In this document: positions 1 to 64,000 of the stretch, in pieces
How positions within the stretch are numbered: position 1 is the first letter of the stretch
Layout: each line of letters starts with the position of its first letter
Assembly (NCBI GenBank): GCA_001799635.1
Contig: MGTV01000050.1
Location: forward strand, 1 to 64,000
Origin: Elusimicrobia bacterium GWA2_62_23
Lineage (GTDB): Bacteria; Elusimicrobiota; Elusimicrobia; Elusimicrobiales; UBA9959
Direction of reading: 5' to 3'
Length of the DNA: 64,000 nt
Program-made: the position numbers and the translations under genes
Notes under the pieces: model-generated
The model's database searches: none
The model's input: only the letters and a program-made list of their open reading frames with translations
Told to the model about the DNA's origin: nothing

Positions 1-1
1 G

Positions 2-742
2 AACGGCATGAAGAGCAAGTTCATGTCCATGGCCTCGCACGACCTGTCCAATTCCCTGATGACGCTGCAGATCAGCTTCGAGATGCTGGCCGCCACCATA
101 AAGCCCAACGACGACCAGAAGAAGAAGATGGATTTCATCACCGCGAGCATCACCCAGATCTCGCGCCTGATAGGCGACCTGGTGGACTGGGCCTCCATCG
201 AGCAGGGCAAGTTCCGCCTGGAGAAGAACTATTTCGAGATGGACAAGATGGTGGAGGAGATGATAGTCGGGCCCAAGGCCCGCGCGATGCAGAAGAACAT
301 CGACATCACCGCCCAGGTCTCGCCCGGCCTCAAGATGGTCTGCGCCGACCGGCGCCGCATCGGCCAGGTGCTGCTGAACCTCCTCGAGAACGCCATCCGC
401 CATACCCAGCGCGGCGGCAAGATCATAGTTTACGTGAGCCCCCTGGAAGAGAACGTCTGCGTGTCCGTCACGGACAACGGCGAGGGCATAGACCCCGAGG
501 TGCTCCCGAAGCTCGGCCAGAGCTTCTACCAGCCCGCCGGCGGCAAGTCCCCTCACGGCCGCCTGGGCCTGGGCCTTTCGATCTCTAAAGAGATAGTGCA
601 GAGCCACGACGGCAAGATCATCGTGGAGAGCGAGGGCGTGGGCAAGGGCTCCGCTTTCAAGTTCGTAATACCCTTCGCCAAGGAGCCGCCTCCGGCGCAA
701 GCGTCCCAGGACGCGCCTCCCCAGAGCGAAGGTCATCACTAA
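2..742 (+). CDS. Sensor histidine kinase, C-terminal kinase core (5' end outside window)
   Basis: Autophosphorylating histidine kinase of a two-component system. The frame is open to the window edge, so the ATG at 8 is probably internal and the sensory part lies upstream. Visible in order: a HisKA-type H-box (MASHDLSNSLM) with the phospho-accepting His codon at 38-40, an N-box NLLENAIRHT, a G1 box DNGEGID, an F-box around GQSFYQ, and a G2 box GRLGLGLSIS, which together form a complete HATPase_c domain. No membrane segment is visible in the part shown. The tail is Pro/Gln-rich low complexity. The response regulator starts 29 nt downstream, so the two are very likely cognate and co-transcribed. 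The signal sensed cannot be told from this fragment. Confidence 0.9.
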   Translation, partial: NGMKSKFMSMASHDLSNSLMTLQISFEMLAATIKPNDDQKKKMDFITASITQISRLIGDLVDWASIEQGKFRLEKNYFEMDKMVEEMIVGPKARAMQKNIDITAQVSPGLKMVCADRRRIGQVLLNLLENAIRHTQRGGKIIVYVSPLEENVCVSVTDNGEGIDPEVLPKLGQSFYQPAGGKSPHGRLGLGLSISKEIVQSHDGKIIVESEGVGKGSAFKFVIPFAKEPPPAQASQDAPPQSEGHH

Positions 743-771
743 ACTAAAAGCAGCAGACAAGGAGTAAAACT

Positions 772-1446
772 ATGGCCGTTCCCAAGAAAAACGTCTCAGT
801 CCTGATAGCCGACGACCAGACCCTGTTCCGCGAGGGCATCAAAGACCTGCTCGAGGACGAAAAGGGCATCACGGTGGTAGGCGAAGCCTCCAACGGCCCG
901 GAGGCCGTGGCCATGGCCAAGAAGCTCAAGCCCGACGTCATCCTGATGGACATCAAGCTGCCCCAGATGGACGGCGTGAGCGCTACGCGCATCATCCGCA
1001 AGGAATGCCCGCAGACCAACGTGCTCATCCTCTCCTCCTACGAGGACGAGGCGCACGTGACCGAGGCCATCCAGGCCGGCGCCAACGGCTACCTCTCCAA
1101 GATGCTGCCCGCCAGCGAACTGGTGCACGCCCTCAAGACCTTCACCAGCGAAGGCGTGATGATCCCGCAGCCGATCATGGGCAAGCTCATCCAGGGCCTG
1201 CGCCAGATGGGCTCTTCCGGCTACGACAGCGCCCCCGACAGCCTGACCGCCACCGAGATAAAGGTGATGGCGCTGCTCGGCAAAGGCCAGTCGAACAAGG
1301 AAATAGCCGCCGCCCTGGACTGCTCCGTTAAGACGGTGAAGAACCACCTTAACAGCATCTTCCAGAAGCTGGGCGTCAACAACCGCACCGAAGCCGTGGT
1401 GAAGGCCATAGAGAAAGGCCTCATCTCCCCGGAAGACGGGCGCTAA
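772..1446 (+). CDS. NarL/FixJ-family response regulator (REC + LuxR-type HTH)
   Basis: DNA-binding response regulator, 224 aa, the usual length for NarL/FixJ proteins. The receiver domain (about residues 8-125) has the acidic pair D14/D15, phospho-acceptor D60 in LMDIKLP, S88/S89 and K110 in GYLSK. The C-terminal domain (about 157-220) is a LuxR-type helix-turn-helix, LTATEIKVMALLGKGQSN followed by EIA and KTVKNHL. The start is set by AAGGAG at 759-764 just ahead of ATG 772. It lies directly behind the kinase and is the last gene before a strong terminator, so the pair forms its own transcription unit. Targets are unknown. Confidence 0.95.
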   Translation: MAVPKKNVSVLIADDQTLFREGIKDLLEDEKGITVVGEASNGPEAVAMAKKLKPDVILMDIKLPQMDGVSATRIIRKECPQTNVLILSSYEDEAHVTEAIQAGANGYLSKMLPASELVHALKTFTSEGVMIPQPIMGKLIQGLRQMGSSGYDSAPDSLTATEIKVMALLGKGQSNKEIAAALDCSVKTVKNHLNSIFQKLGVNNRTEAVVKAIEKGLISPEDGR

Positions 1447-1462
1447 GGCCGCAGGGCCCGCG

Positions 1463-1502
1463 AAGGCGGTTAGTCTCCCTGAGGGGGGCTAGCCGCCTTT
1501 TT
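1463..1502 (+). terminator. Rho-independent terminator
   Basis: A GC-rich stem (GGCGGTTAG pairing with CTAGCCGCC, with a further CCC/GGG pairing inside) is followed directly by TTTTT at 1498-1502. It ends the kinase/regulator unit and insulates it from the pilin-like operon. Confidence 0.88.
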
Positions 1503-1525
1503 ATTGCGCGAAGATATACTATATC

Positions 1526-1554
1526 TTGAAAAACCGGTTTTTTGGTGGTATAAC
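1526..1554 (+). promoter_or_regulatory. Sigma-70-type promoter for the Flp/TadE-like operon
   Basis: -35 TTGAAA (1526-1531), 17-bp spacer, -10 TATAAC (1549-1554), placing transcription start near 1561. A TTG in frame with the next gene coincides with this -35 box, so translation cannot sensibly begin there. The downstream ATG at 1592 is the supported start. The sequences TTGAAAAA and TATAACATT recur in the promoter at 5247. Confidence 0.8.
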
Positions 1555-1591
1555 ATTGGGTAGCGGCCAACAGGGCCGCGCGCGGAGGACG

Positions 1592-1855
1592 ATGGCCGGG
1601 AAAATGGCTGCAAACGGGCTGAAGACGCTGCTGCGGGGGCTTTGCCTCCGTGGCGAACTGCTCTTTTATTCCCTGCCGTCCCCGCACGCGCTCACGGCCG
1701 CCCGCAGGCCGGGCCAGACCACCGTTGAATACCTGCTGCTGCTGGCCGTGGTGGCCGGCATGGCCGCCATGATGGCGGTGCTGTTCCATAAACGCATCCT
1801 CGGCGGCCTGTTCACGATAGTCGGCATGGTCATAGGCGCGGGGCAGCCCAAGTAG
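1592..1855 (+). CDS. Flp-type class III prepilin
   Basis: Predicted 87-aa prepilin-like protein. The processing site is RRPGQTTVEYLLLL: cleavage after G41 would leave Q at +1, E at +5 and Y at +6, the Flp/Tad pilin signature, followed by a continuous hydrophobic helix. The 41-residue leader is longer than typical Flp leaders. The start at ATG 1592 is chosen because GGAGG lies 5 nt upstream and because upstream in-frame codons fall inside the promoter. It is the first gene of an operon with two further TadE/G-like proteins. No TadA ATPase, TadB/C or prepilin peptidase is present in the window, so assembly machinery must be elsewhere or the protein serves another purpose. Confidence 0.8.
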   Translation: MAGKMAANGLKTLLRGLCLRGELLFYSLPSPHALTAARRPGQTTVEYLLLLAVVAGMAAMMAVLFHKRILGGLFTIVGMVIGAGQPK

Positions 1856-1862
1856 GCGCTAT

Positions 1863-3008
1863 ATGAGAACCGCCCATTCCAACCAATTTTTCTGGCGCCC
1901 CGCGAAGCGGGCCGGGCAGATACTTATCCCGTCGCTTTTCGTCATTCCCTCGCTGCTGCTCTTCGTCTACCTGCTGTTCGAGACCACCAAGGTCTCGCGC
2001 GAGAAGATCCGCCAGCAGTTCGCGGTGGATTCGGCCGCCTTCATCCAGATGGGCGACTATACCAACCTGCTTAACCGCACCGCCTACGTGAACGGCGCTT
2101 TCCCTTACCGCATTTTTAAGGAGGCTTACGAGTGCCCGCCCGAGAAGCCCATGAAGAAGACCAACTCGGATTCCGAGGTTTGCGCCTATGACATGTTATA
2201 TGAGGCCGGGGCTTTCCCGAAGTATAAGAATGACGTGAAGGGCGCCGAGCCCAAGCGCCTGGACCCCGAGGCCAAATGGGAGATAGAGTTCAACCCGGTA
2301 CGCAGTGAGTTCGCCACCAATCCCACTTCCCAGCAGAACAAACCCGTGTTAGACCTGATCACCTGGGACCAGGGTATGTATATCTATATCGAGTGGGGGC
2401 AGGCCATCGGCTACTATAAATTCTATTCGCAGGTGTACACGCTGCTGGGCTCGGTGGAGGAATCGCAGTGGACCGTCTTCGAACGCCTGACCGAGAATTT
2501 CAACTTCTTCAGGAAATCATATTACCTCAACGCCAATACGCAGGACTGCGTGGACCATCCGCAGACCTGCGGCAACGACGGCCTCAACAGCACCGGCGGT
2601 TTCTTCGCCAACAAGCTCTCCCGCAACAAGAACTTCTTCATGCACTACGTACTGAAGATGATGTTCTACGCTAAAGTGTATGTGGGGGGATTGCAGTTGT
2701 ATCAGCTTTCCAAGCCGAACGCCCCGCTGGACATGACCACCATGAGCCCCAACGGCCTCTTTCAGCTGGCCACGGTTTCCGACTCCGTCCTGGACAAGCT
2801 GGGCACCGGCCTGGAAGTTTACCAGGGCTGGGACCCGGCCCCCAATTATTTCAACGTGCCGCTGGGCCTGCTGGGGAAGTGCAAGGAAACCAGCGGCCGC
2901 CCCTGCGTGCATGCCCGTATAGCTACGCAGTGCCCGCAGCTGAAGTCCGGCAATAACTGCGTGTGGCCGGCGCCCACCCCCAAATACCAGACGAGGCTCT
3001 ACCCGTGA
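1863..3008 (+). CDS. TadE/TadG-like membrane-anchored secreted protein
   Basis: 381-aa protein of unknown detailed function. An N-terminal hydrophobic segment (about residues 19-42, IPSLFVIPSLLLFVYLLF) is followed by REKIRQQFAVDSAAF, which resembles the post-membrane region of TadE/TadG minor pilins, where an Ala-rich helix follows the anchor. The rest is a predicted extracytoplasmic domain with scattered Cys residues (for example PQTCGND and CVHARIATQC) and many aromatic residues. It sits 7 nt after the Flp-like gene, and its stop overlaps the GTG start of the next gene (GTGA). A Tad-type envelope role is inferred from the anchor and neighbours. The C-terminal domain is not recognised. Confidence 0.6.
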   Translation: MRTAHSNQFFWRPAKRAGQILIPSLFVIPSLLLFVYLLFETTKVSREKIRQQFAVDSAAFIQMGDYTNLLNRTAYVNGAFPYRIFKEAYECPPEKPMKKTNSDSEVCAYDMLYEAGAFPKYKNDVKGAEPKRLDPEAKWEIEFNPVRSEFATNPTSQQNKPVLDLITWDQGMYIYIEWGQAIGYYKFYSQVYTLLGSVEESQWTVFERLTENFNFFRKSYYLNANTQDCVDHPQTCGNDGLNSTGGFFANKLSRNKNFFMHYVLKMMFYAKVYVGGLQLYQLSKPNAPLDMTTMSPNGLFQLATVSDSVLDKLGTGLEVYQGWDPAPNYFNVPLGLLGKCKETSGRPCVHARIATQCPQLKSGNNCVWPAPTPKYQTRLYP

Positions 3009-3586
3009 CCGCCCTGAAGACCGTCCGCGCCCGCCTGGGCCGCTGCGGCCGCGCCCTGCGCGCCGGCCGGCCCGGCCAGGCCATGACCGAGGTCGTGCTG
3101 CTGTTCCCGCTTTTCCTGCTCATCGTTTTCATCACGGCCAAGATCTTCGCGCTGCTGGTGCTGGTGCAGAAGCTGGAGATAGCCTCCTACTACGCGGCCC
3201 GCCGCTGGCAGCTGGAATCCCACCTGAACGCCGACCACGTGGGCTGGGACGACGGTACGCTGAAGAAGGACATAGAGAAGAACGTGCGCGGCTACATCGG
3301 TTTCGACACGCCCTCCGTGTCCAAGTTCCTCAATCTGAAGGACCTGAAGATAGATGTGACGCGCACCCAGGTGTGGAACGTGGTGACGCTCACGGTGATC
3401 ACCACCCCCGCGGGCATCAAGCTGCTCTGCAAGTACCCCAAGCAGGCCGTCTGCACCTACCCGTACGGCGCGGCCTGCCTCAACGGCCACGACTACCTCT
3501 GCGCCGGCGGCAAGCAGCTGGAAGTAATAAAGTACGTGCCCAACCGCGACAGGCCCATACAGTTCGTGCTGCCCGGCCTCAAGTAA
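3005..3586 (+). CDS. TadE-like prepilin/pseudopilin
   Basis: 193-aa protein with a second Flp-like processing motif, RPGQAMTEVVLLFPLFLLI: G24, Q25 at +1 and E29 at +5, matching GQTTVE in the first gene of this operon. Both could therefore be cut by the same prepilin peptidase. After the hydrophobic helix comes KLEIASYYAARRWQLE, typical of TadE proteins, then a soluble domain of about 130 residues with Cys residues near its end. I use the GTG at 3005, which overlaps the upstream stop by four bases and has GAGG 8 nt ahead. A longer GTG start at 2963 would lie inside the previous gene. Confidence 0.7.
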   Translation: MTALKTVRARLGRCGRALRAGRPGQAMTEVVLLFPLFLLIVFITAKIFALLVLVQKLEIASYYAARRWQLESHLNADHVGWDDGTLKKDIEKNVRGYIGFDTPSVSKFLNLKDLKIDVTRTQVWNVVTLTVITTPAGIKLLCKYPKQAVCTYPYGAACLNGHDYLCAGGKQLEVIKYVPNRDRPIQFVLPGLK

Positions 3587-3603
3587 TCCCCTCAGGAGAC
3601 CTC

Positions 3604-5220
3604 ATGCTCTGGTTCAAGATAAGGATGTTCTTTCAGCGGCACTGGCTCGGCCTTACCGTGGCGGCCGTCTGCGTGGTGGCGGTGCTCTTCCCGCTCTGGT
3701 ACCTGGCCGGCATAGAAGAGAACACCCGCCGCTACATCATCAGCATGAACGTGGCCAGCATGCCGTGGATGGTGCTCAATACCGTCATCTTCGTCGGTTT
3801 TTTATACCTGATGCAGAGCGGCGGCTTCAGCGCGCTCAAAAAGACGCGCGTGGACGCCGGGGACGTGAATATAAGGTTTTCCGACATCGTGGGGCTGGAG
3901 GAGGCCAAGCGGGAAGCCTGGGAACTGGTGCAGCTGATAAAGGACCGCACCAAGGTGAAGGCCATAGGCGGCAAGATCCTCAAGGGCGCGCTGCTGGTGG
4001 GCCCGCCCGGCTGCGGCAAGACGCTGCTGGCCAAGGCCGTGGCCACCGAGGCCGGCGTGCCCTTCCTTAACGTAGCCGGCTCGGAGTTCGTGGAAGTGTT
4101 CGTGGGAGTGGGCGCCAGCCGCGTGCGCAAGCTCTTCAAACAGGCCAGGCAGTATGCCCAGGCTTACGGGGCCTGCATCGTTTTTATAGACGAGGTTGAG
4201 GTTATAGGCCGCCGCCGCATCCTTTATGACGCTTTCGGCGGCGGCAGCGAGACCAACAGCACCCAGAACCAGCTGCTGGTGGAGATGGACGGCCTGGATT
4301 CCGCGGCCAACGTGATAGTGTTCGGCGCCACCAACGCGGTGGAGAACGTCCTGGACGAGGCGCTGCTGCGCCCCGGCCGCTTCGACCGCAAGATCTTCGT
4401 GGACAAGCCCAACCTGGCCGAGCGGGAGAAGCTGTTCGGCCATTACCTGGCCAAGGTCAGCTACGACAAGGCCATGGACCTGGGGCGCCTGGCCCGCAAG
4501 GCCGTGGGCAGTTCCCCGGCCGACATCGAGAACGTGGTGAAGGAAGCCGCGCTGATAGCCGTGCGCCGCGACGCTGACAAGCTCTCCTACAAGGACATCA
4601 GCGCCGCCATAGAGCGCATAGAGCTGGGCGTGGCCCACCGCCTCTCCATGACCCCGCGCGAGCGCGAGCGCATCGCCTGCCATGAGGCCGGCCACCTGGT
4701 GACCATCTACCTGTCCCACCCCACTGACGACGTGTTCAAGGCCTCCATCCTGCACCGCGGCGGGGCGTTGGGCGTGGTGCACCACATGCCCACCGAGGAA
4801 CTGCACGTGCCGGACCGCGACAGCTACATAGGCTGGCTGCGCGCCTCCCTGGGCGGCTACGCGGCCGAAAAGATAAAGTACGGCGTCACCTCTTCCGGGG
4901 TAGGTTCCGATTTCGCTTCGGCGGCCCGTACGGCCCACCGCATGGTCTGGGGCATGGGCATGGGCAAGAGCGGTTTTGTGGGCGATTATTCCTCTATTTA
5001 CGAGGCGGAGCGTTCGGCCGCCATAACCGACCAGCTGGAGAGGGAAACGCAGGACCTGCTGCGCGAGCAGCTGGCCGAGACGGAAAAGCTGCTGCGCGAG
5101 AACTGGAAGATAGTGGAGCGCTTCGGCGACGAACTGCTCAGGCGCGAAGAACTGGACTACGACGAGATCGCCGCCGTTTTTGAGGAGTTCGGCAAGCCCT
5201 CCAGGATGCTCAAGAAATAG
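3604..5220 (+). CDS. FtsH-like membrane AAA+ zinc metalloprotease
   Basis: 538-aa ATP-dependent membrane protease of the FtsH family. Two N-terminal membrane segments (about 13-35 and 53-71) flank a short periplasmic loop. The AAA domain has Walker A GPPGCGKT (133-140), the pore-loop region SEFVEVFVGVGASR, Walker B CIVFIDEVE (D196/E197) and the arginine-finger region RPGRFDRK. The M41 protease domain has HEAGH at 360-364 and the later Asp in GVGSDF. Walker B reads DEVE where FtsH usually has DEID, and the periplasmic loop is short, so this looks like a specialised paralogue. ATG 3604 follows AGGAG at 3594-3598. It is the last gene of the pilin-like operon, which suggests a role in quality control or turnover of those envelope proteins. 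Confidence 0.88.
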   Translation: MLWFKIRMFFQRHWLGLTVAAVCVVAVLFPLWYLAGIEENTRRYIISMNVASMPWMVLNTVIFVGFLYLMQSGGFSALKKTRVDAGDVNIRFSDIVGLEEAKREAWELVQLIKDRTKVKAIGGKILKGALLVGPPGCGKTLLAKAVATEAGVPFLNVAGSEFVEVFVGVGASRVRKLFKQARQYAQAYGACIVFIDEVEVIGRRRILYDAFGGGSETNSTQNQLLVEMDGLDSAANVIVFGATNAVENVLDEALLRPGRFDRKIFVDKPNLAEREKLFGHYLAKVSYDKAMDLGRLARKAVGSSPADIENVVKEAALIAVRRDADKLSYKDISAAIERIELGVAHRLSMTPRERERIACHEAGHLVTIYLSHPTDDVFKASILHRGGALGVVHHMPTEELHVPDRDSYIGWLRASLGGYAAEKIKYGVTSSGVGSDFASAARTAHRMVWGMGMGKSGFVGDYSSIYEAERSAAITDQLERETQDLLREQLAETEKLLRENWKIVERFGDELLRREELDYDEIAAVFEEFGKPSRMLKK

Positions 5221-5244
5221 GGGGCAGGTCCAAGACCTGGCCCC
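5221..5244 (+). terminator. Hairpin after the FtsH-like gene (no U-tract)
   Basis: GGGGCAGGTC, loop CAA, then GACCTGGCCCC begins at the base after the stop codon and pairs almost perfectly with one bulged G. There is no T-run after it, so it may stabilise the mRNA 3' end or cause weak termination rather than act as a classic intrinsic terminator. Confidence 0.4.
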
Positions 5245-5246
5245 CC

Positions 5247-5275
5247 TTGAAAAATGAGGTTTCCTCTGCTATAAC
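5247..5275 (+). promoter_or_regulatory. Sigma-70-type promoter, near-copy of the one at 1526
   Basis: -35 TTGAAA (5247-5252), 17-bp spacer, -10 TATAAC (5270-5275), with start near 5282. TTGAAAAA and TATAACATT match the promoter at 1526, which suggests co-expression of the two units. Confidence 0.75.
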
Positions 5276-5286
5276 ATTAGGGTGAA

Positions 5287-5340
5287 ATGAAGGTCGTGGC
5301 GATGGACTCCATCCAGTCACCAGACCTTTCTGTTTTTTGA
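5287..5340 (+). promoter_or_regulatory. Possible attenuator with 17-codon leader ORF
   Basis: Between the promoter and the next gene, AAGGTC (5290-5295) can pair with GACCTT (5323-5328), with an inner GATGG/CCATC hairpin, and a T6 run follows at 5332-5337. A 17-codon ORF starts at ATG 5287, covers the whole hairpin and stops at TGA 5338-5340. This arrangement resembles a leader attenuator, but the stem is short and the ORF may be chance. Confidence 0.35.
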
Positions 5341-5355
5341 TTTCCCGGAGGCTAT

Positions 5356-6780
5356 ATGAGGCCCGAAGACGAACTGGAAGAAACCGAGAAAAAAACGGCC
5401 GAAGAAGCCGCTTCAAAAGCCGCGGAAGAGACCGCGGAGGAAGCCGCCGAAGAAGTTGACGAAGAAGCCGGGGAAGAGGCCCAGGAAGAGTCCGGGGCAG
5501 GCGGCAAGAAGAATTACTGGTGGCTCGCCCTGAGCTTCCTTTTCCTGTTCCTGGCCGGCGGAGGCTATTACGCGCTCACCTCCATGGGCAAGGAAGCCCA
5601 GAAGCTGGCCGGCGGCGACAGCTACACCCAGCTCTCCGCCAACAGCGCCGCCTACAGCCGCGGCTCTCTCGAGAAAGCCGACAACTATTTCTCCTCCGAC
5701 GAGGAAGACCCTCTCTCCGCCCGGGCGGAAGTGGCCGCTTCGGCCTCCGCGGCGGATAAGCGCCGGGCCCTGGCTGACCGCGCCCTGGCCGCCTCCGGCG
5801 GCGGCGCGGGTGCCGGTTCCTCAAGCGTGGCCGGCGGGGGGGAGGAGGGCGGCGATGAGGACGCCCCGCAGGCCTCCGCGGCGCGCCGCGGCGCCTTCGA
5901 GGGCAAGCTGGAGGCCCGGATCTCCGGGCTGGGCGGCCAGCGCGGCGGCGGCGCGGCCAGAAGTTCCTCCGGTTTCAACCCCGGCGGCGAACAGAGCGCC
6001 GGCGGCGCCGGCGTGACGGCCGGCCGGCCTTCCGTGCAGCGCGAGACCGGGGCCGGGGCCCCCAGGAAAGCGGCGCCCGGCGGCGTGCTGAATGCGCTGA
6101 AAGGCGCTTTCCGCGCTTCACTTTACGGCGCGCGCATAGCCTCCAAGGATTCCGCCCGCCATTGGATGGCCCGCACCTTCGACGCCGCCGGCGACGTCAA
6201 CACCTCCCTGGAATACGACGAAAAGGTGAAGGCCAGCCTCGACAGGATAGACCCCAATTCCATTCCCAAGTTCCTGCGCGACCAGGACATTACCGCCTCC
6301 GACGCCAAGAGCCTCGGAGTGGCCGAGGTGGGTAAGCCCAAAATGGACGTCGAAGGCACCAAGGAGGCGCTTAAGAACGACAAGGATTATCAATCCAGGA
6401 AAATGATGCAGGATATGGCTTCGGCCGCCATGAACCCGCTCGGGAACTTTGTCGGGGCCAATACTGGCCGTGCGACGACCCCCTCGCAAGAGGAAGCTTC
6501 CGAAGAGGACAGGAATGTGACCGGGTTCTCCAGCCCCGAGGATGAGGCGGCCTTCAGGGAGCTCAGCCTCCAGGAATACATGGACACCTCGGATAACTGG
6601 TGTTGCCCCGATGCGCAGTGTTGCTGCCTGCCGCAGAATACCGTGGCCCCCACCAATACCGGTCTGAACTGCTCCGTATACGGGCCTTTTCAGCCTGACG
6701 ACCCGTGCGCGGCCGGTTTCTACAATAGCAGTCTTGTGGGAGACTTTCCTCCGCCCAATATGTCGCAGATGCCGGCTTAA
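5356..6780 (+). CDS. Glu-rich single-pass membrane protein of unknown function
   Basis: 474-aa protein, not recognised. Residues 1-50 are strongly acidic, Glu/Ala-rich and likely cytoplasmic or coiled. A single membrane segment lies at about 53-73 (NYWWLALSFLFLFLAGGGYY). The middle (about 120-250) is Gly/Ala/Ser low complexity. The last third is more ordered and ends with a Cys cluster (WCCPDAQCCC) and a further pair of Cys residues. The type II-like topology would place the Gly-rich and Cys-rich parts outside the inner membrane. The start is supported by GGAGG at 5347-5351. It lies 17 nt before a lipoprotein gene and has its own promoter. A structural or scaffold role in the envelope is only a guess. 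Confidence 0.65.
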   Translation: MRPEDELEETEKKTAEEAASKAAEETAEEAAEEVDEEAGEEAQEESGAGGKKNYWWLALSFLFLFLAGGGYYALTSMGKEAQKLAGGDSYTQLSANSAAYSRGSLEKADNYFSSDEEDPLSARAEVAASASAADKRRALADRALAASGGGAGAGSSSVAGGGEEGGDEDAPQASAARRGAFEGKLEARISGLGGQRGGGAARSSSGFNPGGEQSAGGAGVTAGRPSVQRETGAGAPRKAAPGGVLNALKGAFRASLYGARIASKDSARHWMARTFDAAGDVNTSLEYDEKVKASLDRIDPNSIPKFLRDQDITASDAKSLGVAEVGKPKMDVEGTKEALKNDKDYQSRKMMQDMASAAMNPLGNFVGANTGRATTPSQEEASEEDRNVTGFSSPEDEAAFRELSLQEYMDTSDNWCCPDAQCCCLPQNTVAPTNTGLNCSVYGPFQPDDPCAAGFYNSSLVGDFPPPNMSQMPA

Positions 6781-6797
6781 TTTGGGATAATAGAAGC

Positions 6798-7934
6798 ATG
6801 AACAAACTGCGTCTGCCCCTGCTCCTGCTGCTGGCCTTCGCGGCCTGTTCTGAGAAGAAGCTCTATCCTGACGCCGCCAAGGCGTTCGAGAGGCACAGTT
6901 ACCGGGAATATCCCGCCGGCGAGGTCATGAAAACTCTGGCGAACAAGGGTTTTGACGGCCTGGCCGCCTTGGACAGGCACGCCCTTCTTCTCAAGGGCCG
7001 CAGAAAGGTGGTGGAGGCGCCAGCCAGCCGGGAGCCCGTTTCGGGCCTGCTGTTCGATTACCGCGGCGGAGTCATCCACGTGGCCAAGGTCTTTCAAAAT
7101 TCTCCCGCGGCCCTGGCCGGTATCAAGGACGGGGACCGGGTCCTGGAAATAGACGGGTTCAAAGCTTCCCCTCAAACGGTGACGGAGCGCAGCGACGACA
7201 GTTTCGGCTTTACCCTGAAAACGGAGAGGCTCGGCCCCAAAGGGCCGGCCCTCGCCGTGGCCCAGGTGGAAAGAGAAAGGATGGCGCTGCCGTTGATCTT
7301 CGGCTTTTATGAGCCGGCTTCCGCCATTGGCTACGTACGCGTAGGGATGTTCGTGCAGGGCTCCGGGGCCACGGTCCTGTCCGGGGTGGAGGCGCTCTCC
7401 TCGCTGGGCGCTAAAAAAATAATTTTCGACCTTCGCGGCAACGGCGGCGGCGTGCCGGAGGAAGCCGCGACCCTGCTGTCCGCTTTTGCCCCCAAGGCCG
7501 GGCCGTTGCTGGAACTGAAGTCCAGGCATAAGGGCTACCGCAAAACTTTAGAGGCGACCTCGCGCGGCAAGTACTCCTATCTCCGGACAGCGGTGCTGAC
7601 CGACGGCAGGACCTCCATGGCGGCCGAGGTCTTCGCCCAGGCGCTCAAGGAAGTGGCCGGCGCCAAACTGGTAGGCGGGACCACCGCCGGCCGGGTCTCC
7701 CTGACGCGCGCTTTCCGGCTGGGCAAGACCCGCAAGGGTCTGGAGCTGACCGTGGCGCGGCTGTTCCCGCCCTCGGGCCTGGAACTGGAAGAGAAGGGCG
7801 CCGTGCCGGACATAGACGCCGGGCTGAACCGCGACCAGGAGGCCGCCCTGGCCGAGGCCTGGAACGCCCCGCTGGAAACGGTGCTGCTCAGCGACAGGGC
7901 CTACGCGCGGGCCATGGAAATTTTAAGCAAGTAA
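6798..7934 (+). CDS. S41 (CtpA/Prc-like) peptidase-family lipoprotein with PDZ domain
   Basis: 378-aa predicted lipoprotein: a hydrophobic leader ends in LAFAAC with the lipidated Cys at 17. A PDZ domain (about 85-140: GLLFDYRGGVIHVAK, then GIKDGDRVLEIDG) precedes an S41 peptidase domain. The catalytic Ser region is DGRTSMAAEVFAQALKE with Ser at 273, and the conserved FDLRGNGGG strand is present. The general-base Lys normally found about 25 residues after the Ser, in a GKG-like context, appears replaced by Arg299 in GTTAGRVSL. Activity may therefore be altered or absent. The family trims C-termini of periplasmic proteins. Followed 18 nt later by a HEAT-repeat gene. Confidence 0.82.
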   Translation: MNKLRLPLLLLLAFAACSEKKLYPDAAKAFERHSYREYPAGEVMKTLANKGFDGLAALDRHALLLKGRRKVVEAPASREPVSGLLFDYRGGVIHVAKVFQNSPAALAGIKDGDRVLEIDGFKASPQTVTERSDDSFGFTLKTERLGPKGPALAVAQVERERMALPLIFGFYEPASAIGYVRVGMFVQGSGATVLSGVEALSSLGAKKIIFDLRGNGGGVPEEAATLLSAFAPKAGPLLELKSRHKGYRKTLEATSRGKYSYLRTAVLTDGRTSMAAEVFAQALKEVAGAKLVGGTTAGRVSLTRAFRLGKTRKGLELTVARLFPPSGLELEEKGAVPDIDAGLNRDQEAALAEAWNAPLETVLLSDRAYARAMEILSK

Positions 7935-7952
7935 TTCGGAGGGGAGAGTGTT

Positions 7953-8606
7953 ATGAAAAAAATACTTATCGTTCCGGCCTTTATCGCCGCTTTCGCCGTG
8001 CCCTGCGCCGCCGAGCTCAAGGACGCCGGCGCCGCCCTGGAGGCGCTGCGCAGTGACTCCGCAAAGGAACGCCTGGAAGCCATCTATTACCTGGGCGCCC
8101 TGCGCAACGCCGCGGCTTACGAAGCTCTGGCCGGCCAGTTCAAGGCTGAAAAAGACGCTTACCTGCGCACGCAGATAGTGGAGGCGCTGGACGTAAAAGG
8201 TTCCTCCTGGGCTTTCTCCTGCGCGATCGCCGCGGCCGACGACTCCAACAAGGCCGTAAGGCAGGCTGCTTCCTCCTCCCTGGCCCGCCGGGCCGGCGAC
8301 CCGGCCGCCGACGCCAGGCTCAAGACTTTGGCCGGCGATCCCGCTGAAGAAGTGCGTCTCGCCGTGGTTAGTTCCCTGGCCGTGGAGCCCAGCACCACTT
8401 CGGTCTCTATCATCGGCGCGGTACTGGCCGACCGTAAAGGCACCCTGAAGTCCCGCCAGGCCGCGGCCGAAGCCCTGGCCGGCATGAAGACCCCCGCCGG
8501 CGACACCGAACTCCTCAAGCACGTCTCCGACGCCGACCCCAAAATAAAGGCCGCCGCGCAGTCCCGCCGGCCTTCAAAGGCGAAGAAAGCCGTCAAGAAG
8601 AAATGA
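7953..8606 (+). CDS. Secreted HEAT-repeat protein
   Basis: 217-aa protein with a signal peptide (MKKILIVPAFIAAFAVPCAAE, cleavage after an A-A pair) followed by about five HEAT/PBS-lyase-like helical repeats of roughly 30 residues, for example RLEAIYYLGALRN, VRQAASSSLARRAGD and VRLAVVSSLAVE. The C-terminus is Lys/Arg-rich (RRPSKAKKAVKKK), which could bind nucleic acid, acidic polymers or membranes. A strong SD, GGAGGGG, precedes ATG 7953. The stop overlaps the start of the GT9 gene (ATGA at 8603-8606), which implies translational coupling. HEAT repeats generally act as protein-binding scaffolds; the partner is unknown. Confidence 0.8.
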   Translation: MKKILIVPAFIAAFAVPCAAELKDAGAALEALRSDSAKERLEAIYYLGALRNAAAYEALAGQFKAEKDAYLRTQIVEALDVKGSSWAFSCAIAAADDSNKAVRQAASSSLARRAGDPAADARLKTLAGDPAEEVRLAVVSSLAVEPSTTSVSIIGAVLADRKGTLKSRQAAAEALAGMKTPAGDTELLKHVSDADPKIKAAAQSRRPSKAKKAVKKK

Positions 8607-9700
8607 TCTCCGTGGAGGCGGCGAGGCTCCTCGACCGCTACGTTGGTCTGCTGGCCTGCGGCCTGCTGTCCCTTCCGGGCCGGAGGCGCCGCCAGCTGCC
8701 GGCGGCCCCGCGCAAAATACTCGTCCTCAAATTCTGGGAAGGCGGCCTGATAGTCATGGGGGCGCCCTGGTACCGCGCCCTGCGCCGACGCTATCCTTCG
8801 GCGGAAATACATTTCCTCACCCTGGACGTGAACGCCCAGCTGGCCGATATGCTGGGTTGCGCCGACAGCGTGATCCCGCTGCGCGTGAGCGGCGGGCTGG
8901 GGCGCTTCTTCCTGGACCTGTTCGCCGTCCTGCCCGGCCTGCGCGCCCGGAACTACGACCTGCTGCTGGACCTGGAATTCCTGAGCCGTTTTTCCGCGGT
9001 GCTCACCGCCCTGGTCCGGCCCGGCTGCGCGGCTGGTTTTTCCGGTGGGAGCTGGCGCGGGTCTTTTCACGACCTCCTCGTGCCCCTGGAGACCGGCCGG
9101 CATATGACGGAGAACTACGCGGCTTTCTTCGCCGCCGCCGGCGTCTTTGCCGGGGCGGAGGACTCCCGGCCGCTGGAGGCGGCGCCAGATTTCCCCGGTT
9201 CGGAGAGCCTGCCGCAGCCTTTCGTGGTGCTGAATTTCGACCGCAAGGACATCATGCCGGAGCGGGCCTGGCCCAGGGAAAATTACGAGGCCGTGCTGGG
9301 GCGGCTGCTGGCCGCCGGCCGCCGGGTGGCGGTAATAAGCCAGCGGCCGGTAGAACTGCCGGACCGCGCCGGGCTGGCCAACTTGTCCGGCCGGCTGGAT
9401 TACCGCCAGCTCGCCGCCCTGTTCGCGCGGGCGGCCTTGTTCATAACGCATGACAGCGGCCCGCTGCATATCGCCGCCGCCATGGGCTGCCCCACCGTTT
9501 CCATCTTCGGGCCGGAAACCCCCGCCGGCTACGCCCCGCTGGGGCCCAAGCACCGCGCTCTTTACCTGGGCCTGCCGTGCAGCCCCTGCGTGGACGCCCT
9601 GAGGGGGAAGGAACTGGTCTGCGTGCGCCGCTCCAACGAGTGCGTCACCGGCATCACGCCTGAAATGGTCATGCGGGCGGCGGAAGAACTGCTGAAATGA
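8603..9700 (+). CDS. GT9-family glycosyltransferase (heptosyltransferase-like)
   Basis: 365-aa GT-B fold enzyme of the GT9 (lipopolysaccharide heptosyltransferase) family. The N-terminal half has the opening KILVLKFWEGGLIVMGAPWY, a variant of the family start KxLxIrxxxxGDxxxxxP. The C-terminal half has the sugar-nucleotide site FITHDSGPLHIAAAMGCPTV followed by SIFGPETP. It would transfer a heptose-like sugar from an ADP-sugar to an outer-membrane glycolipid or other acceptor at the cytoplasmic face. The first motif lacks the usual GD, so donor or acceptor may differ. Overlaps both neighbours by four bases, so it forms a coupled block with the HEAT protein and two radical-SAM enzymes. Confidence 0.88.
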   Translation: MISVEAARLLDRYVGLLACGLLSLPGRRRRQLPAAPRKILVLKFWEGGLIVMGAPWYRALRRRYPSAEIHFLTLDVNAQLADMLGCADSVIPLRVSGGLGRFFLDLFAVLPGLRARNYDLLLDLEFLSRFSAVLTALVRPGCAAGFSGGSWRGSFHDLLVPLETGRHMTENYAAFFAAAGVFAGAEDSRPLEAAPDFPGSESLPQPFVVLNFDRKDIMPERAWPRENYEAVLGRLLAAGRRVAVISQRPVELPDRAGLANLSGRLDYRQLAALFARAALFITHDSGPLHIAAAMGCPTVSIFGPETPAGYAPLGPKHRALYLGLPCSPCVDALRGKELVCVRRSNECVTGITPEMVMRAAEELLK

Positions 9701-11196
9701 AACTGGCCCTGGTCTTTAATCCCTTTTCCTATAAAACTCACGAGGAGAACCTCCGGGTGGTGCAGCGCTATTTCGGGCTGTTCCCGCCGCTGTCCATGAG
9801 CTGGGTGGCCGCCATAGCGCGGGCCGCGGGCCACGAGGTCATCCTGATAGACGCCCGCACCCTGCGCCTGACCATGCCCGAGGTGGCGGCGGCTCTTAAA
9901 AAATTCAAGCCCGACGTGATAGGCGCCATGATGAGCACCTACATGTTCCCGGAAACGCTCGCCTGGCTGCGTTACCTGCGCGGCGAACTGCACGCTTCGG
10001 GGATAAAGTGCAGGGTGCTGGTGGGCGGGTATAACCTGCGCGTCTATCCGAAGGAATCCATCAGCCACCAGGAAATAGATTTCGGCTGCGTGGAGCAGGC
10101 CTACTATACCGTGCCGGCCCTGCTCAAAGCGCTGGAAGAGGGGGCCGCCGACTTCTCGCATGTGCCCGGCCTCGCCTGGAAGCGCGGGAGCGAGGTGGTG
10201 GTGAACCCGCACCCGCAGAAGATAAATTTCGACCTGTTCCCCAACCCCGCGCGCGACCTGCTCCCGAACGACCTCTACGCCGAATTCCCCACGCGCCGCA
10301 AGAACTTCACGGTGATGGTCACCTCGCTCGGCTGCCCGTTCAAGTGCTCCTTCTGCGAGGCCGGCGCCACCGAGTACAACCCGCGTTCCCCGGCCACCGT
10401 GGTGGCCGAGATGAAAGAATGCGCGGAAAAGCACGGCGTGCGCGAGATAGATATCTTCGACTACGAGTTCACCGGCGCGCGCCAGCGCGTGCTGGACATC
10501 TGCGCCGGCATAAAGAAAGAAAAGCTGGATATACACTGGGCCTGCCGCTCGCGCGTGGACACGGCGGACCCCGAGCTGATGAAGGAAATGTATTCCGCCG
10601 GCTGCCGGCGCATTTACTGGGGCATAGAGAGCGGCTCGCAGGCCGTGCTGGACTCGCTCAACAAGGGCATAAAGCTCGAACAGATCATGGAGACCATGAA
10701 GGCCTCCCGCCGGGCCGGCCTGGAGAACCTGGGTTTCTTCCTGGTGGGCGTGCCCGGCGAGACTCGCGAGACCGTGCGGCAGACCGTGGCTTTCGCCAAA
10801 AAACTGGACCTGGATTATGTGCAATTCTCCAAGCTCCTCGCCAAGCCGCTCACGCCGCTCTGGCGCGAGCTGGTAGCGGCCACCGGCAAGGATTATTGGC
10901 GCGACTGGGTGCTGGGCAAGGAGACCGACCATGACCTGCCGCGTCCCTGGCTCAAAACGCTGACCAACGCCGAGGTGGACGAGCTCGCGCGCTGGGCCTA
11001 TATCAGCTATCACTCGCGGCCGCTGTTCCTGCTGCGCCATGTGCTGCGGGTGCGTTCGCTGCCGGAACTTTTCCGCAAGGCCGGCGCTTTCCTCGCCATG
11101 CGCTTCTCCGGAGGCGGCGGCCGTTTCCTGGCCTACCCGGAGAACATCTTTAAGGTCCTCCTGCGGCGGCTGAAGTGGAAGGCGGGGCATGAATAG
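9697..11196 (+). CDS. B12-binding-type radical SAM protein
   Basis: 499-aa enzyme. The N-terminal part (about 1-150) resembles a cobalamin-binding Rossmann domain: PPLSMSWVAAIARAAGHEV, then KPDVIGAMMSTY. The classical DxHxxG cobalamin ligand is not obvious. The radical SAM core carries C213, C217 and C220 in GCPFKCSFCEAG for the 4Fe-4S cluster and SAM. GIESGSQAVLDSLNKG and FFLVGVPGETRET are typical of the B12-binding radical SAM group (methyltransferases, MTTases, BchE-like). The reaction cannot be assigned. Its ATG overlaps the GT9 stop and it overlaps the next radical-SAM gene by 8 nt, so the two enzymes probably act together, perhaps on a lipid or glycan. Confidence 0.87.
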   Translation: MKLALVFNPFSYKTHEENLRVVQRYFGLFPPLSMSWVAAIARAAGHEVILIDARTLRLTMPEVAAALKKFKPDVIGAMMSTYMFPETLAWLRYLRGELHASGIKCRVLVGGYNLRVYPKESISHQEIDFGCVEQAYYTVPALLKALEEGAADFSHVPGLAWKRGSEVVVNPHPQKINFDLFPNPARDLLPNDLYAEFPTRRKNFTVMVTSLGCPFKCSFCEAGATEYNPRSPATVVAEMKECAEKHGVREIDIFDYEFTGARQRVLDICAGIKKEKLDIHWACRSRVDTADPELMKEMYSAGCRRIYWGIESGSQAVLDSLNKGIKLEQIMETMKASRRAGLENLGFFLVGVPGETRETVRQTVAFAKKLDLDYVQFSKLLAKPLTPLWRELVAATGKDYWRDWVLGKETDHDLPRPWLKTLTNAEVDELARWAYISYHSRPLFLLRHVLRVRSLPELFRKAGAFLAMRFSGGGGRFLAYPENIFKVLLRRLKWKAGHE

Positions 11197-12595
11197 GCTG
11201 GTTTTCCTCTACAAGGGCCGCTACTGGGTGCGCGAGGCGCGTACGCTGGAGACTCTTTCCGCCATGGCGAAGGCCGCCGGCCATAGGACCTCGCTCGCCT
11301 ACGACCGGGACCTTTTCGGCGTGAGCGACAATGTGCTGAGCCTGCCCTGGCTCAACCGGCTGCTGTTCGACGGGAAGGCCGCCGCTAAAAAGGCGGCCGC
11401 CGGCAACCCGGCCTGGATAGTGCTGCTGGAGAACCTCACTAACCGGGGCTGGATAGAGGAGACCATAGCCGCGCTGGCCGCCGCCGGGTATAAAGGGCGC
11501 ACGGCGGTGCTGGCCTGTTCCGGCGCTTTCGGAGCCGGAGTAAATCTTTACGGCGAGCCGGAAAAAGTTTTCGCGGAGTTCCTGAAAGCGCTGCCCAACC
11601 CCCCGGCAGCCATAAAGACCGAAGGCCTGACCGGTCTGGACCTGCTGCCCCTGCCGGACCTGGACCTGTTCTCACGCTGGGAGGACCTTTCCGCCAGCTA
11701 CATGGCCTACGCCGGCAAAGGCTGCTCGGGCGCCTGCTCCTATTGCGAGGAACCCTTCTACCGGGCGGCCTACGGCCCCGGTTACGCCAGGCTGCGCAGT
11801 CCCGCCCGGGTGATGGAAGAACTGCTGGCCGCCCGGGAGCGCTTCGGCACGCGGGAAATAACTTTCAAGGACTCGGTCTTTACCGCCGACAAGGCCTGGC
11901 TGGCAGAATTCCTCTGGCTTTACCGCGAGAAACTGGGGCTTCCTTTCAAGTGCTTCGGCCGCGCCGACGCCTTCAACCTCGCCGCCGCCGTGCTGCTGCG
12001 CGACGCCGGCTGCTATTGTGTGGAATTCGGCTTGCAGACCTTCAATGAAAAACTGCGCGGCGCCGTGCTGCGGCGGCCCGAAAACCTCGCGGCCGCGCGG
12101 GAGGCCTTCGCCGCCTGCGATGCCGCCGGCCTACCCTACGACGTGGACTATATCTTCGGTCTGCCCGGAGAGTCACTTGCCGACCACCTGGCGGCGGCAG
12201 AGGAATTTTCGCGTTTGAAGCTCCTGAACCGGATAAAATGCCATAACCTGGTCTATTACAGGGGCCTCGGGATCGCCGATCACGCGCTAAAGGAAGGCTG
12301 GGTGAGCGAAGCGGAACTGGGCCGCGGCGATTTCTTCAGCGGCGACAGGTCCGCCCCCGCCCTGCGCGGCGTGACCTCGGCCTTCCGCACGCTCTTCAAG
12401 CTTTACGGCCTGCTCGGCGGCGCCGGCCTGGCCTTCGCCGCCCGTTCCGGCCTCTGGCGCCTGTTCCGCTTCCTGCCCGGCTTCGTGGTAAAACCGCTGG
12501 AACTCCTCTCCGGCCTGCTGCACGGAGACCTGCGCTTCTACGCCTACCTGCGCAGCTACCCGCGCCGCCTGCTGGGGGCCATGCGGGCCAGCTGA
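11189..12595 (+). CDS. Second radical SAM protein
   Basis: 468-aa radical SAM enzyme with C179, C183 and C186 in GKGCSGACSYCEEP. Later landmarks are FKDSVFTADKAWLAEFL, VEFGLQTFNEK and YIFGLPGESLADHL. The first 160 residues form a poorly conserved Rossmann-like domain without a clear cobalamin motif. It is a distant paralogue of the preceding enzyme. The C-terminal 100 residues are hydrophobic/basic (LLGGAGLAFAARSGLWRLFR) and could sit on the membrane. Gene overlap shows tight coupling. Reaction unknown. Confidence 0.85.
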   Translation: MNRLVFLYKGRYWVREARTLETLSAMAKAAGHRTSLAYDRDLFGVSDNVLSLPWLNRLLFDGKAAAKKAAAGNPAWIVLLENLTNRGWIEETIAALAAAGYKGRTAVLACSGAFGAGVNLYGEPEKVFAEFLKALPNPPAAIKTEGLTGLDLLPLPDLDLFSRWEDLSASYMAYAGKGCSGACSYCEEPFYRAAYGPGYARLRSPARVMEELLAARERFGTREITFKDSVFTADKAWLAEFLWLYREKLGLPFKCFGRADAFNLAAAVLLRDAGCYCVEFGLQTFNEKLRGAVLRRPENLAAAREAFAACDAAGLPYDVDYIFGLPGESLADHLAAAEEFSRLKLLNRIKCHNLVYYRGLGIADHALKEGWVSEAELGRGDFFSGDRSAPALRGVTSAFRTLFKLYGLLGGAGLAFAARSGLWRLFRFLPGFVVKPLELLSGLLHGDLRFYAYLRSYPRRLLGAMRAS

Positions 12596-12723
12596 GCGAG
12601 CCTCATGCCCGGATATCATATGATCTCAGCGTTCCTTTACATCGCAGCGGATAACTTTCCTGCGCAGCGGAGAAAGAGCGGTATTTCCACGCGGCATGAC
12701 GTCAAAATAAAGTGGTTTCCTGT

Positions 12724-14565
12724 ATGAGTAAAGTCATCGCGCGGCATTTTCACGGGATCATTGCGGCGATGCTGCTGCTGGCTGCGGTATCGCCGCTTTT
12801 GCTGTCGCTCGAAAAAATAAGCTACAACGATGACTTCCTTCAGCTTTCTACCAGGCATTTCCTGTTGAGGAAGGCCGTTCTCGGAGGGGAGTTCCCTCTA
12901 TGGACGCCATATCTCAACGGTGGGTTCCCCTCCATCGCGGATCCGGAGGACCCGGCCTTAAGCCCGTTCTCGCTGCTGACCGTAATCTTTGGGGAGATCG
13001 CGGGACTCAAACTTATAGCGCTGCTGGTCTTTGTCGCGGGGTGCGCGGCGATGTTCAGATTTTTGCGTGAGGTAGCGGGGGTGACTCCCCCCGGAGCGGC
13101 CGTAGGGACGGTTGTTTTTGGACTTTCGGGCTGGTTCGTAACGCGGTTGTACAGCGGGAACGTTAATGAACTGTATTATTTCCTGGTCCCGCTCGTCCTC
13201 CTGTGCCTTGAGCAGTTCTGGAGTTCGGGAGAGAGGCGGCGTGGCTTTTACGCCGCAGCGTTGCTGGCGCTTATAGCGATGGACGGAAAAGCCACGTTCA
13301 TGGTCGTCGTGTTGTTCTTGGCCGCCTATTCCGTCGGCAGGGCGGCGATACTGAGGCGGGGTAAAGTGGGCTTGGACACGGCCCTGCTGTTTAAATTCGT
13401 GGCCGTGGCTGTCGCGGCCCTGGCTTTCTCCATGGTAAAGATCGTTCCCGTCCTTGAGCTGTTCGCCGCGAAGGGCTCAATTGTTAACCCGGTCATAGAC
13501 ACCCATACTGGGGCATACAAGGATGTTCTGGCTTTCACGTACGCAGATCTGGCCCGCGGGCTTGTCCGGCCTGATACTCCGAACAGGGCCGTTTCTTTAT
13601 ATCTGGGGATGATGCCTTTGCTGCTGTTGGCCGCTGGATTGCTTTTCAGGTTCGGACAGACCGCGCTCTGGGCGTTGTTGGGGGCGTTGTTTTCCGTTCT
13701 GTGGGCGGGGCCAAATTCTCCGGTGGACATATTTCGCCTCCTGCGCTATTTGCCGTTCTTCGGTACCATAAGCCAACCCCATAAATACTTCGACTTTTTT
13801 ATCGTCTTCGCGATCTGCGTCTCCTTTCCATTGGGGTTTGACGCCGTCGTCAAGGCCCTGGACGGCCGTCCGCGGATCTCCATGGCCGCGAGGCTGGTAC
13901 TTGGGGCGGCGGCGATAATCCCGCTTCTGGCCTTCACTTTCCCGAAGTATCGCGGGCTTTACACTTCACGGCCGCCGGAGTTGTTCGCCCGGGAATTTTT
14001 TCAGGTAAAGCTTCCGGCCGGGGAGCGGAGCGGGGAGCAGATGTACTTTAATGCCGTTCAAAATGTCGGGACCATAAATTGGTATGGAGCCATCTTGCTC
14101 CCTTCTGCGGCGGAGCCCAGATATCTCGTCGACCCGGCTTTTGGAGCCAGGGCGAACCCCGCGTATAAAGGGGAGTCCTTTTGTCTGAAGAGCGGCAGCC
14201 TCTGCCAGCCGGTATATTTCGGGGCGAACAGGCTCAAGGCGCTGATAAGTACCGGTGGTCCGGACAGGGTGGTGTTCAATCAGAACTATGACGCCAGGTG
14301 GAGAAGCACTTTCGGCGAGGTGGAGAACTACGGCGGGCTTTTATCCGTCGCCATTACAGCGGCGCTTTCGCGCCAGGTGCTGGTTCTGGAATACTCGTCC
14401 GGTGCGTTCTACGCGGGCGCGCTTTTCAGCGTGCTCTCGTTCTTTGCGGCCATTTGCCTATGCTTCCCTGTAACGCGATTTTTTATGCCATCACGACGCT
14501 ATAAGGACGTGTCGGAGGGGCCGCCTGGCCGTGCCGGGTGTTTTCGGCGGCCTGAGCGTCTTTAG
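12724..14565 (+). CDS. YfhO-like polytopic membrane protein (GT-C-like)
   Basis: About 613 aa, with roughly a dozen hydrophobic segments and a large hydrophilic loop near the C-terminus (about 420-560) before a last membrane segment. FPLWTPYLNGGFP followed by DPEDPALSPFSLL, and later GTISQPHKYFDFF, match the YfhO family, implicated in moving sugars onto wall polymers, proteins or lipids. Start is ambiguous: ATG 12724 is used, a GTG lies at 12712, and neither has a good SD. Codon and base use look less GC-biased than in neighbouring genes, which could mean transfer. The preceding stretch 12596-12723 holds no gene and no clear promoter. Confidence 0.75.
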   Translation: MSKVIARHFHGIIAAMLLLAAVSPLLLSLEKISYNDDFLQLSTRHFLLRKAVLGGEFPLWTPYLNGGFPSIADPEDPALSPFSLLTVIFGEIAGLKLIALLVFVAGCAAMFRFLREVAGVTPPGAAVGTVVFGLSGWFVTRLYSGNVNELYYFLVPLVLLCLEQFWSSGERRRGFYAAALLALIAMDGKATFMVVVLFLAAYSVGRAAILRRGKVGLDTALLFKFVAVAVAALAFSMVKIVPVLELFAAKGSIVNPVIDTHTGAYKDVLAFTYADLARGLVRPDTPNRAVSLYLGMMPLLLLAAGLLFRFGQTALWALLGALFSVLWAGPNSPVDIFRLLRYLPFFGTISQPHKYFDFFIVFAICVSFPLGFDAVVKALDGRPRISMAARLVLGAAAIIPLLAFTFPKYRGLYTSRPPELFAREFFQVKLPAGERSGEQMYFNAVQNVGTINWYGAILLPSAAEPRYLVDPAFGARANPAYKGESFCLKSGSLCQPVYFGANRLKALISTGGPDRVVFNQNYDARWRSTFGEVENYGGLLSVAITAALSRQVLVLEYSSGAFYAGALFSVLSFFAAICLCFPVTRFFMPSRRYKDVSEGPPGRAGCFRRPERL

Positions 14566-14584
14566 AAATTTGTATACTTTGAAA

Positions 14585-15106
14585 ATGAGGATGAACGGCA
14601 GGGACAAGGACGGCATTCTCCGTGGGGTGTGCCTTTTTCTGGCCATGGCCTGGCCGGTGGGCTACGCGAGCGCGCAGGAGATCTCCAAACCGCTTCAGAC
14701 GAAGGGTGCTTACAATCTGAGCATAAACTACCCGGGGGCTGCGTTGCGCTATTTCGTTGCCGACGGCAAAGGCCTGGAACTGCTCGCGCAAAGCCAGAGC
14801 GGAGTGCTGGTCGGCGGCCTGCGCTATTACCGGTACCCGGCGCGGCTGAGGGGCGTCTCCCTTAATCCTTATTGGGCGGTGGAGGGCGACTACCTGAGTT
14901 TCAAAGGGGACGTTTCCAAGGGAAAAGGCTGGGGCTGCGGTCTCTACGCCGGGGCGGAGTACCGCCTGGGGCGGCGCCTGGCCGTCCAGACCGAGTTCGG
15001 CGCCATGCACGTTTCCTTGACGGACAAAAGCACCGACCTGTCAGAAAGCGGCCTGGAATTCCTCATCAACCTGGGCATCAATTTTTATTTCGGGGGCAGG
15101 CCATGA
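14585..15106 (+). CDS. Small outer-membrane beta-barrel protein
   Basis: 173-aa exported protein: an N-terminal signal peptide (GILRGVCLFLAMAWPVGY ending ASAQ) is followed by alternating amphipathic strands such as AALRYFVADGKGLELLA, VLVGGLRYYRYP, YWAVEGDYLSF and GCGLYAGAEYRLG. It ends with a strand containing NLGINFYFGG, consistent with an 8-strand OmpX/OprF-like barrel. ATG 14585 is preferred because an upstream GTG would place the start inside the previous gene and spoil the signal peptide; ATG 14591 is also possible. The stop overlaps the next start (ATGA). Confidence 0.7.
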   Translation: MRMNGRDKDGILRGVCLFLAMAWPVGYASAQEISKPLQTKGAYNLSINYPGAALRYFVADGKGLELLAQSQSGVLVGGLRYYRYPARLRGVSLNPYWAVEGDYLSFKGDVSKGKGWGCGLYAGAEYRLGRRLAVQTEFGAMHVSLTDKSTDLSESGLEFLINLGINFYFGGRP

Positions 15107-16545
15107 GAACGCGTGTGCTCGCCATCCTCTTGCTCTGCTTCTGCGCCGCTTCCCTGTCGGCAGGCTTCAGCCTTGGCCGCCCGGCGGCCGTTAAAAAGCG
15201 CGTGAACAAGCTCGATAACGCCGTGAGGGCGGAGCAGGCCGCATCCTTGGCCGCTCCCGCGGGGCCTAACCAGGCCCCCTCGGTCACGGGCGTCACCGCG
15301 ATCTCCACCATGGTGGCGGCCGGCGGATTGGCCGTCGTTTCCGTTTCTGCCTCGGACCCGGACGGGGACCCGCTGACCTACGTCTGGACCTCTACCGTGG
15401 GCGCCATAGGCGGCTCGGGGAGCAGCGTTAACTGGCTTGCGCCTTCTACTCCCGGCGTTTACGCCATCAGTTGCGTGGTTTCGGACGGTGAAGATACTTC
15501 CCCGGGCAGCGTTACGGTGGCGGCAGTCCACCCGGGCACGTTAAAGTGGGTGTTCACCCCTTCCGCCGACGTGAACCTGCCGGCCGTGGCCGGAACTGAC
15601 GGGGTGCTGTACGCGGCGGCTTCCGACAACAAACTTTACGCCATAAACCCCGACGGCACCCAGAAATGGGTGTTCTCCACGGAAAACACGGACCCGTTCT
15701 CTTTCGGCCCGGTCCTGGGGCCGGACGGAACGGTTTACGTGGTGGCCGACTCTACCAAAACCTACGCCGTTACTCCTGCCGGCGCCCTGAAATGGGGCGG
15801 GCCCTCTTCGCTCTTCCCCACTAATATCTCCGAGCGGCCAGTGGTGGGCGGCGACGGGACCGTGTATCTTTACAACGGCGACATCGGGCAGTTGTACGCC
15901 CTTGACCCGCTCACGGGGGCGGGCGTGTCCACCTTTACGGCCCTGAATAACGTGGCGGTACCCCCGGTCATAGGCGAGGACGACGCCGTCTGCCTGGTGG
16001 ACGGCGATGACTTTCTCAGGATGGTGCCGCCCGCGGGTCTGGCCGGCGCCGTTTCCTATGACGCCACCGGGGTGTCCGGGCCTTTGGGCGCAGGACCGGC
16101 CGGCATGGTCTACATGGTCAAGAATAATTCCGACCTGTACGCCGTCAAGCCCGACGGCACCGACAAGTGGGGCGCTCCCTATTCCGCCGCCGGGATAATA
16201 ACGGAGGCGCCGGTAAAGGGCGCCGACGGCACGGCTTACATAGTGGACGACGTGCCGGCGGTTTACAGCGTAAGTTCCACCACCGGGGCGGGCTTTGTCT
16301 TCGGCAGTCTGGCCAATCTCTCCCATACGCCCGTTCCGGCGCCGGACAGCAGCATGTACCTGGTGGACGCCGGTACGGACCTGTACGATCTGAACACGGA
16401 CGGCTCCGTGAAATGGGGCCCCCTGGCCCCGCCGGCCGCCGCCTCCATCACCGCGGACCCTAACGTGGGCGCCGACGGCACCGTATATTTCTCCGCAGAC
16501 GACGGCAACGTTTACGCGGTGCACGGCGCCTCCGCGCTGCCCTGA
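15103..16545 (+). CDS. Secreted protein with Ig-like domain and PQQ-type beta-propeller
   Basis: 480-aa secreted protein. After a signal peptide (MRTRVLAILLLCFCAASLSA), residues about 55-145 form a PKD/Ig-like domain (SASDPDGDPLTYVWTS). The remainder is a beta-propeller of about seven repeats of the form GxDGTxYxxxxxxxLYAxxPDGxxKW, for example GTDGVLYAAASDNKLYAINP, DGTVYVVADSTKTYAV and DGTVYFSADDGNVYAVHG. This is the PQQ-like/BamB-like repeat. No quinone ligands can be assigned, so a structural or binding role is more likely than dehydrogenase activity. Translationally coupled to the beta-barrel gene, so the two may form an outer-membrane pair. Confidence 0.8.
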   Translation: MRTRVLAILLLCFCAASLSAGFSLGRPAAVKKRVNKLDNAVRAEQAASLAAPAGPNQAPSVTGVTAISTMVAAGGLAVVSVSASDPDGDPLTYVWTSTVGAIGGSGSSVNWLAPSTPGVYAISCVVSDGEDTSPGSVTVAAVHPGTLKWVFTPSADVNLPAVAGTDGVLYAAASDNKLYAINPDGTQKWVFSTENTDPFSFGPVLGPDGTVYVVADSTKTYAVTPAGALKWGGPSSLFPTNISERPVVGGDGTVYLYNGDIGQLYALDPLTGAGVSTFTALNNVAVPPVIGEDDAVCLVDGDDFLRMVPPAGLAGAVSYDATGVSGPLGAGPAGMVYMVKNNSDLYAVKPDGTDKWGAPYSAAGIITEAPVKGADGTAYIVDDVPAVYSVSSTTGAGFVFGSLANLSHTPVPAPDSSMYLVDAGTDLYDLNTDGSVKWGPLAPPAAASITADPNVGADGTVYFSADDGNVYAVHGASALP

Positions 16546-16565
16546 TACGTCTATCCCGAGGTGAA

Positions 16566-17636
16566 ATGACCAAAGGACCTTCCAGTCCCGACCCGCGGAA
16601 CCGGACAGTTCCCGCCGGCCGCCGGCTTTTGGCCGCCAAGGGAGCTTACCTGCTGTTGAGCCTGGGCGCGGCTTTCGTCGTGCTGGAGGCGGGCCTGCGC
16701 CTGGCCGGGCCAGGGGTGGGCCCGCTTAACAGCAGCGCCCTTTATTACGACAATCCCAGGGGTTACTACGAACTCGTGGCTATGGACGGCGCCAGGCCGG
16801 TGTACGGCCTCCGGTATAACTCCGACCGGAGGGGTTTCAGGCTGCCGGACGGGCCGGTCGGGGGCGGGGGGGCGGGGGAGGCCGGGAGGGTCGGAATCGT
16901 CATGTTGGGGGATTCTTTTACCTTCGGCCGCGGCGTGCGCTACGCGGACACCTGCGCCGCCCGCCTGGAGAAACTTCTGGCCGCGGAAGGCGGCGGTTTG
17001 ACTGTTTTCAACGCGGGGGTGGTCGGGGTCGGGGCGGAGGAAGTGGAGCGTGTATATCTGGAAGCGGGCCGCGCAAAAAAACCGCGGCTCGCGGTCTACG
17101 GTTTCGTGCTGAACGACTTCGGGCTGGACCTGCCCGGAGGTCGGCCGGCGTCCGACCTTATAGACGGCAACAACGCTCCGCCCTCGGCCGGGCTGAGGAA
17201 ATATTCCGCGGTAGTAGACCGCTTCGCCGGGGCGCTGGAACGGAGGGGCGGGACGCGGGCTACCGTGAAAGCTTACCGGGAGGCCTTCTCCGGGGCGGAG
17301 GCCGGCAAAAAGTTCGCCGTGCTCAGGCGGCTGAACGCGGAAGTCAAGGCCGACGGCGGGCGCCTCGTGATCATGCTCTATCCGCTGCTCTATAGTCTGC
17401 GCGACTACCCTTTCAGGGAGGCCCATGCCGCTCTCCGTGAGTTTTGCGCGGCGGAAGGGATCCCTTTTCTCGATCTCCTGCCGGCTTTCGCGGTTCACGG
17501 GGAAAGAAAACTCTGGGCCGCGTCCTCGGACCAGCATCCCAATGAACTCGCCCAGGAGATAGCCGCAGGGGCGCTGGCCGCTTTCCTGAAAGAGCGTGGA
17601 CTTATCCCGGGGGCGGGCAAAAAGGCGGGCGGATGA
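16566..17636 (+). CDS. Membrane-anchored SGNH/GDSL hydrolase-like protein
   Basis: 356-aa protein with an N-terminal membrane anchor (about 23-45: GAYLLLSLGAAFVVLEAGL) and a periplasmic SGNH hydrolase domain. Visible are block I LGDSFTFGRG with catalytic Ser117, the block II Gly region NAGVVGVGAEE, block III YGFVLNDFG with the Asn, and a C-terminal Asp/His pair D322 and H324 in SDQHPNE. The family removes or transfers acyl groups on glycans, which fits the nearby glycan-type genes. GAGGTG at 16558-16563 supports the start. The stop overlaps the start of the first TMTC-like gene. Confidence 0.82.
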   Translation: MTKGPSSPDPRNRTVPAGRRLLAAKGAYLLLSLGAAFVVLEAGLRLAGPGVGPLNSSALYYDNPRGYYELVAMDGARPVYGLRYNSDRRGFRLPDGPVGGGGAGEAGRVGIVMLGDSFTFGRGVRYADTCAARLEKLLAAEGGGLTVFNAGVVGVGAEEVERVYLEAGRAKKPRLAVYGFVLNDFGLDLPGGRPASDLIDGNNAPPSAGLRKYSAVVDRFAGALERRGGTRATVKAYREAFSGAEAGKKFAVLRRLNAEVKADGGRLVIMLYPLLYSLRDYPFREAHAALREFCAAEGIPFLDLLPAFAVHGERKLWAASSDQHPNELAQEIAAGALAAFLKERGLIPGAGKKAGG

Positions 17637-19285
17637 AGAGGTTCAGGGAGTTCTTCCGGGACAACCCTATGCTGGCTTTGGCCCTGCTGGCTTTCTTCGC
17701 CGTTTACTCGGCCTCGCTCAATAACGGCTTTCACCGGGACGATCACCCGCACATAGCCGGCAACGCCGCCATCAGGGACCTCTCGAATTTCCCCAAACTT
17801 TTTTCCAGGGACTATTTCGTCCTGAGCGGTTCCGTGGCCTACCGGCCCATGGTGACCGCTTTCCGCTTCGCGCAGTACAGGGTGTTCGGGACCGACGCCA
17901 GGCTATGGCGCCTGTTCAACCTGCTGGTTCACGCGCTTAACGCCGTGCTGCTCTGCCTGGTGGTGATCCGGGTTTCAGGCTCCAGGCCCGCTGCTGCGGC
18001 CGCCGCCGCCTTATTTTTACTGCACCCTGCGCATACGGAGGCCCTGAACTACATTTCCAACGGCCAGCCGGATATGCTCTGCCTGCTTTTTCTTTGCGCG
18101 GCTTCGCTGGCCTACCTCTCGGGGCGCCTGGCGTGGACCGCCGCCTGGTTCCTGCTAGCTCTGTTTTCCAAGGAAATGGCCCTGGCCTTCCCGGTCCTGC
18201 TGCTTATCTACGAGTATTCCAGGGGCGGGCTGCGCCGCGCCTGGCGCCTGCCGGCGCTCCTGGCGGCCGCGGCACTGCTCTTCGCGGTTTGGCGCCTGGC
18301 CTGGTTCAGGGCGGGGCCTGTCTTTCTGGATAATGCCCAAGCTGACGCGGCCTTCGGTTTTTCCGCGCAAGGTTCCTTTACCGCCCTCCTGCAGTTCCCC
18401 GCCTTGGCTGGCTACTATTTAAAACTGCTGGTCTGGCCGGCCGCCTTGAGCGTGGAGATAGACCGCCTGCTTCCCGAAACCGGCTTCTTTTCTCTCTTCA
18501 ACGCGCTCCTGGCCTGGCTGGCGCTGCTGGCTTTGGCGGCCTGGGGCATAATGTCCCGGCTGGTCCGGCCCTGGGCCCTTTTCGCCTTCGCTTTTTTCGC
18601 CGCCCTGCTGCCTGTTTCCGGCCTGGTACCCCTTACCAGCCGCGTCCAGGAACACTTCGTCTACGTTCCCTCGGCCCTTTTCTGCGCCCTGGCGGGGATC
18701 CTGTTCGCCCGCGGTTCGGCGGCGGGCGGCAAAGCCCGCGCCGCTGCCCTGGCGGCCGTTATGGTGGCCCTCGGAGCTTCGGCCGTCCGCGTGTACGCGC
18801 GCAACGCCGATTGGCGGTCGCCGGCGGCGCTGGCGGAGGCGGACCTGAAGGCTTTCCCCGGTTCCCTGGTGGCCATGGTGAACCTGGCGGTTCAGAAGAA
18901 GGCTTCGGGCGACCGGGCCGGGGCGCTGGCCCTGTGCCAGGCCGCCCTGGAGGGCGGTTTTGCCGGGGGGGAAGTTCATTTCCTGCTGGCCGACCTGTAC
19001 CTTGTGGACGGGCTGCGGGAAAAGGCCGCCGCGGCCGCGCGGGCAGGCCTTGAAAAAGAGCCGGGCAGCCCCGATTCCTGGGTTAACGCGGCCCGCGTCC
19101 TGGCCCGCGCCGGCCTGCTTGACGAGGCGGAGACGGCCGCCAGGGAGGCTACGGCGCGGTTCGGTTATTTCCCGCCAGCCTTCTCCACTTTGGGCGAGAT
19201 CCTGCGCCTGCGGGGGAGACCCGGTGAGGCGGCCGGAATGTTCTCCGAGGCCGCCAGGCTCGGCGGCCGGACCCGGGCGCGGTAA
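17633..19285 (+). CDS. GT-C/TPR membrane protein, TMTC-like, paralogue 1
   Basis: 550-aa polytopic membrane protein. Its N-terminal part resembles protein O-mannosyltransferase-type GT-C enzymes: the first extracytoplasmic loop has NNGFHRDDHPHI with the acidic pair D36/D37, followed by YRPMVTAFRF and LLHPAHTEALNYISN. About ten membrane helices are followed by TPR-like repeats from about residue 400 (LAVQKKASGDRAGALALCQAAL, then LADLYLVDGLREKAA). TMTC/PMT-like proteins pass a sugar from a polyprenyl-phosphate donor to exported proteins, and here TPRs may select the target. First of three paralogues in a row, ahead of the giant surface protein. Confidence 0.8.
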   Translation: MKRFREFFRDNPMLALALLAFFAVYSASLNNGFHRDDHPHIAGNAAIRDLSNFPKLFSRDYFVLSGSVAYRPMVTAFRFAQYRVFGTDARLWRLFNLLVHALNAVLLCLVVIRVSGSRPAAAAAAALFLLHPAHTEALNYISNGQPDMLCLLFLCAASLAYLSGRLAWTAAWFLLALFSKEMALAFPVLLLIYEYSRGGLRRAWRLPALLAAAALLFAVWRLAWFRAGPVFLDNAQADAAFGFSAQGSFTALLQFPALAGYYLKLLVWPAALSVEIDRLLPETGFFSLFNALLAWLALLALAAWGIMSRLVRPWALFAFAFFAALLPVSGLVPLTSRVQEHFVYVPSALFCALAGILFARGSAAGGKARAAALAAVMVALGASAVRVYARNADWRSPAALAEADLKAFPGSLVAMVNLAVQKKASGDRAGALALCQAALEGGFAGGEVHFLLADLYLVDGLREKAAAAARAGLEKEPGSPDSWVNAARVLARAGLLDEAETAAREATARFGYFPPAFSTLGEILRLRGRPGEAAGMFSEAARLGGRTRAR

Positions 19286-19312
19286 TATTTAATACAATAG
19301 CAACGGATAAAA

Positions 19313-21238
19313 ATGAAGAACCGTTACGTCCTGATAGCCGCGTTGTCCGTCCTGGTCTACCTGCCCTCCGTTTTCGGGGGGTTCATGTGGGACGACGAGG
19401 ATATCATTACCGGCGACAGCGTGGTGCACAGCCTGGCCAACGCCGGGAAGGTCTTTTCGACCGGGTACTGGAAGCGGGATTTCCCCGGCGCCGAAAGCCG
19501 TTACCGGCCCATGCGTTCGCTCCTGCTGATGGCGGAATGGAAGGTTTTTGGCCGCGGGCCGGCGGGTTATCACGCCGTGAACGTGCTGCTTAACGCCGCC
19601 GCGGCCTGCCTGGCCCTGTGGCTGGCCTGGCTGCTGTTCCGGGACCCGGACAAGGCTTTCGCCGCCGCGTTGGTCTTCGCCCTGCACCCGGTGCACGTGG
19701 AATCCGTGGCCTGGCTTAAGAACGTCACCGACATCCTGATGTTCATCTTTGCGGCGCTGTCAGCGGGCCTGGCTATTAAGTCCTTTGAAAATGAAGGGAG
19801 ACGGCCGGTTTTGGGGGCGGCCTCGGCGGTATTTTTCCTGCTGGCGCTGTTCTCAAAAGAGAGCGCCGTCATGCTGCCGGCGCTGCTGGCTGCCTGGCTC
19901 TGGCTTGCCCGCGGGGAGCGGCCGCGGGAGGCCCTGGGCAAAACCCTGCCGCTGTGGGTAATGAGCGCCGTTTTCCTGCTGTTCGCCGTCTACGCCCTGC
20001 GCAGGACCCCTGGCATGGCCGCTTTCCACTTTAAAGAGGCGCTGCTAGGCTTCGCCCAGTATTCACGGTTGGTCTTCCTGCCGCTGGGGCTTAATGCCGA
20101 CCGGGGAGTAGTGACCCTCCTGGACGCGGCCGGGCCGCTGCTTCTTGCCGGCCTGGTCTTCTACGGGGTCCGCGCCGGCAACAGGGTCTTGCTTTATTCG
20201 GCTGCCTGGATAGTGCTGTGCCTGGTGCCTTTCCTGGACACGCGGTTCACCACGGGCCGGCCCATAGCCGAACAGCGGCTCTACATGGCCGTGCTGGGCC
20301 TGGGCCTGGCCTGCGGCGCGGCCTACAGGCCGGTAAAAGCCTGGCGTTACTCCCTCCTGGCGCTGTGCCTGCTCTTCGGCGGCGCGGCCGCGGCCCGTAA
20401 TTTCGACTGGATAGATCCCGTGCGGCTGTGGGAAAAGACGGTGGCGGCCTCGCCCGCCTCGCCCCGCGCCCGCAACAACCTGGGAGTTTCTTACGAGCGC
20501 GCCGGCCGCTTCAACGACGCCGCCAGGGAATATGAATTCTCCATGGCCATGGCCCCTGGCGAGCTCTCCCCGCGCCTCAACATCGCCGACCTGCTCTACA
20601 GGCTGGGCAACAGGCAGAAGGCCGAACAGGTCTATTCCGAGGCGCTCTCGCGGTTCCCCTTGGCCGCCAGGGCCAGGCTGGGCCTGCTCAGGCTCAAGCT
20701 CGAGGCCGGCAAGTCGCAGGAAGCCCTGATCCTCGGGCAGGAACTGCTGAAAGAGCGTCCGGACCACCCTGAGGCCTTGAACGCCGTGGGTGTGGTCTAC
20801 ATGGCCCTGCGGCGCGACGAGGAAGCCCGCTCCGCTTTTTCCCGGGCGGCGGCGCTGTCGCCGGAATATGCCGACGCTTTCTATAACCTCGCCTCCCTGC
20901 ACAGGAACCGAGGCGAATTCGGCCCTGCCGCTGAGGCTTACGAGGCCCTGCTGCGGATAGCTCCGGCTCACGCCGACGCCCTCAATAACCTGGCCATACT
21001 CAGCGACATGGCCGGGAACGAGGCCAGGGCGGTGGAATTTTTCAAGCGGGCGCAGGCGGCCGCCCCGGGCTTTTACCAGGCCTCGTACAATCTGGGCGGG
21101 ATCTATTACAGGAAAAAGATGTATCTCGAGGCGCTTTCGGAGTACTCGCGCGTGCTGGCCTCGGCGCCGGGGCATGAAGGCGCTGAAAGAAAGGCGGCCG
21201 AGATCAGGAAACTGCTGAATGAAGATCGCCGAAAATAA
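19313..21238 (+). CDS. GT-C/TPR membrane protein, TMTC-like, paralogue 2
   Basis: 641-aa paralogue of the preceding gene with the same plan: an acidic pair D27/D28 in GGFMWDDEDI, RYRPMRSLLLMAEWK, LHPVHVESVAWLKN and SKESAVMLPALL in the membrane domain. At least six TPRs follow in the C-terminal third, for example RNNLGVSYERAGRFNDAARE, NAVGVVYMALRRDEEARSAF and YNLASLHRNRGEFGPAAEAY. The gap to the previous gene is only 27 nt, and the SD is weak. It overlaps paralogue 3 by 20 nt. The sequence supports glycosyl transfer coupled to TPR-mediated binding, but the substrate is unproven. Confidence 0.82.
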   Translation: MKNRYVLIAALSVLVYLPSVFGGFMWDDEDIITGDSVVHSLANAGKVFSTGYWKRDFPGAESRYRPMRSLLLMAEWKVFGRGPAGYHAVNVLLNAAAACLALWLAWLLFRDPDKAFAAALVFALHPVHVESVAWLKNVTDILMFIFAALSAGLAIKSFENEGRRPVLGAASAVFFLLALFSKESAVMLPALLAAWLWLARGERPREALGKTLPLWVMSAVFLLFAVYALRRTPGMAAFHFKEALLGFAQYSRLVFLPLGLNADRGVVTLLDAAGPLLLAGLVFYGVRAGNRVLLYSAAWIVLCLVPFLDTRFTTGRPIAEQRLYMAVLGLGLACGAAYRPVKAWRYSLLALCLLFGGAAAARNFDWIDPVRLWEKTVAASPASPRARNNLGVSYERAGRFNDAAREYEFSMAMAPGELSPRLNIADLLYRLGNRQKAEQVYSEALSRFPLAARARLGLLRLKLEAGKSQEALILGQELLKERPDHPEALNAVGVVYMALRRDEEARSAFSRAAALSPEYADAFYNLASLHRNRGEFGPAAEAYEALLRIAPAHADALNNLAILSDMAGNEARAVEFFKRAQAAAPGFYQASYNLGGIYYRKKMYLEALSEYSRVLASAPGHEGAERKAAEIRKLLNEDRRK

Positions 21239-23009
21239 AACCCTCTGCGCGGTGATAGTTTTCTTCGCCGCCTTCCTCGGCTACGCCAATTCCGTCACCT
21301 CCACCTTTCACTGGGAGGACGAATATCTGGTGAGGGACAACGTGCATATCAGGCGGTTGTCCAATATCCCGGATTTTTTCCGGCCCGGCTACGTGAACGT
21401 GTACGAAGCCGGCGCCGGCAGCCGCTACCGGCCGCTGCGTACGGTAACCCTTGCCCTGGATTACGCCTTGTGGAAGGAGGACCCACGCGGCTACCACCTT
21501 ACCAACGTGCTCCTGAACGCCGCCGCGGCCGCGGCTTTCTGGTTTTTCTGCCTCTCCCTGACCGGCAGCGGGACCTTTTCGCTGCTGGCGGGCCTGCTTT
21601 TCGCCCTGCATCCGGCTCACGCGGAGTCCGTGGCCTGGGTCAAGAACCGCTCCGACATACTTTGCGCCCTTTTCTGTTTCGCTTCGGCCGGACTTTTCGT
21701 CCTGTACCGGCGGAATTCCAGGGTCCTTTTTCTGTGGCTTTCGGCCGCGGCCGCGGTGCCGGCTTTTATGGCCAAGGAAATGGCCCTGACCCTGCCGTTC
21801 ATGCTGGCCCTGGCGCTCGTTTACGGCAATCTGGAGTCGGGGCGGGACTGGGAGGACGGCTGGCCGGGCCTGCTGCCCGCTTTTAGCCTGCTGGCGGCCT
21901 ATTTCATTTTCAGGCAACTGGTGATGGCGGGGGGGGCTTTCGGCGGCTCGGCCTCCGGGCCCAGCCTTCCGCTCATGGCCGCGGCCGCCGGGGAATATCT
22001 TAAAACTCTGCTTTGGCCGGTCTTTCTTTCCATCGACCGCCCGCTGCCGGCGGCCGGTGCCGCCTGGCCGCAGTACGCTTTTGCCGCTGTTTTCCTGGCC
22101 GGCGCGCCGGCCCTCTGGTTCTCCGGGCGGCGGCGCGGCGCCCTGTGGCTGCTGTTGTTCTGGGTCCTGTACGTGCCCGTTTCCAACCTGGTCCCCATAG
22201 AAGGGAGGCCTTTCGCCGAGCAGCGCCTGTACCTGCCCTCGGCCGCTTTCTGCGCTTTCATAGCCTGGGGGCTGACAGAGCTGCCTCCCGCGGGCCGCCT
22301 GGCCCGGCTGGCGCCGGCCCTGGCCCTGCTGCTGGCCGGCCTTTGGGGCGTCCGCGGTTTTTACCGGAACCTGGACTGGCACAGCGAGTCCGGGCTGTGG
22401 CAGGAGACCGTTAGGGTTTCCCCTTCCGCCAGGGCCTACAATAACCTGGGCGTGACCCTGCTGCGGGAAAAACGCTACCAGGAGGCCATCGCCAGCGCGC
22501 AGGAATCCCTCAGGCTCGATCCCGCCTACGTAGACGCCTACAATACGCTGGGCGCCGGCTACTATGACCTCGGCCTTTATGACCGGAGCCTGGCCGCTTT
22601 CGAAAAAGCCGTCTATTTCTCCGACGGCCGCGCCTACAAGTCGCTCATGAACCTGGCGACGATCTATAGCCTCAAGGGCAGGGAGAAGGATGCGGTGGGG
22701 TTGTATGCCGCGGTGATCAGGACCGCTCCCTGGATGGACGCGGCCTACTACAATATGGGCATGGCGCTGAACCGGCTGGGGCGCAAGGAGGAGGCGTTGC
22801 GCGCCTTCGGAGAGGCGGTGGCCCTGAATCCGTACAATGCCAGGGCCTACCAGATGCTGGGAGGGCTTTTCGCGGAAAGAAAAGACTATAAGTCCGCCGA
22901 GCTGGCCTACCGGGACCTGTTGAAGGTGGAGCCCGCTAACCCTTTCGCGGCCAAGTTCCTGCTGCTTAATACAGGGCAGAGTATTGACAAGTCAACGGGT
23001 AGGCCTTGA
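21219..23009 (+). CDS. GT-C/TPR membrane protein, TMTC-like, paralogue 3
   Basis: 596-aa third paralogue. The loop motif reads FHWEDEYLVRDN, so the first acidic residue is Glu (E33/D34). SRYRPLRTVTLALDYALWK, LHPAHAESVAWVKNRSD and MAKEMALTLPFM follow. The C-terminal TPRs include YNNLGVTLLREKRYQEAIA, YNTLGAGYYDLGLYDRSLAA and YYNMGMALNRLGRKEEALRA. The last codons overlap regulatory DNA for the giant gene: a TTGACAAGTCAA palindrome lies at 22984-22995 and the -35 box of the next promoter includes the stop codon. Confidence 0.82.
   Translation: MKIAENKTLCAVIVFFAAFLGYANSVTSTFHWEDEYLVRDNVHIRRLSNIPDFFRPGYVNVYEAGAGSRYRPLRTVTLALDYALWKEDPRGYHLTNVLLNAAAAAAFWFFCLSLTGSGTFSLLAGLLFALHPAHAESVAWVKNRSDILCALFCFASAGLFVLYRRNSRVLFLWLSAAAAVPAFMAKEMALTLPFMLALALVYGNLESGRDWEDGWPGLLPAFSLLAAYFIFRQLVMAGGAFGGSASGPSLPLMAAAAGEYLKTLLWPVFLSIDRPLPAAGAAWPQYAFAAVFLAGAPALWFSGRRRGALWLLLFWVLYVPVSNLVPIEGRPFAEQRLYLPSAAFCAFIAWGLTELPPAGRLARLAPALALLLAGLWGVRGFYRNLDWHSESGLWQETVRVSPSARAYNNLGVTLLREKRYQEAIASAQESLRLDPAYVDAYNTLGAGYYDLGLYDRSLAAFEKAVYFSDGRAYKSLMNLATIYSLKGREKDAVGLYAAVIRTAPWMDAAYYNMGMALNRLGRKEEALRAFGEAVALNPYNARAYQMLGGLFAERKDYKSAELAYRDLLKVEPANPFAAKFLLLNTGQSIDKSTGRP
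22984..22995. promoter_or_regulatory. Palindromic operator-like site upstream of giant-gene promoter
   Basis: TTGACAAGTCAA sits 10 nt before the -35 box at 23006. The PorV-gene promoter has TTGACATGTCAA at the same 10-nt distance. Identical position at two riboswitch-controlled promoters suggests a binding site for a common regulator, although tandem -35-like hexamers are an alternative. Confidence 0.5.
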
Positions 23010-23033
23010 CAAGGCGGGATTATCTGCTATAAT
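23006..23033 (+). promoter_or_regulatory. Consensus promoter of the giant gene leader
   Basis: -35 TTGACA (23006-23011), 16-bp spacer, -10 TATAAT (23028-23033), with the preceding TGC giving an extended -10. The string ATCTGCTATAATAT is identical in the promoter at 59021. Transcription would begin near 23040, leaving a leader of about 455 nt. Confidence 0.85.
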
Positions 23034-23061
23034 ATGATTGCAGCGCGGTGTTGGTTGCGGT

Positions 23062-23185
23062 GCCCCGCCCTTTTGGCTTGGCAGCAGCGGTGTGCGGTCG
23101 TGCGGTTGCGGTCTCGGTCGCAGACAGACGCGGTACGTGCGGTGCGGTGCAGTAGCGTGCGGTGAGTGTCCCAAAAGGGCGGGGC
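23062..23185. repeat. Long inverted-repeat element with TGCGGT-rich interior
   Basis: A perfect 15-bp inverted repeat, GCCCCGCCCTTTTGG (23062-23076) and its complement (23171-23185), encloses 94 nt rich in TGCGGT repeats, at least six in the interior. It lies in the transcribed leader between the promoter and the riboswitch. The interior does not resemble the 129-nt elements at 58850 and 60806. It could be a small mobile inverted repeat, a protein-binding hairpin, or part of leader folding. Confidence 0.6.
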
Positions 23186-23198
23186 GTTTATTTGAAGT

Positions 23199-23276
23199 AT
23201 CCGACAATAGCAAAGCCGGCCAAAGCCGGCGGCGCAAAGCCGAGGGCCCGTAGGGGTTGCCTGGCTGCCGAAGATG
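23199..23276 (+). ncRNA. GEMM-I cyclic-dinucleotide riboswitch, upstream of the giant gene
   Basis: The aptamer matches the GEMM-I (c-di-GMP-I/cGAMP) consensus: ACAATAGCAAAGCC, a P2 hairpin GCCGGC-CAAA-GCCGGC (23215-23230), the ligand-site strand GGCGCAAAGCC with the stacking A at 23236, a variable P3 region, and the 3' strand GGCTGCCGAAG. The base equivalent to Vc2 G20 is A (23209), the change that marks GEMM-Ib riboswitches selective for 3',3'-cGAMP in Geobacter. The P2 loop is CAAA rather than a GNRA tetraloop. A terminator-like hairpin follows 45 nt downstream, consistent with transcriptional control. Aptamer identity is firm by eye; ligand choice is inference. Confidence 0.82.
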
Positions 23277-23492
23277 ACTATGAAAGAGCGGTTGTATACC
23301 CTCTGTTATATGTTTTTAGGAGCCGGTGCGGCTTTTGCCGTAGCGGCTATTTTATTGTCCGGACAGGAAACGCGGAATTTCGCGTTCTGTAACATTTGCG
23401 TAACAATAATTATTTATTATAATGGAATGGCACTGAACGACCCGACAAAGGACCGCAACATCCTTGGCCGGGCCGTTCCTTGTCGTTTATAA
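23274..23492 (+). CDS. Possible 72-codon leader ORF directly after the riboswitch
   Basis: An ORF beginning at the 3' edge of the aptamer (ATG 23274, or ATG 23280) encodes a basic N-terminus and a hydrophobic stretch, MKERLYTLCYMFLGAGAAF, then a region with no resemblance I recognise. It lies across the terminator hairpin and overlaps the first candidate codons of the giant gene in another frame. There is no Shine-Dalgarno sequence. The PorV gene likewise starts right at its aptamer, which hints that reading through this region could matter, but the ORF may well be fortuitous. Confidence 0.25.
   Translation: MTMKERLYTLCYMFLGAGAAFAVAAILLSGQETRNFAFCNICVTIIIYYNGMALNDPTKDRNILGRAVPCRL
23321..23356 (+). 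terminator. Terminator-like expression platform of riboswitch 1
   Basis: AGCCGGTGCGGC, loop TTTT, then GCCGTAGCGGCT forms a 12-position stem with one G-G mismatch, followed directly by ATTTTATT. Its position 45 nt after the aptamer suits ligand-controlled intrinsic termination of the giant-gene transcript. Confidence 0.65.
23390..23423 (+). promoter_or_regulatory. TAAC direct repeat and second TATAAT box
   Basis: TTCTGTAACA and TTGCGTAACA place TAAC at 23390 and 23401, exactly 11 bp apart. A TATAAT lies at 23418-23423 with only a weak -35 (TTTGCG at 23395). This may be an activator-dependent internal promoter that bypasses the riboswitch terminator. Similar 11-bp-spaced TAAC repeats occur at 59067 and 63051. 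Confidence 0.4.
23443..23485 (+). other. Imperfect hairpin just before the giant-gene start
   Basis: CGACAA (23443-23448) pairs with TTGTCG (23480-23485), and the adjacent AGGACCG and CCGTTCC extend the stem with bulges. The 3' arm contains a TTG that could be an alternative start codon in frame with the giant gene. The structure could limit ribosome access or be a weak terminator (followed by TTTAT). Confidence 0.35.
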
Positions 23493-23494
23493 AA

Positions 23495-26400
23495 ATGGCG
23501 CCTAAAGGACAGAACATAATCATCGCGCGCGCGACCCGGCTGCTCCGGGCCGCGGCGCTGCCGCTGCTGGCCCTGGCCGGCGTCCTGCTCCCCGTCTCCG
23601 AACTGCGCGCCGCGGACTACGAGTGGGGCGTGAACTACGCCATGTACGAACTGCACGGCCGCCACTGGGGTTCCACCGCCGCCCGCACCACCATAGCCTT
23701 CCGGTTCACCGCGCAGTACGACGGCGTCATAGACCAGATCTCCATGGCCATAGGCCGCTCGCCTACCGCCAACCAGGCCATGACCATGGGCATAGCCACG
23801 GCGCTTGGCGCCACTGCCAGCGCCCAGACCTACCTGGCTTACGCCAACGTGAACCAGGGCGGCGCTAACTCCGGGTGGGCTTACTGGCAGGTGCAGGCTA
23901 CCAGCGCTACCCCGGTGGAAGCCGGGCTGGACTACTACATCCTCATGCGCCCCTCGGCCATGACCAGCAACTTCACCAACAGGGCCGGCACGATTTTCGG
24001 CTACTCCAACGCGAGCACCGTGGATGGCGGCGGGAACCTCGTTTATCCGTCGGGCGTGGTGGACAATAACCTGCAGGTCTATTACTCCCGCAGCAACATC
24101 GAGCCTTACACCCTGATCTCCAACGCCATGCCTTCCTTTGTGCTGCGCTATGATTCCGGCGCTTATTACCAGGGCCAGCCATACGCCGCGTTCACCGCTA
24201 GCAGCAATGAAGGCCTGCTGGTCAGCGAAGGCGGGATAGTAACCACCACCCCTAATTCCCTGGAGAATATTTTGGACCAAGGTAATATCTACGGGACCAG
24301 GGGCGTGGGCTACTACTTCACCGCCGACGCCAATACCCGTAATGTGGTCAGCGCCAAGATCTTCCTGCAGAAAGTGGGAACCCCCGCGGACCGCCTGAAC
24401 CTGCGCGTGGTCAAGGCCGCTTCTCCCTATACCGTGGTGGTGGACACCACTGTTTACGCGGCGGCCGGGGATATCAGTACCACCTGGGGCTGGCAGCCTT
24501 CCGCCGGCAAGCCCTTCCCCGGGGGCAGCTTTACCGCGGGCGAGAGCTATTACGTGTATTTCTTCTCCACCGGCAGCGCCAACGGCAATCATTACCGCCT
24601 TTCCCTGATGGACACCAAGGACTACGGCAACGCCACCGTGGCCGGAGCCAACAATCTTACCGTCAACGGCACCGCCGACTATTATGTTTATGCCGCCGAC
24701 GTCCGGAACCTGGGCGGCTTCTCCAGGCCGTACGCCAACACTTACGGCGACATCCCGATCTGGCTGGCCTGCGATAACGACAGGCCCGAGGTGTACGTTA
24801 CCCAGCCGGTGAATAACACCTCCCGCAAGAGCATGGCCGCCGTGGAGGGTACCGCGGTCGACAACTATTTCCTCCGCGCCGGCGGCGTGGAGCTCACCAT
24901 CCGCAACATTACCAGCGGTAAGGTGTGGACCGGCTCGGCCTGGACCGACTGGGGCGGCAGCCCTATCTGGGTAACGGCGGGCCCCGCGTCCGATTCGAAG
25001 GGCGCGCAGATAAGCTGGACCTACGCCATGACCTGGGCGCACAACAACCGCTACGAGATCTATGCCCGCGCCAAGGACAGCGTGGGTAACTACACCCTTG
25101 GCTGGTCCACCACCACGTTCTACTACGACGAGTACCAGCCGGCCCCGGCCGAGGTCCCGGATTCCACCATGACCTTCCCCACGGAAGGGATGTTCGTGAG
25201 CGGGCTGGAGACCATCAGCGGTACGGCGCTGGACAACTCCCCTAACGGCAAGATCTCCCTGGTGAAGTGGATGCTGTGGCGCACGGGTTTTTACTGGGAC
25301 GGTTCCCTGTGGCAGGCCGGCGCCCCGCCGCAGGACGTGGACAACCTCTGGCTGAACTCCGACGACGGCAACGGCTCCTACCTGGTGGATTGGCACGAGT
25401 ATTTTATCAACGGCCAGATCCCGGCCCCGGCTCAGATGACCACCGGCTCCACCTATTACATCTCCGCCAGGGCGCAGGACAGCGTGGTGAACAGCCTGAA
25501 CGCAGCCGACCCCAATAAGGAAATAACCCGCTCCACCTTCACTTTCTACTGGGACGCGGTGCGGCCCACCTCGGGTATTACCTACCCCATAGATGGCGGC
25601 GTGGCCGGCACCCTGCCCGTCTTCTACGGTACCTATTACGACCAGCACTCCGGTATTGGTCCGACAATTGGCGGCGCGGTGAAGGTCTATCTCTTTGACA
25701 AGGTTAACAAACTCTGGTATTACAACGGCGACTGGCGCAACACCGCGCCCGCCCTGGCCGAGATGCCCGATGCGGATATCTGGACTTCGTCCTGGACCTA
25801 TACGGCCCCGCCGCTGGCCGGCGGCAACCAGTACCTGCTGGTGGTCACCGCCATGGACAGCGCCAAGAACAGCTCGCTGGTGGGCAACTACCAGAACACC
25901 TGGACGATCGGCACTTCCTCCAACAGTTTCGTCTGCGATAACCAGAACCCCTCTACCTACATAGGTACGCCGGACACGGCTTTCCGCAACCAGCTGGTCT
26001 CCATCACTGGTACCGCGCAGGACCTGCCGCAGGCTTCCCAGATAAAGCAGGTGGAAATAGAGATAGTTTACCCGGCCGACACCCCTGCCTTTGCCTGGAC
26101 AGGTTCCGCCTGGGTGGCCTCCATAGGCGACTTCAGCACCTATACCTATGTGAGCGGCGGCTATCCGTCCTGGAGCTATACGCCCCCGGGCATAAACTGG
26201 ACCGAGAGCCGCGAGTACCGCATAAGGGCGCGCGCGCGGGACAATATAGGAAACCTGGATCCTTCTTTCACTCTGGGTGTGAACGAAAGGCAGTTCCGTT
26301 ACGACGTCAACTTTCCTACTTCGGCCGTCAGTAAGCTGGTGGAGAACGGGGTGGAGCGGGCCACCCAGACGGTCAATAACCTGCACGACCTGACCAATAT

Positions 26401-29400
26401 AAAGGGCGGCGTGCAGGATTATCCTAACCCGCCCGACGGCAGCGTGGGCGGCGTTTATGTTTACATAGAGAAGATAGACAATATACCTTCAGGCACGCCC
26501 TACTGTTGGGACGGCTCGGGCGGCATCTGGCGCAACGACATCTGCCCCGTGCGCAACTCCGCCAGCATCGGCGCGGGCTGGGAATACTCGGTGGCCGGCG
26601 TTCCCTGGTCCGCCGGCGGCGGCCTGTGGTCCAACGGCGGCGTGTTCCGCATCCGTACCGAGGCCCGCGATACGGCCGCCCCTGGTAACGCCCCGCCCCC
26701 GGCCGGCAACCGTGAGCAGGGCGGCGTTTACGCCAACCTGCCCTATGTGGATTTTACATACGACCCGCGCCGCCCGTCGTCAAAGTTGACCAACATCCCG
26801 GCCAACGGTTACGCCAACACCCTGCCGGTGATACAGGGCACGGCGAGCGACTATGACGACAGCGTCAACTATGTTCCCCGGATAAGCTCAGTTAAGCTGC
26901 ATATCCGCGACATGAGTTCCAATAAGGTGTTCAATAAGAACACCCTGGACTGGGACGAAGACCTGCTGGATGACATGTTCGACGCGGATCACCAGGTGGA
27001 CGCGACTTTTGTGGGGTATTCCTCCGGTACCTGGAGTTACAATATCACCGACGCCAAGTGGCAGCACGGCAACAACTACCGGATAATCCCCAAGACCTAC
27101 GACCAGGCCAATAATTACGAGATAGGCCTGGATACCCGCACTTTCACGTACGACGTTTATCAGCCCATGCCCGACGAGGCCCCTAACAGCCTCATAGGTT
27201 TCCCCGCGGACGACGCTCACTTTAACACCCGCGCCACCCTGGCCCAGGTCACGGGTACCGCCAAAGACAACCCGCCCATAGGCAAGGTCAGCGGGCTCAA
27301 GATCATATTGAAGAAGATAGTGGGGGGGACCACTTCCTACTTCACCGGCGCCACCTGGGCGGCGGGCGACGTGCCGGCCAACGCCTCTTCCTGGCCGAAC
27401 GGCACGCCGGTGGACGGCAACTACGACTCCTCCGCGGAGCCGTATACTTACAACATGCCGCCTATCGGCGACGACGACATGTGGACGCCGAACATCGTCT
27501 ACTACCTCTACACCGAATGCCGCGACTGGGCCAGCAACTACGAGCACGTGCGCGCCACTCACACTTTCGTGTATGAAGTGCAGAGCCCCACTATCACCGT
27601 CACCTATCCCGTAACCAACGGCTATGTTTCCGCCGGCGGCAAGGTGGAGGGCACGGCCGCCGACCTCTGGCCCGGCCGGGTAAGCAACGTCTATGTGCGC
27701 ATAAAGCGCAACTCCGACAGCTGGTACTGGGACAGTTCCATTTCCAACTGGACTAATACCGGCGCCCCGGAGGTCTGGAACGACGTGAACCTTTACGGCG
27801 CCCTGAGCCCCAACGGCACCTGGTGGCAGTTGAATTCCGCCAACTGGGAATCCAGCTATATCTACACCGTGGACGTGAAAGGCCGCGACAAGGCCGGCAA
27901 CTGGGTGCTCTCGTATTCCACGGCCACCAACGTGGCCGCCGACTTCACGCTGCCCTCTTCCAGCGTGACCTATCCCAATAACGGCGACGACCTCACCACC
28001 GACCTCACCGTTGTTTCCGGTTCGGCGTCGGACCTGGCGCCGGGCCAGGTGGACAAGGTGCTGGTCTCCTACTACAAGGTCACCGTGCCGCCCGGCTACT
28101 GGGACAGGGCGGCCGGCAACTGGAATTCCGCCACCGAACTTTTTTACGAGGCCACCACGGTGGACACCGTCAATAAGAAGTGGCAGGCTACCGGCGCCTC
28201 CACGCCCACGTGGATAACCACGGACCTCGGCGTGGATTACCAGATCTTCGCCAAGGCCCTGGACAAAGCCGGCAACCAGGTGGTAAAGCCAGGTTCGCCA
28301 TTCTATGATTCTGCTCTGGTGCAGTTCCGCCTGCGCACCCCTTTGCCGCTGAGCGAGGTGCTTACCCCCGACGTGACCATCCCGCACTGGAAACCCAACC
28401 CCAGCCAGTCCATAATAGGTACGGCGGTGTTCGCGAGTACCGTGCAGCTGCGCATCACCGACTACGGCGGCGACCTCACGGAAGGCAACGCGGACGACCT
28501 CGTTTACGACGGCGTGACCTGGCAGCTCGCATCGTCGGACCCCAACCTGTATACGGGCGTGCAGAGCTTCGACGGCACCAACTGGCAGTTCACCCTGCCG
28601 GTTTCCGCCTGGAACGGCAACCGTAAATACCGCGTGCGGTCCAAGGCCTGGCTGGGCATAGTGCCGGAAACCCCCACCGGCGGCCGCGAGTTCGTGATAG
28701 ACTCCACCGCCCCGGCGGTGGCGATCAATACCCCGTCACAGGCGTATATGAGGGAGTTGGGCACCCTTGAAGGCGTCGCCTCCGACCTGACTCCCGGCGC
28801 GCTCAATAACACCTATTTCAGGGTCAAGCGCCAGGCTGCCGCCGAATACTGGAACTGGCAGGCTTCCACCTTTACCGCCCTGTCCGGCGGCTACACCGAC
28901 CTGGCAGCCTATTTCGACGGCGGTCTGTATAAATACACCACGGACTACTTCACCAACTCCGGAGCGTGGGAGGATAACAAGTCCTACACCGTCCAGTTCT
29001 TCTCCGCTGACAAGGCCGGCAACCTTGGCACGGCCTCGGAGCAGACCTTCACCCTGGACCGCTCCTCGCCTGTGGCCAGGGTGCTGGTGCCTTTCGACGC
29101 CAACGGCAGCGGCATCCGCTCGCTGGTTTCCGTTTCCGGTACCGCCTACGACGGCCACCGCAACTCCGGGGTGCAGATAGCCATCCGCAAGTTCGCTCCC
29201 ACGCAGACCTGGTTCGACGGCGCCGCGTTCTCCCAGACCGCCGAACCGCCGCAATGGATAGACGTGACCGACGGGGTGAACGGCTACCTGTCGCCCGACG
29301 CCACCAGTTGGGCCTACGCGCCCGCCGGCCTGGACACGGCCATGGCCGAGGACTACCGCTACCTGATACTGGTGCGCGCCGTGGACGTGGCGCTCAACAC

Positions 29401-32400
29401 GCAGCAGTCCTATACCGTGGGCCAGTCATCCATGGTCATAAAGATAGACAAGTCCGCGCCGGCCGCGCTCATGGCCGTGCCGCTGGACGATTCCGACGGG
29501 GTCAGCGGCCGCTACCAGCCTGGCGTGATAGGCAAGATAGCCAACTCCACGCAGCTCAAGGGTACGGCCTACGACTCGCCGGCGGTGGTGCATTCCACCG
29601 TGGCCACGGTCAGCATCCGCCTGGGCTATCTGTCCGGCGTCACCACCTATTATTGGGACGGCGGCGCCTTCGTGGCGATCTCCTCGGAAACGGCCTGGAA
29701 TAACACCTCCCTCTCCGGCTCCGGGCCCACCTGGAACTGGGACTACATGACGGACATCGCCTGGCCCGCCGGCGACAAGGAATACCTGCTGGAGATCAAG
29801 GCTATGGACGACTCCCGCCTCTCCAACGATTCCGGGACCGGTAACTGGAGCGCCTGGCCCTATTCTTCCCGCCGGTTCATCGTGGACGCCACCCCTCCCT
29901 CGGTGACCATAACCACGCCCACGGTGCTGGCCCTCAAGGCCTTCACCCGCGGCGACGGCAACGTGGACGCGCTGCTGGCCGGCCACAAGTGGACCGAGAT
30001 GCGCATTTCCACCACCGGTGTGGACGGCAACCGGTACTGGGACAGGACCGCCGGCGAATGGAAGACCTCCGCCGAGACCTGGAACATAACCAATAAGCTG
30101 GGTTCCACTTCCTGGTACTGCCTGGCCGACGCCGGCATGCTCAAGGACGACGTTGTCTATACCCTGTCGGCCAGGGCCCTGGACTACGCCAACAATTATT
30201 CCACCGCTTACTCCACCTCCGTATTTACTTACGACATAACGCCGCCTGTGGTCGCCGTGGGTTTTCCGCTCAACGACGTGGCTTACTCGCAGATCAAGAT
30301 CTCCACCCCGCTGGCTGGTACATCTTCCCAGCCGGGCCAGAACTCGGCTTACACCGGCGTGAGCACGGTGGCGGTGCAGGTGACCGACCTGGACGGCGGG
30401 CCAGCCTGTTTCACCGGTTCCGGCTGGGGCGGCTGTCCGCAGTGGCTGAAGACCGAAGGCGATCCCGCGACCTGGGGCTATGACCGCGCCGGCTTCTCCT
30501 TTGTCAACGACCACCGCTACCAGATAGAGGCCCGGGCCACGGACTTCGCCGGCAACGATTCCGCGGTTTCCAACCGCATCTTCCGCTACGACGTGGAGAA
30601 GCCCACCTCGGCGGTGACCTACCCGCTTCCCGGCCTTACCACCGGGTTCGCCTACATAGCCGGTACCGCCACCGACGAGCGCTACGGCGCGCGCCAGTGG
30701 GAAGCGAAGCTTTCCAGTTATACCGTTAAGGTCGCTGTAAAGAGTCTGACGACGGACGTCGGCTGGTGGGACGGCTCCGTGTTCACGGCCGGCAATCCCG
30801 TCTGGTACGAGGCCGTCAATTCCACCACGGTGGCGCCCAACCAGTTCCGCTACGATCTGCCCGGGGCCATGATCGCGAAGATGAATGAGTCTGCCAGCCA
30901 GGACCCGGCCCGCAGCTACCGCATAGTGACCTGGTCCTACGACCTGGCGCTTAACAGGGAATTCGGGCCCCAGGGCTCGGAACCGCTGGAGGCGGACATT
31001 CCGGCCGGGACCGGCAGAGTGGTCACTTTCGACAGCGAACGGCCGGTTACCGCCATTACCCTGCCCAATGTAGCCAACCATAACACCCTGGTCAACATCA
31101 CCGGTACCGCTGACGACAATGTGGCCATAGATTCTGTGCGGTTCACGGTCTTCCTGCCGTCCCAGGGCCGCTACTACGACCCGTCGCTCAGCCCGCCCTG
31201 GTCCGACCCGGGCAAGACCGAGGACCAGGCGCCCTGGCTGCAGGCCCAGGCGACCCTGTACACCACTTCCGCGGCCTGGACCTACGCCATCCAGAATTCC
31301 ACCTGGACCAGCGCTTTCACCTATCGCGTGCGGGCGCGCTCCCTGGACGTCTCCGGCAACTACGACAACGTCTATTCCACGGCCACGTTCCTCTTCGACA
31401 ACGAGGCCCCGGTCTCCACCGTGACCGTGCCCGGCGCCTGGCAGCACCTCAACGCCCTGCCCATAGCGCTGGCCGGCACCAGCTACGACCCCGGCGCCTC
31501 GGGCGTTTCGCAGGTGCGCGTTTACCTGTCCCGCGCCGCCGACGGCTGGTACTGGAACGGCGGCTCCTGGAGCGTGAGCCCCACGGTGTTCCTCGCCGAC
31601 CCGCCGCTGGCCAACTGGACTATGCCCATCTCCGACAACATGTTCAGCGGACCCGACAGCCAGGTATACCGGGTGGAGACCAACGCCTTCGACGCGGCCA
31701 CCAACCAGGAAACTTACGCTATTAAGACCTCTTTTGTCTATGACGTCACCCGGCCTACCGCCGCTATCTTCTACCCGTACAACAACGGCTACATCAGCGC
31801 CACCGGTAAGATAACCGGCGGTTCCTATGATAAGCCTAACGGCATGGTGCAGGACGTCAACGTGCGCATCAAACAGCTGACCGGGCCCAACGCCGGCAAG
31901 TACTGGAGCATAATCGGGTCTTCCTGGGCCGTGGCCGCGGTCTCCAACAACGTGGTCTCCTACGGCTCCCTGAGCCCGTCGGCCACCTGGTGGCAGCTCA
32001 ATACCGCGCCGTGGGCTACCGGCGAGACTTACGAGATGAACGCCTGGGCCTTCGACCGGGCGGGCAACTACCAGCTGGTCTACGCCACGGCCACCACCGT
32101 CAAGGCCGACTTCGTGAACCCGATTTCAACCATCACGTACCCGTCGCACGGCACCATTATCCAGGCGGAACTGAACAATATCTCCGGCAACGCGGAAGAT
32201 TACGCGCCCGGCGTGCTGGACCGCGTGATGCTGTCCTACTTCAAGATGGATACGGCCCGCTACTGGAACTTCGCCACCCATGCCTGGGACTCCACCGAGG
32301 AGCTGTTCTACGACGCTACCATCGTGGGCAATAACTGGACCGCCACGGGGGTCTCCACGCCCACCTGGATAGCCCCGCTGTCGGGCATCAGCTACAAGGT

Positions 32401-35400
32401 CTTCGCCAAGGCCGTGGACCAGGCCGGCAACGAGGTCCCCAAGCCCGGCCTGACCGGCCCGCTGTCGCCCTACATAGAGTTCACCCTGAAGCCGCCGCCC
32501 CCGGTGTCCTCCATTACCACGCCGGACCCCAGCGTGCCGCATTATAAGCCGGCTCCCGCGCCTACCGTTATAGGTACCGCGGTTTACGCCACTACGGTGG
32601 CCGTGCGCGTTGTGGACTACGGCCCGGACCTCACCGAGGGCTCCGGCAACGACGACCTGGCGTGGAACGGCGTGGCCTGGCTCTCCACCACCGCCTTCAC
32701 CGGCTTCGCCGGCGTGGATAACTACGTCAACCCGAACTGGCAGTGGACCATCCCCACCGACAGGTGGAACGTGAACCGCCGCTACCGCGTGGTCTCCCGC
32801 GCGCGGCACGAAGTGAACGGCACCATCGAATCCCCCGGAGTTGGCGTGGAGTTCATTGTGGACTCCACCGCGCCTTCGGCCGGCGTGACCATGCCGGATA
32901 AATCGTTCATGCATTCGCTCACTTCCCTGGCCGGCACGCTGTCCGACGTGGCTCCCGGCGACGTGGTCAGCGCCTATTTCCGCGTGAAGCGGCAGGAGGC
33001 CTCGCAGTACTGGAACTGGCAGGCCTCCACCTTTACGGCGGCGGGCGCTTATACCAATCTCGACGGCTCCATAGTCTGGAACGACACCCTGAAGACCGGG
33101 ACCGTCGGCTACACCACCTCCTATTTCACGGCCGGCCTCGCTTTCGAGAAGGACCGTTCCTACGTGGTGGAGCTCTACGCCACCGACAAGGCCGGCAACC
33201 TCGGTTCGGCCACGGCCTTCACGTTCACCATAGACATTTCTTCTCCCGTGGCCCGCGTGACGGCGCCCTACGACGCCAACAAGAAGGGCATACGGCAGAT
33301 AAACGCCGTCAGCGGTACGGCGTTGGACAACTTCACCAATTCGGACGTCTACCTGGCCATGCAGCAGCAGGGCAGTCCCCCGCTGTGGTTTAACGGCACC
33401 GACTTCCTGGAGCCCGGCGCCAGCCCCGTCTGGATCTCCATGAAGACCAACGGCACGCTGTCGCCCAACGCCACGAGCTGGGCCTATGCGCCGGCCAACC
33501 TGGACCTGCGTTTCGTGGCCGGCACTAACGGCATGAAATACCTGCTGCTTACCAAGGCGCTGGACGTGGCCGGAAACATGCAGGACATTTTCCAGACGGA
33601 CATTTCCTCCGTGGTCATCAACATAGACAAGCTCGCTCCTTCCTCGGTCTTCACCTTCCCGCTGGACGACCACGACGGGTTCAGCGGCCGCTACAAGTCG
33701 GCTAACGTCGGCAAGGCCGCCACCAGTACCCGTCTCTACGGCGTCGCTTCTGACAGCGCCTACACCCAGAATAACGCCGGGGTCATAGACGGGACTATCC
33801 GCCTCAGTTATCTGTCCGGGGCCACCACCTTCTATTGGCAGCCGTCCGCCTTTACCAGCGCTATTTCTTCGGAAGCGGCCTGGCAGCCAGTTTCAGTTTC
33901 TTATGTGGGCCCGGACTGGAGCTGGGTGTACCTCAACGATATAACCTGGGCCGGGGACCGCGAGTACAAGATAGAGGTCAAGGCCATGGACGATGCCCGC
34001 CTCGCCGACGATTCCGGAGCCGGCAATTGGGAAGATCCTCAGACCCATGGTGTGAACGTCAACCATATCATCGTGGACGACACCCCTCCTACCGTCACCA
34101 TAACCACCCCTACCACTACCGCCGTGCGCAGCCTGCCCGGTTTCGGCGGCAACGCCAACGCGGACGTGGCCGGCCTCGACCGGGTGGAGGTCATGATCTC
34201 CACCGGTACCGGCGGCTCCACCCGTTATTGGAACGGCACCGGCTGGCAGACCACTGCCTGGCCCGCGGTAAACTCCACTAAACTGGGGCCGACTTCCTGG
34301 TACTATACCCTCTCCCCGGCCGCTCTTAAGGACGACGTGGTCTATACCCTGGTGGCCAGGGCGGTGGACTACGCCGGCAACGTTTCCAGCGTATACTCCA
34401 CTTATACTGTCACATATGACATAATGGGGCCGCTGGTCTCGTTGGGTTTCCCGCTCAACGGCGCCACCTATTCCCAGATCCTCCTTTCCACCCCGATGGC
34501 CGGTACCGCCACCAATAACCAGACCGCGGCCTATAGCGGCCCCAGCACGGTTTCCGTGGCCGTCAGCGACCTGGTGAACGGGACCTGCTTCGACGGCGTG
34601 ACCTTCATAGGCTGCACCGAGAGCGTCTGGCTGGCCGCCCAGGGCACGGTGGCCAACTGGACTTATACCGACAGGGACATTTCCTTCGTCAGTGACCATA
34701 GTTACAAGTTCGAAGCGCGCTCGGCCGACGACGCCGGCAACTATTCGGGCATAGCCTCGGTCACCACCAAGTTCGACCTGGATATCCCTACCGCCACGGT
34801 CACCAGCCCCATGACGGAATACGTCAGGACCCTGCCGCTCATCCTCGGCACCGCCCAGGACGAGCGCAACGGCGTGCGCACCTACGAGGCCGGCCTGGGC
34901 ACCTACACCGTCAAGATGGCCATCCGCCTGGTGGGCGGCAACTGGTGGAACGGCGCCGACGCCTTCAACAACGCCAACCCCGTGTGGTACGAGACCGCCG
35001 TCGACACCGCCGCCTACGGCGCCGGCCAGCCGGTGGTGGACTGGCAGTACACCGTGCCCGCCAATATCCAGAGCGTCATGGCCGGCCTGAGCGGCTCCGC
35101 CCCTTACCTGCGCAGCTACCTGCTGGTGCCGTGGGCCTATGACCTCGCCCAGAACCGCGAATTCGGCCCCGGCGGTTCCGACCCCGCCAACACCGACGTG
35201 CCGCTTGCCGTGGGCCGCGTCATAAAGTTCGACAACCTGTCGCCTGTTTCGGTCACTACCGCGCCGGCCAACGTCACTTACCAGAACTCTGTCCTTTCGC
35301 TCTACGGCGTAGCCACCGATACCGGCGTGGTCTCCGGTCTGCAGGTGCTCATCAAGGCGCGCGGCACTTTCAACGCCATGCTGAAGTATCCGCCTTACGC

Positions 35401-38400
35401 CAACACGGTGGACGACTGGACCGACTCCGGAGATAAGTACCTGTACTGGAGCACCGCCACTTACGCCAACGGCGCCTGGCGGTTGACGCTGCCCTCTCTG
35501 GACCCGGTCAACAACAACAAGATCTCCGTCTGGACACGCGCGCAGGACCTGGCCGGCAACTGGGAGGCCTCTCCTTCGCAGGCGCAGGTGGACGCCAATC
35601 TGAAAGCGGACGGCTCGGCCGCCTACTATTTCACATACGACAGCCTGCTCCCGCTGACCGGCATTACCGCGCCGGACAGGTACGCCCTCAGCGTCGCCAC
35701 CGGGCTCATTACCGGTACGGCGTTCGACGCCGGCACCGAGCCTTCGCAGGTCAACGAGGTGCGCCTGCGCATCCGCCGTTCCGGCACGGTGAATAACTAC
35801 TGGAGCTTTATCAACAACAACTGGACCACGGCGGCCCCCACCGACACCTTCGGCGTGAGCGGCACCAATAACTGGACCAAGGTCATAGACAAGGCCTCCC
35901 AGGAGGACGGCTACGAGTACTACATTTACCACTACGCCAAGGATAACGCTCTCAATAACAACTCCGGCGCCTACTTCTCCACTTTCACGTTCACGGTGGA
36001 CCTTACCACGCCCACGTCCAAGATCACCTTCCCCGCCAACAACAGCTTCATCGGCTCCGTGCCGGCCATTACCGGCACCGCCGACGACTCGGTGGAGAAC
36101 ATCCACGGCTGGGCGTACCCGCAGAGTTACGAGGCCGGCATCAGCACCGATACCGGCGTGGACCTGGCCATACAGCGCCTCACCGACAATAAGTGGTGGG
36201 ACGGTACCGGATTCAACGGCGCCGCGCGCTCCTGGCACCTGACGCTCTTCACCGGCGCTTCCTCGGGTACCTGGGTGTATAACCTGCCGGGCGGCGCCAT
36301 AGCCGACGGCACCACCTACTACGCCATGACGCGGGCGCGCGACCTGGTCTATAACATCCAGACCATCTATACCACCAACTACTTCACCGGCGACACCACC
36401 AACCCCGATTCGCGTGTGACCTCGCCCACCGGCTCGCAGTCCTATATTTCCGGCGTCGCCGGCACCGCGCAGGATACCCTGCCCGGCGAGTTGCGCAACA
36501 CCATGATGGTGAAGATTGCCCTGCGCAAGATCACGGCGCCCCAGGCCTGCTACAATAACGATCTCAACGCCTGGGAGAACTGCCCCGCGCTGGCCTACCC
36601 GAACGACCGCATCTGGTTCACCACCGGCACGGTCAACGACCCCCGCGGCCAGCCCGGTACCTGGACCTGGGATACCTCGGCCATCAGTTGGGCCAACGGT
36701 CATTCCTACGATATCCAATCGCTGGCCATAGACAAGGCCGGCAACGTGCGGCCCTATCCGGGCCAGAATTCCCCGGACCTGACCTTCAGCTTCGTGTCTC
36801 CGGCGGCGGATACTTTCATCAACACTCCCTCCAACGAGTGGGGGAATTATAAGGCCACGGACCTGCTGGCCATCATAGGCAACGGCACCAACCTGCGCCC
36901 CGTCAACAGCGTGCAGGTGCGCGTTAAAAAACTTAAAGAGCCCGTGCGCTGGTGGGAAGAGGCCACGCAGTCCTGGCTCGCCATAGATACCTATACCTAC
37001 GTGACGGCCACCGCCGGCGCCTGGTCCATGAACGTCACCGGCGGCGTGGCCTTTACGGTGGACAACTCCACTTATATTTTCACGACCACCGGCTTCAACT
37101 CGGCCAACGAAGCGGAGGTGCCGCCCACCAACCGCACCGTTATCGTGGACAACACTACCCCGCTGGGGGCCGTGCTCTCGCCCAACAAACCGTACGTCAA
37201 CGCCATGCCGGTGCTCAGCGGTACCGCCCTGGACCCGGGCCGTCTGGAACTGCCCGCCGCCTACCAGGAAGGCATGAACCGCGTGCTGGTCATGGTAAAG
37301 GATAATACTACCGGTGCTTACTGGAACGGCCTCACGTTCGATGTCTTCATGTCCTCGAGCAATATCCTGGCTGCCGGTACCCTGAACTGGAGCAGCGCCA
37401 CGGCCGTGACCCCGGCCATGAAGGACGGACGCAGTTACTCCGTTTACGGCAAGCCCGAAGACAAGGCCGGCAACCGTGACGACAACGAACTGACCGCCCC
37501 GGCCTACACGGTCATCTACGATACCACCACGCCGAGTTCCTGGATCACCACCCCCGGCGCTTACGCCATCCTGCGCTCGCTGCCCTCCGTTACCGGCACC
37601 GCCGCCGACCCCAGCGGCGTCTATTCGCCTAACCTGAAGTCCGACCTGGACAAGGTGGAGCTGCAGATCTACGACGAGACCAGCGTGAAATGGTGGCACG
37701 CCGGCTCCAGCGCCTTCTCGGTGCTCAGTTCCAGCTTCAACGCCGTTAACGGCACCGCCAACTGGGATTACACCAATGCCGCTCTGGCCGCGGCCCTGCA
37801 GTCCGGTCGGTACTACATCCTGCAGGCCCGGGCCGTGGACCGCGCCACAAATAACCAGAACGGGTTCGTCGCCAACGTGTCTTCGCTCACTTTTGTCTGG
37901 GACATAACTCCGCCGCAGACTTTCCTGGGCCAGCCCGTGGACGGCGGCAGCTACCGGCCTTCCGACCTGACCGGCGTCAACCCCATCCGCGGTACCGCCA
38001 CGGACGCGGTGCTGCCTTACTCCACCGACCACCTGAGCAAGGTGCAGATGAACCTGTCCTACCTCAGCGATAACGTTACCTACTACTGGAACGGCGTCTC
38101 CGCCTTCTCCAACGCCATCTCCTCGGACGCCGCGTGGACGGACGTGGCCGGTACCGATACCTGGCGGTACCCTTTCGACGGGGCCAACTGGGTTTCGGAC
38201 AAGGACTATACGCTGTGGATGCGCGCCTTCGACACCGCCACCCCGCTGGGGCCCAACGGCGGCAACGAACAGAACCCGTGGACCATCGCCCATTTTGTGG
38301 TGGACAATACTCCGCCGGTCTCCCGGATCTCCACGCCCGCCGCGGGCAGCTTCATCCAGGGCAGCCTCGCCGAGATCTCCGGCACCAGCTACGGCGGCCG

Positions 38401-41400
38401 CTCGGGCCAGGTGGCCTTCCCTAACGGCCTGCGCCTGCGCATCTCCAACGTGATAGCCGGCGACACCTGGTACTGGCGCGGCACTACCGCTTTCGGCTGG
38501 AGCTCGGGCACCGTTATAGACCTGCCGGTGCAGTACACGGCGTCGCAGTCCACCATAACCTGGACGTACCCGCCGGCCACTTACGACCCGCCCACCATCC
38601 TGCTCAACAACCAGCTCTATACGCTGGAGATCTTCGGCACGGACAAGGCCGGCAACGTGGAAACGCCGTCGGTGATAACCGTGCGGTCGGACTTCGACTA
38701 CCCGGTCATAACCATCTCCACGCCCATGGCGGCCTCTAACGCTTTCTACGGGCCGGCGCGGCCCACGGGGCAGCTGCTGGGCAACTCGGCCGACTCTCCG
38801 GCCGGCATCCTGCCGCCTATAAAGACGCAGCTCTCGAACATCTCCGAACTGGGCGCGGTGAAGCCCAAGTGGAACGGCGCTTCCTGGCCCGTGGTGACGT
38901 CCACCTGGCTGGCCGTGACGAATCTCAGCCCGTGGAACTACACCCCGCCGGCCTGGCCCGCCAATAAGCGTTTCAAGGCCGAGTTCTGGGCCGCGGACTA
39001 CGCCGGCAACCAGGTGCCCGCCGGCACCTATGAGCGCGAGTTCGTCTACGACGCGAATAAGGCTTCCTCTACCATAGTGCAGCCCTCGGCCGCTTTCCAT
39101 AACCTCTCGCAGATCGGCTCCTTCTCCGGCAGCGCGTCCGACTGGGTGAATTTCGCCTCCACCGAGGCCATGAGCGGCCTGGCGCCGGACGGCCTGGAGA
39201 TCCAGATAGTGGACGCCTCCGGCAACACTTTCAACGGGGTGGGCTTCGCCGGCGGCTCCACCTGGCGCAAGACCGTGTTCAGCACGGTCACCCAGGTCAC
39301 CGACGGCGTCTTCGGCATCAACATCGTTTCCGCGGCCAACTGGTCCTATCCACGCAGCCCGGACACCTGGCCGCCGGCCATGGTGGAAGGCAGCACCTAT
39401 ACGGTGCGCATGCGCGCCAACGACCGTTCCCTGAACGTGGAAGACTACGTGGAGCGGGCTTTCTGTTACGACAATTCCGCGCCTACCGCCACCATCACCA
39501 TGCCCGGCAATTTCGCCTACGTGTCCATGCCGGTCATTTCCGGCACCCTGCTGGAGCAGTTCAGCTACCCCGACCCGGCGATCGGCGTGCAGCTGGTCAT
39601 ACAGCGCGTGTCCGACCTGAACTACTGGAACGGCGCCACTTGGGATACTACCTGGGCCTCGGCCTCGCATTGGCGCAACGCCACCACGATAGGCCCCAAT
39701 TCCTGGAGCCTTTCTGACGCCAATCTTAACACGTATTTCAACAGCCTCAAAGCGTCCAACGCCTCGCTGCAGTTCCGCCTCTACCTCCGGGCCAGGGACG
39801 CGGCCGGCAACCAGTCCAGTCCCGGGACCCTGGCCCCCGTAAACCCCGACGTCACCTTCACCGTTGACCCGGTGGTGCCGTCGTCCAAGGTCACCTATCC
39901 TTCCAGCGGCGCCTACGTGAACGCGCCTGTTACGCATATAGACGGTACCGCCACGGATACCAGCCTGGGCGTGCCCTCGGGCCTCAATACCGTAAAACTG
40001 CGCTTCTCTAAACTTAACTCCGGCGGCACGCGTTACTATTACAACTGGCCGCTCAACAACTGGACCACCGACTCGGCGGAGTGGATCTTTACCCCTGTGG
40101 ACGGCGCGCTGACGCCCTGGACCCGCGCCGTGCCGGCGACGGCCTATACCGGGTCCGGTACCGATAACGGCGACGGTTACCGCTTCGAGATCCAGAGCGA
40201 GGCCAAGGACACCACGCAGTCCGTCAACGGCGGGCCCAACACCGAGGTGGCTTACGCCACTTCTACGTTCCTGATGGACCTGAGCACGCCCACGGCAGTG
40301 ATCCAGCAGCCGCTCCACAACAGCTACTTCCGGTCGCTGTCTTCCCTGTCCGGCACTTCGGCCGACCCCGTGGCGGGGGGGAACCTCCCTTCGGCCCTGC
40401 TCTCCATGGAGTACGTGCTGATAGACACCGACAAGAAGCCCAATCGCTACTGGAACTTCGCCACCGGCGCCTGGTCCGCCTCCTACGTTTCCAGCGTTAC
40501 GGCGCCGGCCGCCAACTGGCTCAACTCCGCGCTGCCGGTGAACAGCCCTCCTTCCGCCGCCAATTCCTGGGCCGTAACGCGCTCCAGCGCCACCTTCCTG
40601 CTGAAGGTGAAGTTCACCGACAACGCGCTCAACGTGTCCAGTTTCACCGTGAACTATTCCACCTTCACGCTGGACCTGATCCTGCCCGACTCGGCCGTGA
40701 CCTCGCCGCCGGTGGAGGACGGCTTCCAGATGCTGGTTTCCAGCATCACGGGCACCGCCGCGGACTTCGTGGCGGACGTGTCCACCGTGCAGATCCGCAT
40801 CCAGCAGGATACCGTGCAGACCGACTGCGTGGACACCGGCTCCAACGGCCTCTACTGGAACGGCACCGGCTGGCAGGCCTCGGAAAAGTGGTTCGGGGTG
40901 AATTCCTACACGCCCGCTACCGACGAGTGGACCTTCGACGCCTCCAATATCGTCTGGAAGGCGCAGTGCTTCTATGTCATCAAGTCCAGCGCCGTGGACA
41001 ACGTCAATAACGGCGAGCTGACCTGGGGCTCGCGGCGCTTCAAGTTCACCCCGCCGCCCGCCGCCACCAGGATCACGGTGCCGGACAACCTCAGGTACTA
41101 CAAGGCCTCCTCCCAGGTCAGCGGCACGGCCAACGCCGACGCCAAGACGCTGGCGCTGGAGATCCGGCGCATGAGCGACAACTATTACTGGAACTTCGGC
41201 ACCCAGGTCTGGCAGGTGGCCCTGACCTCCGCTTCCGGGATAGTTCCGGCCGGCGGCGCCTGGACCTACAGCGCCAACCTGCCTGCGCTGGTCAGCGGGT
41301 CCTCCTATACCTACCGCTCCATCGGCAAGAGCTATTCCGACGTGGACGAGTTCGCCCCCGCCACCAACCAGGTCTACTTCGACACGGCCAAGCCCGACGC

Positions 41401-44400
41401 TTTCGTGCAGCTGCCGGCGGCCGCCCAGCAGTACTACAACAGCCTGCCCAGACTGGGCGGCACCGCCACCGACCCGCCCGGCACTTCGCCGCCCGCGGCC
41501 GGCATCTACCGCGTCTGGGCCGAGGTGCGCGACGAGAACGGCCCCAGCCAGGGCAAGTACTGGGACAACGCCACCTCCACCTATACCGCCGTCTGGAACC
41601 AGGCCGGCAACCTCGGCGCTTACTTCATAGCGGCTTCCTCGTGGACTTACGAGGTGGCCTACCCGACCGCGGCCTTCGCCAACGGGGCCCAGTACCGCGT
41701 GCGGGCCAAGTCCCTGGACAATACGTACAGCAACAGCGTGCTTGAAGGCACCGAATCGGACTTCTCGGCCGGAAATCTCTTTAGTTTCGATATTACCGTG
41801 CCTACCGCGGTGGTGACCGCGGTGTATCCCGGCCAGAGCCGCTCCGGCGTGAGCGTGGCCAGCGGCACCATTTCCGAGGCGCTGGTTACGGTCAACATAG
41901 GCCAGCAGCCCGGCGTGCAGATCCAGGGCGTCAAACTCAGGATCAAGGACAACAAACTCGTCCAGTACTGGACCGGCTCCGGCTGGGACGGCAGTCCTGC
42001 TGTTTCCACCGGCGTCACCGTTTACCAGTCGTCCTGGTCCTACATCGTCATGCCGAACTGGGCCGATGACGGTTCTTACACCATGTGGGCGGAAGCTACC
42101 GACAAGGCCGGTAATGTGCAAGTGAATTTCGCCGGCAACGGCTCCTCGGTGACGTTCACCACCGATAAATCCGCTCCGACCCTCGCGGTGCTTAGCCCCG
42201 CCGCCAATACCAAGATCTCCTCGGTGCTGTCGGTTTCCGGCACCGCGAACGACCCCAACTACGAGACTAACTCCGGCATAGCCGGGCCCAACAACGTGCA
42301 GGTGCAGGTCTCCTACCTGTTCGGCGGCGACACCTACTATTACGATAACGCCGCCGATTACTCCTCGTCCACGCTGAACGACACCAACTCCTGGTGGCCG
42401 GCCAGTTTCTGGACCCCGCAGGGCCCGTCCTCCGGTACCTGGACCTACGACCCCGCCGGCCTTACGCCTTCGATGGTGCCGGACAGGGTGTACCGCTTCC
42501 GGGCGCGCGCCCAGGACAACGCCATCCCGGTGCCGAACCCGGCCTCGCTTATGACCAACGTGGTGGCCAACCTCAACGTGGTCTACGACGTGACGCCGCC
42601 CGTCTCCAGGATCACGGTCCCTGCCGACCTCGGGAAGGTGCGCACCCTGGTGAACATCACCGGCACCGCCCTGGACAACCTGGCCGGCATCTCCTCCATA
42701 GGCCAGATAGCCGTCAGCATAGCGGAAAAGGCGCCCGGCTCGGCCCACTGGAACGGCCTCTATCCCGGCACGTTCACGCTGACCTCGGAGACCTTCCAGC
42801 TGCTGAGCGCTCCGTCGCTGGCGGCCAATTACGACGGCCTCAACTGGACCTTCACCGCGCCGAACCTGCGCGACGGCTACACCTACGCCATCAAGGTGCG
42901 CGCTGCCGACGACGTCAGCCCGGCCAACATTGAAACGGACATCTCCTCGGTGACCTTCACCTACGATACTAACCCGCCAGAAGCGGCGATAACCTACCCG
43001 GTTTCGCGGCCAGATCCTCGCGGCAATTTAAACTCCTTGGTGACCGTTTCCGGCACGGCCTACGAACAGTTCGGCATCAAGTCCGCGTCGATCTCCGTGC
43101 AGGAGGCCGATACCTCGTTCTACTACGACACGCAGACCTCCTCGTTCACGTCCGCGGCGCAGAAGTGGATAACCGCGGCCATAGCCGGCAGCGTGCCTAA
43201 CTATACCTGGACCGCGCCGGCGCCGCCGCTGGCCGACAACAAGGACTATAACCTCTACGTCACCGCTGACGATGCTGCAGGCAACACCCTGCCCCCGCCC
43301 GGCGCGACCGTGATCCGCTACGACATAACCAAGCCGTTGTCGCGGCCCACCCTGCCGGTCAACAATGGCTATATCAAATACCTGGCCTCGGTCAGCGGCA
43401 CCGCGCTGGACGTGAACTCCAACCAGTCCGGCGTTTACGGCGCTCAGGCCAAGATCCAGCGCAATACGGACGGTCTCTACTGGAATGGTTCCATATGGGG
43501 CGTTACCGAGGTTTGGCTTGGAGCGGTGACCGGTTCGCCGTGGGTGAACCCATGGACCAAGGCTACCCAGCTGCCTCCGTCCGATAACTTCTCCGGCCTG
43601 CAGGACGGCGTGGCCTATACCGTGATGACCCGGGCTTACGACGTGGCCGCCAACACTCAGACCGTGATCCTGGCCGGCAACTCGTTCACCTTCGACATTT
43701 CGAGCCCGACGGCCTTCATAACGCTGCCGCTCAACGGCACGCGTCACAATTCCCTGCCCCAGGTCTCCGGCACCGCCGCCGACGCCTTTAACGTGAACTT
43801 CCCGCAGGTGCGCATCTACGACGTGCCGCTCAATAAGTTCTGGATGGACGGCACCGGCACCTGCGGCGGCACCCCGCTGCCCGGCTGGGTGGGCCCGGCC
43901 TGCGGCTCCTTCCCCGAGGTCTGGAACGTGGCCATAGACTCTTCCTCGGCCGCCGGGGACTTCACCTGGCATTACAATTCCGCCACGGCCGGCATGTGGC
44001 CCGACCGCGACAGCGAACTGCGCGTGGAAGCCAAGGTGGCCGACCAGGCCGGCAACTTCACGTTCGCGTCCTCCACGTTCAGCTACGACGCCACGCCGCC
44101 TATCTCCACCATCACCTACCCGTCGGCCAACGGCCTGCTGTTCTCTTCCATGACCGCCATCTCCGGCACCTCGCTGGACCTGACCTCGGCCATCAGCGAC
44201 GTGCGCGTGAGGATCTGGTACCTGAGCGGGCCCAGCACCTATTACTGGCAGCCTACCACCCCGCACTGGTCAGCCTCGGACACCGGCTGGTGGTCCATAG
44301 GCGGCGCTCCCGGGCCCAAGGCCACCATGAACCCGTGGAGCTACACCAACTCCGACTTCTCCAATCCCGGCACGGTGAACTTCGCCTGGAAGGAAGGCAC

Positions 44401-47400
44401 GCACGACGGCCAGAACGGCAAGGTGTTCTACGTGGTCACCAAGGCCGTGGACTCCACCGCGAACGAGCAGATAGTGCTGACCACGCGCTCGTTCCAGTTC
44501 GACAACGTGCCGCCGCTCTCCGCTCCGGTGCAGCCCGGTGTTGACACCGCCTACCGCAACCTGCCGGCCCTCTCCGGCACCTCGGTGGACGCCGTCACCA
44601 CGGTGGCCTCGGCGAAGGTCTCCGTGCTCAGCCAGGACGAGCCCGGCGGCGCCAAGTATTTCGACGGGTCCAGCGGGTTCGTGAACGTGTCTGAAACCTG
44701 GCTCTCCGTTTCCAACCTGTACCCGTCGTCCTGGACCTACTCCAGCGGTATGCTCGTGTTCGCCGACAGGCGCCACTATATCGTTAAATCCTCGGCCACG
44801 GACTCCATAGGCAACGTGCAGAGCGCCGTGGGCCAGTCCAGGTTCCTCTTCGACACTACGCAGCCCCAGTCGGTGGTGGTGAGCCCGGTCAACGCTTCGG
44901 TTTACAACGACAATAAGGTGGTGCTGGGCAACTCCTCCGACCCGGGGTTCACCTCCGGCATAGACGGCACAGGTTCCGGCGTCTACCCGTCCCTGGGCTG
45001 GCACGCCGGCAAGGTGGAGGCCCTGGTCTTCCGCGACACCGCGCCGTTCCTGGCCTCTAATGGTCCCATCATTTACGGCGCCTGGGACGACTCCGGCTAT
45101 TTCTGGAACGGCTCCACCTGGACCGCGGCGGCCGCCGGCCCCTCGTGGCAGGCCGGGCAGTTCACGGACGCGCTGGGCAACTGGCAGTATTCGGGCCTGG
45201 TCTGCCCCGACCCCAACCCGACGGGCAGCCCCTGCTGGGTGCGCGGCGACCCGTACGTTTCGTGGGTGCGCGTGACCGACAACGCCAATAACACCGAGAG
45301 TATCATAGACCAGGGCCCGAAGTTCTATATCGCCGCCCCGGCCCAAAGTTTCCTGCTGACCATAGCGGCCGACCCCGTCACGGCCGGCTCCGACGTTAAC
45401 ATCACGGTGGAGGCTAAGGACGGCGCAGGCGGCACCGGCAATACCGCGGCCGCCTACCAGGGTACCGTGAATTTCTACGTGGACGGCGTGCCAGGCGGCC
45501 CCGAGGTGATGGATAACGACGCCGTGATGGACGACTACCGCGGCCTGCCGCAGCAGTATACCTTCCTGCCCGGAGACTTCGGGCAGAAGACTTTCCAGGT
45601 GCGCCTGCGCAAGGCCGGCGGCCGCGTGCTCCGTTCCGAGGACAATGACAACCCCGCCATCTTCGGCACCCGGAACGTGACCGTGAACCCGACCAATCCC
45701 GACCGCGTGCAGGTCATAGCCGACTACGACCCCGCCGGCCAGCTGCCCATGCCCGGCCGCATGGATTCCGGAGTGGAAGGCAGCACCGGCACCCCGCGCA
45801 CGAAGCCGGCCGGCTCCAGCATACCGTTCCTGGTGCAGGTGACGGACCGCTACTGGAACCTGGTGCTTTCGTCCGCGGCCAACGTCTACATTGCCGACAC
45901 GGACGCAAATAACGATTCCATATCTTCCGACGGCTACACGGCCTTCGTGGGTTCCACCACGATCTTCCGCACCTTCGTGTCCGCCGACGCTTCCGGCTGG
46001 GGCGTGTCGGCCACCGGCCAGGGCCTCTATACCAATCCGCGCAACCCGTCCACCAACGTGCCCGTTATAGCGCAGGCCGCCGACCGCCTGCTGGCGGTGC
46101 TGCCTGGCGAAGAGCAGGTGCAGGGCAAGTTCGCCGTGCAGCCATACGGCAAGAAGGATCTGCCCGGCGACGCGGTGGCCGGCTCCACGCTGTCGGTGGT
46201 GGTTTACGGTGTTGACCCCTACTATAACAGGGACATTACGGCCTCGTTCCCGGTTTCGGCTTACGTCCATACCGACAAGTACGACGTGACCCCGGCCGCT
46301 CAGAACCTGGTGGCCGGCGCTACCACCTTCAATTTCGTCCCGGTGGTGGCCGCGACGCACACCATAAAGGCCGAAAGTTCCTCGCTGCCGCCGGCGACCT
46401 CCGTCTATTTTACGCCGAATCCCGTTAACGTATGGTGGAACCGGCCGGTAAAACTGCACCTGATCCCGGCCGGCATGTCGCTGGACCCGGGCAAGCCGCC
46501 TTACAGCTCCAACCCGTCCGGCGGCGGCAAGGCCGGCTCTCCCTCCACTCTGCAGGCCGGCAACACCACGCAGATGAGCGTGTACCTGACCGACGACTAC
46601 TACAACGTGGTGCGCGGCACCACGCCGTTCCTGGCCGTGTCCTCCAACGCCCCGGTCATCCAGATAGACTTCCTGAACGACCCGAACATCCAGCTGCGCG
46701 GCATGCATCCTTCGCCGTACCAGAAGAGTTTGGTGGCCGGAACCACCAATTTCTTCGTGATCCCGGTCACGCGCAACCAGTCCACCGGCCTCTCGGTGCA
46801 GGTGACCGATACCGGCCTGTCGTACCCCGGCACCGTTTTCAGCACCGACACCGCCGGCGGCATCATGGTCAACCCGGCGCCCGCCGCCACGCTGCTGCTG
46901 CTCGTCCCCAACGAAACCGCCGCCGAAGGCGTGCCAGGCGGCAAGACCGGCACGGCCGGGCCGCTGACCGCCGGCACCACCTACACCATCCAGATCCGCG
47001 CCGTGGACTCCTACGGCAACCTGACCACGGACGGCCGCATGGTGAAAGTGATGTCCAATGACGTCTACGCCGTCCACCCGCCCGCCCAGCCTATGGCAGG
47101 CGGCGTGGCCATCATCAACGGCTTCGTGCCCAGCGCCGCCACCAATAACATGGTGATAGACGGCCTGGACGACGACACTGTCACTCCTAAACTTTCGACC
47201 AGCACCGACGCCGGCGTGGTAGTGGACCCGGGCACGGCCTCGCGCCTCATCGTGCTGCTGCCTACCCAGTACCTGGTGCCTGGCAAGGTCGTCTATCCCT
47301 ACGGCGTGGCCGGGACCATCTCCACTCAGACGGCCGGCGTCTACTTCAACGCGCAGGTATACGCCGCTGACAACCGCTACAACCGCGTCTACGGCATCAA

Positions 47401-50400
47401 CAAGAGCAACATACGCGGCAGCACGGACGACCCTAACGTGGGCGGCGGCAGCGGGGTGCTGGGCTTTTTCGACATGACCGACGGCAGCGCCACCATCGTC
47501 AACGTTAACCTGCGCAGCGCGGGCTTCAGGACCGTCACCGCCACCGACCTGAGCGGGACCAATCCCAATCTGGGCGCGACCCCCAGCGGCACCTTCCTGC
47601 TTAACCCGAACAATCCGACCAAGCTGCGCGCCATGGTGCCCAGCCAGACCCGCGTGCCCGGCTCCACCACCAACGGCCGCACCGGCGGCGTGGACGCCCA
47701 GCAGGCCGGTTTCCCCTTCACCGTGACGGTGGACATCACCGACGCTTTCTGGAACCTTACCCCCGGCGCCAGCCAGGAGATCCGCCTGGTTTGCAACGAC
47801 CCCTTCTCGGTGGTCACGCCGTCCACCCAGGTGATAGTTGGCTCCGCCACGTTCACCGTGACGCCCAAGCGCGCCGGCGAGACTTACGTGCGCGCGGAAC
47901 TGGTCAACGCCATTCCCCCGTGGGGCCCGTCGCTCCTGGTGGATACGGCTACCGTGGTCAACGTGGCCCCGGGCATACCGCGGCGCATGCTGCTGCTGAT
48001 GCCCGGCGAGTCCTTCGACCAGGGTTCCGATTCGGGCAAGGTAGGCAATACCGGCGAGCAGAAGGCGGGCACCGACTTCGGTGTGCGGGTGGGCGTGGTG
48101 GACGATTTCTTCAACCTGGTGCCCGGCCGCCCCGCCGACGTGCGCGTTAACGCGCCTTCCGACCCGTACGCGCCCGCCGTGAGTACGGCGGCCGTCAACC
48201 CCGCCGTGGGTTACACCGACCTGATGTACGTGGAGATGCACAAGGCGGCCACCCATTACCTGACCGCCACCGACTACGGCTCGTCCGGCCTCTCCGACGA
48301 CCCGCAATCCTCCACGTTCACCGTGCGCCCCGCGGACCCGGTGGGCCTGCAGCTGCTGGTGCCCGGAGAGACCGCCATGCCCGGCTCCGGCAACTACCCG
48401 CTGGGCGGCAAGACTTCGGTGATCTCCACGCAGACCGCCGGCGAGCAGTTCATGGTGACGGTCAACCTCGTGGACCCCTACATGAACCGCTTCCCGGACC
48501 TGTCCGTGGGCCCGACCATCTATATAATCACCGCGGAAGACCTGTATGACACGCCGGTGTCCAGTTCCGCGCTGAACTACGGCACCCTGCAGGTGCAGAT
48601 GAACCTGGTCACCAAGAAGGCCGCCTCGTCCATAAAGGTTTACGGGGTGCTTGCGGACGACAACTATATCTGCTCCGGCAACTTCGGGGGCGTATGCCTC
48701 ACCGACGACGCCGCCACCAAGACCTCGCTGAAGGTCTTCGCTTCCACCGCCTCCCGTCTGGAAGTGATACTCCCCGGCCAGGGCCTGGCGGAGGGCAAGT
48801 GCAATATCAGCCCGCCCTGCCGCGACCCGCTGATCTCCTGGCCCGGCCGCACCGGCCCGCCGCCCGCCTATACCATAGGCACCGGCGCGCTGTTCGCCAC
48901 CGTGGTGCTGACCGACAGGTTCTATAACAAGGCCACCGAACTAATTACTTCGGCGCAGGACACCAATCCCATAGCCGTGATGCCTACGGTCGGCGTCTCC
49001 GTCCCCGGCGACTTTAAGACCACCCCGCCCGGCCCGCAGACCCTGTCCAACGGCAGCGCCGTGTTCTCCATAGACGCGCGCACCTCGTTCAGCACCTATA
49101 CCGTGGTGGCGGCCACCACCGCCGCCTCCGCCGCGGATTACGTTACCGGCGTTTCTACGCTGGCCGTGAACCCGGGCCCTCCCACCCACATGCTTTACAT
49201 ACTGCCGTCCACCACCGTGGTGGCCGGGTTCCCGTTCTCGGCCACGCTGGTGGTCAAGGATATTTACGAGAACATCTGTTCCACCGGCAACAACGTCTAT
49301 CTCGGCACCGCGGCTTTCGCCGTGCAGGACCAGGTGAACCCCAACCAGGACCCCAGCCTGTCCGCCCCGCAGGTGGCCTTCGCCCGCTCCGACCTGGGCG
49401 TGAAGGACCTGCCCAACTGGTTCACCTTCCGCAAGGCCGGCGTGAACACGCTGGGCGCCTACGACACGCTCAACCCGATCGTTAACGTGACGCCCCTGGT
49501 GGATATAAGCGTTACCCCCGGCCCGCCGAACATTTACCGCGTGGTCCCGAATGTGGAGACGGAGGTTACCGCCGGCTCCCTGCTGCTGCCCGGCCGCCAG
49601 ACCCTGACCGCCCAGCTGTCTGACGCCTTCGACAACAACATCTCTTCCGCCGGCGTGCCCGCCTACGTGGAGATCTCCGAAGTCTACGGCTCCACCGGAA
49701 CGCTTCAGTACGAGAAACTTTCCGCCTGGTACGATATGGGCGTGTCCACGATAGTTTACACCGACCCCACGGGCCAGATAGGTATTTCCACGCAGGTGGC
49801 CTACAGGGTGTCCAGTAAGTCGGGAGACTGGGCCCGCGTCTGGATAGGCACTACCAGTATAGTCGGCCCTTCCGCCTACGCTACCTACGTGGCCGCCAAA
49901 CAGAACGTAAGCGGTCTGCTGACCACCACCGGCGGCGTGCCTTCCAAACTGCTCTATGTCTCCAGCCAGCCCGAGGCTTCGGCCGGCATCCAGGAAGTGG
50001 CCGGTTCCGGCGCCCTCTTTACGGTGGAACGCAGGGACGACTTCGACAACCTCACCAAGCAGGGCCAGACCGACGTTTACCTGGGGCTGCCCGCCGCCCA
50101 GGTGTCCGTGCATACGGCGCTGGGGCGCTACATGGGCACCTTCGGCACCTTCGGCGACTACGGCTTCCGCACGCCGCTCAATGACCAGTTCATCCCGGCG
50201 GCCAGTATCCTGCCGAACCAGACGCAGGTCTCGTTCCGTTACCATGACAGGACCGCCTCTTATTCAGGCCTCTCGCCGGCTCAGAACACTGGGGAGGGCG
50301 GCCGGCCGGGCTACTGGCAGCTGGAGGCCCGCTCCGGCTCCATGCAGGCGGCCATACACCAGCTGCGCGTCAACCCCATAGACATCGTCAAGGTGTCCTT

Positions 50401-53400
50401 CGGCAACCCGCAGCGCAGCCTTGTGGCCGGCAAGATCATCGACAGTTTCGGCGTCCAGCAGCATTTCGAGGCCGAACTGCGCGATATGTTCGACAACCCG
50501 TCGTTAGCCACCGCCGCGGTGCAGGTACAGCTCTCTACCTATACCCGCCAGCCTTCGCTGGCCTATGATGCTTTCTCGTTCTCGCTCTCTACCCAGGTCT
50601 CGGGCGCGTTCCCGCCGGTGTTCCTGACCACCGTGACCTACCTGACCATCCCGCTGGACTCCTACGCGGCCACTTTCTACTACCTCGACACCACGGCTTC
50701 CAGCGTCTACGGTTCCACCATCCCGCTGCGCCCGGTGATCCAGGTGGAAGCGCCGGAGCGTCCCGCCTGGGCGGCCTCCACGCAGGCGGTGCACGTGGTG
50801 CCGGATTATACCAAGCGCATCAATATCAGCCAGAACGCCGGCCAGACGCTGATGGCCGGTTCCACCTCGCAGGTGTTCATGATGTCCATAGAGGACATCT
50901 TCGGCAACCCGACGCCGGTGGCCAGCGGCCAGGAGGACAGCATCGGCGCGGGCGTTTCTTTCACGCTCGATTCCGATTCCGCCGGCCAGGTGATGTTCTC
51001 CGCGCCGGACGTCTCCAGTTGGACCGTGAAACCCGGCTACGCCAAGATGGCCCTGGGCGAATCCTCCACCAGCTTCTACCTGACCGATACGCTGCTCTCC
51101 AGCCCCGCTCATGAGCTAACGGTCAAGACGGTGAACCCGAAAGGCTGGGAGGACGCCGTTTCCTCCTACGTGGTGGTGGCCGCCCAGCCGCACCACGTGT
51201 TGTTCCATAATGCGCCGCGCCGTTTGATAGCCGGCAGCACCATACAGTACGCCGACTGGGTAAACCAGGTCACCACTCCCACCGTGGTCAGCGTGGTGTT
51301 GAAGGACCGCTTCGATAACACCACCACCACCTCCTCGGTGGCCACGGTGCGCTTCTCGGCCATCCGCAATACCACTTACGGCGGCATAGACCCGAACGAG
51401 GCCGTGCTCGCCTCCAACCCCGCCTGGAAGCTGCTTAAGACCAATCCCGTGGACCTGAGCATCTTCCCCGGCCAGAGCTACGCCAATATCTACGTCTGGG
51501 ACACCGTGGTGGGCACGGCCGTCATCACGGCCGACGCCTCTATTTCCGCGGACGGCCTGGTGCTGCCGCAGATCGTCCAGGACCTCTATGTGACTCCCAG
51601 CACGGCGGCCTACTTCACGCTGCACCACAACTACAGCCTGAGCAACCCGCTGCGCGTGCAGACCCCCGGCAACGTCACGCTGCGCGCGAGGGACAAATTC
51701 GGCAACGTTGCCGCCGGCGACGCGGTTAACGGCCTCTACTACCAGGGCAAGATAAAGATGGCCACCAGTTCCAAGGGGTCGGCCGACCTGCGCGACTGGC
51801 TCAACAATACTACCGACTATGTCTTCGTGCCGTCCGACCAGGGCGAGCGCCAGCTGCTGCTGCAGGACACCTTTGTGGAGACGCTCAAGATCAACGTCAC
51901 CGACTATCACAACACCACGGTTTATGGCTATACGGCCGATGGCGCGCGCGGTATGCCGGTGCAGTCGTCGCCGGACGTGATCCTGTCGGGCCTGGTGATA
52001 ACGCCTACCGATATGGCTCCCGAGGACCCGCTGCCCGTGGCGAAGGTGTCCATAGGCATAAATAAATACGCTATCTACCAGGGCGACGGCGTTATCCCCG
52101 ACATCCCGGCCCCCGTGCCTATGCTGCGCCTGACCATGCAGACCTCCCCGGCCGGAGCGCCTCCGGCGTATATGAATTCCGTGCAGGTCCGCAGTTCCGG
52201 CACCCTGTCGTGGTCCGACATCGTCGAGGTCGGCATGTACGCGGACAATCCGCTGTACGGCCAGATCGGCGCTTTCGACGGCGAAACTACCCTGGGCGGG
52301 GCGCCGATAGACATCCTGATGTCCACCGGCACCTATGACAGCGGCCTGCAGGCCTGGGGCTTCAACGACCTGGCAGCCAAGGTCTCCACGGCCGCGCTGG
52401 TCTCCAATACGCCGCGCAACTTCTTTTTCACGGTGCGCATGTCCACCATCGCCGCCACGCCGCGCAGTTTCGCGCTGGTGATAGACAACCCGTCGTTCGT
52501 GGTGCTCAACTCCACGTTCGTGGGCGTGGCCTACAACAACTTCCCCATCCAGACCGCCACCGCGCCGGTGCGCAACCAGCCCGCCACCGTGCAACTGCAG
52601 GGCAGCGATATCGCCGCCTGGTGGCAGCCTACCGTGGGCACCACCACCCTGACGCTCGGCAAGTACGCCTACGTGGAGCAGGGCCAGGGCCGTGTCGGCT
52701 TCCTCGAACTGAAGGCCTGGACCGAAAACTTCATAGGGACCATCAAGTCGTTCAAGATCATCAAGACCGGCACCGGTTCCGGCGCCGACCTGAAGAGCGT
52801 GCGCCTGTTCCTGGACTCCGCAGGCGGGGACCCCGAACTGGGCGACGGCATCTTCGCGCCCAGCATCGACAAGGAGGTCACCGACCCGCTGAATCCGCCG
52901 GCCTACGACATCCTGGACCCCGACACCTTCGTGCTGCCGCTCATCAATCCCGGCCTGGACGGCGCCGTCTCCGTCAGCACCCGCACCTATTACGTGGTCT
53001 ATGAGTTCGGCCCCGACTCCATCCCGAACATGTCCCACGGCGCGCGCATAGAGAACTCCGGCCTGAACCTGATAGATGGCGTGGTGGGCGCGTTCCAGCC
53101 CATAGTTTCCTCCACCATCCCGCTGCTGGCCACGGCCGACATCGTTTACCTGACCGACGTGAACAAGTCCCAGCCTAACGACTTCGCCAAGCCCTCGTTC
53201 GTCACCCAGGGAGACAAGGACAAGGCGGTGGTGCGCCTGACCATGCAGATCAACGGGTCGCAGGGCTCGGCGGTCTGGAGCGGCGTGAAGCTGGACCGCT
53301 GGATCACGGCCCCGGAGAACGGCGATACCCCGGTCTGGAACAAGGTGACCGACGTCAAGAAGATCAACATCTGGAACGATTTTACCGGCGACGGTCTGCT

Positions 53401-56400
53401 GGAGACCACCGGCACGGTCAAGGACATGGAAGTGCTGCTGATCGGCCTGAAGGACCGCACCTTCCCGTACGACGCCCTGAAGGCCCCGCTGGTCTCCACG
53501 GATACGAACATACGGGTATACGATATCCAGAAATTCTTCCCGTCGGACAGCCCTTTCCCGATGGCCCCCGGCCGCCTGATCATGAATGACGGCCAGGCCG
53601 ACCCGTCGCTCAAGGAAGTGATCTACTATTCCACCGTGGACGTGCTGGGCAACGCCTTCGCCGGCCTGACCCGCGGCGCGGAGGGCACCGTGGCGGTGGA
53701 CTGGTCCACCGGCACTATAGTTTCCGGCCAGGCCATCCTGCCCATCATCGGCGAGGGCGGGGCGCTGGACGGCCAGGTCATCTATAATGTGGCCAAGGAC
53801 TATTTCATAACCTATGACATAGACCCGCTGGCCAACGTGTCCAACTTCGCCTACCTGGGCCTGGCGATGCGCACCACCGACTATTTCAAGATCACCTCGC
53901 CCAAGTACATGAGCAGCGCCAATATCGGCGTTACGCCGCCCGGCAAGTCGGTTTCGCTGATCGGTAAGGTGCGTGAATATGCCGACGCCGTCATAGTCAA
54001 GGCCAGCGATACCCTGACCGGCCCCAGCCTGCAGCAGCAGGCCCTGAACCAGCCTGTGCTGGTATTCACGATGGAGACCAACGTGGCCGACGCCATGTGG
54101 CGCTGGCTGATGGTCTACGCCACCGGCACCGTGATCCTGGACGGCACCGCCCTCAACGACATCTCCGCGGTGAAGGTCTGGTACGACGCGAATAACAACG
54201 GCTTCCTGGGTACCGGCGACGTCATGATAGGCTCCGGCACTTTCGGAAACACCATGTACGGCCCGCTGACCTCCAGGGTGGACTTCGCGGCCGAGCAGCG
54301 AATCTTCACGCAGCTGGAGGCCCTGAATTCCAATCTCTCGCAGCGCTACTTCCTGACCTACGATATCCGGGATTCGGCCATGCCCAACGACGCGCTGGGC
54401 AATCCGCGCTACCTTGGCGCCTACCTGAAGCAGGACTCGCTGCCGCAGAACAGCCCGCTGGTGGACGATCCGCCGAAGAACGCCATTTCGCTGCCCAACG
54501 CCTTCTCAGCGGCCAACTCGAACCTGACCTTCGTGTCGGTAGTGCGCGAGATCATCTCGAGCCCGAGCACCGTTACGGTGCTGACCGAGCCGCTCTATTC
54601 GCCCGATCACTCCGGCTCCATCCCGTCGGTGCGCCTGGCGCAGGACGTCACCAGCCCCGGCCCCATGGACGCGGCCTGGCTGGTCACCTCCACCGCCGGC
54701 ATCCCTGCCAGCGGCTACGCCGTGGTGGATAACGAGATAGTTCATTACGACAACACCGCGCTCGGCGCGCTGATGGTGGTGACCCGCGGCGCCTTCAACT
54801 CTCCGGTACTTAACCACTCCAGCGGCTCGGTGATAGGCGGCGAACTGTACCAGGGCGACCTCAATTACCCGCTCATGCAGATGGACCTGACCACGCCCGG
54901 CTACGGCGTGCGCTGGCAGGGCATAAAACTGTCCCGCAAGCAGCCGTCCAGCCTGAACGGCTACGACGAGGACGTCTCGGTGATCCGGGTCTGGAAGGAC
55001 AACGGCAACGGCACGTTCGACCGCGACGCGGCCACCGGCCTGAACACCTCCGACACCATCATAGGCACCGGCCATTTCGGCCGCGACGGCGACCCTGTGG
55101 GCAAGGCCACCATAGCGGTGCGGGACCCCGCGCTGGTCAACCAGAGTTACGTGGTCATCCGCTCCACGCCCACCAGGATCTTCGTGTCGGTGGACATAGA
55201 CAAGGCGTCCAACTTCTCCAACGTGCTGCTTAACCCGCAGAACGACGTGCTGGGGGTGGAAGTGCCGTTCGAGACCAACTTCACCTTCGGGCCGGAGAAC
55301 TCCGGCCACGTAGCCCAATTCCTGAGCCCGACTGTAAGCCAGATCAACGCTATTCTGCCGACCATGAACGTCATTACCATGACGCCGGAGGATATCTCGC
55401 CGGTCACCGTGACGCAGAACGACAAGAACGTGGGTCTGCTGGCCATGCGCCTGGTGGTGGACAAGACCTCCGCCAAGATCGAGGCCATGAAACTCAACCG
55501 GCGCGGTTCCTCCAACGACTCGGATATAGACCTGATCAAGGTCTGGAAAGACTCCAATGACAACTGCCTGCTGGACTCCGTGGATACCTCCAGCGACTCC
55601 ACCGGCAATTACCCGAACCTGGCCAGCTACGGCAACGAGTCCTATTCCTCCAGTACGGTCAATATCGTTCTGAAGAAACCCATAGTGGTCACCACCAACT
55701 CGGCCTGCGCCTTCATCAGCTACGACATGTCCCAGTTCGCCATCATAGGCAGCACGGCCGCGCTCTCCATCTCTTCGGCCGGGTACTTTACCATCGGCAT
55801 CCCGAACCAGATCGTGTTCACCACCTGGCCCATCAATACCATGCCCATGGTGGTCAAGGAGATCCCGTCCAACGTCATCCTGGGCGCCAATGACGTGGCC
55901 AACGACCTGGTGCTGGCCGGCGGCGTCAACCAGGCCCAGCTGGACGCCCCCATGATACGTTTCAACCTGGCTACCGAGGCCGGCAACGCCCGCTGGCGCG
56001 CCATGAAGGTGCAGCGCACCGGCGCCTCCAACGACCCCAATGCGCCGTTCGGCAAGAACACGGACGTGAAGTTCATCACGATCTACCAGGACTCGAACCA
56101 GAACGATCAGCTGGACATCAACGACGTCAACATTTCGGAAGCCGAGACCATCTCGGTGGTGCCGTTCGTCTCCACCGATACGCTGCCGTTCAACCTGGTG
56201 CTGAATTCAACGGAAGGCTTCCCGGCCGAGGGCCGCATTTACATAGAGGAGGCGGAACTCGCCTCCTATTCCGGCGGCGGCATAGATCCCGCCACCGGCA
56301 AGCCCTACCTGACGGTCTTCTCCAGAGGGGAGAAGCTGGGCGACTTCTTCACCCCGGCGGTGGACCATAAGGCGCGCGTGCGGGTGCGCAAGGTGGACCT

Positions 56401-58843
56401 GTACGACCAGGAGAACCCGCTCAATACCCAGACCTATATCAACCTCTCGCAGACGCAGACCCTCAGCCCCCTGCCGCAGACCTACTTCGCGGTCTACGAC
56501 CTGGGCGAAATGGCCATCAAGGCCAACAAGCTGGGCATGATGATAAGGGACAAGTCCTGGATCGTGGTCAATACCCCGCACGACGTGGCCTCCACCCTTT
56601 ACGTGGGCGTCACCAAGGCCCTGCCCAAGGGCACTTATACGGACATCTACCCGTTCAGTTCCAGCCTGGTGCCCATCAAGGCCGTGAGCCTGAGGGTGGA
56701 GGGTGTGAACATAGCCCCCGGCTCGGCGGAGAAAGGTTCCAGGAACGTGCCGCTGATGACGTTCAACATGAGCACGCTTTCCGACTACGTGGTGCTGGGC
56801 CAGATGATCCTCCAGCAGACCGGCAGCATCAGCAGTTCGACCTTCAACTTCGGCGACGGCGACCTGTCTTCGGTCTCGCTCTGGAAGGACGACGGCGACG
56901 GCGCCTTCAGCCCGATAGGCGACGCCAGGCTGGGTACCGCGCTGCACTCCTCCACCATGCCCTTTGCGGACGGCATCACCGTCAGTATAACGGACGGCAA
57001 CCTGCCTTACCTCGTCATCTCCACCTGGACGATGACGGTGCACCTGTCCTGCGATATCAGTTCCACCACGGACCTCACCGGCGCCGACCCGATGGGCCAC
57101 CTGGCCGGCCTGACCCTGAGCGCCTTTACGGACCTGCGCGGCATGGGCGGTATGCCCATGGCCGCCGGCCAGTATTACGCCGACAAGTACCCGATGGAAT
57201 CCAACCAGGTGCTCATCTCCCCGGCCATCATCCCGCTGACGCCGGTCTATAAGGAGATCATGCTGGCCTCCAACGGCTATCCGGCCTACGCCCTTACCGA
57301 TTCCAGCGGCAACGTGGTGCTGGGCGCCGGCAATATTCCCATAGCCGACACCAGCCGGTGGATCTATAACTATCCCGGCATCTCCTGCGGCGCCAACGAA
57401 CCGCTGATAGACATCAACGGCGACGGCAGGCCGGACAACTTCGACTTCTACGGCTCCGGCAAGTGCAACCATGTCAGCCTCAATAATTCAGGCCTGCCTT
57501 CGTTCGACGTGGACAGCGACCACCTGCTGGACTTCGAGAGCAACCTGGACTATGTGCCGGACCGCATAGTCAACGACGGCACCGGTAAGCCGCTGTACTT
57601 CATAGGCGACAACGTGCAGAACGTTAAGATGCTGCTGGCCGTTTCCGAACTCGGCGCCGTGCCTTCCGGCTGGTCCGCCAAGACCACGGAACTCAACGCT
57701 AACTGGAACCCCGCCTCCGGAGCGGTGGTGCAGTATGAGCTCTCGCTGGGCGGCAGCTTCTCCGACCCGACCGGAATAAAGAACGCCTGGCAGCCTACGG
57801 GCGGCGGCACCACCCTTTCCGGCAGGCTGACCAACGTGGCGCTGTCGCCCGGCCACTTCACGCGCCTGACCAGCCGCATAGACGTCAACAGTTCCTCCTT
57901 CACGGTGGTTTCCGCCGAAGGTTTCGCCACTGAGGGCGTGGTCTATGTGGGCAATGAGATGATGGTGGTGACGCGGCTGGATAATATTACTTTCAAGATC
58001 AACCTGCGCGGCGTGCAGGGCTCGTTCCGCGGCCCGCATACGGCCTGGGGCGAAACGGTTTCCGACCGCGGCTACGTGCTCTCGGTGCGCGGCCAGATGG
58101 CTGACGGCACCTACGTGCCCAGCGAGAACGGCGTGCCGGTGATGATCTACCGCATAGACACCACTTACCCGACCACGCCCGGCTCGCCCGAGCCCCAGGT
58201 GGCCAAGGGCGTGGCCTCAGGCCAGGCCTATACCCTCAAGTGGACCGCCGCGGACGACCCCGAGTCCAACGTGATGTCCTATGAGATCCAGGAGCGCGAA
58301 GGCACCAACCCGGTCTGGAAGACCGTGGCGGCCATTCCCGGCCTGAAGACCGGCGGCGCCGTGAACAATATCTATACCATAGGCGACCCGGTGAACCCCG
58401 GAGAGCTGCCGCGGCCGCTCGGCAAGTACTACACCTACCGCATCCGCAGCTGGAACTTCGCCGGCATGCCCTCCGACTGGTCGCCGGTGTCCACCCCTGC
58501 CGGTACCGAGATAGGCACGGAACTCCTCAGCAAGGTGTCCAATTACCCGAATCCCGTGGACCTGCGCAAGGGCGGCGTGGAGGGGCGTACTGTCCTTAAC
58601 TATACCTTGAATGATAATGCCGAAGTGACCATTACCATCTACGACCTGCTGGGCTACGTGGTGAGGGAATTCACCTTCTCCAGCGGCGCGGACGGCGGCA
58701 AGATGGGCCCGAACTTTGTGATCTGGGACGGCCGCAACGGCCTGGGCGGGTTCGTGTCCAAGGGCGGCTACATAGTGCGCGTGAAGGCGGCCAGCCCCAA
58801 GGGCAGCAAAGTGATCATGCGCAAAGTGGGCGTGATCCACTAA
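23495..58843 (+). CDS. Giant multidomain surface protein (11,782 aa) with Ig-like arrays and FlgD/T9SS-like C-terminal domain
   Basis: A single uninterrupted 35.3-kb gene for an exported protein on the order of 1.2 MDa. Order: signal peptide (RATRLLRAAALPLLALAG ending LRAAD, about 1-36); two beta-sandwich-like modules (about 39-429); about 53 Ig-like domains (430-7280); about 16 domains of a second type (7280-9500); a block with Ca-loop motifs such as VWYDANNNGFLG (9500-11250); a linker with DINGDGRPD; an FN3-like domain (about 11550-11670); and a C-terminal domain starting NYPNPVDLRKGG and containing VITIYDLLGY-like and WDGRN motifs, typical of FlgD-Ig/T9SS sorting domains. ATG 23495 is used, with TTG 23480 as alternative; neither has an SD. 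A SprB/RemA-like adhesin or filament is the best guess. Codon use is uniform throughout. Confidence 0.93.
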   Translation: MAPKGQNIIIARATRLLRAAALPLLALAGVLLPVSELRAADYEWGVNYAMYELHGRHWGSTAARTTIAFRFTAQYDGVIDQISMAIGRSPTANQAMTMGIATALGATASAQTYLAYANVNQGGANSGWAYWQVQATSATPVEAGLDYYILMRPSAMTSNFTNRAGTIFGYSNASTVDGGGNLVYPSGVVDNNLQVYYSRSNIEPYTLISNAMPSFVLRYDSGAYYQGQPYAAFTASSNEGLLVSEGGIVTTTPNSLENILDQGNIYGTRGVGYYFTADANTRNVVSAKIFLQKVGTPADRLNLRVVKAASPYTVVVDTTVYAAAGDISTTWGWQPSAGKPFPGGSFTAGESYYVYFFSTGSANGNHYRLSLMDTKDYGNATVAGANNLTVNGTADYYVYAADVRNLGGFSRPYANTYGDIPIWLACDNDRPEVYVTQPVNNTSRKSMAAVEGTAVDNYFLRAGGVELTIRNITSGKVWTGSAWTDWGGSPIWVTAGPASDSKGAQISWTYAMTWAHNNRYEIYARAKDSVGNYTLGWSTTTFYYDEYQPAPAEVPDSTMTFPTEGMFVSGLETISGTALDNSPNGKISLVKWMLWRTGFYWDGSLWQAGAPPQDVDNLWLNSDDGNGSYLVDWHEYFINGQIPAPAQMTTGSTYYISARAQDSVVNSLNAADPNKEITRSTFTFYWDAVRPTSGITYPIDGGVAGTLPVFYGTYYDQHSGIGPTIGGAVKVYLFDKVNKLWYYNGDWRNTAPALAEMPDADIWTSSWTYTAPPLAGGNQYLLVVTAMDSAKNSSLVGNYQNTWTIGTSSNSFVCDNQNPSTYIGTPDTAFRNQLVSITGTAQDLPQASQIKQVEIEIVYPADTPAFAWTGSAWVASIGDFSTYTYVSGGYPSWSYTPPGINWTESREYRIRARARDNIGNLDPSFTLGVNERQFRYDVNFPTSAVSKLVENGVERATQTVNNLHDLTNIKGGVQDYPNPPDGSVGGVYVYIEKIDNIPSGTPYCWDGSGGIWRNDICPVRNSASIGAGWEYSVAGVPWSAGGGLWSNGGVFRIRTEARDTAAPGNAPPPAGNREQGGVYANLPYVDFTYDPRRPSSKLTNIPANGYANTLPVIQGTASDYDDSVNYVPRISSVKLHIRDMSSNKVFNKNTLDWDEDLLDDMFDADHQVDATFVGYSSGTWSYNITDAKWQHGNNYRIIPKTYDQANNYEIGLDTRTFTYDVYQPMPDEAPNSLIGFPADDAHFNTRATLAQVTGTAKDNPPIGKVSGLKIILKKIVGGTTSYFTGATWAAGDVPANASSWPNGTPVDGNYDSSAEPYTYNMPPIGDDDMWTPNIVYYLYTECRDWASNYEHVRATHTFVYEVQSPTITVTYPVTNGYVSAGGKVEGTAADLWPGRVSNVYVRIKRNSDSWYWDSSISNWTNTGAPEVWNDVNLYGALSPNGTWWQLNSANWESSYIYTVDVKGRDKAGNWVLSYSTATNVAADFTLPSSSVTYPNNGDDLTTDLTVVSGSASDLAPGQVDKVLVSYYKVTVPPGYWDRAAGNWNSATELFYEATTVDTVNKKWQATGASTPTWITTDLGVDYQIFAKALDKAGNQVVKPGSPFYDSALVQFRLRTPLPLSEVLTPDVTIPHWKPNPSQSIIGTAVFASTVQLRITDYGGDLTEGNADDLVYDGVTWQLASSDPNLYTGVQSFDGTNWQFTLPVSAWNGNRKYRVRSKAWLGIVPETPTGGREFVIDSTAPAVAINTPSQAYMRELGTLEGVASDLTPGALNNTYFRVKRQAAAEYWNWQASTFTALSGGYTDLAAYFDGGLYKYTTDYFTNSGAWEDNKSYTVQFFSADKAGNLGTASEQTFTLDRSSPVARVLVPFDANGSGIRSLVSVSGTAYDGHRNSGVQIAIRKFAPTQTWFDGAAFSQTAEPPQWIDVTDGVNGYLSPDATSWAYAPAGLDTAMAEDYRYLILVRAVDVALNTQQSYTVGQSSMVIKIDKSAPAALMAVPLDDSDGVSGRYQPGVIGKIANSTQLKGTAYDSPAVVHSTVATVSIRLGYLSGVTTYYWDGGAFVAISSETAWNNTSLSGSGPTWNWDYMTDIAWPAGDKEYLLEIKAMDDSRLSNDSGTGNWSAWPYSSRRFIVDATPPSVTITTPTVLALKAFTRGDGNVDALLAGHKWTEMRISTTGVDGNRYWDRTAGEWKTSAETWNITNKLGSTSWYCLADAGMLKDDVVYTLSARALDYANNYSTAYSTSVFTYDITPPVVAVGFPLNDVAYSQIKISTPLAGTSSQPGQNSAYTGVSTVAVQVTDLDGGPACFTGSGWGGCPQWLKTEGDPATWGYDRAGFSFVNDHRYQIEARATDFAGNDSAVSNRIFRYDVEKPTSAVTYPLPGLTTGFAYIAGTATDERYGARQWEAKLSSYTVKVAVKSLTTDVGWWDGSVFTAGNPVWYEAVNSTTVAPNQFRYDLPGAMIAKMNESASQDPARSYRIVTWSYDLALNREFGPQGSEPLEADIPAGTGRVVTFDSERPVTAITLPNVANHNTLVNITGTADDNVAIDSVRFTVFLPSQGRYYDPSLSPPWSDPGKTEDQAPWLQAQATLYTTSAAWTYAIQNSTWTSAFTYRVRARSLDVSGNYDNVYSTATFLFDNEAPVSTVTVPGAWQHLNALPIALAGTSYDPGASGVSQVRVYLSRAADGWYWNGGSWSVSPTVFLADPPLANWTMPISDNMFSGPDSQVYRVETNAFDAATNQETYAIKTSFVYDVTRPTAAIFYPYNNGYISATGKITGGSYDKPNGMVQDVNVRIKQLTGPNAGKYWSIIGSSWAVAAVSNNVVSYGSLSPSATWWQLNTAPWATGETYEMNAWAFDRAGNYQLVYATATTVKADFVNPISTITYPSHGTIIQAELNNISGNAEDYAPGVLDRVMLSYFKMDTARYWNFATHAWDSTEELFYDATIVGNNWTATGVSTPTWIAPLSGISYKVFAKAVDQAGNEVPKPGLTGPLSPYIEFTLKPPPPVSSITTPDPSVPHYKPAPAPTVIGTAVYATTVAVRVVDYGPDLTEGSGNDDLAWNGVAWLSTTAFTGFAGVDNYVNPNWQWTIPTDRWNVNRRYRVVSRARHEVNGTIESPGVGVEFIVDSTAPSAGVTMPDKSFMHSLTSLAGTLSDVAPGDVVSAYFRVKRQEASQYWNWQASTFTAAGAYTNLDGSIVWNDTLKTGTVGYTTSYFTAGLAFEKDRSYVVELYATDKAGNLGSATAFTFTIDISSPVARVTAPYDANKKGIRQINAVSGTALDNFTNSDVYLAMQQQGSPPLWFNGTDFLEPGASPVWISMKTNGTLSPNATSWAYAPANLDLRFVAGTNGMKYLLLTKALDVAGNMQDIFQTDISSVVINIDKLAPSSVFTFPLDDHDGFSGRYKSANVGKAATSTRLYGVASDSAYTQNNAGVIDGTIRLSYLSGATTFYWQPSAFTSAISSEAAWQPVSVSYVGPDWSWVYLNDITWAGDREYKIEVKAMDDARLADDSGAGNWEDPQTHGVNVNHIIVDDTPPTVTITTPTTTAVRSLPGFGGNANADVAGLDRVEVMISTGTGGSTRYWNGTGWQTTAWPAVNSTKLGPTSWYYTLSPAALKDDVVYTLVARAVDYAGNVSSVYSTYTVTYDIMGPLVSLGFPLNGATYSQILLSTPMAGTATNNQTAAYSGPSTVSVAVSDLVNGTCFDGVTFIGCTESVWLAAQGTVANWTYTDRDISFVSDHSYKFEARSADDAGNYSGIASVTTKFDLDIPTATVTSPMTEYVRTLPLILGTAQDERNGVRTYEAGLGTYTVKMAIRLVGGNWWNGADAFNNANPVWYETAVDTAAYGAGQPVVDWQYTVPANIQSVMAGLSGSAPYLRSYLLVPWAYDLAQNREFGPGGSDPANTDVPLAVGRVIKFDNLSPVSVTTAPANVTYQNSVLSLYGVATDTGVVSGLQVLIKARGTFNAMLKYPPYANTVDDWTDSGDKYLYWSTATYANGAWRLTLPSLDPVNNNKISVWTRAQDLAGNWEASPSQAQVDANLKADGSAAYYFTYDSLLPLTGITAPDRYALSVATGLITGTAFDAGTEPSQVNEVRLRIRRSGTVNNYWSFINNNWTTAAPTDTFGVSGTNNWTKVIDKASQEDGYEYYIYHYAKDNALNNNSGAYFSTFTFTVDLTTPTSKITFPANNSFIGSVPAITGTADDSVENIHGWAYPQSYEAGISTDTGVDLAIQRLTDNKWWDGTGFNGAARSWHLTLFTGASSGTWVYNLPGGAIADGTTYYAMTRARDLVYNIQTIYTTNYFTGDTTNPDSRVTSPTGSQSYISGVAGTAQDTLPGELRNTMMVKIALRKITAPQACYNNDLNAWENCPALAYPNDRIWFTTGTVNDPRGQPGTWTWDTSAISWANGHSYDIQSLAIDKAGNVRPYPGQNSPDLTFSFVSPAADTFINTPSNEWGNYKATDLLAIIGNGTNLRPVNSVQVRVKKLKEPVRWWEEATQSWLAIDTYTYVTATAGAWSMNVTGGVAFTVDNSTYIFTTTGFNSANEAEVPPTNRTVIVDNTTPLGAVLSPNKPYVNAMPVLSGTALDPGRLELPAAYQEGMNRVLVMVKDNTTGAYWNGLTFDVFMSSSNILAAGTLNWSSATAVTPAMKDGRSYSVYGKPEDKAGNRDDNELTAPAYTVIYDTTTPSSWITTPGAYAILRSLPSVTGTAADPSGVYSPNLKSDLDKVELQIYDETSVKWWHAGSSAFSVLSSSFNAVNGTANWDYTNAALAAALQSGRYYILQARAVDRATNNQNGFVANVSSLTFVWDITPPQTFLGQPVDGGSYRPSDLTGVNPIRGTATDAVLPYSTDHLSKVQMNLSYLSDNVTYYWNGVSAFSNAISSDAAWTDVAGTDTWRYPFDGANWVSDKDYTLWMRAFDTATPLGPNGGNEQNPWTIAHFVVDNTPPVSRISTPAAGSFIQGSLAEISGTSYGGRSGQVAFPNGLRLRISNVIAGDTWYWRGTTAFGWSSGTVIDLPVQYTASQSTITWTYPPATYDPPTILLNNQLYTLEIFGTDKAGNVETPSVITVRSDFDYPVITISTPMAASNAFYGPARPTGQLLGNSADSPAGILPPIKTQLSNISELGAVKPKWNGASWPVVTSTWLAVTNLSPWNYTPPAWPANKRFKAEFWAADYAGNQVPAGTYEREFVYDANKASSTIVQPSAAFHNLSQIGSFSGSASDWVNFASTEAMSGLAPDGLEIQIVDASGNTFNGVGFAGGSTWRKTVFSTVTQVTDGVFGINIVSAANWSYPRSPDTWPPAMVEGSTYTVRMRANDRSLNVEDYVERAFCYDNSAPTATITMPGNFAYVSMPVISGTLLEQFSYPDPAIGVQLVIQRVSDLNYWNGATWDTTWASASHWRNATTIGPNSWSLSDANLNTYFNSLKASNASLQFRLYLRARDAAGNQSSPGTLAPVNPDVTFTVDPVVPSSKVTYPSSGAYVNAPVTHIDGTATDTSLGVPSGLNTVKLRFSKLNSGGTRYYYNWPLNNWTTDSAEWIFTPVDGALTPWTRAVPATAYTGSGTDNGDGYRFEIQSEAKDTTQSVNGGPNTEVAYATSTFLMDLSTPTAVIQQPLHNSYFRSLSSLSGTSADPVAGGNLPSALLSMEYVLIDTDKKPNRYWNFATGAWSASYVSSVTAPAANWLNSALPVNSPPSAANSWAVTRSSATFLLKVKFTDNALNVSSFTVNYSTFTLDLILPDSAVTSPPVEDGFQMLVSSITGTAADFVADVSTVQIRIQQDTVQTDCVDTGSNGLYWNGTGWQASEKWFGVNSYTPATDEWTFDASNIVWKAQCFYVIKSSAVDNVNNGELTWGSRRFKFTPPPAATRITVPDNLRYYKASSQVSGTANADAKTLALEIRRMSDNYYWNFGTQVWQVALTSASGIVPAGGAWTYSANLPALVSGSSYTYRSIGKSYSDVDEFAPATNQVYFDTAKPDAFVQLPAAAQQYYNSLPRLGGTATDPPGTSPPAAGIYRVWAEVRDENGPSQGKYWDNATSTYTAVWNQAGNLGAYFIAASSWTYEVAYPTAAFANGAQYRVRAKSLDNTYSNSVLEGTESDFSAGNLFSFDITVPTAVVTAVYPGQSRSGVSVASGTISEALVTVNIGQQPGVQIQGVKLRIKDNKLVQYWTGSGWDGSPAVSTGVTVYQSSWSYIVMPNWADDGSYTMWAEATDKAGNVQVNFAGNGSSVTFTTDKSAPTLAVLSPAANTKISSVLSVSGTANDPNYETNSGIAGPNNVQVQVSYLFGGDTYYYDNAADYSSSTLNDTNSWWPASFWTPQGPSSGTWTYDPAGLTPSMVPDRVYRFRARAQDNAIPVPNPASLMTNVVANLNVVYDVTPPVSRITVPADLGKVRTLVNITGTALDNLAGISSIGQIAVSIAEKAPGSAHWNGLYPGTFTLTSETFQLLSAPSLAANYDGLNWTFTAPNLRDGYTYAIKVRAADDVSPANIETDISSVTFTYDTNPPEAAITYPVSRPDPRGNLNSLVTVSGTAYEQFGIKSASISVQEADTSFYYDTQTSSFTSAAQKWITAAIAGSVPNYTWTAPAPPLADNKDYNLYVTADDAAGNTLPPPGATVIRYDITKPLSRPTLPVNNGYIKYLASVSGTALDVNSNQSGVYGAQAKIQRNTDGLYWNGSIWGVTEVWLGAVTGSPWVNPWTKATQLPPSDNFSGLQDGVAYTVMTRAYDVAANTQTVILAGNSFTFDISSPTAFITLPLNGTRHNSLPQVSGTAADAFNVNFPQVRIYDVPLNKFWMDGTGTCGGTPLPGWVGPACGSFPEVWNVAIDSSSAAGDFTWHYNSATAGMWPDRDSELRVEAKVADQAGNFTFASSTFSYDATPPISTITYPSANGLLFSSMTAISGTSLDLTSAISDVRVRIWYLSGPSTYYWQPTTPHWSASDTGWWSIGGAPGPKATMNPWSYTNSDFSNPGTVNFAWKEGTHDGQNGKVFYVVTKAVDSTANEQIVLTTRSFQFDNVPPLSAPVQPGVDTAYRNLPALSGTSVDAVTTVASAKVSVLSQDEPGGAKYFDGSSGFVNVSETWLSVSNLYPSSWTYSSGMLVFADRRHYIVKSSATDSIGNVQSAVGQSRFLFDTTQPQSVVVSPVNASVYNDNKVVLGNSSDPGFTSGIDGTGSGVYPSLGWHAGKVEALVFRDTAPFLASNGPIIYGAWDDSGYFWNGSTWTAAAAGPSWQAGQFTDALGNWQYSGLVCPDPNPTGSPCWVRGDPYVSWVRVTDNANNTESIIDQGPKFYIAAPAQSFLLTIAADPVTAGSDVNITVEAKDGAGGTGNTAAAYQGTVNFYVDGVPGGPEVMDNDAVMDDYRGLPQQYTFLPGDFGQKTFQVRLRKAGGRVLRSEDNDNPAIFGTRNVTVNPTNPDRVQVIADYDPAGQLPMPGRMDSGVEGSTGTPRTKPAGSSIPFLVQVTDRYWNLVLSSAANVYIADTDANNDSISSDGYTAFVGSTTIFRTFVSADASGWGVSATGQGLYTNPRNPSTNVPVIAQAADRLLAVLPGEEQVQGKFAVQPYGKKDLPGDAVAGSTLSVVVYGVDPYYNRDITASFPVSAYVHTDKYDVTPAAQNLVAGATTFNFVPVVAATHTIKAESSSLPPATSVYFTPNPVNVWWNRPVKLHLIPAGMSLDPGKPPYSSNPSGGGKAGSPSTLQAGNTTQMSVYLTDDYYNVVRGTTPFLAVSSNAPVIQIDFLNDPNIQLRGMHPSPYQKSLVAGTTNFFVIPVTRNQSTGLSVQVTDTGLSYPGTVFSTDTAGGIMVNPAPAATLLLLVPNETAAEGVPGGKTGTAGPLTAGTTYTIQIRAVDSYGNLTTDGRMVKVMSNDVYAVHPPAQPMAGGVAIINGFVPSAATNNMVIDGLDDDTVTPKLSTSTDAGVVVDPGTASRLIVLLPTQYLVPGKVVYPYGVAGTISTQTAGVYFNAQVYAADNRYNRVYGINKSNIRGSTDDPNVGGGSGVLGFFDMTDGSATIVNVNLRSAGFRTVTATDLSGTNPNLGATPSGTFLLNPNNPTKLRAMVPSQTRVPGSTTNGRTGGVDAQQAGFPFTVTVDITDAFWNLTPGASQEIRLVCNDPFSVVTPSTQVIVGSATFTVTPKRAGETYVRAELVNAIPPWGPSLLVDTATVVNVAPGIPRRMLLLMPGESFDQGSDSGKVGNTGEQKAGTDFGVRVGVVDDFFNLVPGRPADVRVNAPSDPYAPAVSTAAVNPAVGYTDLMYVEMHKAATHYLTATDYGSSGLSDDPQSSTFTVRPADPVGLQLLVPGETAMPGSGNYPLGGKTSVISTQTAGEQFMVTVNLVDPYMNRFPDLSVGPTIYIITAEDLYDTPVSSSALNYGTLQVQMNLVTKKAASSIKVYGVLADDNYICSGNFGGVCLTDDAATKTSLKVFASTASRLEVILPGQGLAEGKCNISPPCRDPLISWPGRTGPPPAYTIGTGALFATVVLTDRFYNKATELITSAQDTNPIAVMPTVGVSVPGDFKTTPPGPQTLSNGSAVFSIDARTSFSTYTVVAATTAASAADYVTGVSTLAVNPGPPTHMLYILPSTTVVAGFPFSATLVVKDIYENICSTGNNVYLGTAAFAVQDQVNPNQDPSLSAPQVAFARSDLGVKDLPNWFTFRKAGVNTLGAYDTLNPIVNVTPLVDISVTPGPPNIYRVVPNVETEVTAGSLLLPGRQTLTAQLSDAFDNNISSAGVPAYVEISEVYGSTGTLQYEKLSAWYDMGVSTIVYTDPTGQIGISTQVAYRVSSKSGDWARVWIGTTSIVGPSAYATYVAAKQNVSGLLTTTGGVPSKLLYVSSQPEASAGIQEVAGSGALFTVERRDDFDNLTKQGQTDVYLGLPAAQVSVHTALGRYMGTFGTFGDYGFRTPLNDQFIPAASILPNQTQVSFRYHDRTASYSGLSPAQNTGEGGRPGYWQLEARSGSMQAAIHQLRVNPIDIVKVSFGNPQRSLVAGKIIDSFGVQQHFEAELRDMFDNPSLATAAVQVQLSTYTRQPSLAYDAFSFSLSTQVSGAFPPVFLTTVTYLTIPLDSYAATFYYLDTTASSVYGSTIPLRPVIQVEAPERPAWAASTQAVHVVPDYTKRINISQNAGQTLMAGSTSQVFMMSIEDIFGNPTPVASGQEDSIGAGVSFTLDSDSAGQVMFSAPDVSSWTVKPGYAKMALGESSTSFYLTDTLLSSPAHELTVKTVNPKGWEDAVSSYVVVAAQPHHVLFHNAPRRLIAGSTIQYADWVNQVTTPTVVSVVLKDRFDNTTTTSSVATVRFSAIRNTTYGGIDPNEAVLASNPAWKLLKTNPVDLSIFPGQSYANIYVWDTVVGTAVITADASISADGLVLPQIVQDLYVTPSTAAYFTLHHNYSLSNPLRVQTPGNVTLRARDKFGNVAAGDAVNGLYYQGKIKMATSSKGSADLRDWLNNTTDYVFVPSDQGERQLLLQDTFVETLKINVTDYHNTTVYGYTADGARGMPVQSSPDVILSGLVITPTDMAPEDPLPVAKVSIGINKYAIYQGDGVIPDIPAPVPMLRLTMQTSPAGAPPAYMNSVQVRSSGTLSWSDIVEVGMYADNPLYGQIGAFDGETTLGGAPIDILMSTGTYDSGLQAWGFNDLAAKVSTAALVSNTPRNFFFTVRMSTIAATPRSFALVIDNPSFVVLNSTFVGVAYNNFPIQTATAPVRNQPATVQLQGSDIAAWWQPTVGTTTLTLGKYAYVEQGQGRVGFLELKAWTENFIGTIKSFKIIKTGTGSGADLKSVRLFLDSAGGDPELGDGIFAPSIDKEVTDPLNPPAYDILDPDTFVLPLINPGLDGAVSVSTRTYYVVYEFGPDSIPNMSHGARIENSGLNLIDGVVGAFQPIVSSTIPLLATADIVYLTDVNKSQPNDFAKPSFVTQGDKDKAVVRLTMQINGSQGSAVWSGVKLDRWITAPENGDTPVWNKVTDVKKINIWNDFTGDGLLETTGTVKDMEVLLIGLKDRTFPYDALKAPLVSTDTNIRVYDIQKFFPSDSPFPMAPGRLIMNDGQADPSLKEVIYYSTVDVLGNAFAGLTRGAEGTVAVDWSTGTIVSGQAILPIIGEGGALDGQVIYNVAKDYFITYDIDPLANVSNFAYLGLAMRTTDYFKITSPKYMSSANIGVTPPGKSVSLIGKVREYADAVIVKASDTLTGPSLQQQALNQPVLVFTMETNVADAMWRWLMVYATGTVILDGTALNDISAVKVWYDANNNGFLGTGDVMIGSGTFGNTMYGPLTSRVDFAAEQRIFTQLEALNSNLSQRYFLTYDIRDSAMPNDALGNPRYLGAYLKQDSLPQNSPLVDDPPKNAISLPNAFSAANSNLTFVSVVREIISSPSTVTVLTEPLYSPDHSGSIPSVRLAQDVTSPGPMDAAWLVTSTAGIPASGYAVVDNEIVHYDNTALGALMVVTRGAFNSPVLNHSSGSVIGGELYQGDLNYPLMQMDLTTPGYGVRWQGIKLSRKQPSSLNGYDEDVSVIRVWKDNGNGTFDRDAATGLNTSDTIIGTGHFGRDGDPVGKATIAVRDPALVNQSYVVIRSTPTRIFVSVDIDKASNFSNVLLNPQNDVLGVEVPFETNFTFGPENSGHVAQFLSPTVSQINAILPTMNVITMTPEDISPVTVTQNDKNVGLLAMRLVVDKTSAKIEAMKLNRRGSSNDSDIDLIKVWKDSNDNCLLDSVDTSSDSTGNYPNLASYGNESYSSSTVNIVLKKPIVVTTNSACAFISYDMSQFAIIGSTAALSISSAGYFTIGIPNQIVFTTWPINTMPMVVKEIPSNVILGANDVANDLVLAGGVNQAQLDAPMIRFNLATEAGNARWRAMKVQRTGASNDPNAPFGKNTDVKFITIYQDSNQNDQLDINDVNISEAETISVVPFVSTDTLPFNLVLNSTEGFPAEGRIYIEEAELASYSGGGIDPATGKPYLTVFSRGEKLGDFFTPAVDHKARVRVRKVDLYDQENPLNTQTYINLSQTQTLSPLPQTYFAVYDLGEMAIKANKLGMMIRDKSWIVVNTPHDVASTLYVGVTKALPKGTYTDIYPFSSSLVPIKAVSLRVEGVNIAPGSAEKGSRNVPLMTFNMSTLSDYVVLGQMILQQTGSISSSTFNFGDGDLSSVSLWKDDGDGAFSPIGDARLGTALHSSTMPFADGITVSITDGNLPYLVISTWTMTVHLSCDISSTTDLTGADPMGHLAGLTLSAFTDLRGMGGMPMAAGQYYADKYPMESNQVLISPAIIPLTPVYKEIMLASNGYPAYALTDSSGNVVLGAGNIPIADTSRWIYNYPGISCGANEPLIDINGDGRPDNFDFYGSGKCNHVSLNNSGLPSFDVDSDHLLDFESNLDYVPDRIVNDGTGKPLYFIGDNVQNVKMLLAVSELGAVPSGWSAKTTELNANWNPASGAVVQYELSLGGSFSDPTGIKNAWQPTGGGTTLSGRLTNVALSPGHFTRLTSRIDVNSSSFTVVSAEGFATEGVVYVGNEMMVVTRLDNITFKINLRGVQGSFRGPHTAWGETVSDRGYVLSVRGQMADGTYVPSENGVPVMIYRIDTTYPTTPGSPEPQVAKGVASGQAYTLKWTAADDPESNVMSYEIQEREGTNPVWKTVAAIPGLKTGGAVNNIYTIGDPVNPGELPRPLGKYYTYRIRSWNFAGMPSDWSPVSTPAGTEIGTELLSKVSNYPNPVDLRKGGVEGRTVLNYTLNDNAEVTITIYDLLGYVVREFTFSSGADGGKMGPNFVIWDGRNGLGGFVSKGGYIVRVKAASPKGSKVIMRKVGVIH
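24781..45330 (+). repeat. Array of about 53 Ig-like domains within the giant protein
   Basis: Each unit of roughly 110-140 residues follows the pattern D-x-x-x-P-x-S-x-I-T-x-P, then I-S-G-T-A-x-D, then Y-W-N-G-x-x-W, then W-T-Y, then Y-x-V-x-x-R-A-x-D-x-A-G-N, ending F-x-Y-D. Conserved Trp/Tyr and the closing Asp point to beta-sandwich domains strung head to tail, like bacterial Big-type domains. I counted 53 by eye from the opening motif, so the number may be off by a few. Confidence 0.85.
27584..44503 (+). repeat. Four-copy, 11-domain (about 4.2-kb) super-repeat in the Ig array
   Basis: Domain types recur every 11 units. Approximate copies: 27584-31747, 31748-36001, 36002-40279 and 40280-44503. 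Landmarks: PHWKPN, PHYKPA, NYKATD and YYKASS domains begin near 28342, 32495, 36796 and 41049; domains with GYLSGVTTYYW, SYLSGATTFYW, SYLSDNVTYYW and SYLFGGDTYYY follow three units later; the preceding unit ends in SSMVIKID, SSVVINID, SSLTFVWD or SSVTFTTD. Copies 1 and 2 match clearly throughout; copies 3 and 4 are diverged and rest on these landmarks. Confidence 0.65.
45331..51990 (+). repeat. Second repeat family in the giant protein (about 16 domains)
   Basis: Units of about 115-190 residues share a start such as LLLLVPNETAAEG or LQLLVPGETAMPG, a Gly-rich GKTG segment, Q-x-A-G-x-x-F, then V-x-x-x-D-x-Y-x-N, for example VTVDITDAFWNLTPG. The later units from about 49190 are shorter and keep mainly A-G-x-x-x and the D-x-F-D-N motif. 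They resemble invasin/Big_1-like stalk domains; no specific family can be fixed by eye. Confidence 0.7.
51990..57230 (+). repeat. Third module series in the giant protein, with Ca-binding-type loops
   Basis: About seven long units each carry an Asp/Asn/Gly loop after a short strand: VRLFLDSAGGDPELGDG, INIWNDFTGDGLLE, VKVWYDANNNGFLGTGD, IRVWKDNGNGTFD, IKVWKDSNDNCLLD, ITIYQDSNQNDQLDIND and VSLWKDDGDGAFSPIGD. The DxDxDG-like spacing suggests calcium binding. Between them lie three segments with a TRG or SRG motif in which a strand, a short loop and an H-x-x-G end resemble phage tail-fibre-type modules; a fourth follows near 57870. Confidence 0.7.
58526..58840 (+). other. FlgD-Ig/T9SS-like C-terminal domain of the giant protein
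   Basis: The last 105 residues start at SNYPNPVDLRKGG and contain LNYTLNDNAEVTITIYDLLG, VVREF, FVIWDGRNGLGGFVSKGGY and IVRVKAAS, ending in a Lys-rich strand. This order (PNP, hydrophobic strand, YDLxG, WDG, sGxY) defines FlgD-type Ig domains and the related C-terminal sorting domains recognised by type IX secretion. The PorV-like gene follows directly. The secretion route is inferred. Confidence 0.75.
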
Positions 58844-58849
58844 GGTCCG

Positions 58850-58978
58850 GCCTGTCGGCAGACCGGAACGCAAAAACGGCGTCGCGCACACCGTGCGCGC
58901 GCCTCCCGCTCTCGGGCTCGGCGCTTGCGCAAGCCTCGCCCTCCGAGGGGTTTTTGCTAACCCGGTCCGCCGACAGGC
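58850..58978. repeat. 129-nt structured inverted-repeat element, copy A (reverse orientation)
   Basis: Outer arms 58850-58877 (GCCTGTCGGCAGACCGG, then GCAAAAAC) and 58950-58978 pair over most of their length. Read on the - strand the interior has CTTGCGCAAGCGC, CGAGAGCG and CACGGTGTG in that order. Copy B at 60806 on the + strand has the same length and the same core in the same order, but different outer arms. The element fills the gap behind the giant gene. Confidence 0.7.
58934..58955 (+). terminator. Probable intrinsic terminator of the giant gene, inside element A
   Basis: CCTCG (58934-58938), loop CCCTC, CGAGG (58944-58948), then GG and TTTTT at 58951-58955. It is about 100 nt after the giant-gene stop and lies within the inverted-repeat element. 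Confidence 0.5.
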
Positions 58979-58998
58979 TTGACAAATCCAGGGTGGGG

Positions 58999-59010
58999 TT
59001 GACATGTCAA
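58999..59010. promoter_or_regulatory. Palindromic operator-like site upstream of PorV-gene promoter
   Basis: TTGACATGTCAA is a perfect 12-bp palindrome ending 10 nt before the -35 at 59021, the same geometry as at the giant gene (22984-22995). A further TTGACA lies at 58979. Confidence 0.55.
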
Positions 59011-59020
59011 GAGATTGCTC

Positions 59021-59048
59021 TTGACAAACCCTAATCATCTGCTATAAT
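59021..59048 (+). promoter_or_regulatory. Consensus promoter of the PorV-like gene
   Basis: -35 TTGACA (59021-59026), 16-bp spacer, -10 TATAAT (59043-59048), preceded by TGC. ATCTGCTATAATAT is identical to the giant-gene promoter at 23006. The start is predicted near 59055. Confidence 0.85.
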
Positions 59049-59063
59049 ATTAATGCCGTAAAT

Positions 59064-59082
59064 CTGTAACGGTTCTGTAACG
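59064..59082. promoter_or_regulatory. CTGTAACG direct repeat
   Basis: Two identical CTGTAACG octamers at 59064 and 59075, 11 bp apart, lie between the promoter and the aptamer; CTTGTTACG follows at 59087. TAAC pairs with the same 11-bp period occur at 23390 and 63051. Confidence 0.4.
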
Positions 59083-59091
59083 CAGTCTTGT

Positions 59092-59173
59092 TACGATAAT
59101 AGCAAAGCCGGCGAAAGCCGGCGGCGCAAAGCTAAGACCCGCTAAGTGAGCGGGGGTCAGGCTGCCGAAAACG
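59092..59173 (+). ncRNA. GEMM-I cyclic-dinucleotide riboswitch, upstream of the PorV-like gene
   Basis: A very good GEMM-I match: ACGATAATAGCAAAGCC, P2 GCCGGC with a GAAA GNRA tetraloop and GCCGGC (59107-59122), GGCGCAAAGC (59123-59132), a P3 hairpin GACCCGCT pairing with AGCGGGGGTC (59136-59158), and the 3' strand AGGCTGCCGAAA. The Vc2-G20 equivalent is again A (59101). The coding ATG at 59174 follows immediately, so control could be translational or through the hairpins at 59227-59266. Ligand (3',3'-cGAMP or c-di-GMP) is inferred from the G20A change. Confidence 0.88.
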
Positions 59174-60790
59174 ATGAAACGCATTCTTGTTAATGCTTTT
59201 GCCCCCTTGGCTATTTGGGCTATTACGAAGCGTATAATACGCTTCAGCCCTGCCATGGGGCTTTTTATTGCGTTTTCGGCCGTGAACGCCCTGGCCCAGG
59301 GCGGCGGCCAGCCCGGCGCCTTCATGAGCTACGGCGCCGGCGCCCGCGGCCTGGGCATGGGCGGCGCTTTCTTCGCGGTGGCGGACGACGCCTCCGCCTC
59401 CTACTGGAACCCCGCGGCCCTGACCCTGCTGGAGCGCAAGGAATTCACCGCCATGCAGGCCACCCTGTTCGAGCAGACCACGCTGAACTTCTTCACCTAC
59501 GCGCACCCCACCACCACCCGCGGCACCTGGGCCGTCAGCATGACCCAGCTGCAGTCCACCGGTTTCGAGAAGATAGAGATCACCGCCAACCCCGGCGGCG
59601 ACGAGATCATAGACGTCAGGACCCTCGGCACCTTTGACAGCACCGAGCGCGCCCTCGCCTTCTCCTGGGGCCGCGACGTGTCCGACAAGCTGGCCTTCGG
59701 CGTGATGGCCAAGAACATCTCCCGCACCCTGGACACCTCCGCGGACTCCTTCAACGCCATCGACATCGCGATGCTCAACAAGTTCTCCAAGAGCTACCGC
59801 GCCGCGGTGGGCATCCAGAACGTCTTCTCCATGGCCTCGGGCGACACCGACGACAAGCTGCCCCTGACCCTCAAGTTCGGCCAGGCCCTCTCGCTCTTCA
59901 AGGGCGCCTTGGTGTTCGGTTTCGACATCGCCAAGCCCCAGAATTCCGGCACCCAGTGGCGCTTCGGCGGCGAGTACTGGCTGATGTACTGGAGCGCCCT
60001 GCGCTTCGGTGTGCAGGGCTCGCCCGCCATCCAGGAGGCCGATTTCGGCCTCGGCATCAAGTACAAGAACCTGGGCTTCGACATAGCCCAGGGCGTACAC
60101 GCCCTCGGCACCACCACCCGCTTTTCCGTGACCCTGCGCATGGGCCACTCCAACAAGGCCAAGCACGAGCGCGAAGTGCGCGAGCTGGTCCGCCAGGCCC
60201 TGCAGTACTTCAAGTCCGGCTACTTCAGCCGCGCCATGGAGAAGTTCCGCGCGGCCATGGACGCCGACCCCGGCAACGCCGAGATCCGCCGCATGGTGAC
60301 CCGCCTGCAGGGCGCCGTGGACTACGTACCCGACGCCACCGGCGGCGAGGAAGTGCCCACCCTGACCCGCCGCGGCATCATCGCCTACGTGGACGGCAAG
60401 GACATGCGCGCCTCCGTGAACGTGCTGCGCCACGCCTTCAACAAGGACCCGAAGAACGACCGCCTGCTCAGCCTCCTGAACATGGTGGAGAAAGAGGCCG
60501 GCGTGAGCGAGCTCACCCGCAAACCCGAGGGCCCCGAGATCTTCACCTACATAGACCAGCGCACCTACGATGCCCGCCAGTCCATCTACGACGGCAAGTA
60601 CGACCTGGCCATGAAGCGCGCGCAGGACATCCTGGACCTGGAGCCCAACAACGAGACCGCCCTGGAGATCATGGGCAGCGCCTTCTACCTGATGGACCAG
60701 AAAGAGAAGGCCAAGGTGATCTGGGAGCGCGTCATAGAGATCAACCCGAACAATACCATGGTGAAGAACTTCCTCAAGCAGGTCCGCTAA
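59174..60790 (+). CDS. PorV/PorQ-like (UPF0164) outer-membrane barrel with C-terminal TPRs
   Basis: 538-aa exported protein. The N-terminus has basic residues and a hydrophobic stretch ending MGLFIAFSAVNALAQ, giving a signal-peptide cut after NALA. The barrel domain opens with GARGLGMGGAFFAVADDASASYWNPAAL, a hallmark of the PorV/PorQ/UPF0164 group (part quoted: GMGGAFFAVADD), and contains many amphipathic strands up to about residue 325. A TPR-like helical part follows (EVRELVRQALQYFKSGYF, later YDLAMKRAQDILDLEPNN). In Bacteroidetes PorV carries T9SS cargo to the cell surface, which fits the sorting-type C-terminus of the giant protein upstream. ATG 59174 abuts the riboswitch and lacks an SD; ATG 59255 is an alternative but would give a signal peptide without basic residues. 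Confidence 0.85.
   Translation: MKRILVNAFAPLAIWAITKRIIRFSPAMGLFIAFSAVNALAQGGGQPGAFMSYGAGARGLGMGGAFFAVADDASASYWNPAALTLLERKEFTAMQATLFEQTTLNFFTYAHPTTTRGTWAVSMTQLQSTGFEKIEITANPGGDEIIDVRTLGTFDSTERALAFSWGRDVSDKLAFGVMAKNISRTLDTSADSFNAIDIAMLNKFSKSYRAAVGIQNVFSMASGDTDDKLPLTLKFGQALSLFKGALVFGFDIAKPQNSGTQWRFGGEYWLMYWSALRFGVQGSPAIQEADFGLGIKYKNLGFDIAQGVHALGTTTRFSVTLRMGHSNKAKHEREVRELVRQALQYFKSGYFSRAMEKFRAAMDADPGNAEIRRMVTRLQGAVDYVPDATGGEEVPTLTRRGIIAYVDGKDMRASVNVLRHAFNKDPKNDRLLSLLNMVEKEAGVSELTRKPEGPEIFTYIDQRTYDARQSIYDGKYDLAMKRAQDILDLEPNNETALEIMGSAFYLMDQKEKAKVIWERVIEINPNNTMVKNFLKQVR
59227..59266 (+). terminator. Paired hairpins after riboswitch 2 (possible expression platform)
   Basis: A perfect palindromic hairpin, GAAGCGTA, TAA, TACGCTTC (59227-59245), is followed at once by AGCCC, a 7-nt loop and GGGCT (59246-59262) with a T-run to 59266. 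They lie within the 5' coding region of the PorV-like gene, and the second covers the alternative ATG 59255. This could be an intragenic riboswitch terminator or a translation block. Confidence 0.4.
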
Positions 60791-60805
60791 ATGGAACTAG
60801 AGTTT

Positions 60806-60934
60806 GCGGAGGCAGGGGTATGCCTTCGAAGGGGCCTCACGAACCACGAGCTTGCGTAAGCGCGAGTGGTGAGTGCGAGAGCGCGGCCACGGTGTGGCCG
60901 CGCGTACCCGGAGAAGGCGTACCCCTGCCTCCGC
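60806..60934. repeat. 129-nt structured inverted-repeat element, copy B (forward orientation)
   Basis: Arms 60806-60827 (GCGGAGGCAGGGGTATGCC, then TTC) and 60913-60934 pair over 22 bp with one G-T-type difference. Inside, CTTGCGTAAGCGC, CGAGAGCG and a perfect 10-bp hairpin GCGCGGCCAC, GGT, GTGGCCGCGC (60881-60903) are present. The core matches copy A in order and spacing. It begins 15 nt after the PorV-like stop and fills the intergenic space. Confidence 0.7.
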
Positions 60935-60957
60935 CTTATCGCAATAAATGAACTTTT

Positions 60958-61003
60958 TTGAAACGTTTCTGTAATAAGGTAAAGATAAAATAATTACTGT
61001 AAT
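60958..61003 (+). promoter_or_regulatory. AT-rich leader of the FliF/FliG-like gene, weak promoter candidate
   Basis: TTGAAA at 60958-60963 is a good -35, but at 16-17 bp only TAAAGA/AAAGAT is found as a -10. CTGTAATA occurs twice, at 60969 and 60997, the second overlapping the start codon. The region is strikingly AT-rich against its surroundings and no Shine-Dalgarno is visible. Confidence 0.3.
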
Positions 61004-62950
61004 ATGAAGACGCTACTGGCAGGCCTGCTGCTCCTGGGGAGCTTCGGGGCGCCGCGGATATACGCCGCGGACGCTCCGGTCAATCCATTGATGGAGACTT
61101 CCCTCATGGAGAAGCAGGATTCCCTGCGCCGCGAGACCGAGACCAAGGTCAAGAAGGAGATCCTCGACCCGATCCTCGGGGCCGACAAGTCCTTCGTGTT
61201 CGCGGACGTGGAGCTGGAGGTCATCTCCAAGAAGGCCGAGCAGAACAAGGAAGGCATCGGCATCATCCAGAAATACAAGGAGAAGGGCTCCGGCGCCGGC
61301 GGCGGCGCGGACACCGATTTCATCCTGCCCGGCATCCCCAAGCCCAAGAGCGTGCTGGGCGACGACAACAAGCGCCCCGAGGCGGCCCAGGGCCAGCAGG
61401 CCCAGCAGGCCAAGGGCGTGCAGGAGATCCGCTACGGCCTCGAGACCGAGATCACCCGCTTTCAGATCACCGTCATCCACGACGACCTGCTCTCCAAGGA
61501 GTCGCTGAAGATAGCCAGGGACCGCGTGGACGACTTCCTGCTGCCCTATAAGATCCGCAAGAAGGACGCCCCCACGGTGGTGTTTAAGCCCACCAAGTTC
61601 AAGGCCGCCAACCCCCTGGACGACCTGAAGCGCCCCTCCGTCTACCTGCCGTTGCTTTACGCCCTGCTTTTCCTTATACTTCTATTGTTCCTGTTCGGCC
61701 CGCTCTGGGGCTTCTTCCGCAAATATATCAAGGCGCTGCTGGCCAAGCCAGGCGCCGAGGTCAACATAGACCAGAAGATGGAGGAGGGCGGCGGAGGCGG
61801 CGGTGAGGAGGAGGGAAAACAGGAGACCGAAGGCCACCAGAGCATAGACATGAATTTCCTGCAGAAGGAAGCGGAGCCGAAGGAAGACGAGGACGAGAGT
61901 ATGAAGAAATTTGAACCTTTTACGTACCTGAACGAGGAAAACCTCAAACGGCTCATCTACCTGTTCCTGCTGCGCAAAGAGGACCCGTGGGTGATAGCCG
62001 TGGTGCTGAGCTACATGAAGCCCGACCTCTCCAGGCAGGCCCTCTCCATGCTGCCCGTGGAGATGCAGAGCCGCGTGGCGCTGGAGGCCCTGACCGTGCG
62101 CCAGGCCACCCGCGAGCAGATAGACGCCATAGACAAGGATATCAAGGAGAACGTGGATTTCGTGATGGGCGGCATAGAGCGCCTGTCCAAGATGCTCGAG
62201 GACTCCGACCCGACCACCCGCAAGAACATCATAGAGTACCTCAAGACCCAGAAGCCCGACATCTACGCCAAGGTCAAGCGCATAGTGCTGATGTTCGAGG
62301 ATATAGTGAACTTCCCGGACCGCGACATGCAGACCATCATCCGCTCGCTGTCCAACGAGGACATAGCGCGCGCCGTGGCCAAGGCGGACCCGGGCATAGT
62401 CAACAAGTTCTTCTCCAACATGTCGCAGGGCGCCGTCAACGCCATCAAGGAGATCATGGAGTACTCCGGCGAGATCACCGTGGCCCTGCAGGACGAGGCC
62501 CAGACCAAGATCCTGGACGCCGTGAAGACCCTGGAGTCGGAAGGCAAGATCAACGTGCGCCAGGGCAATACCCAGGAAGTCTATATCATAGACGGCGCGG
62601 AGATGTCCTCCGGGGACGAGCGCAAGCGCCGCTTCGAGAGCATGTCCGCCCCGAAGGAAGAGGCGCCCGCGGGCCCCACTCCCGAGCAGGCCGAGCAGGC
62701 CGCCCAGTACCTGGCCGCCGGCGTGGACATGTACAACCAGGGCAAGCTGCCCGAGGCCCTGCAGTACCTGGAATACGCCTCTTCGCAGAACCCCGGCGAC
62801 GCTTCCGCCTGGCAGTACCTGGGCACGGTCTATTATTCGCTGCAGCGGGTGGACGAGGCCGTGGCGGCCTACGAGAAGTACGCGAACCTCTCCGGCGACC
62901 CGGCCGCGGCCGAATGGCTGACCGGCTTCAAGCAGCAGGTGGGGCGGTAG
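61004..62950 (+). CDS. FliF-like/FliG-like fusion protein with C-terminal TPRs (non-flagellar context)
   Basis: 648-aa protein. A signal peptide (MKTLLAGLLLLGSFGAPRIYA) leads into a periplasmic region like the C-terminal half of FliF: VKKEILDPILGADKSFVFAD, later YGLETEITRFQITVIHDD and VVFKPTKFKA. One membrane segment follows (about 212-237), then an acidic Gly/Glu linker. Residues about 306-525 are a FliG-like domain: EDPWVIAVVLSYMKP in place of the EHPQ motif, VLMFEDIVNFPDRDMQ matching FliG's FxFEDI helix, and FFSNMSQGAVNAIKE. TPRs end the protein (about 565-648). In flagella FliF forms the MS ring and FliG the rotor switch; here both are joined and no other flagellar gene is visible. The N-terminal half of FliF is absent. 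A ring or motor part for surface motility or secretion is a reasonable inference. Confidence 0.82.
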   Translation: MKTLLAGLLLLGSFGAPRIYAADAPVNPLMETSLMEKQDSLRRETETKVKKEILDPILGADKSFVFADVELEVISKKAEQNKEGIGIIQKYKEKGSGAGGGADTDFILPGIPKPKSVLGDDNKRPEAAQGQQAQQAKGVQEIRYGLETEITRFQITVIHDDLLSKESLKIARDRVDDFLLPYKIRKKDAPTVVFKPTKFKAANPLDDLKRPSVYLPLLYALLFLILLLFLFGPLWGFFRKYIKALLAKPGAEVNIDQKMEEGGGGGGEEEGKQETEGHQSIDMNFLQKEAEPKEDEDESMKKFEPFTYLNEENLKRLIYLFLLRKEDPWVIAVVLSYMKPDLSRQALSMLPVEMQSRVALEALTVRQATREQIDAIDKDIKENVDFVMGGIERLSKMLEDSDPTTRKNIIEYLKTQKPDIYAKVKRIVLMFEDIVNFPDRDMQTIIRSLSNEDIARAVAKADPGIVNKFFSNMSQGAVNAIKEIMEYSGEITVALQDEAQTKILDAVKTLESEGKINVRQGNTQEVYIIDGAEMSSGDERKRRFESMSAPKEEAPAGPTPEQAEQAAQYLAAGVDMYNQGKLPEALQYLEYASSQNPGDASAWQYLGTVYYSLQRVDEAVAAYEKYANLSGDPAAAEWLTGFKQQVGR

Positions 62951-62953
62951 GGG

Positions 62954-63042
62954 GGGGACGTTGTTGACTATTTGACTATCTTTAGTCTGCACGATGGATT
63001 GAGAGAGGTCACTTAAATAGTCAAATAGGCAACAACGTCCCC
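62954..63042. repeat. 26-bp-arm inverted-repeat element
   Basis: Arms 62954-62979 and 63017-63042 are complementary over 26 nt with a single mismatch; each contains GGGGACGTTGTTG and TATTTGACTAT. They enclose 37 nt and start 3 nt after the FliF/FliG-like stop. There is no T-run, so it is not a standard terminator. A REP/MITE-like repeat or an mRNA-end stabiliser is possible. Confidence 0.6.
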
Positions 63043-63046
63043 AAAA

Positions 63047-63092
63047 TTGTTAACAATCTTGTAACGAAATGGAAACCGAGTTTTTTTAGAAT
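63047..63092 (+). promoter_or_regulatory. TAAC direct repeat and -10-like box before the coiled-coil gene
   Basis: TTGTTAAC and CTTGTAAC place TAAC at 63051 and 63062, 11 bp apart as at 23390 and 59067. TAGAAT at 63087-63092 could be a -10, but no matching -35 is seen. No Shine-Dalgarno precedes the ATG at 63126. Confidence 0.3.
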
Positions 63093-63125
63093 ATAGGCAG
63101 GAAACTAAAACTTTACTTTAATCAT

Positions 63126-64000
63126 ATGGCAGACGAAAAGAAGATAAACAAACCTGGCATGCCCCCGCTTCCCCCGGGCATGTTCAAGCCCAACCTCCCG
63201 CCGATGGGGGGAAAACCTTCTTTGCCGCCCGCCGCTCCCGCTTTCGGCGGTATGCCCTCGCCCGGCATGCCGCAGGCGCCTTTCGCGCCCCAGTTCTCCC
63301 AGCCCCAGCAGCCGGCGGCCCCCGCCAGGGACGCGGCGGCCGAAGAGGCCGCGCGGATGCAGGAGGAGAAGGACAAGCTGGAGAAGAAGATCAACGACAT
63401 GGAGAAGCTGCTCTCCCAGGAAAAGGAGAAGGCGCTGCTCGCCACGCTGAAGAACCAGCAGGACGAGGCGCTCTCCTCCCGGGTGGAGTCCTCCCTTAAG
63501 GACATACAGGAGAAGATGCGCCGCGACCGCCGCGACCACGAGGTCGAGGAGGAGCGCCTCGGCCTGAAGTCCAAGATCAAGGAACTCGAGACCCGCCTGG
63601 CCCAGGAGCGCGAGACCTGGATGCAGACGCTCAAGAACCAGATGTCCGAGCGCGAGATCCAGGGTAAGGACGTCGAAAGCCATTTTATCTACCGCCTGCA
63701 GGAGATGGAGCGCCGCTGGCTGGACGAAAAGGCCCAGTGGCAGAAGGAGATAGCCTCCCGCGAGGCCGCCATAGGCCAGCTCAAGTACGCCGACGTGAAG
63801 CTGCGCGAGACCGAGGACGAGTTCCGCAAGGTCTCCATGGAGAAATCCATGCTGGAGCGCGATATCTCCAAGATGAAGGACGAGGTGGCTCGCGCCGAGC
63901 GCGAGAAGGCCTCCATAGAGTCCTACATAAAGATCATCCCCGAGAAGGAGCGTGAACTGGCCGAACTCAAGAGCGAGAACATCCAGCTGCGCTCGCGCGA
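63126..64000 (+). CDS. Pro-rich N-terminus plus long coiled coil, C-terminus outside window
   Basis: The frame opens at ATG 63126 and runs without a stop to the window end, giving at least 291 residues. Residues 1-80 are Pro/Met/Gly/Phe-rich, for example MPPLPPGMFKPNLPP and GGMPSPGMPQAPFAP, a flexible tail of the kind that binds adaptor domains. From about residue 83 the protein is a continuous charged heptad-rich coiled coil (EEAARMQEEKDKLEKKIND, later RLQEMERRWLDEKAQWQKE). No signal peptide or membrane segment, so it is cytoplasmic. It follows the FliF/FliG-like gene and may be its cytoplasmic scaffold or stator-like partner. Function unknown. Confidence 0.85.
   Translation, partial: MADEKKINKPGMPPLPPGMFKPNLPPMGGKPSLPPAAPAFGGMPSPGMPQAPFAPQFSQPQQPAAPARDAAAEEAARMQEEKDKLEKKINDMEKLLSQEKEKALLATLKNQQDEALSSRVESSLKDIQEKMRRDRRDHEVEEERLGLKSKIKELETRLAQERETWMQTLKNQMSEREIQGKDVESHFIYRLQEMERRWLDEKAQWQKEIASREAAIGQLKYADVKLRETEDEFRKVSMEKSMLERDISKMKDEVARAEREKASIESYIKIIPEKERELAELKSENIQLRSR

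Follow-up and report, generated by a model that had tools for sequence, protein, structure and literature searches.

The window, the whole 64,000-nucleotide stretch of DNA that was analysed, encodes a protein in which a FliF-type periplasmic domain, a membrane helix, FliG domains and TPRs form one chain, and which lies in a string of genes together with flagellar-type stator genes, a PorV-family outer-membrane carrier and a giant surface protein. The fused protein belongs to a machine other than the flagellum. A flagellar motor has apparently been put to a different use, since a conserved set of genes in a little-studied, mostly flagellum-less phylum, the Elusimicrobiota, places a fusion of ring and rotor beside motor genes, a carrier and a giant protein. 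The reading that we prefer, and hold with moderate confidence, is that these genes encode a non-flagellar ion-driven rotary motor in which MotAB turns a FliF-FliG ring and powers the export and/or surface movement of giant adhesins. The features of the gene string are as follows.

23480-58843, + strand: giant surface protein, 11,787 aa, many Ig-like modules
58481-58840, + strand: C-terminal sorting domain of the giant protein, T9SS type A / FlgD_ig kind, ending KVGVIH
59021-59048, + strand: perfect sigma-70-type promoter (TTGACA, 16 nt, TATAAT, TG before the second hexamer), a pattern match only
59174-60790, + strand: PorV/PorQ-family outer-membrane beta-barrel with a C-terminal TPR domain (NCBIfam NF033709)
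61004-62950, + strand: FliF(RBM3)-TM-FliG(M,C)-TPR fusion, 648 aa, ATG start, type D of five paralogous types
63126-65384 (63126-64000 in the window), + strand: coiled-coil protein, 752 aa
65471-65695, beyond the window, + strand: FlbD (Pfam 1.1e-24)
65715-66506, beyond the window, + strand: MotA (MotA_ExbB 3.2e-28)
66530-67303, beyond the window, + strand: MotB (MotB_plug and OmpA)
67300-68070, beyond the window, + strand: lipoprotein

The fused protein was examined domain by domain using Pfam, PDB and Foldseek searches and its orthologues, all of which bear out the architecture proposed in the initial annotation.

61004-61075, + strand: N-terminal hydrophobic segment, putative signal peptide, ~residues 1-24, from reading of the sequence; present in orthologues with a full N-terminus
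61091-61597, + strand: FliF RBM3-like periplasmic domain, ~residues 30-198 (family profile, Pfam, Foldseek); helix 28-58, strand 63-77, insert, strand 144-160, helix 165-179, strand 191-197
61634-61702, + strand: one transmembrane helix, ~residues 211-233
61967-62155, + strand: FliG middle domain, residues 322-384 (Pfam)
62237-62554, + strand: FliG C-terminal, stator-facing domain, residues 412-517 (Pfam, model)
62714-62911, + strand: cytoplasmic TPR repeats, residues 571-636 (Pfam)

Pfam matches FliG_C (E 7.6e-25, 87.7 bits against a cut-off of 23.3) and FliG_M (E 1.4e-10, 41.7 bits, cut-off 25) in the window copy, both domains exceed the curated cut-offs in 13 of 13 type D proteins, and the top PDB matches are Thermotoga FliG structures covering residues 304-526 (3ajc, 4.9e-31; 1lkv, 5.3e-31). 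Pfam gives no FliF-domain match in the window copy alone; YscJ_FliF_C is matched by 15 of 27 family members (best 3.6e-11), and a profile of the fusion family compared with the PDB returns FliF (6scn, 9.9e-8; 9yh6, 5.8e-7), with SpoIIIAG also among its matches (5wc3, 2.2e-4). Using a model of residues 1-246, each of the top 18 Foldseek matches is to a FliF structure, in many cases to RBM3/S-ring (best E 1.1e-5, probability 1.00); with a model of the whole protein, FliG structures rank first, and 8ucs, a MotAB-bound FliG domain, is matched at TM 0.92. Confidence in the two models is moderate (pLDDT 67 and 65). FliG and FliF, the relatives first proposed, are both top hits, and the N-terminus does look like the signal peptide that had been suggested. 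The membrane helix at ~211-233 parts the two halves of the protein, so that the FliF side would be periplasmic and the FliG side cytoplasmic, as in the flagellar motor.

Two flagellar domains are weak or missing. The FliG_N match in the window copy is weak, falls below the cut-off and overlaps FliG_M, and FliG_N is seen in five of 13 type D proteins, at E-values of up to 0.001. The N-terminal domains of FliF, RBM1/RBM2 (YscJ_FliF, PF01514), are matched in none of 31 same-genus genomes, and the positive controls were matched. The contact between FliF and FliG is here replaced by a covalent link, which would make FliG_N, the binder of the FliF tail, superfluous.

The initial annotation had also described the fusion as having no flagellar neighbours, which is an artefact, because the edge of the window cuts the gene string short. 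The flbD, motA, motB and lipoprotein genes start 2.5-4.4 kb past the fusion on the same contig and strand, and the stators thought to be missing are accordingly members of that same string. The intergenic gaps in it are short, the promoter pattern at 59021-59048 sits upstream of the PorV-like gene, and a single transcript starting there is plausible. Outside the genus, the neighbourhood was read by six-frame ORFs and profile searches at 23 loci, which span several classes and a GC content of 0.38-0.70. It is conserved: a PorV-family gene lies beside the fusion at 22 of the 23 and motA-motB lies downstream at 19, and at eight a protein with a C-terminal signal is encoded upstream. The linkage of the parts and its conservation are thus observations. 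Elsewhere in the window, three genes in a row just upstream of the giant gene (17633-23009) encode multi-pass membrane proteins that carry TPRs at the C-terminus and are possibly glycosyltransferases acting on the giant protein; a TadE-like protein at 3005-3586 (Pfam 4.5e-4, slightly under the cut-off) hints at a Tad-type pilus in this genome.

The source genome, an Elusimicrobiota MAG, has four FliF-FliG fusions and six MotA_ExbB genes. Four of the six are MotA-sized and paired one to one with the fusions, an arrangement whose probability by chance in one genome is ~2e-6, and two are TolQ/ExbB-sized. Of the 45 FliG-like matches in 13 genomes, 38 lie no more than 8.5 kb from a MotA_ExbB match, and several of the remaining seven fall on short contigs or contig ends. 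Five cluster types are seen: D, to which the window locus belongs, and A, B, C and E. Types A and B contain a coiled-coil protein, histidine kinases and receivers, the HisKA and HATPase domains having been checked for two of the kinases; the kinases and short CheY-type receiver-like proteins adjoin the motor genes (L026:4958-8566; L027:8077-9387 and 13696-16619) and could control motor speed or direction. Types C and E have two MotB genes each, and two MotB-like genes per cluster are seen at L028:8376-9694 and L035:8370-9720, which recalls the Myxococcus gliding motor with its two MotB-like partners.

Each of the outer-membrane and surface components was compared with those of the type IX secretion system (T9SS). 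The PorV-like protein scores 110.2 bits against NF033709 (cut-off 90), does not reach the PorV equivalog cut-off, and in a family profile search of the PDB matches the PorV of the SprA-PorV complex (6h3i_F, 1.2e-21); a PorV-family protein alone does not prove a T9SS. The giant protein, to our knowledge among the largest of bacterial proteins, is encoded by a single 35-kb ORF that has no DNA-level tandem repeat despite its many similar Ig-like modules. Its end lies near the TIGR04183 threshold (25.0 bits with the last 120 aa, 21.7 with 314 aa, cut-off 23) and matches FlgD_ig at 7.7e-6. There are ~16 open frames with a C-terminal signal in the source genome, most of them far from the motor clusters; TIGR04183 matches 16 of 16 C-terminal domains, and the C-terminal part of the PorU model is likewise matched by all 16. 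Those sorting domains that are near the motor (58481-58840 and the A6 members) mostly end in K-x-G-V/I-x-H. Within cluster B, a PorP/SprF-like barrel adjoins a protein with a type B signal (TIGR04131, 36 bits, cut-off 35); SprB and SprF of Flavobacterium are such a pair of type B signal protein and PorP/SprF barrel.

A SprA-like protein of ~1,800 aa is present in all 31 genus genomes, matching TIGR04189 at 1e-43 (149 bits in three stretches, under the cut-off of 200); PDB searches with phmmer and then with its own family profile gave no SprA match. GldM was matched in none of the 31 genomes and in none of the control genomes either, and PorU (C25) gave 0 of 31 in a search that likewise had no positive control. 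A clostripain-family (C11) peptidase is encoded beside a type C fusion (L028:12211-13458), and because clan CD includes C11 as well as C25, the family of the T9SS sortase, it might stand in for PorU. The earlier suggestion of a repurposed rotor for surface motility or secretion has gained a PorV-family carrier, T9SS-type signals and a SprA-like translocon; its rotation and output we infer.

These same components raise the question of whether the MotAB-FliF/FliG motor powers export alone, as a type IX-like system with another motor, no movement being involved and the giant protein being one large substrate. The SprA-like protein in every genus genome, the C-terminal-signal frames that are mostly distant from the motor clusters, and the carrier within the operon all fit this reading. 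We nonetheless regard it as rather unlikely, as there are several paralogous motors per genome, many of them beside their own carrier and/or large surface protein, which makes them look like dedicated adhesin drives, and the SprA-like gene lies away from the fusion clusters in a different gene neighbourhood.

The residues at which stator and rotor meet were compared with those of E. coli. MotB D32 is invariant (11 of 11), as are MotA P173 and P222, MotB carries a peptidoglycan-binding OmpA domain, and the best-scoring models for these MotA proteins are those of flagellar MotA/PomA/MotP. All 20 type D MotA proteins have K at the position of MotA R90, and all 14 type D fusions have E at that of FliG D288. 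In 13 of these 14, G takes the place of FliG R281, and the positions of K264, D289 and R297 show no conservation, so that four of the five torque-helix charges (K264, R281, D288, D289, R297) are not conserved and the D288 position stays acidic. With the K/E contact kept and R281 lost, the motor could plausibly still be driven through the usual contact, in altered form. At the position of MotA T209, all 20 type D stators (L024:3715-4506 and 19 relatives) have A and the flagellar MotA of two Elusimicrobiota keeps T; ion handling along the type D pathway may therefore differ.

The lack of conservation of these four charges, together with the SpoIIIAG match, could be taken to mean that the fusion is a static ring or channel scaffold, as is the FliF-like SpoIIIAG, with MotAB acting as a Tol/Exb-like puller and nothing rotating against FliG. 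This is quite improbable given that FliG M and C keep their stator-facing fold across classes (cf. the 8ucs match), that the K90/E288 pair is fully conserved, and that the MotA proteins score highest against flagellar models.

Genome-wide statements on flagella rest on family searches. FlhA (PF00771) and FliM/FliN (PF01052) are each matched in all four flagellated controls and in none of the 31 same-genus genomes, and the source genome has no flagellar locus into which the fusion would fit. Among 295 genomes of the phylum the fusion profile matches 122, in 60 of 90 genera, and FlhA is found in three. In one genome, G237, FliF and FliG are encoded as separate proteins in a flagellar locus (L154), and a different contig carries a giant protein, PorV-like protein, fusion, MotA and MotB together (L147). 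As the flagellum of G237 has its own FliF and FliG, the fusion is not the flagellar rotor, and the initial annotation's natural fusion of an MS-ring domain and a switch component, outside the flagellum and tied to a giant surface protein, is upheld. The two loci of G237 also offer a natural comparison of which stator serves which rotor. Canonical FliG proteins, including those from flagellated Elusimicrobiota, form their own clade (support 99/99), in a tree in which some rows are long-branched. In a sister family of the same order, the listed genomes of 1.3-1.7 Mb have no fusion match, and G161 (2.2 Mb) has one; this distribution fits a role in free-living surface life, as a correlation only.

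The whole architecture is retained in orthologues at 59-84% identity (ten aligned), frames are intact across classes at 39-46% identity, and dN/dS against close orthologues is 0.11-0.25, a sign of purifying selection on the fused protein. Chance similarity was considered and rejected, given E-values of 5e-31 to solved FliG structures, the fold match and purifying selection, as was an assembly artefact or frame fusion, the same architecture being shared by the ten aligned orthologues and by 13 proteins of type D that come from several classes.

The order flbD-motA-motB is familiar from flagellar genes, and the rarity of FlhA in the phylum means that flagella may often have been lost, both of which would suit a functionless, decaying remnant of a lost flagellum. 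We give that reading next to no credence, as it is refuted by constraint and coexistence: the dN/dS values and the intact frames rule out decay, the module is duplicated to several types per genome, the new fusion (TPR) and the new neighbour (PorV) are conserved, and the module occurs alongside a full flagellum in G237. A variant flagellum, whose absent parts are too diverged for detection in MAGs that are incomplete and among flagellar proteins that can diverge, is virtually inconceivable, as FlhA and FliM/N are well conserved and were found in every flagellated control and in none of the genus genomes, and as the canonical FliG of flagellated Elusimicrobiota is a separate clade.

We return to the non-flagellar rotary motor. 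The fused chains would assemble an inner-membrane ring through the FliF domain, like the flagellar MS ring, with the FliG part hanging into the cytoplasm below it. MotA5B2 units, held to peptidoglycan via MotB, would pass ions and turn the ring at the place where MotA usually touches FliG. Through the ring's periplasmic collar, the torque would cross the periplasm and reach the PorV-like carriers, perhaps via their TPR tails and the lipoprotein. The SprA-like translocon would export the giant adhesin, which the PorV-like carrier would then hold, and the motor would power the release and/or lateral movement of the adhesin so held. Such a motor would fill in Elusimicrobiota the role that GldLM and the GldK/N hub have in Bacteroidota gliding and type IX secretion.

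A variety of relationships with known systems are observed. The module shares with the flagellar motor FliF RBM3, FliG M and C, a flagellar-type MotA with conserved prolines, MotB with D32 and an OmpA-like domain, and an FlbD neighbour, but it is without FliF RBM1/RBM2, FliM/FliN and FlhA in the genus, it joins FliF and FliG in a single chain that also bears TPRs, and it adjoins genes for a PorV-family protein and a giant surface protein. In Bacteroidota, motors rotate an outer-membrane hub, driving export and the gliding adhesins on carrier barrels (PMC12635249; PMC8986121). Shared with that T9SS/gliding system (GldLM, GldK/N, SprA, PorV, SprB/SprF) are a PorV-family carrier, type A and B signals, a giant adhesin, an ion-driven inner-membrane motor, the PorP/SprF-like barrel that cluster B has next to its type B protein, and a SprA-like translocon; here, however, the motor is MotAB with the FliF-FliG fusion, the carriers have TPR domains, and GldM and PorU were not found in searches that had no positive control. 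The Myxococcus AglRQS-Glt machine likewise reuses MotAB-like stators outside the flagellum, and is described without a FliF or FliG rotor (PMC9389320). A laboratory FliF-FliG fusion in Salmonella, a deletion-fusion mutant cited in that paper, still makes a turning motor from a single chain; such mutants keep the full FliF domains and work in a flagellum, whereas the Elusimicrobiota fusion is natural, short and flagellum-free. Rotor proteins without filaments have been reported in 11% of non-motile species, their use being left open (PMC12199754).

All of the parts belong to known families, and the assembled machine matches no system known to us or found in the literature searched. As far as we know the module is new as a system, and it is not a flagellum; we infer its function, and withhold the T9SS label since the GldM and PorU searches had no positive control. 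In that literature, which took in no bioRxiv preprints and few subscription journals, no paper was found that links the Elusimicrobiota to gliding, to type IX secretion or to a FliG/MotA machine of this kind, so that a prior description is possible. On balance, we favour the proposal that these modules form a separate class of ion-driven rotary machine across the Elusimicrobiota. Such a machine would have a flagellar-type stator and a one-chain FliF-FliG rotor, would lack an export gate, a rod, a hook and a filament, and would act through the outer membrane on giant adhesins and their PorV-family carriers; it would be present as several specialised copies per cell, driving gliding or powering type IX-like export.

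In a phylum nearly without FlhA, selection has maintained a flagellar rotor and stator that have been duplicated and connected to type IX-like carriers for surface proteins, and the gene module provides a concrete, testable case. If it rotates, it would be a further rotary drive beside the flagellar motor and the T9SS/gliding motor, would show that the flagellar motor is separable from its export apparatus and filament, and would give a large uncultured phylum a probable way of moving on surfaces or exporting proteins.
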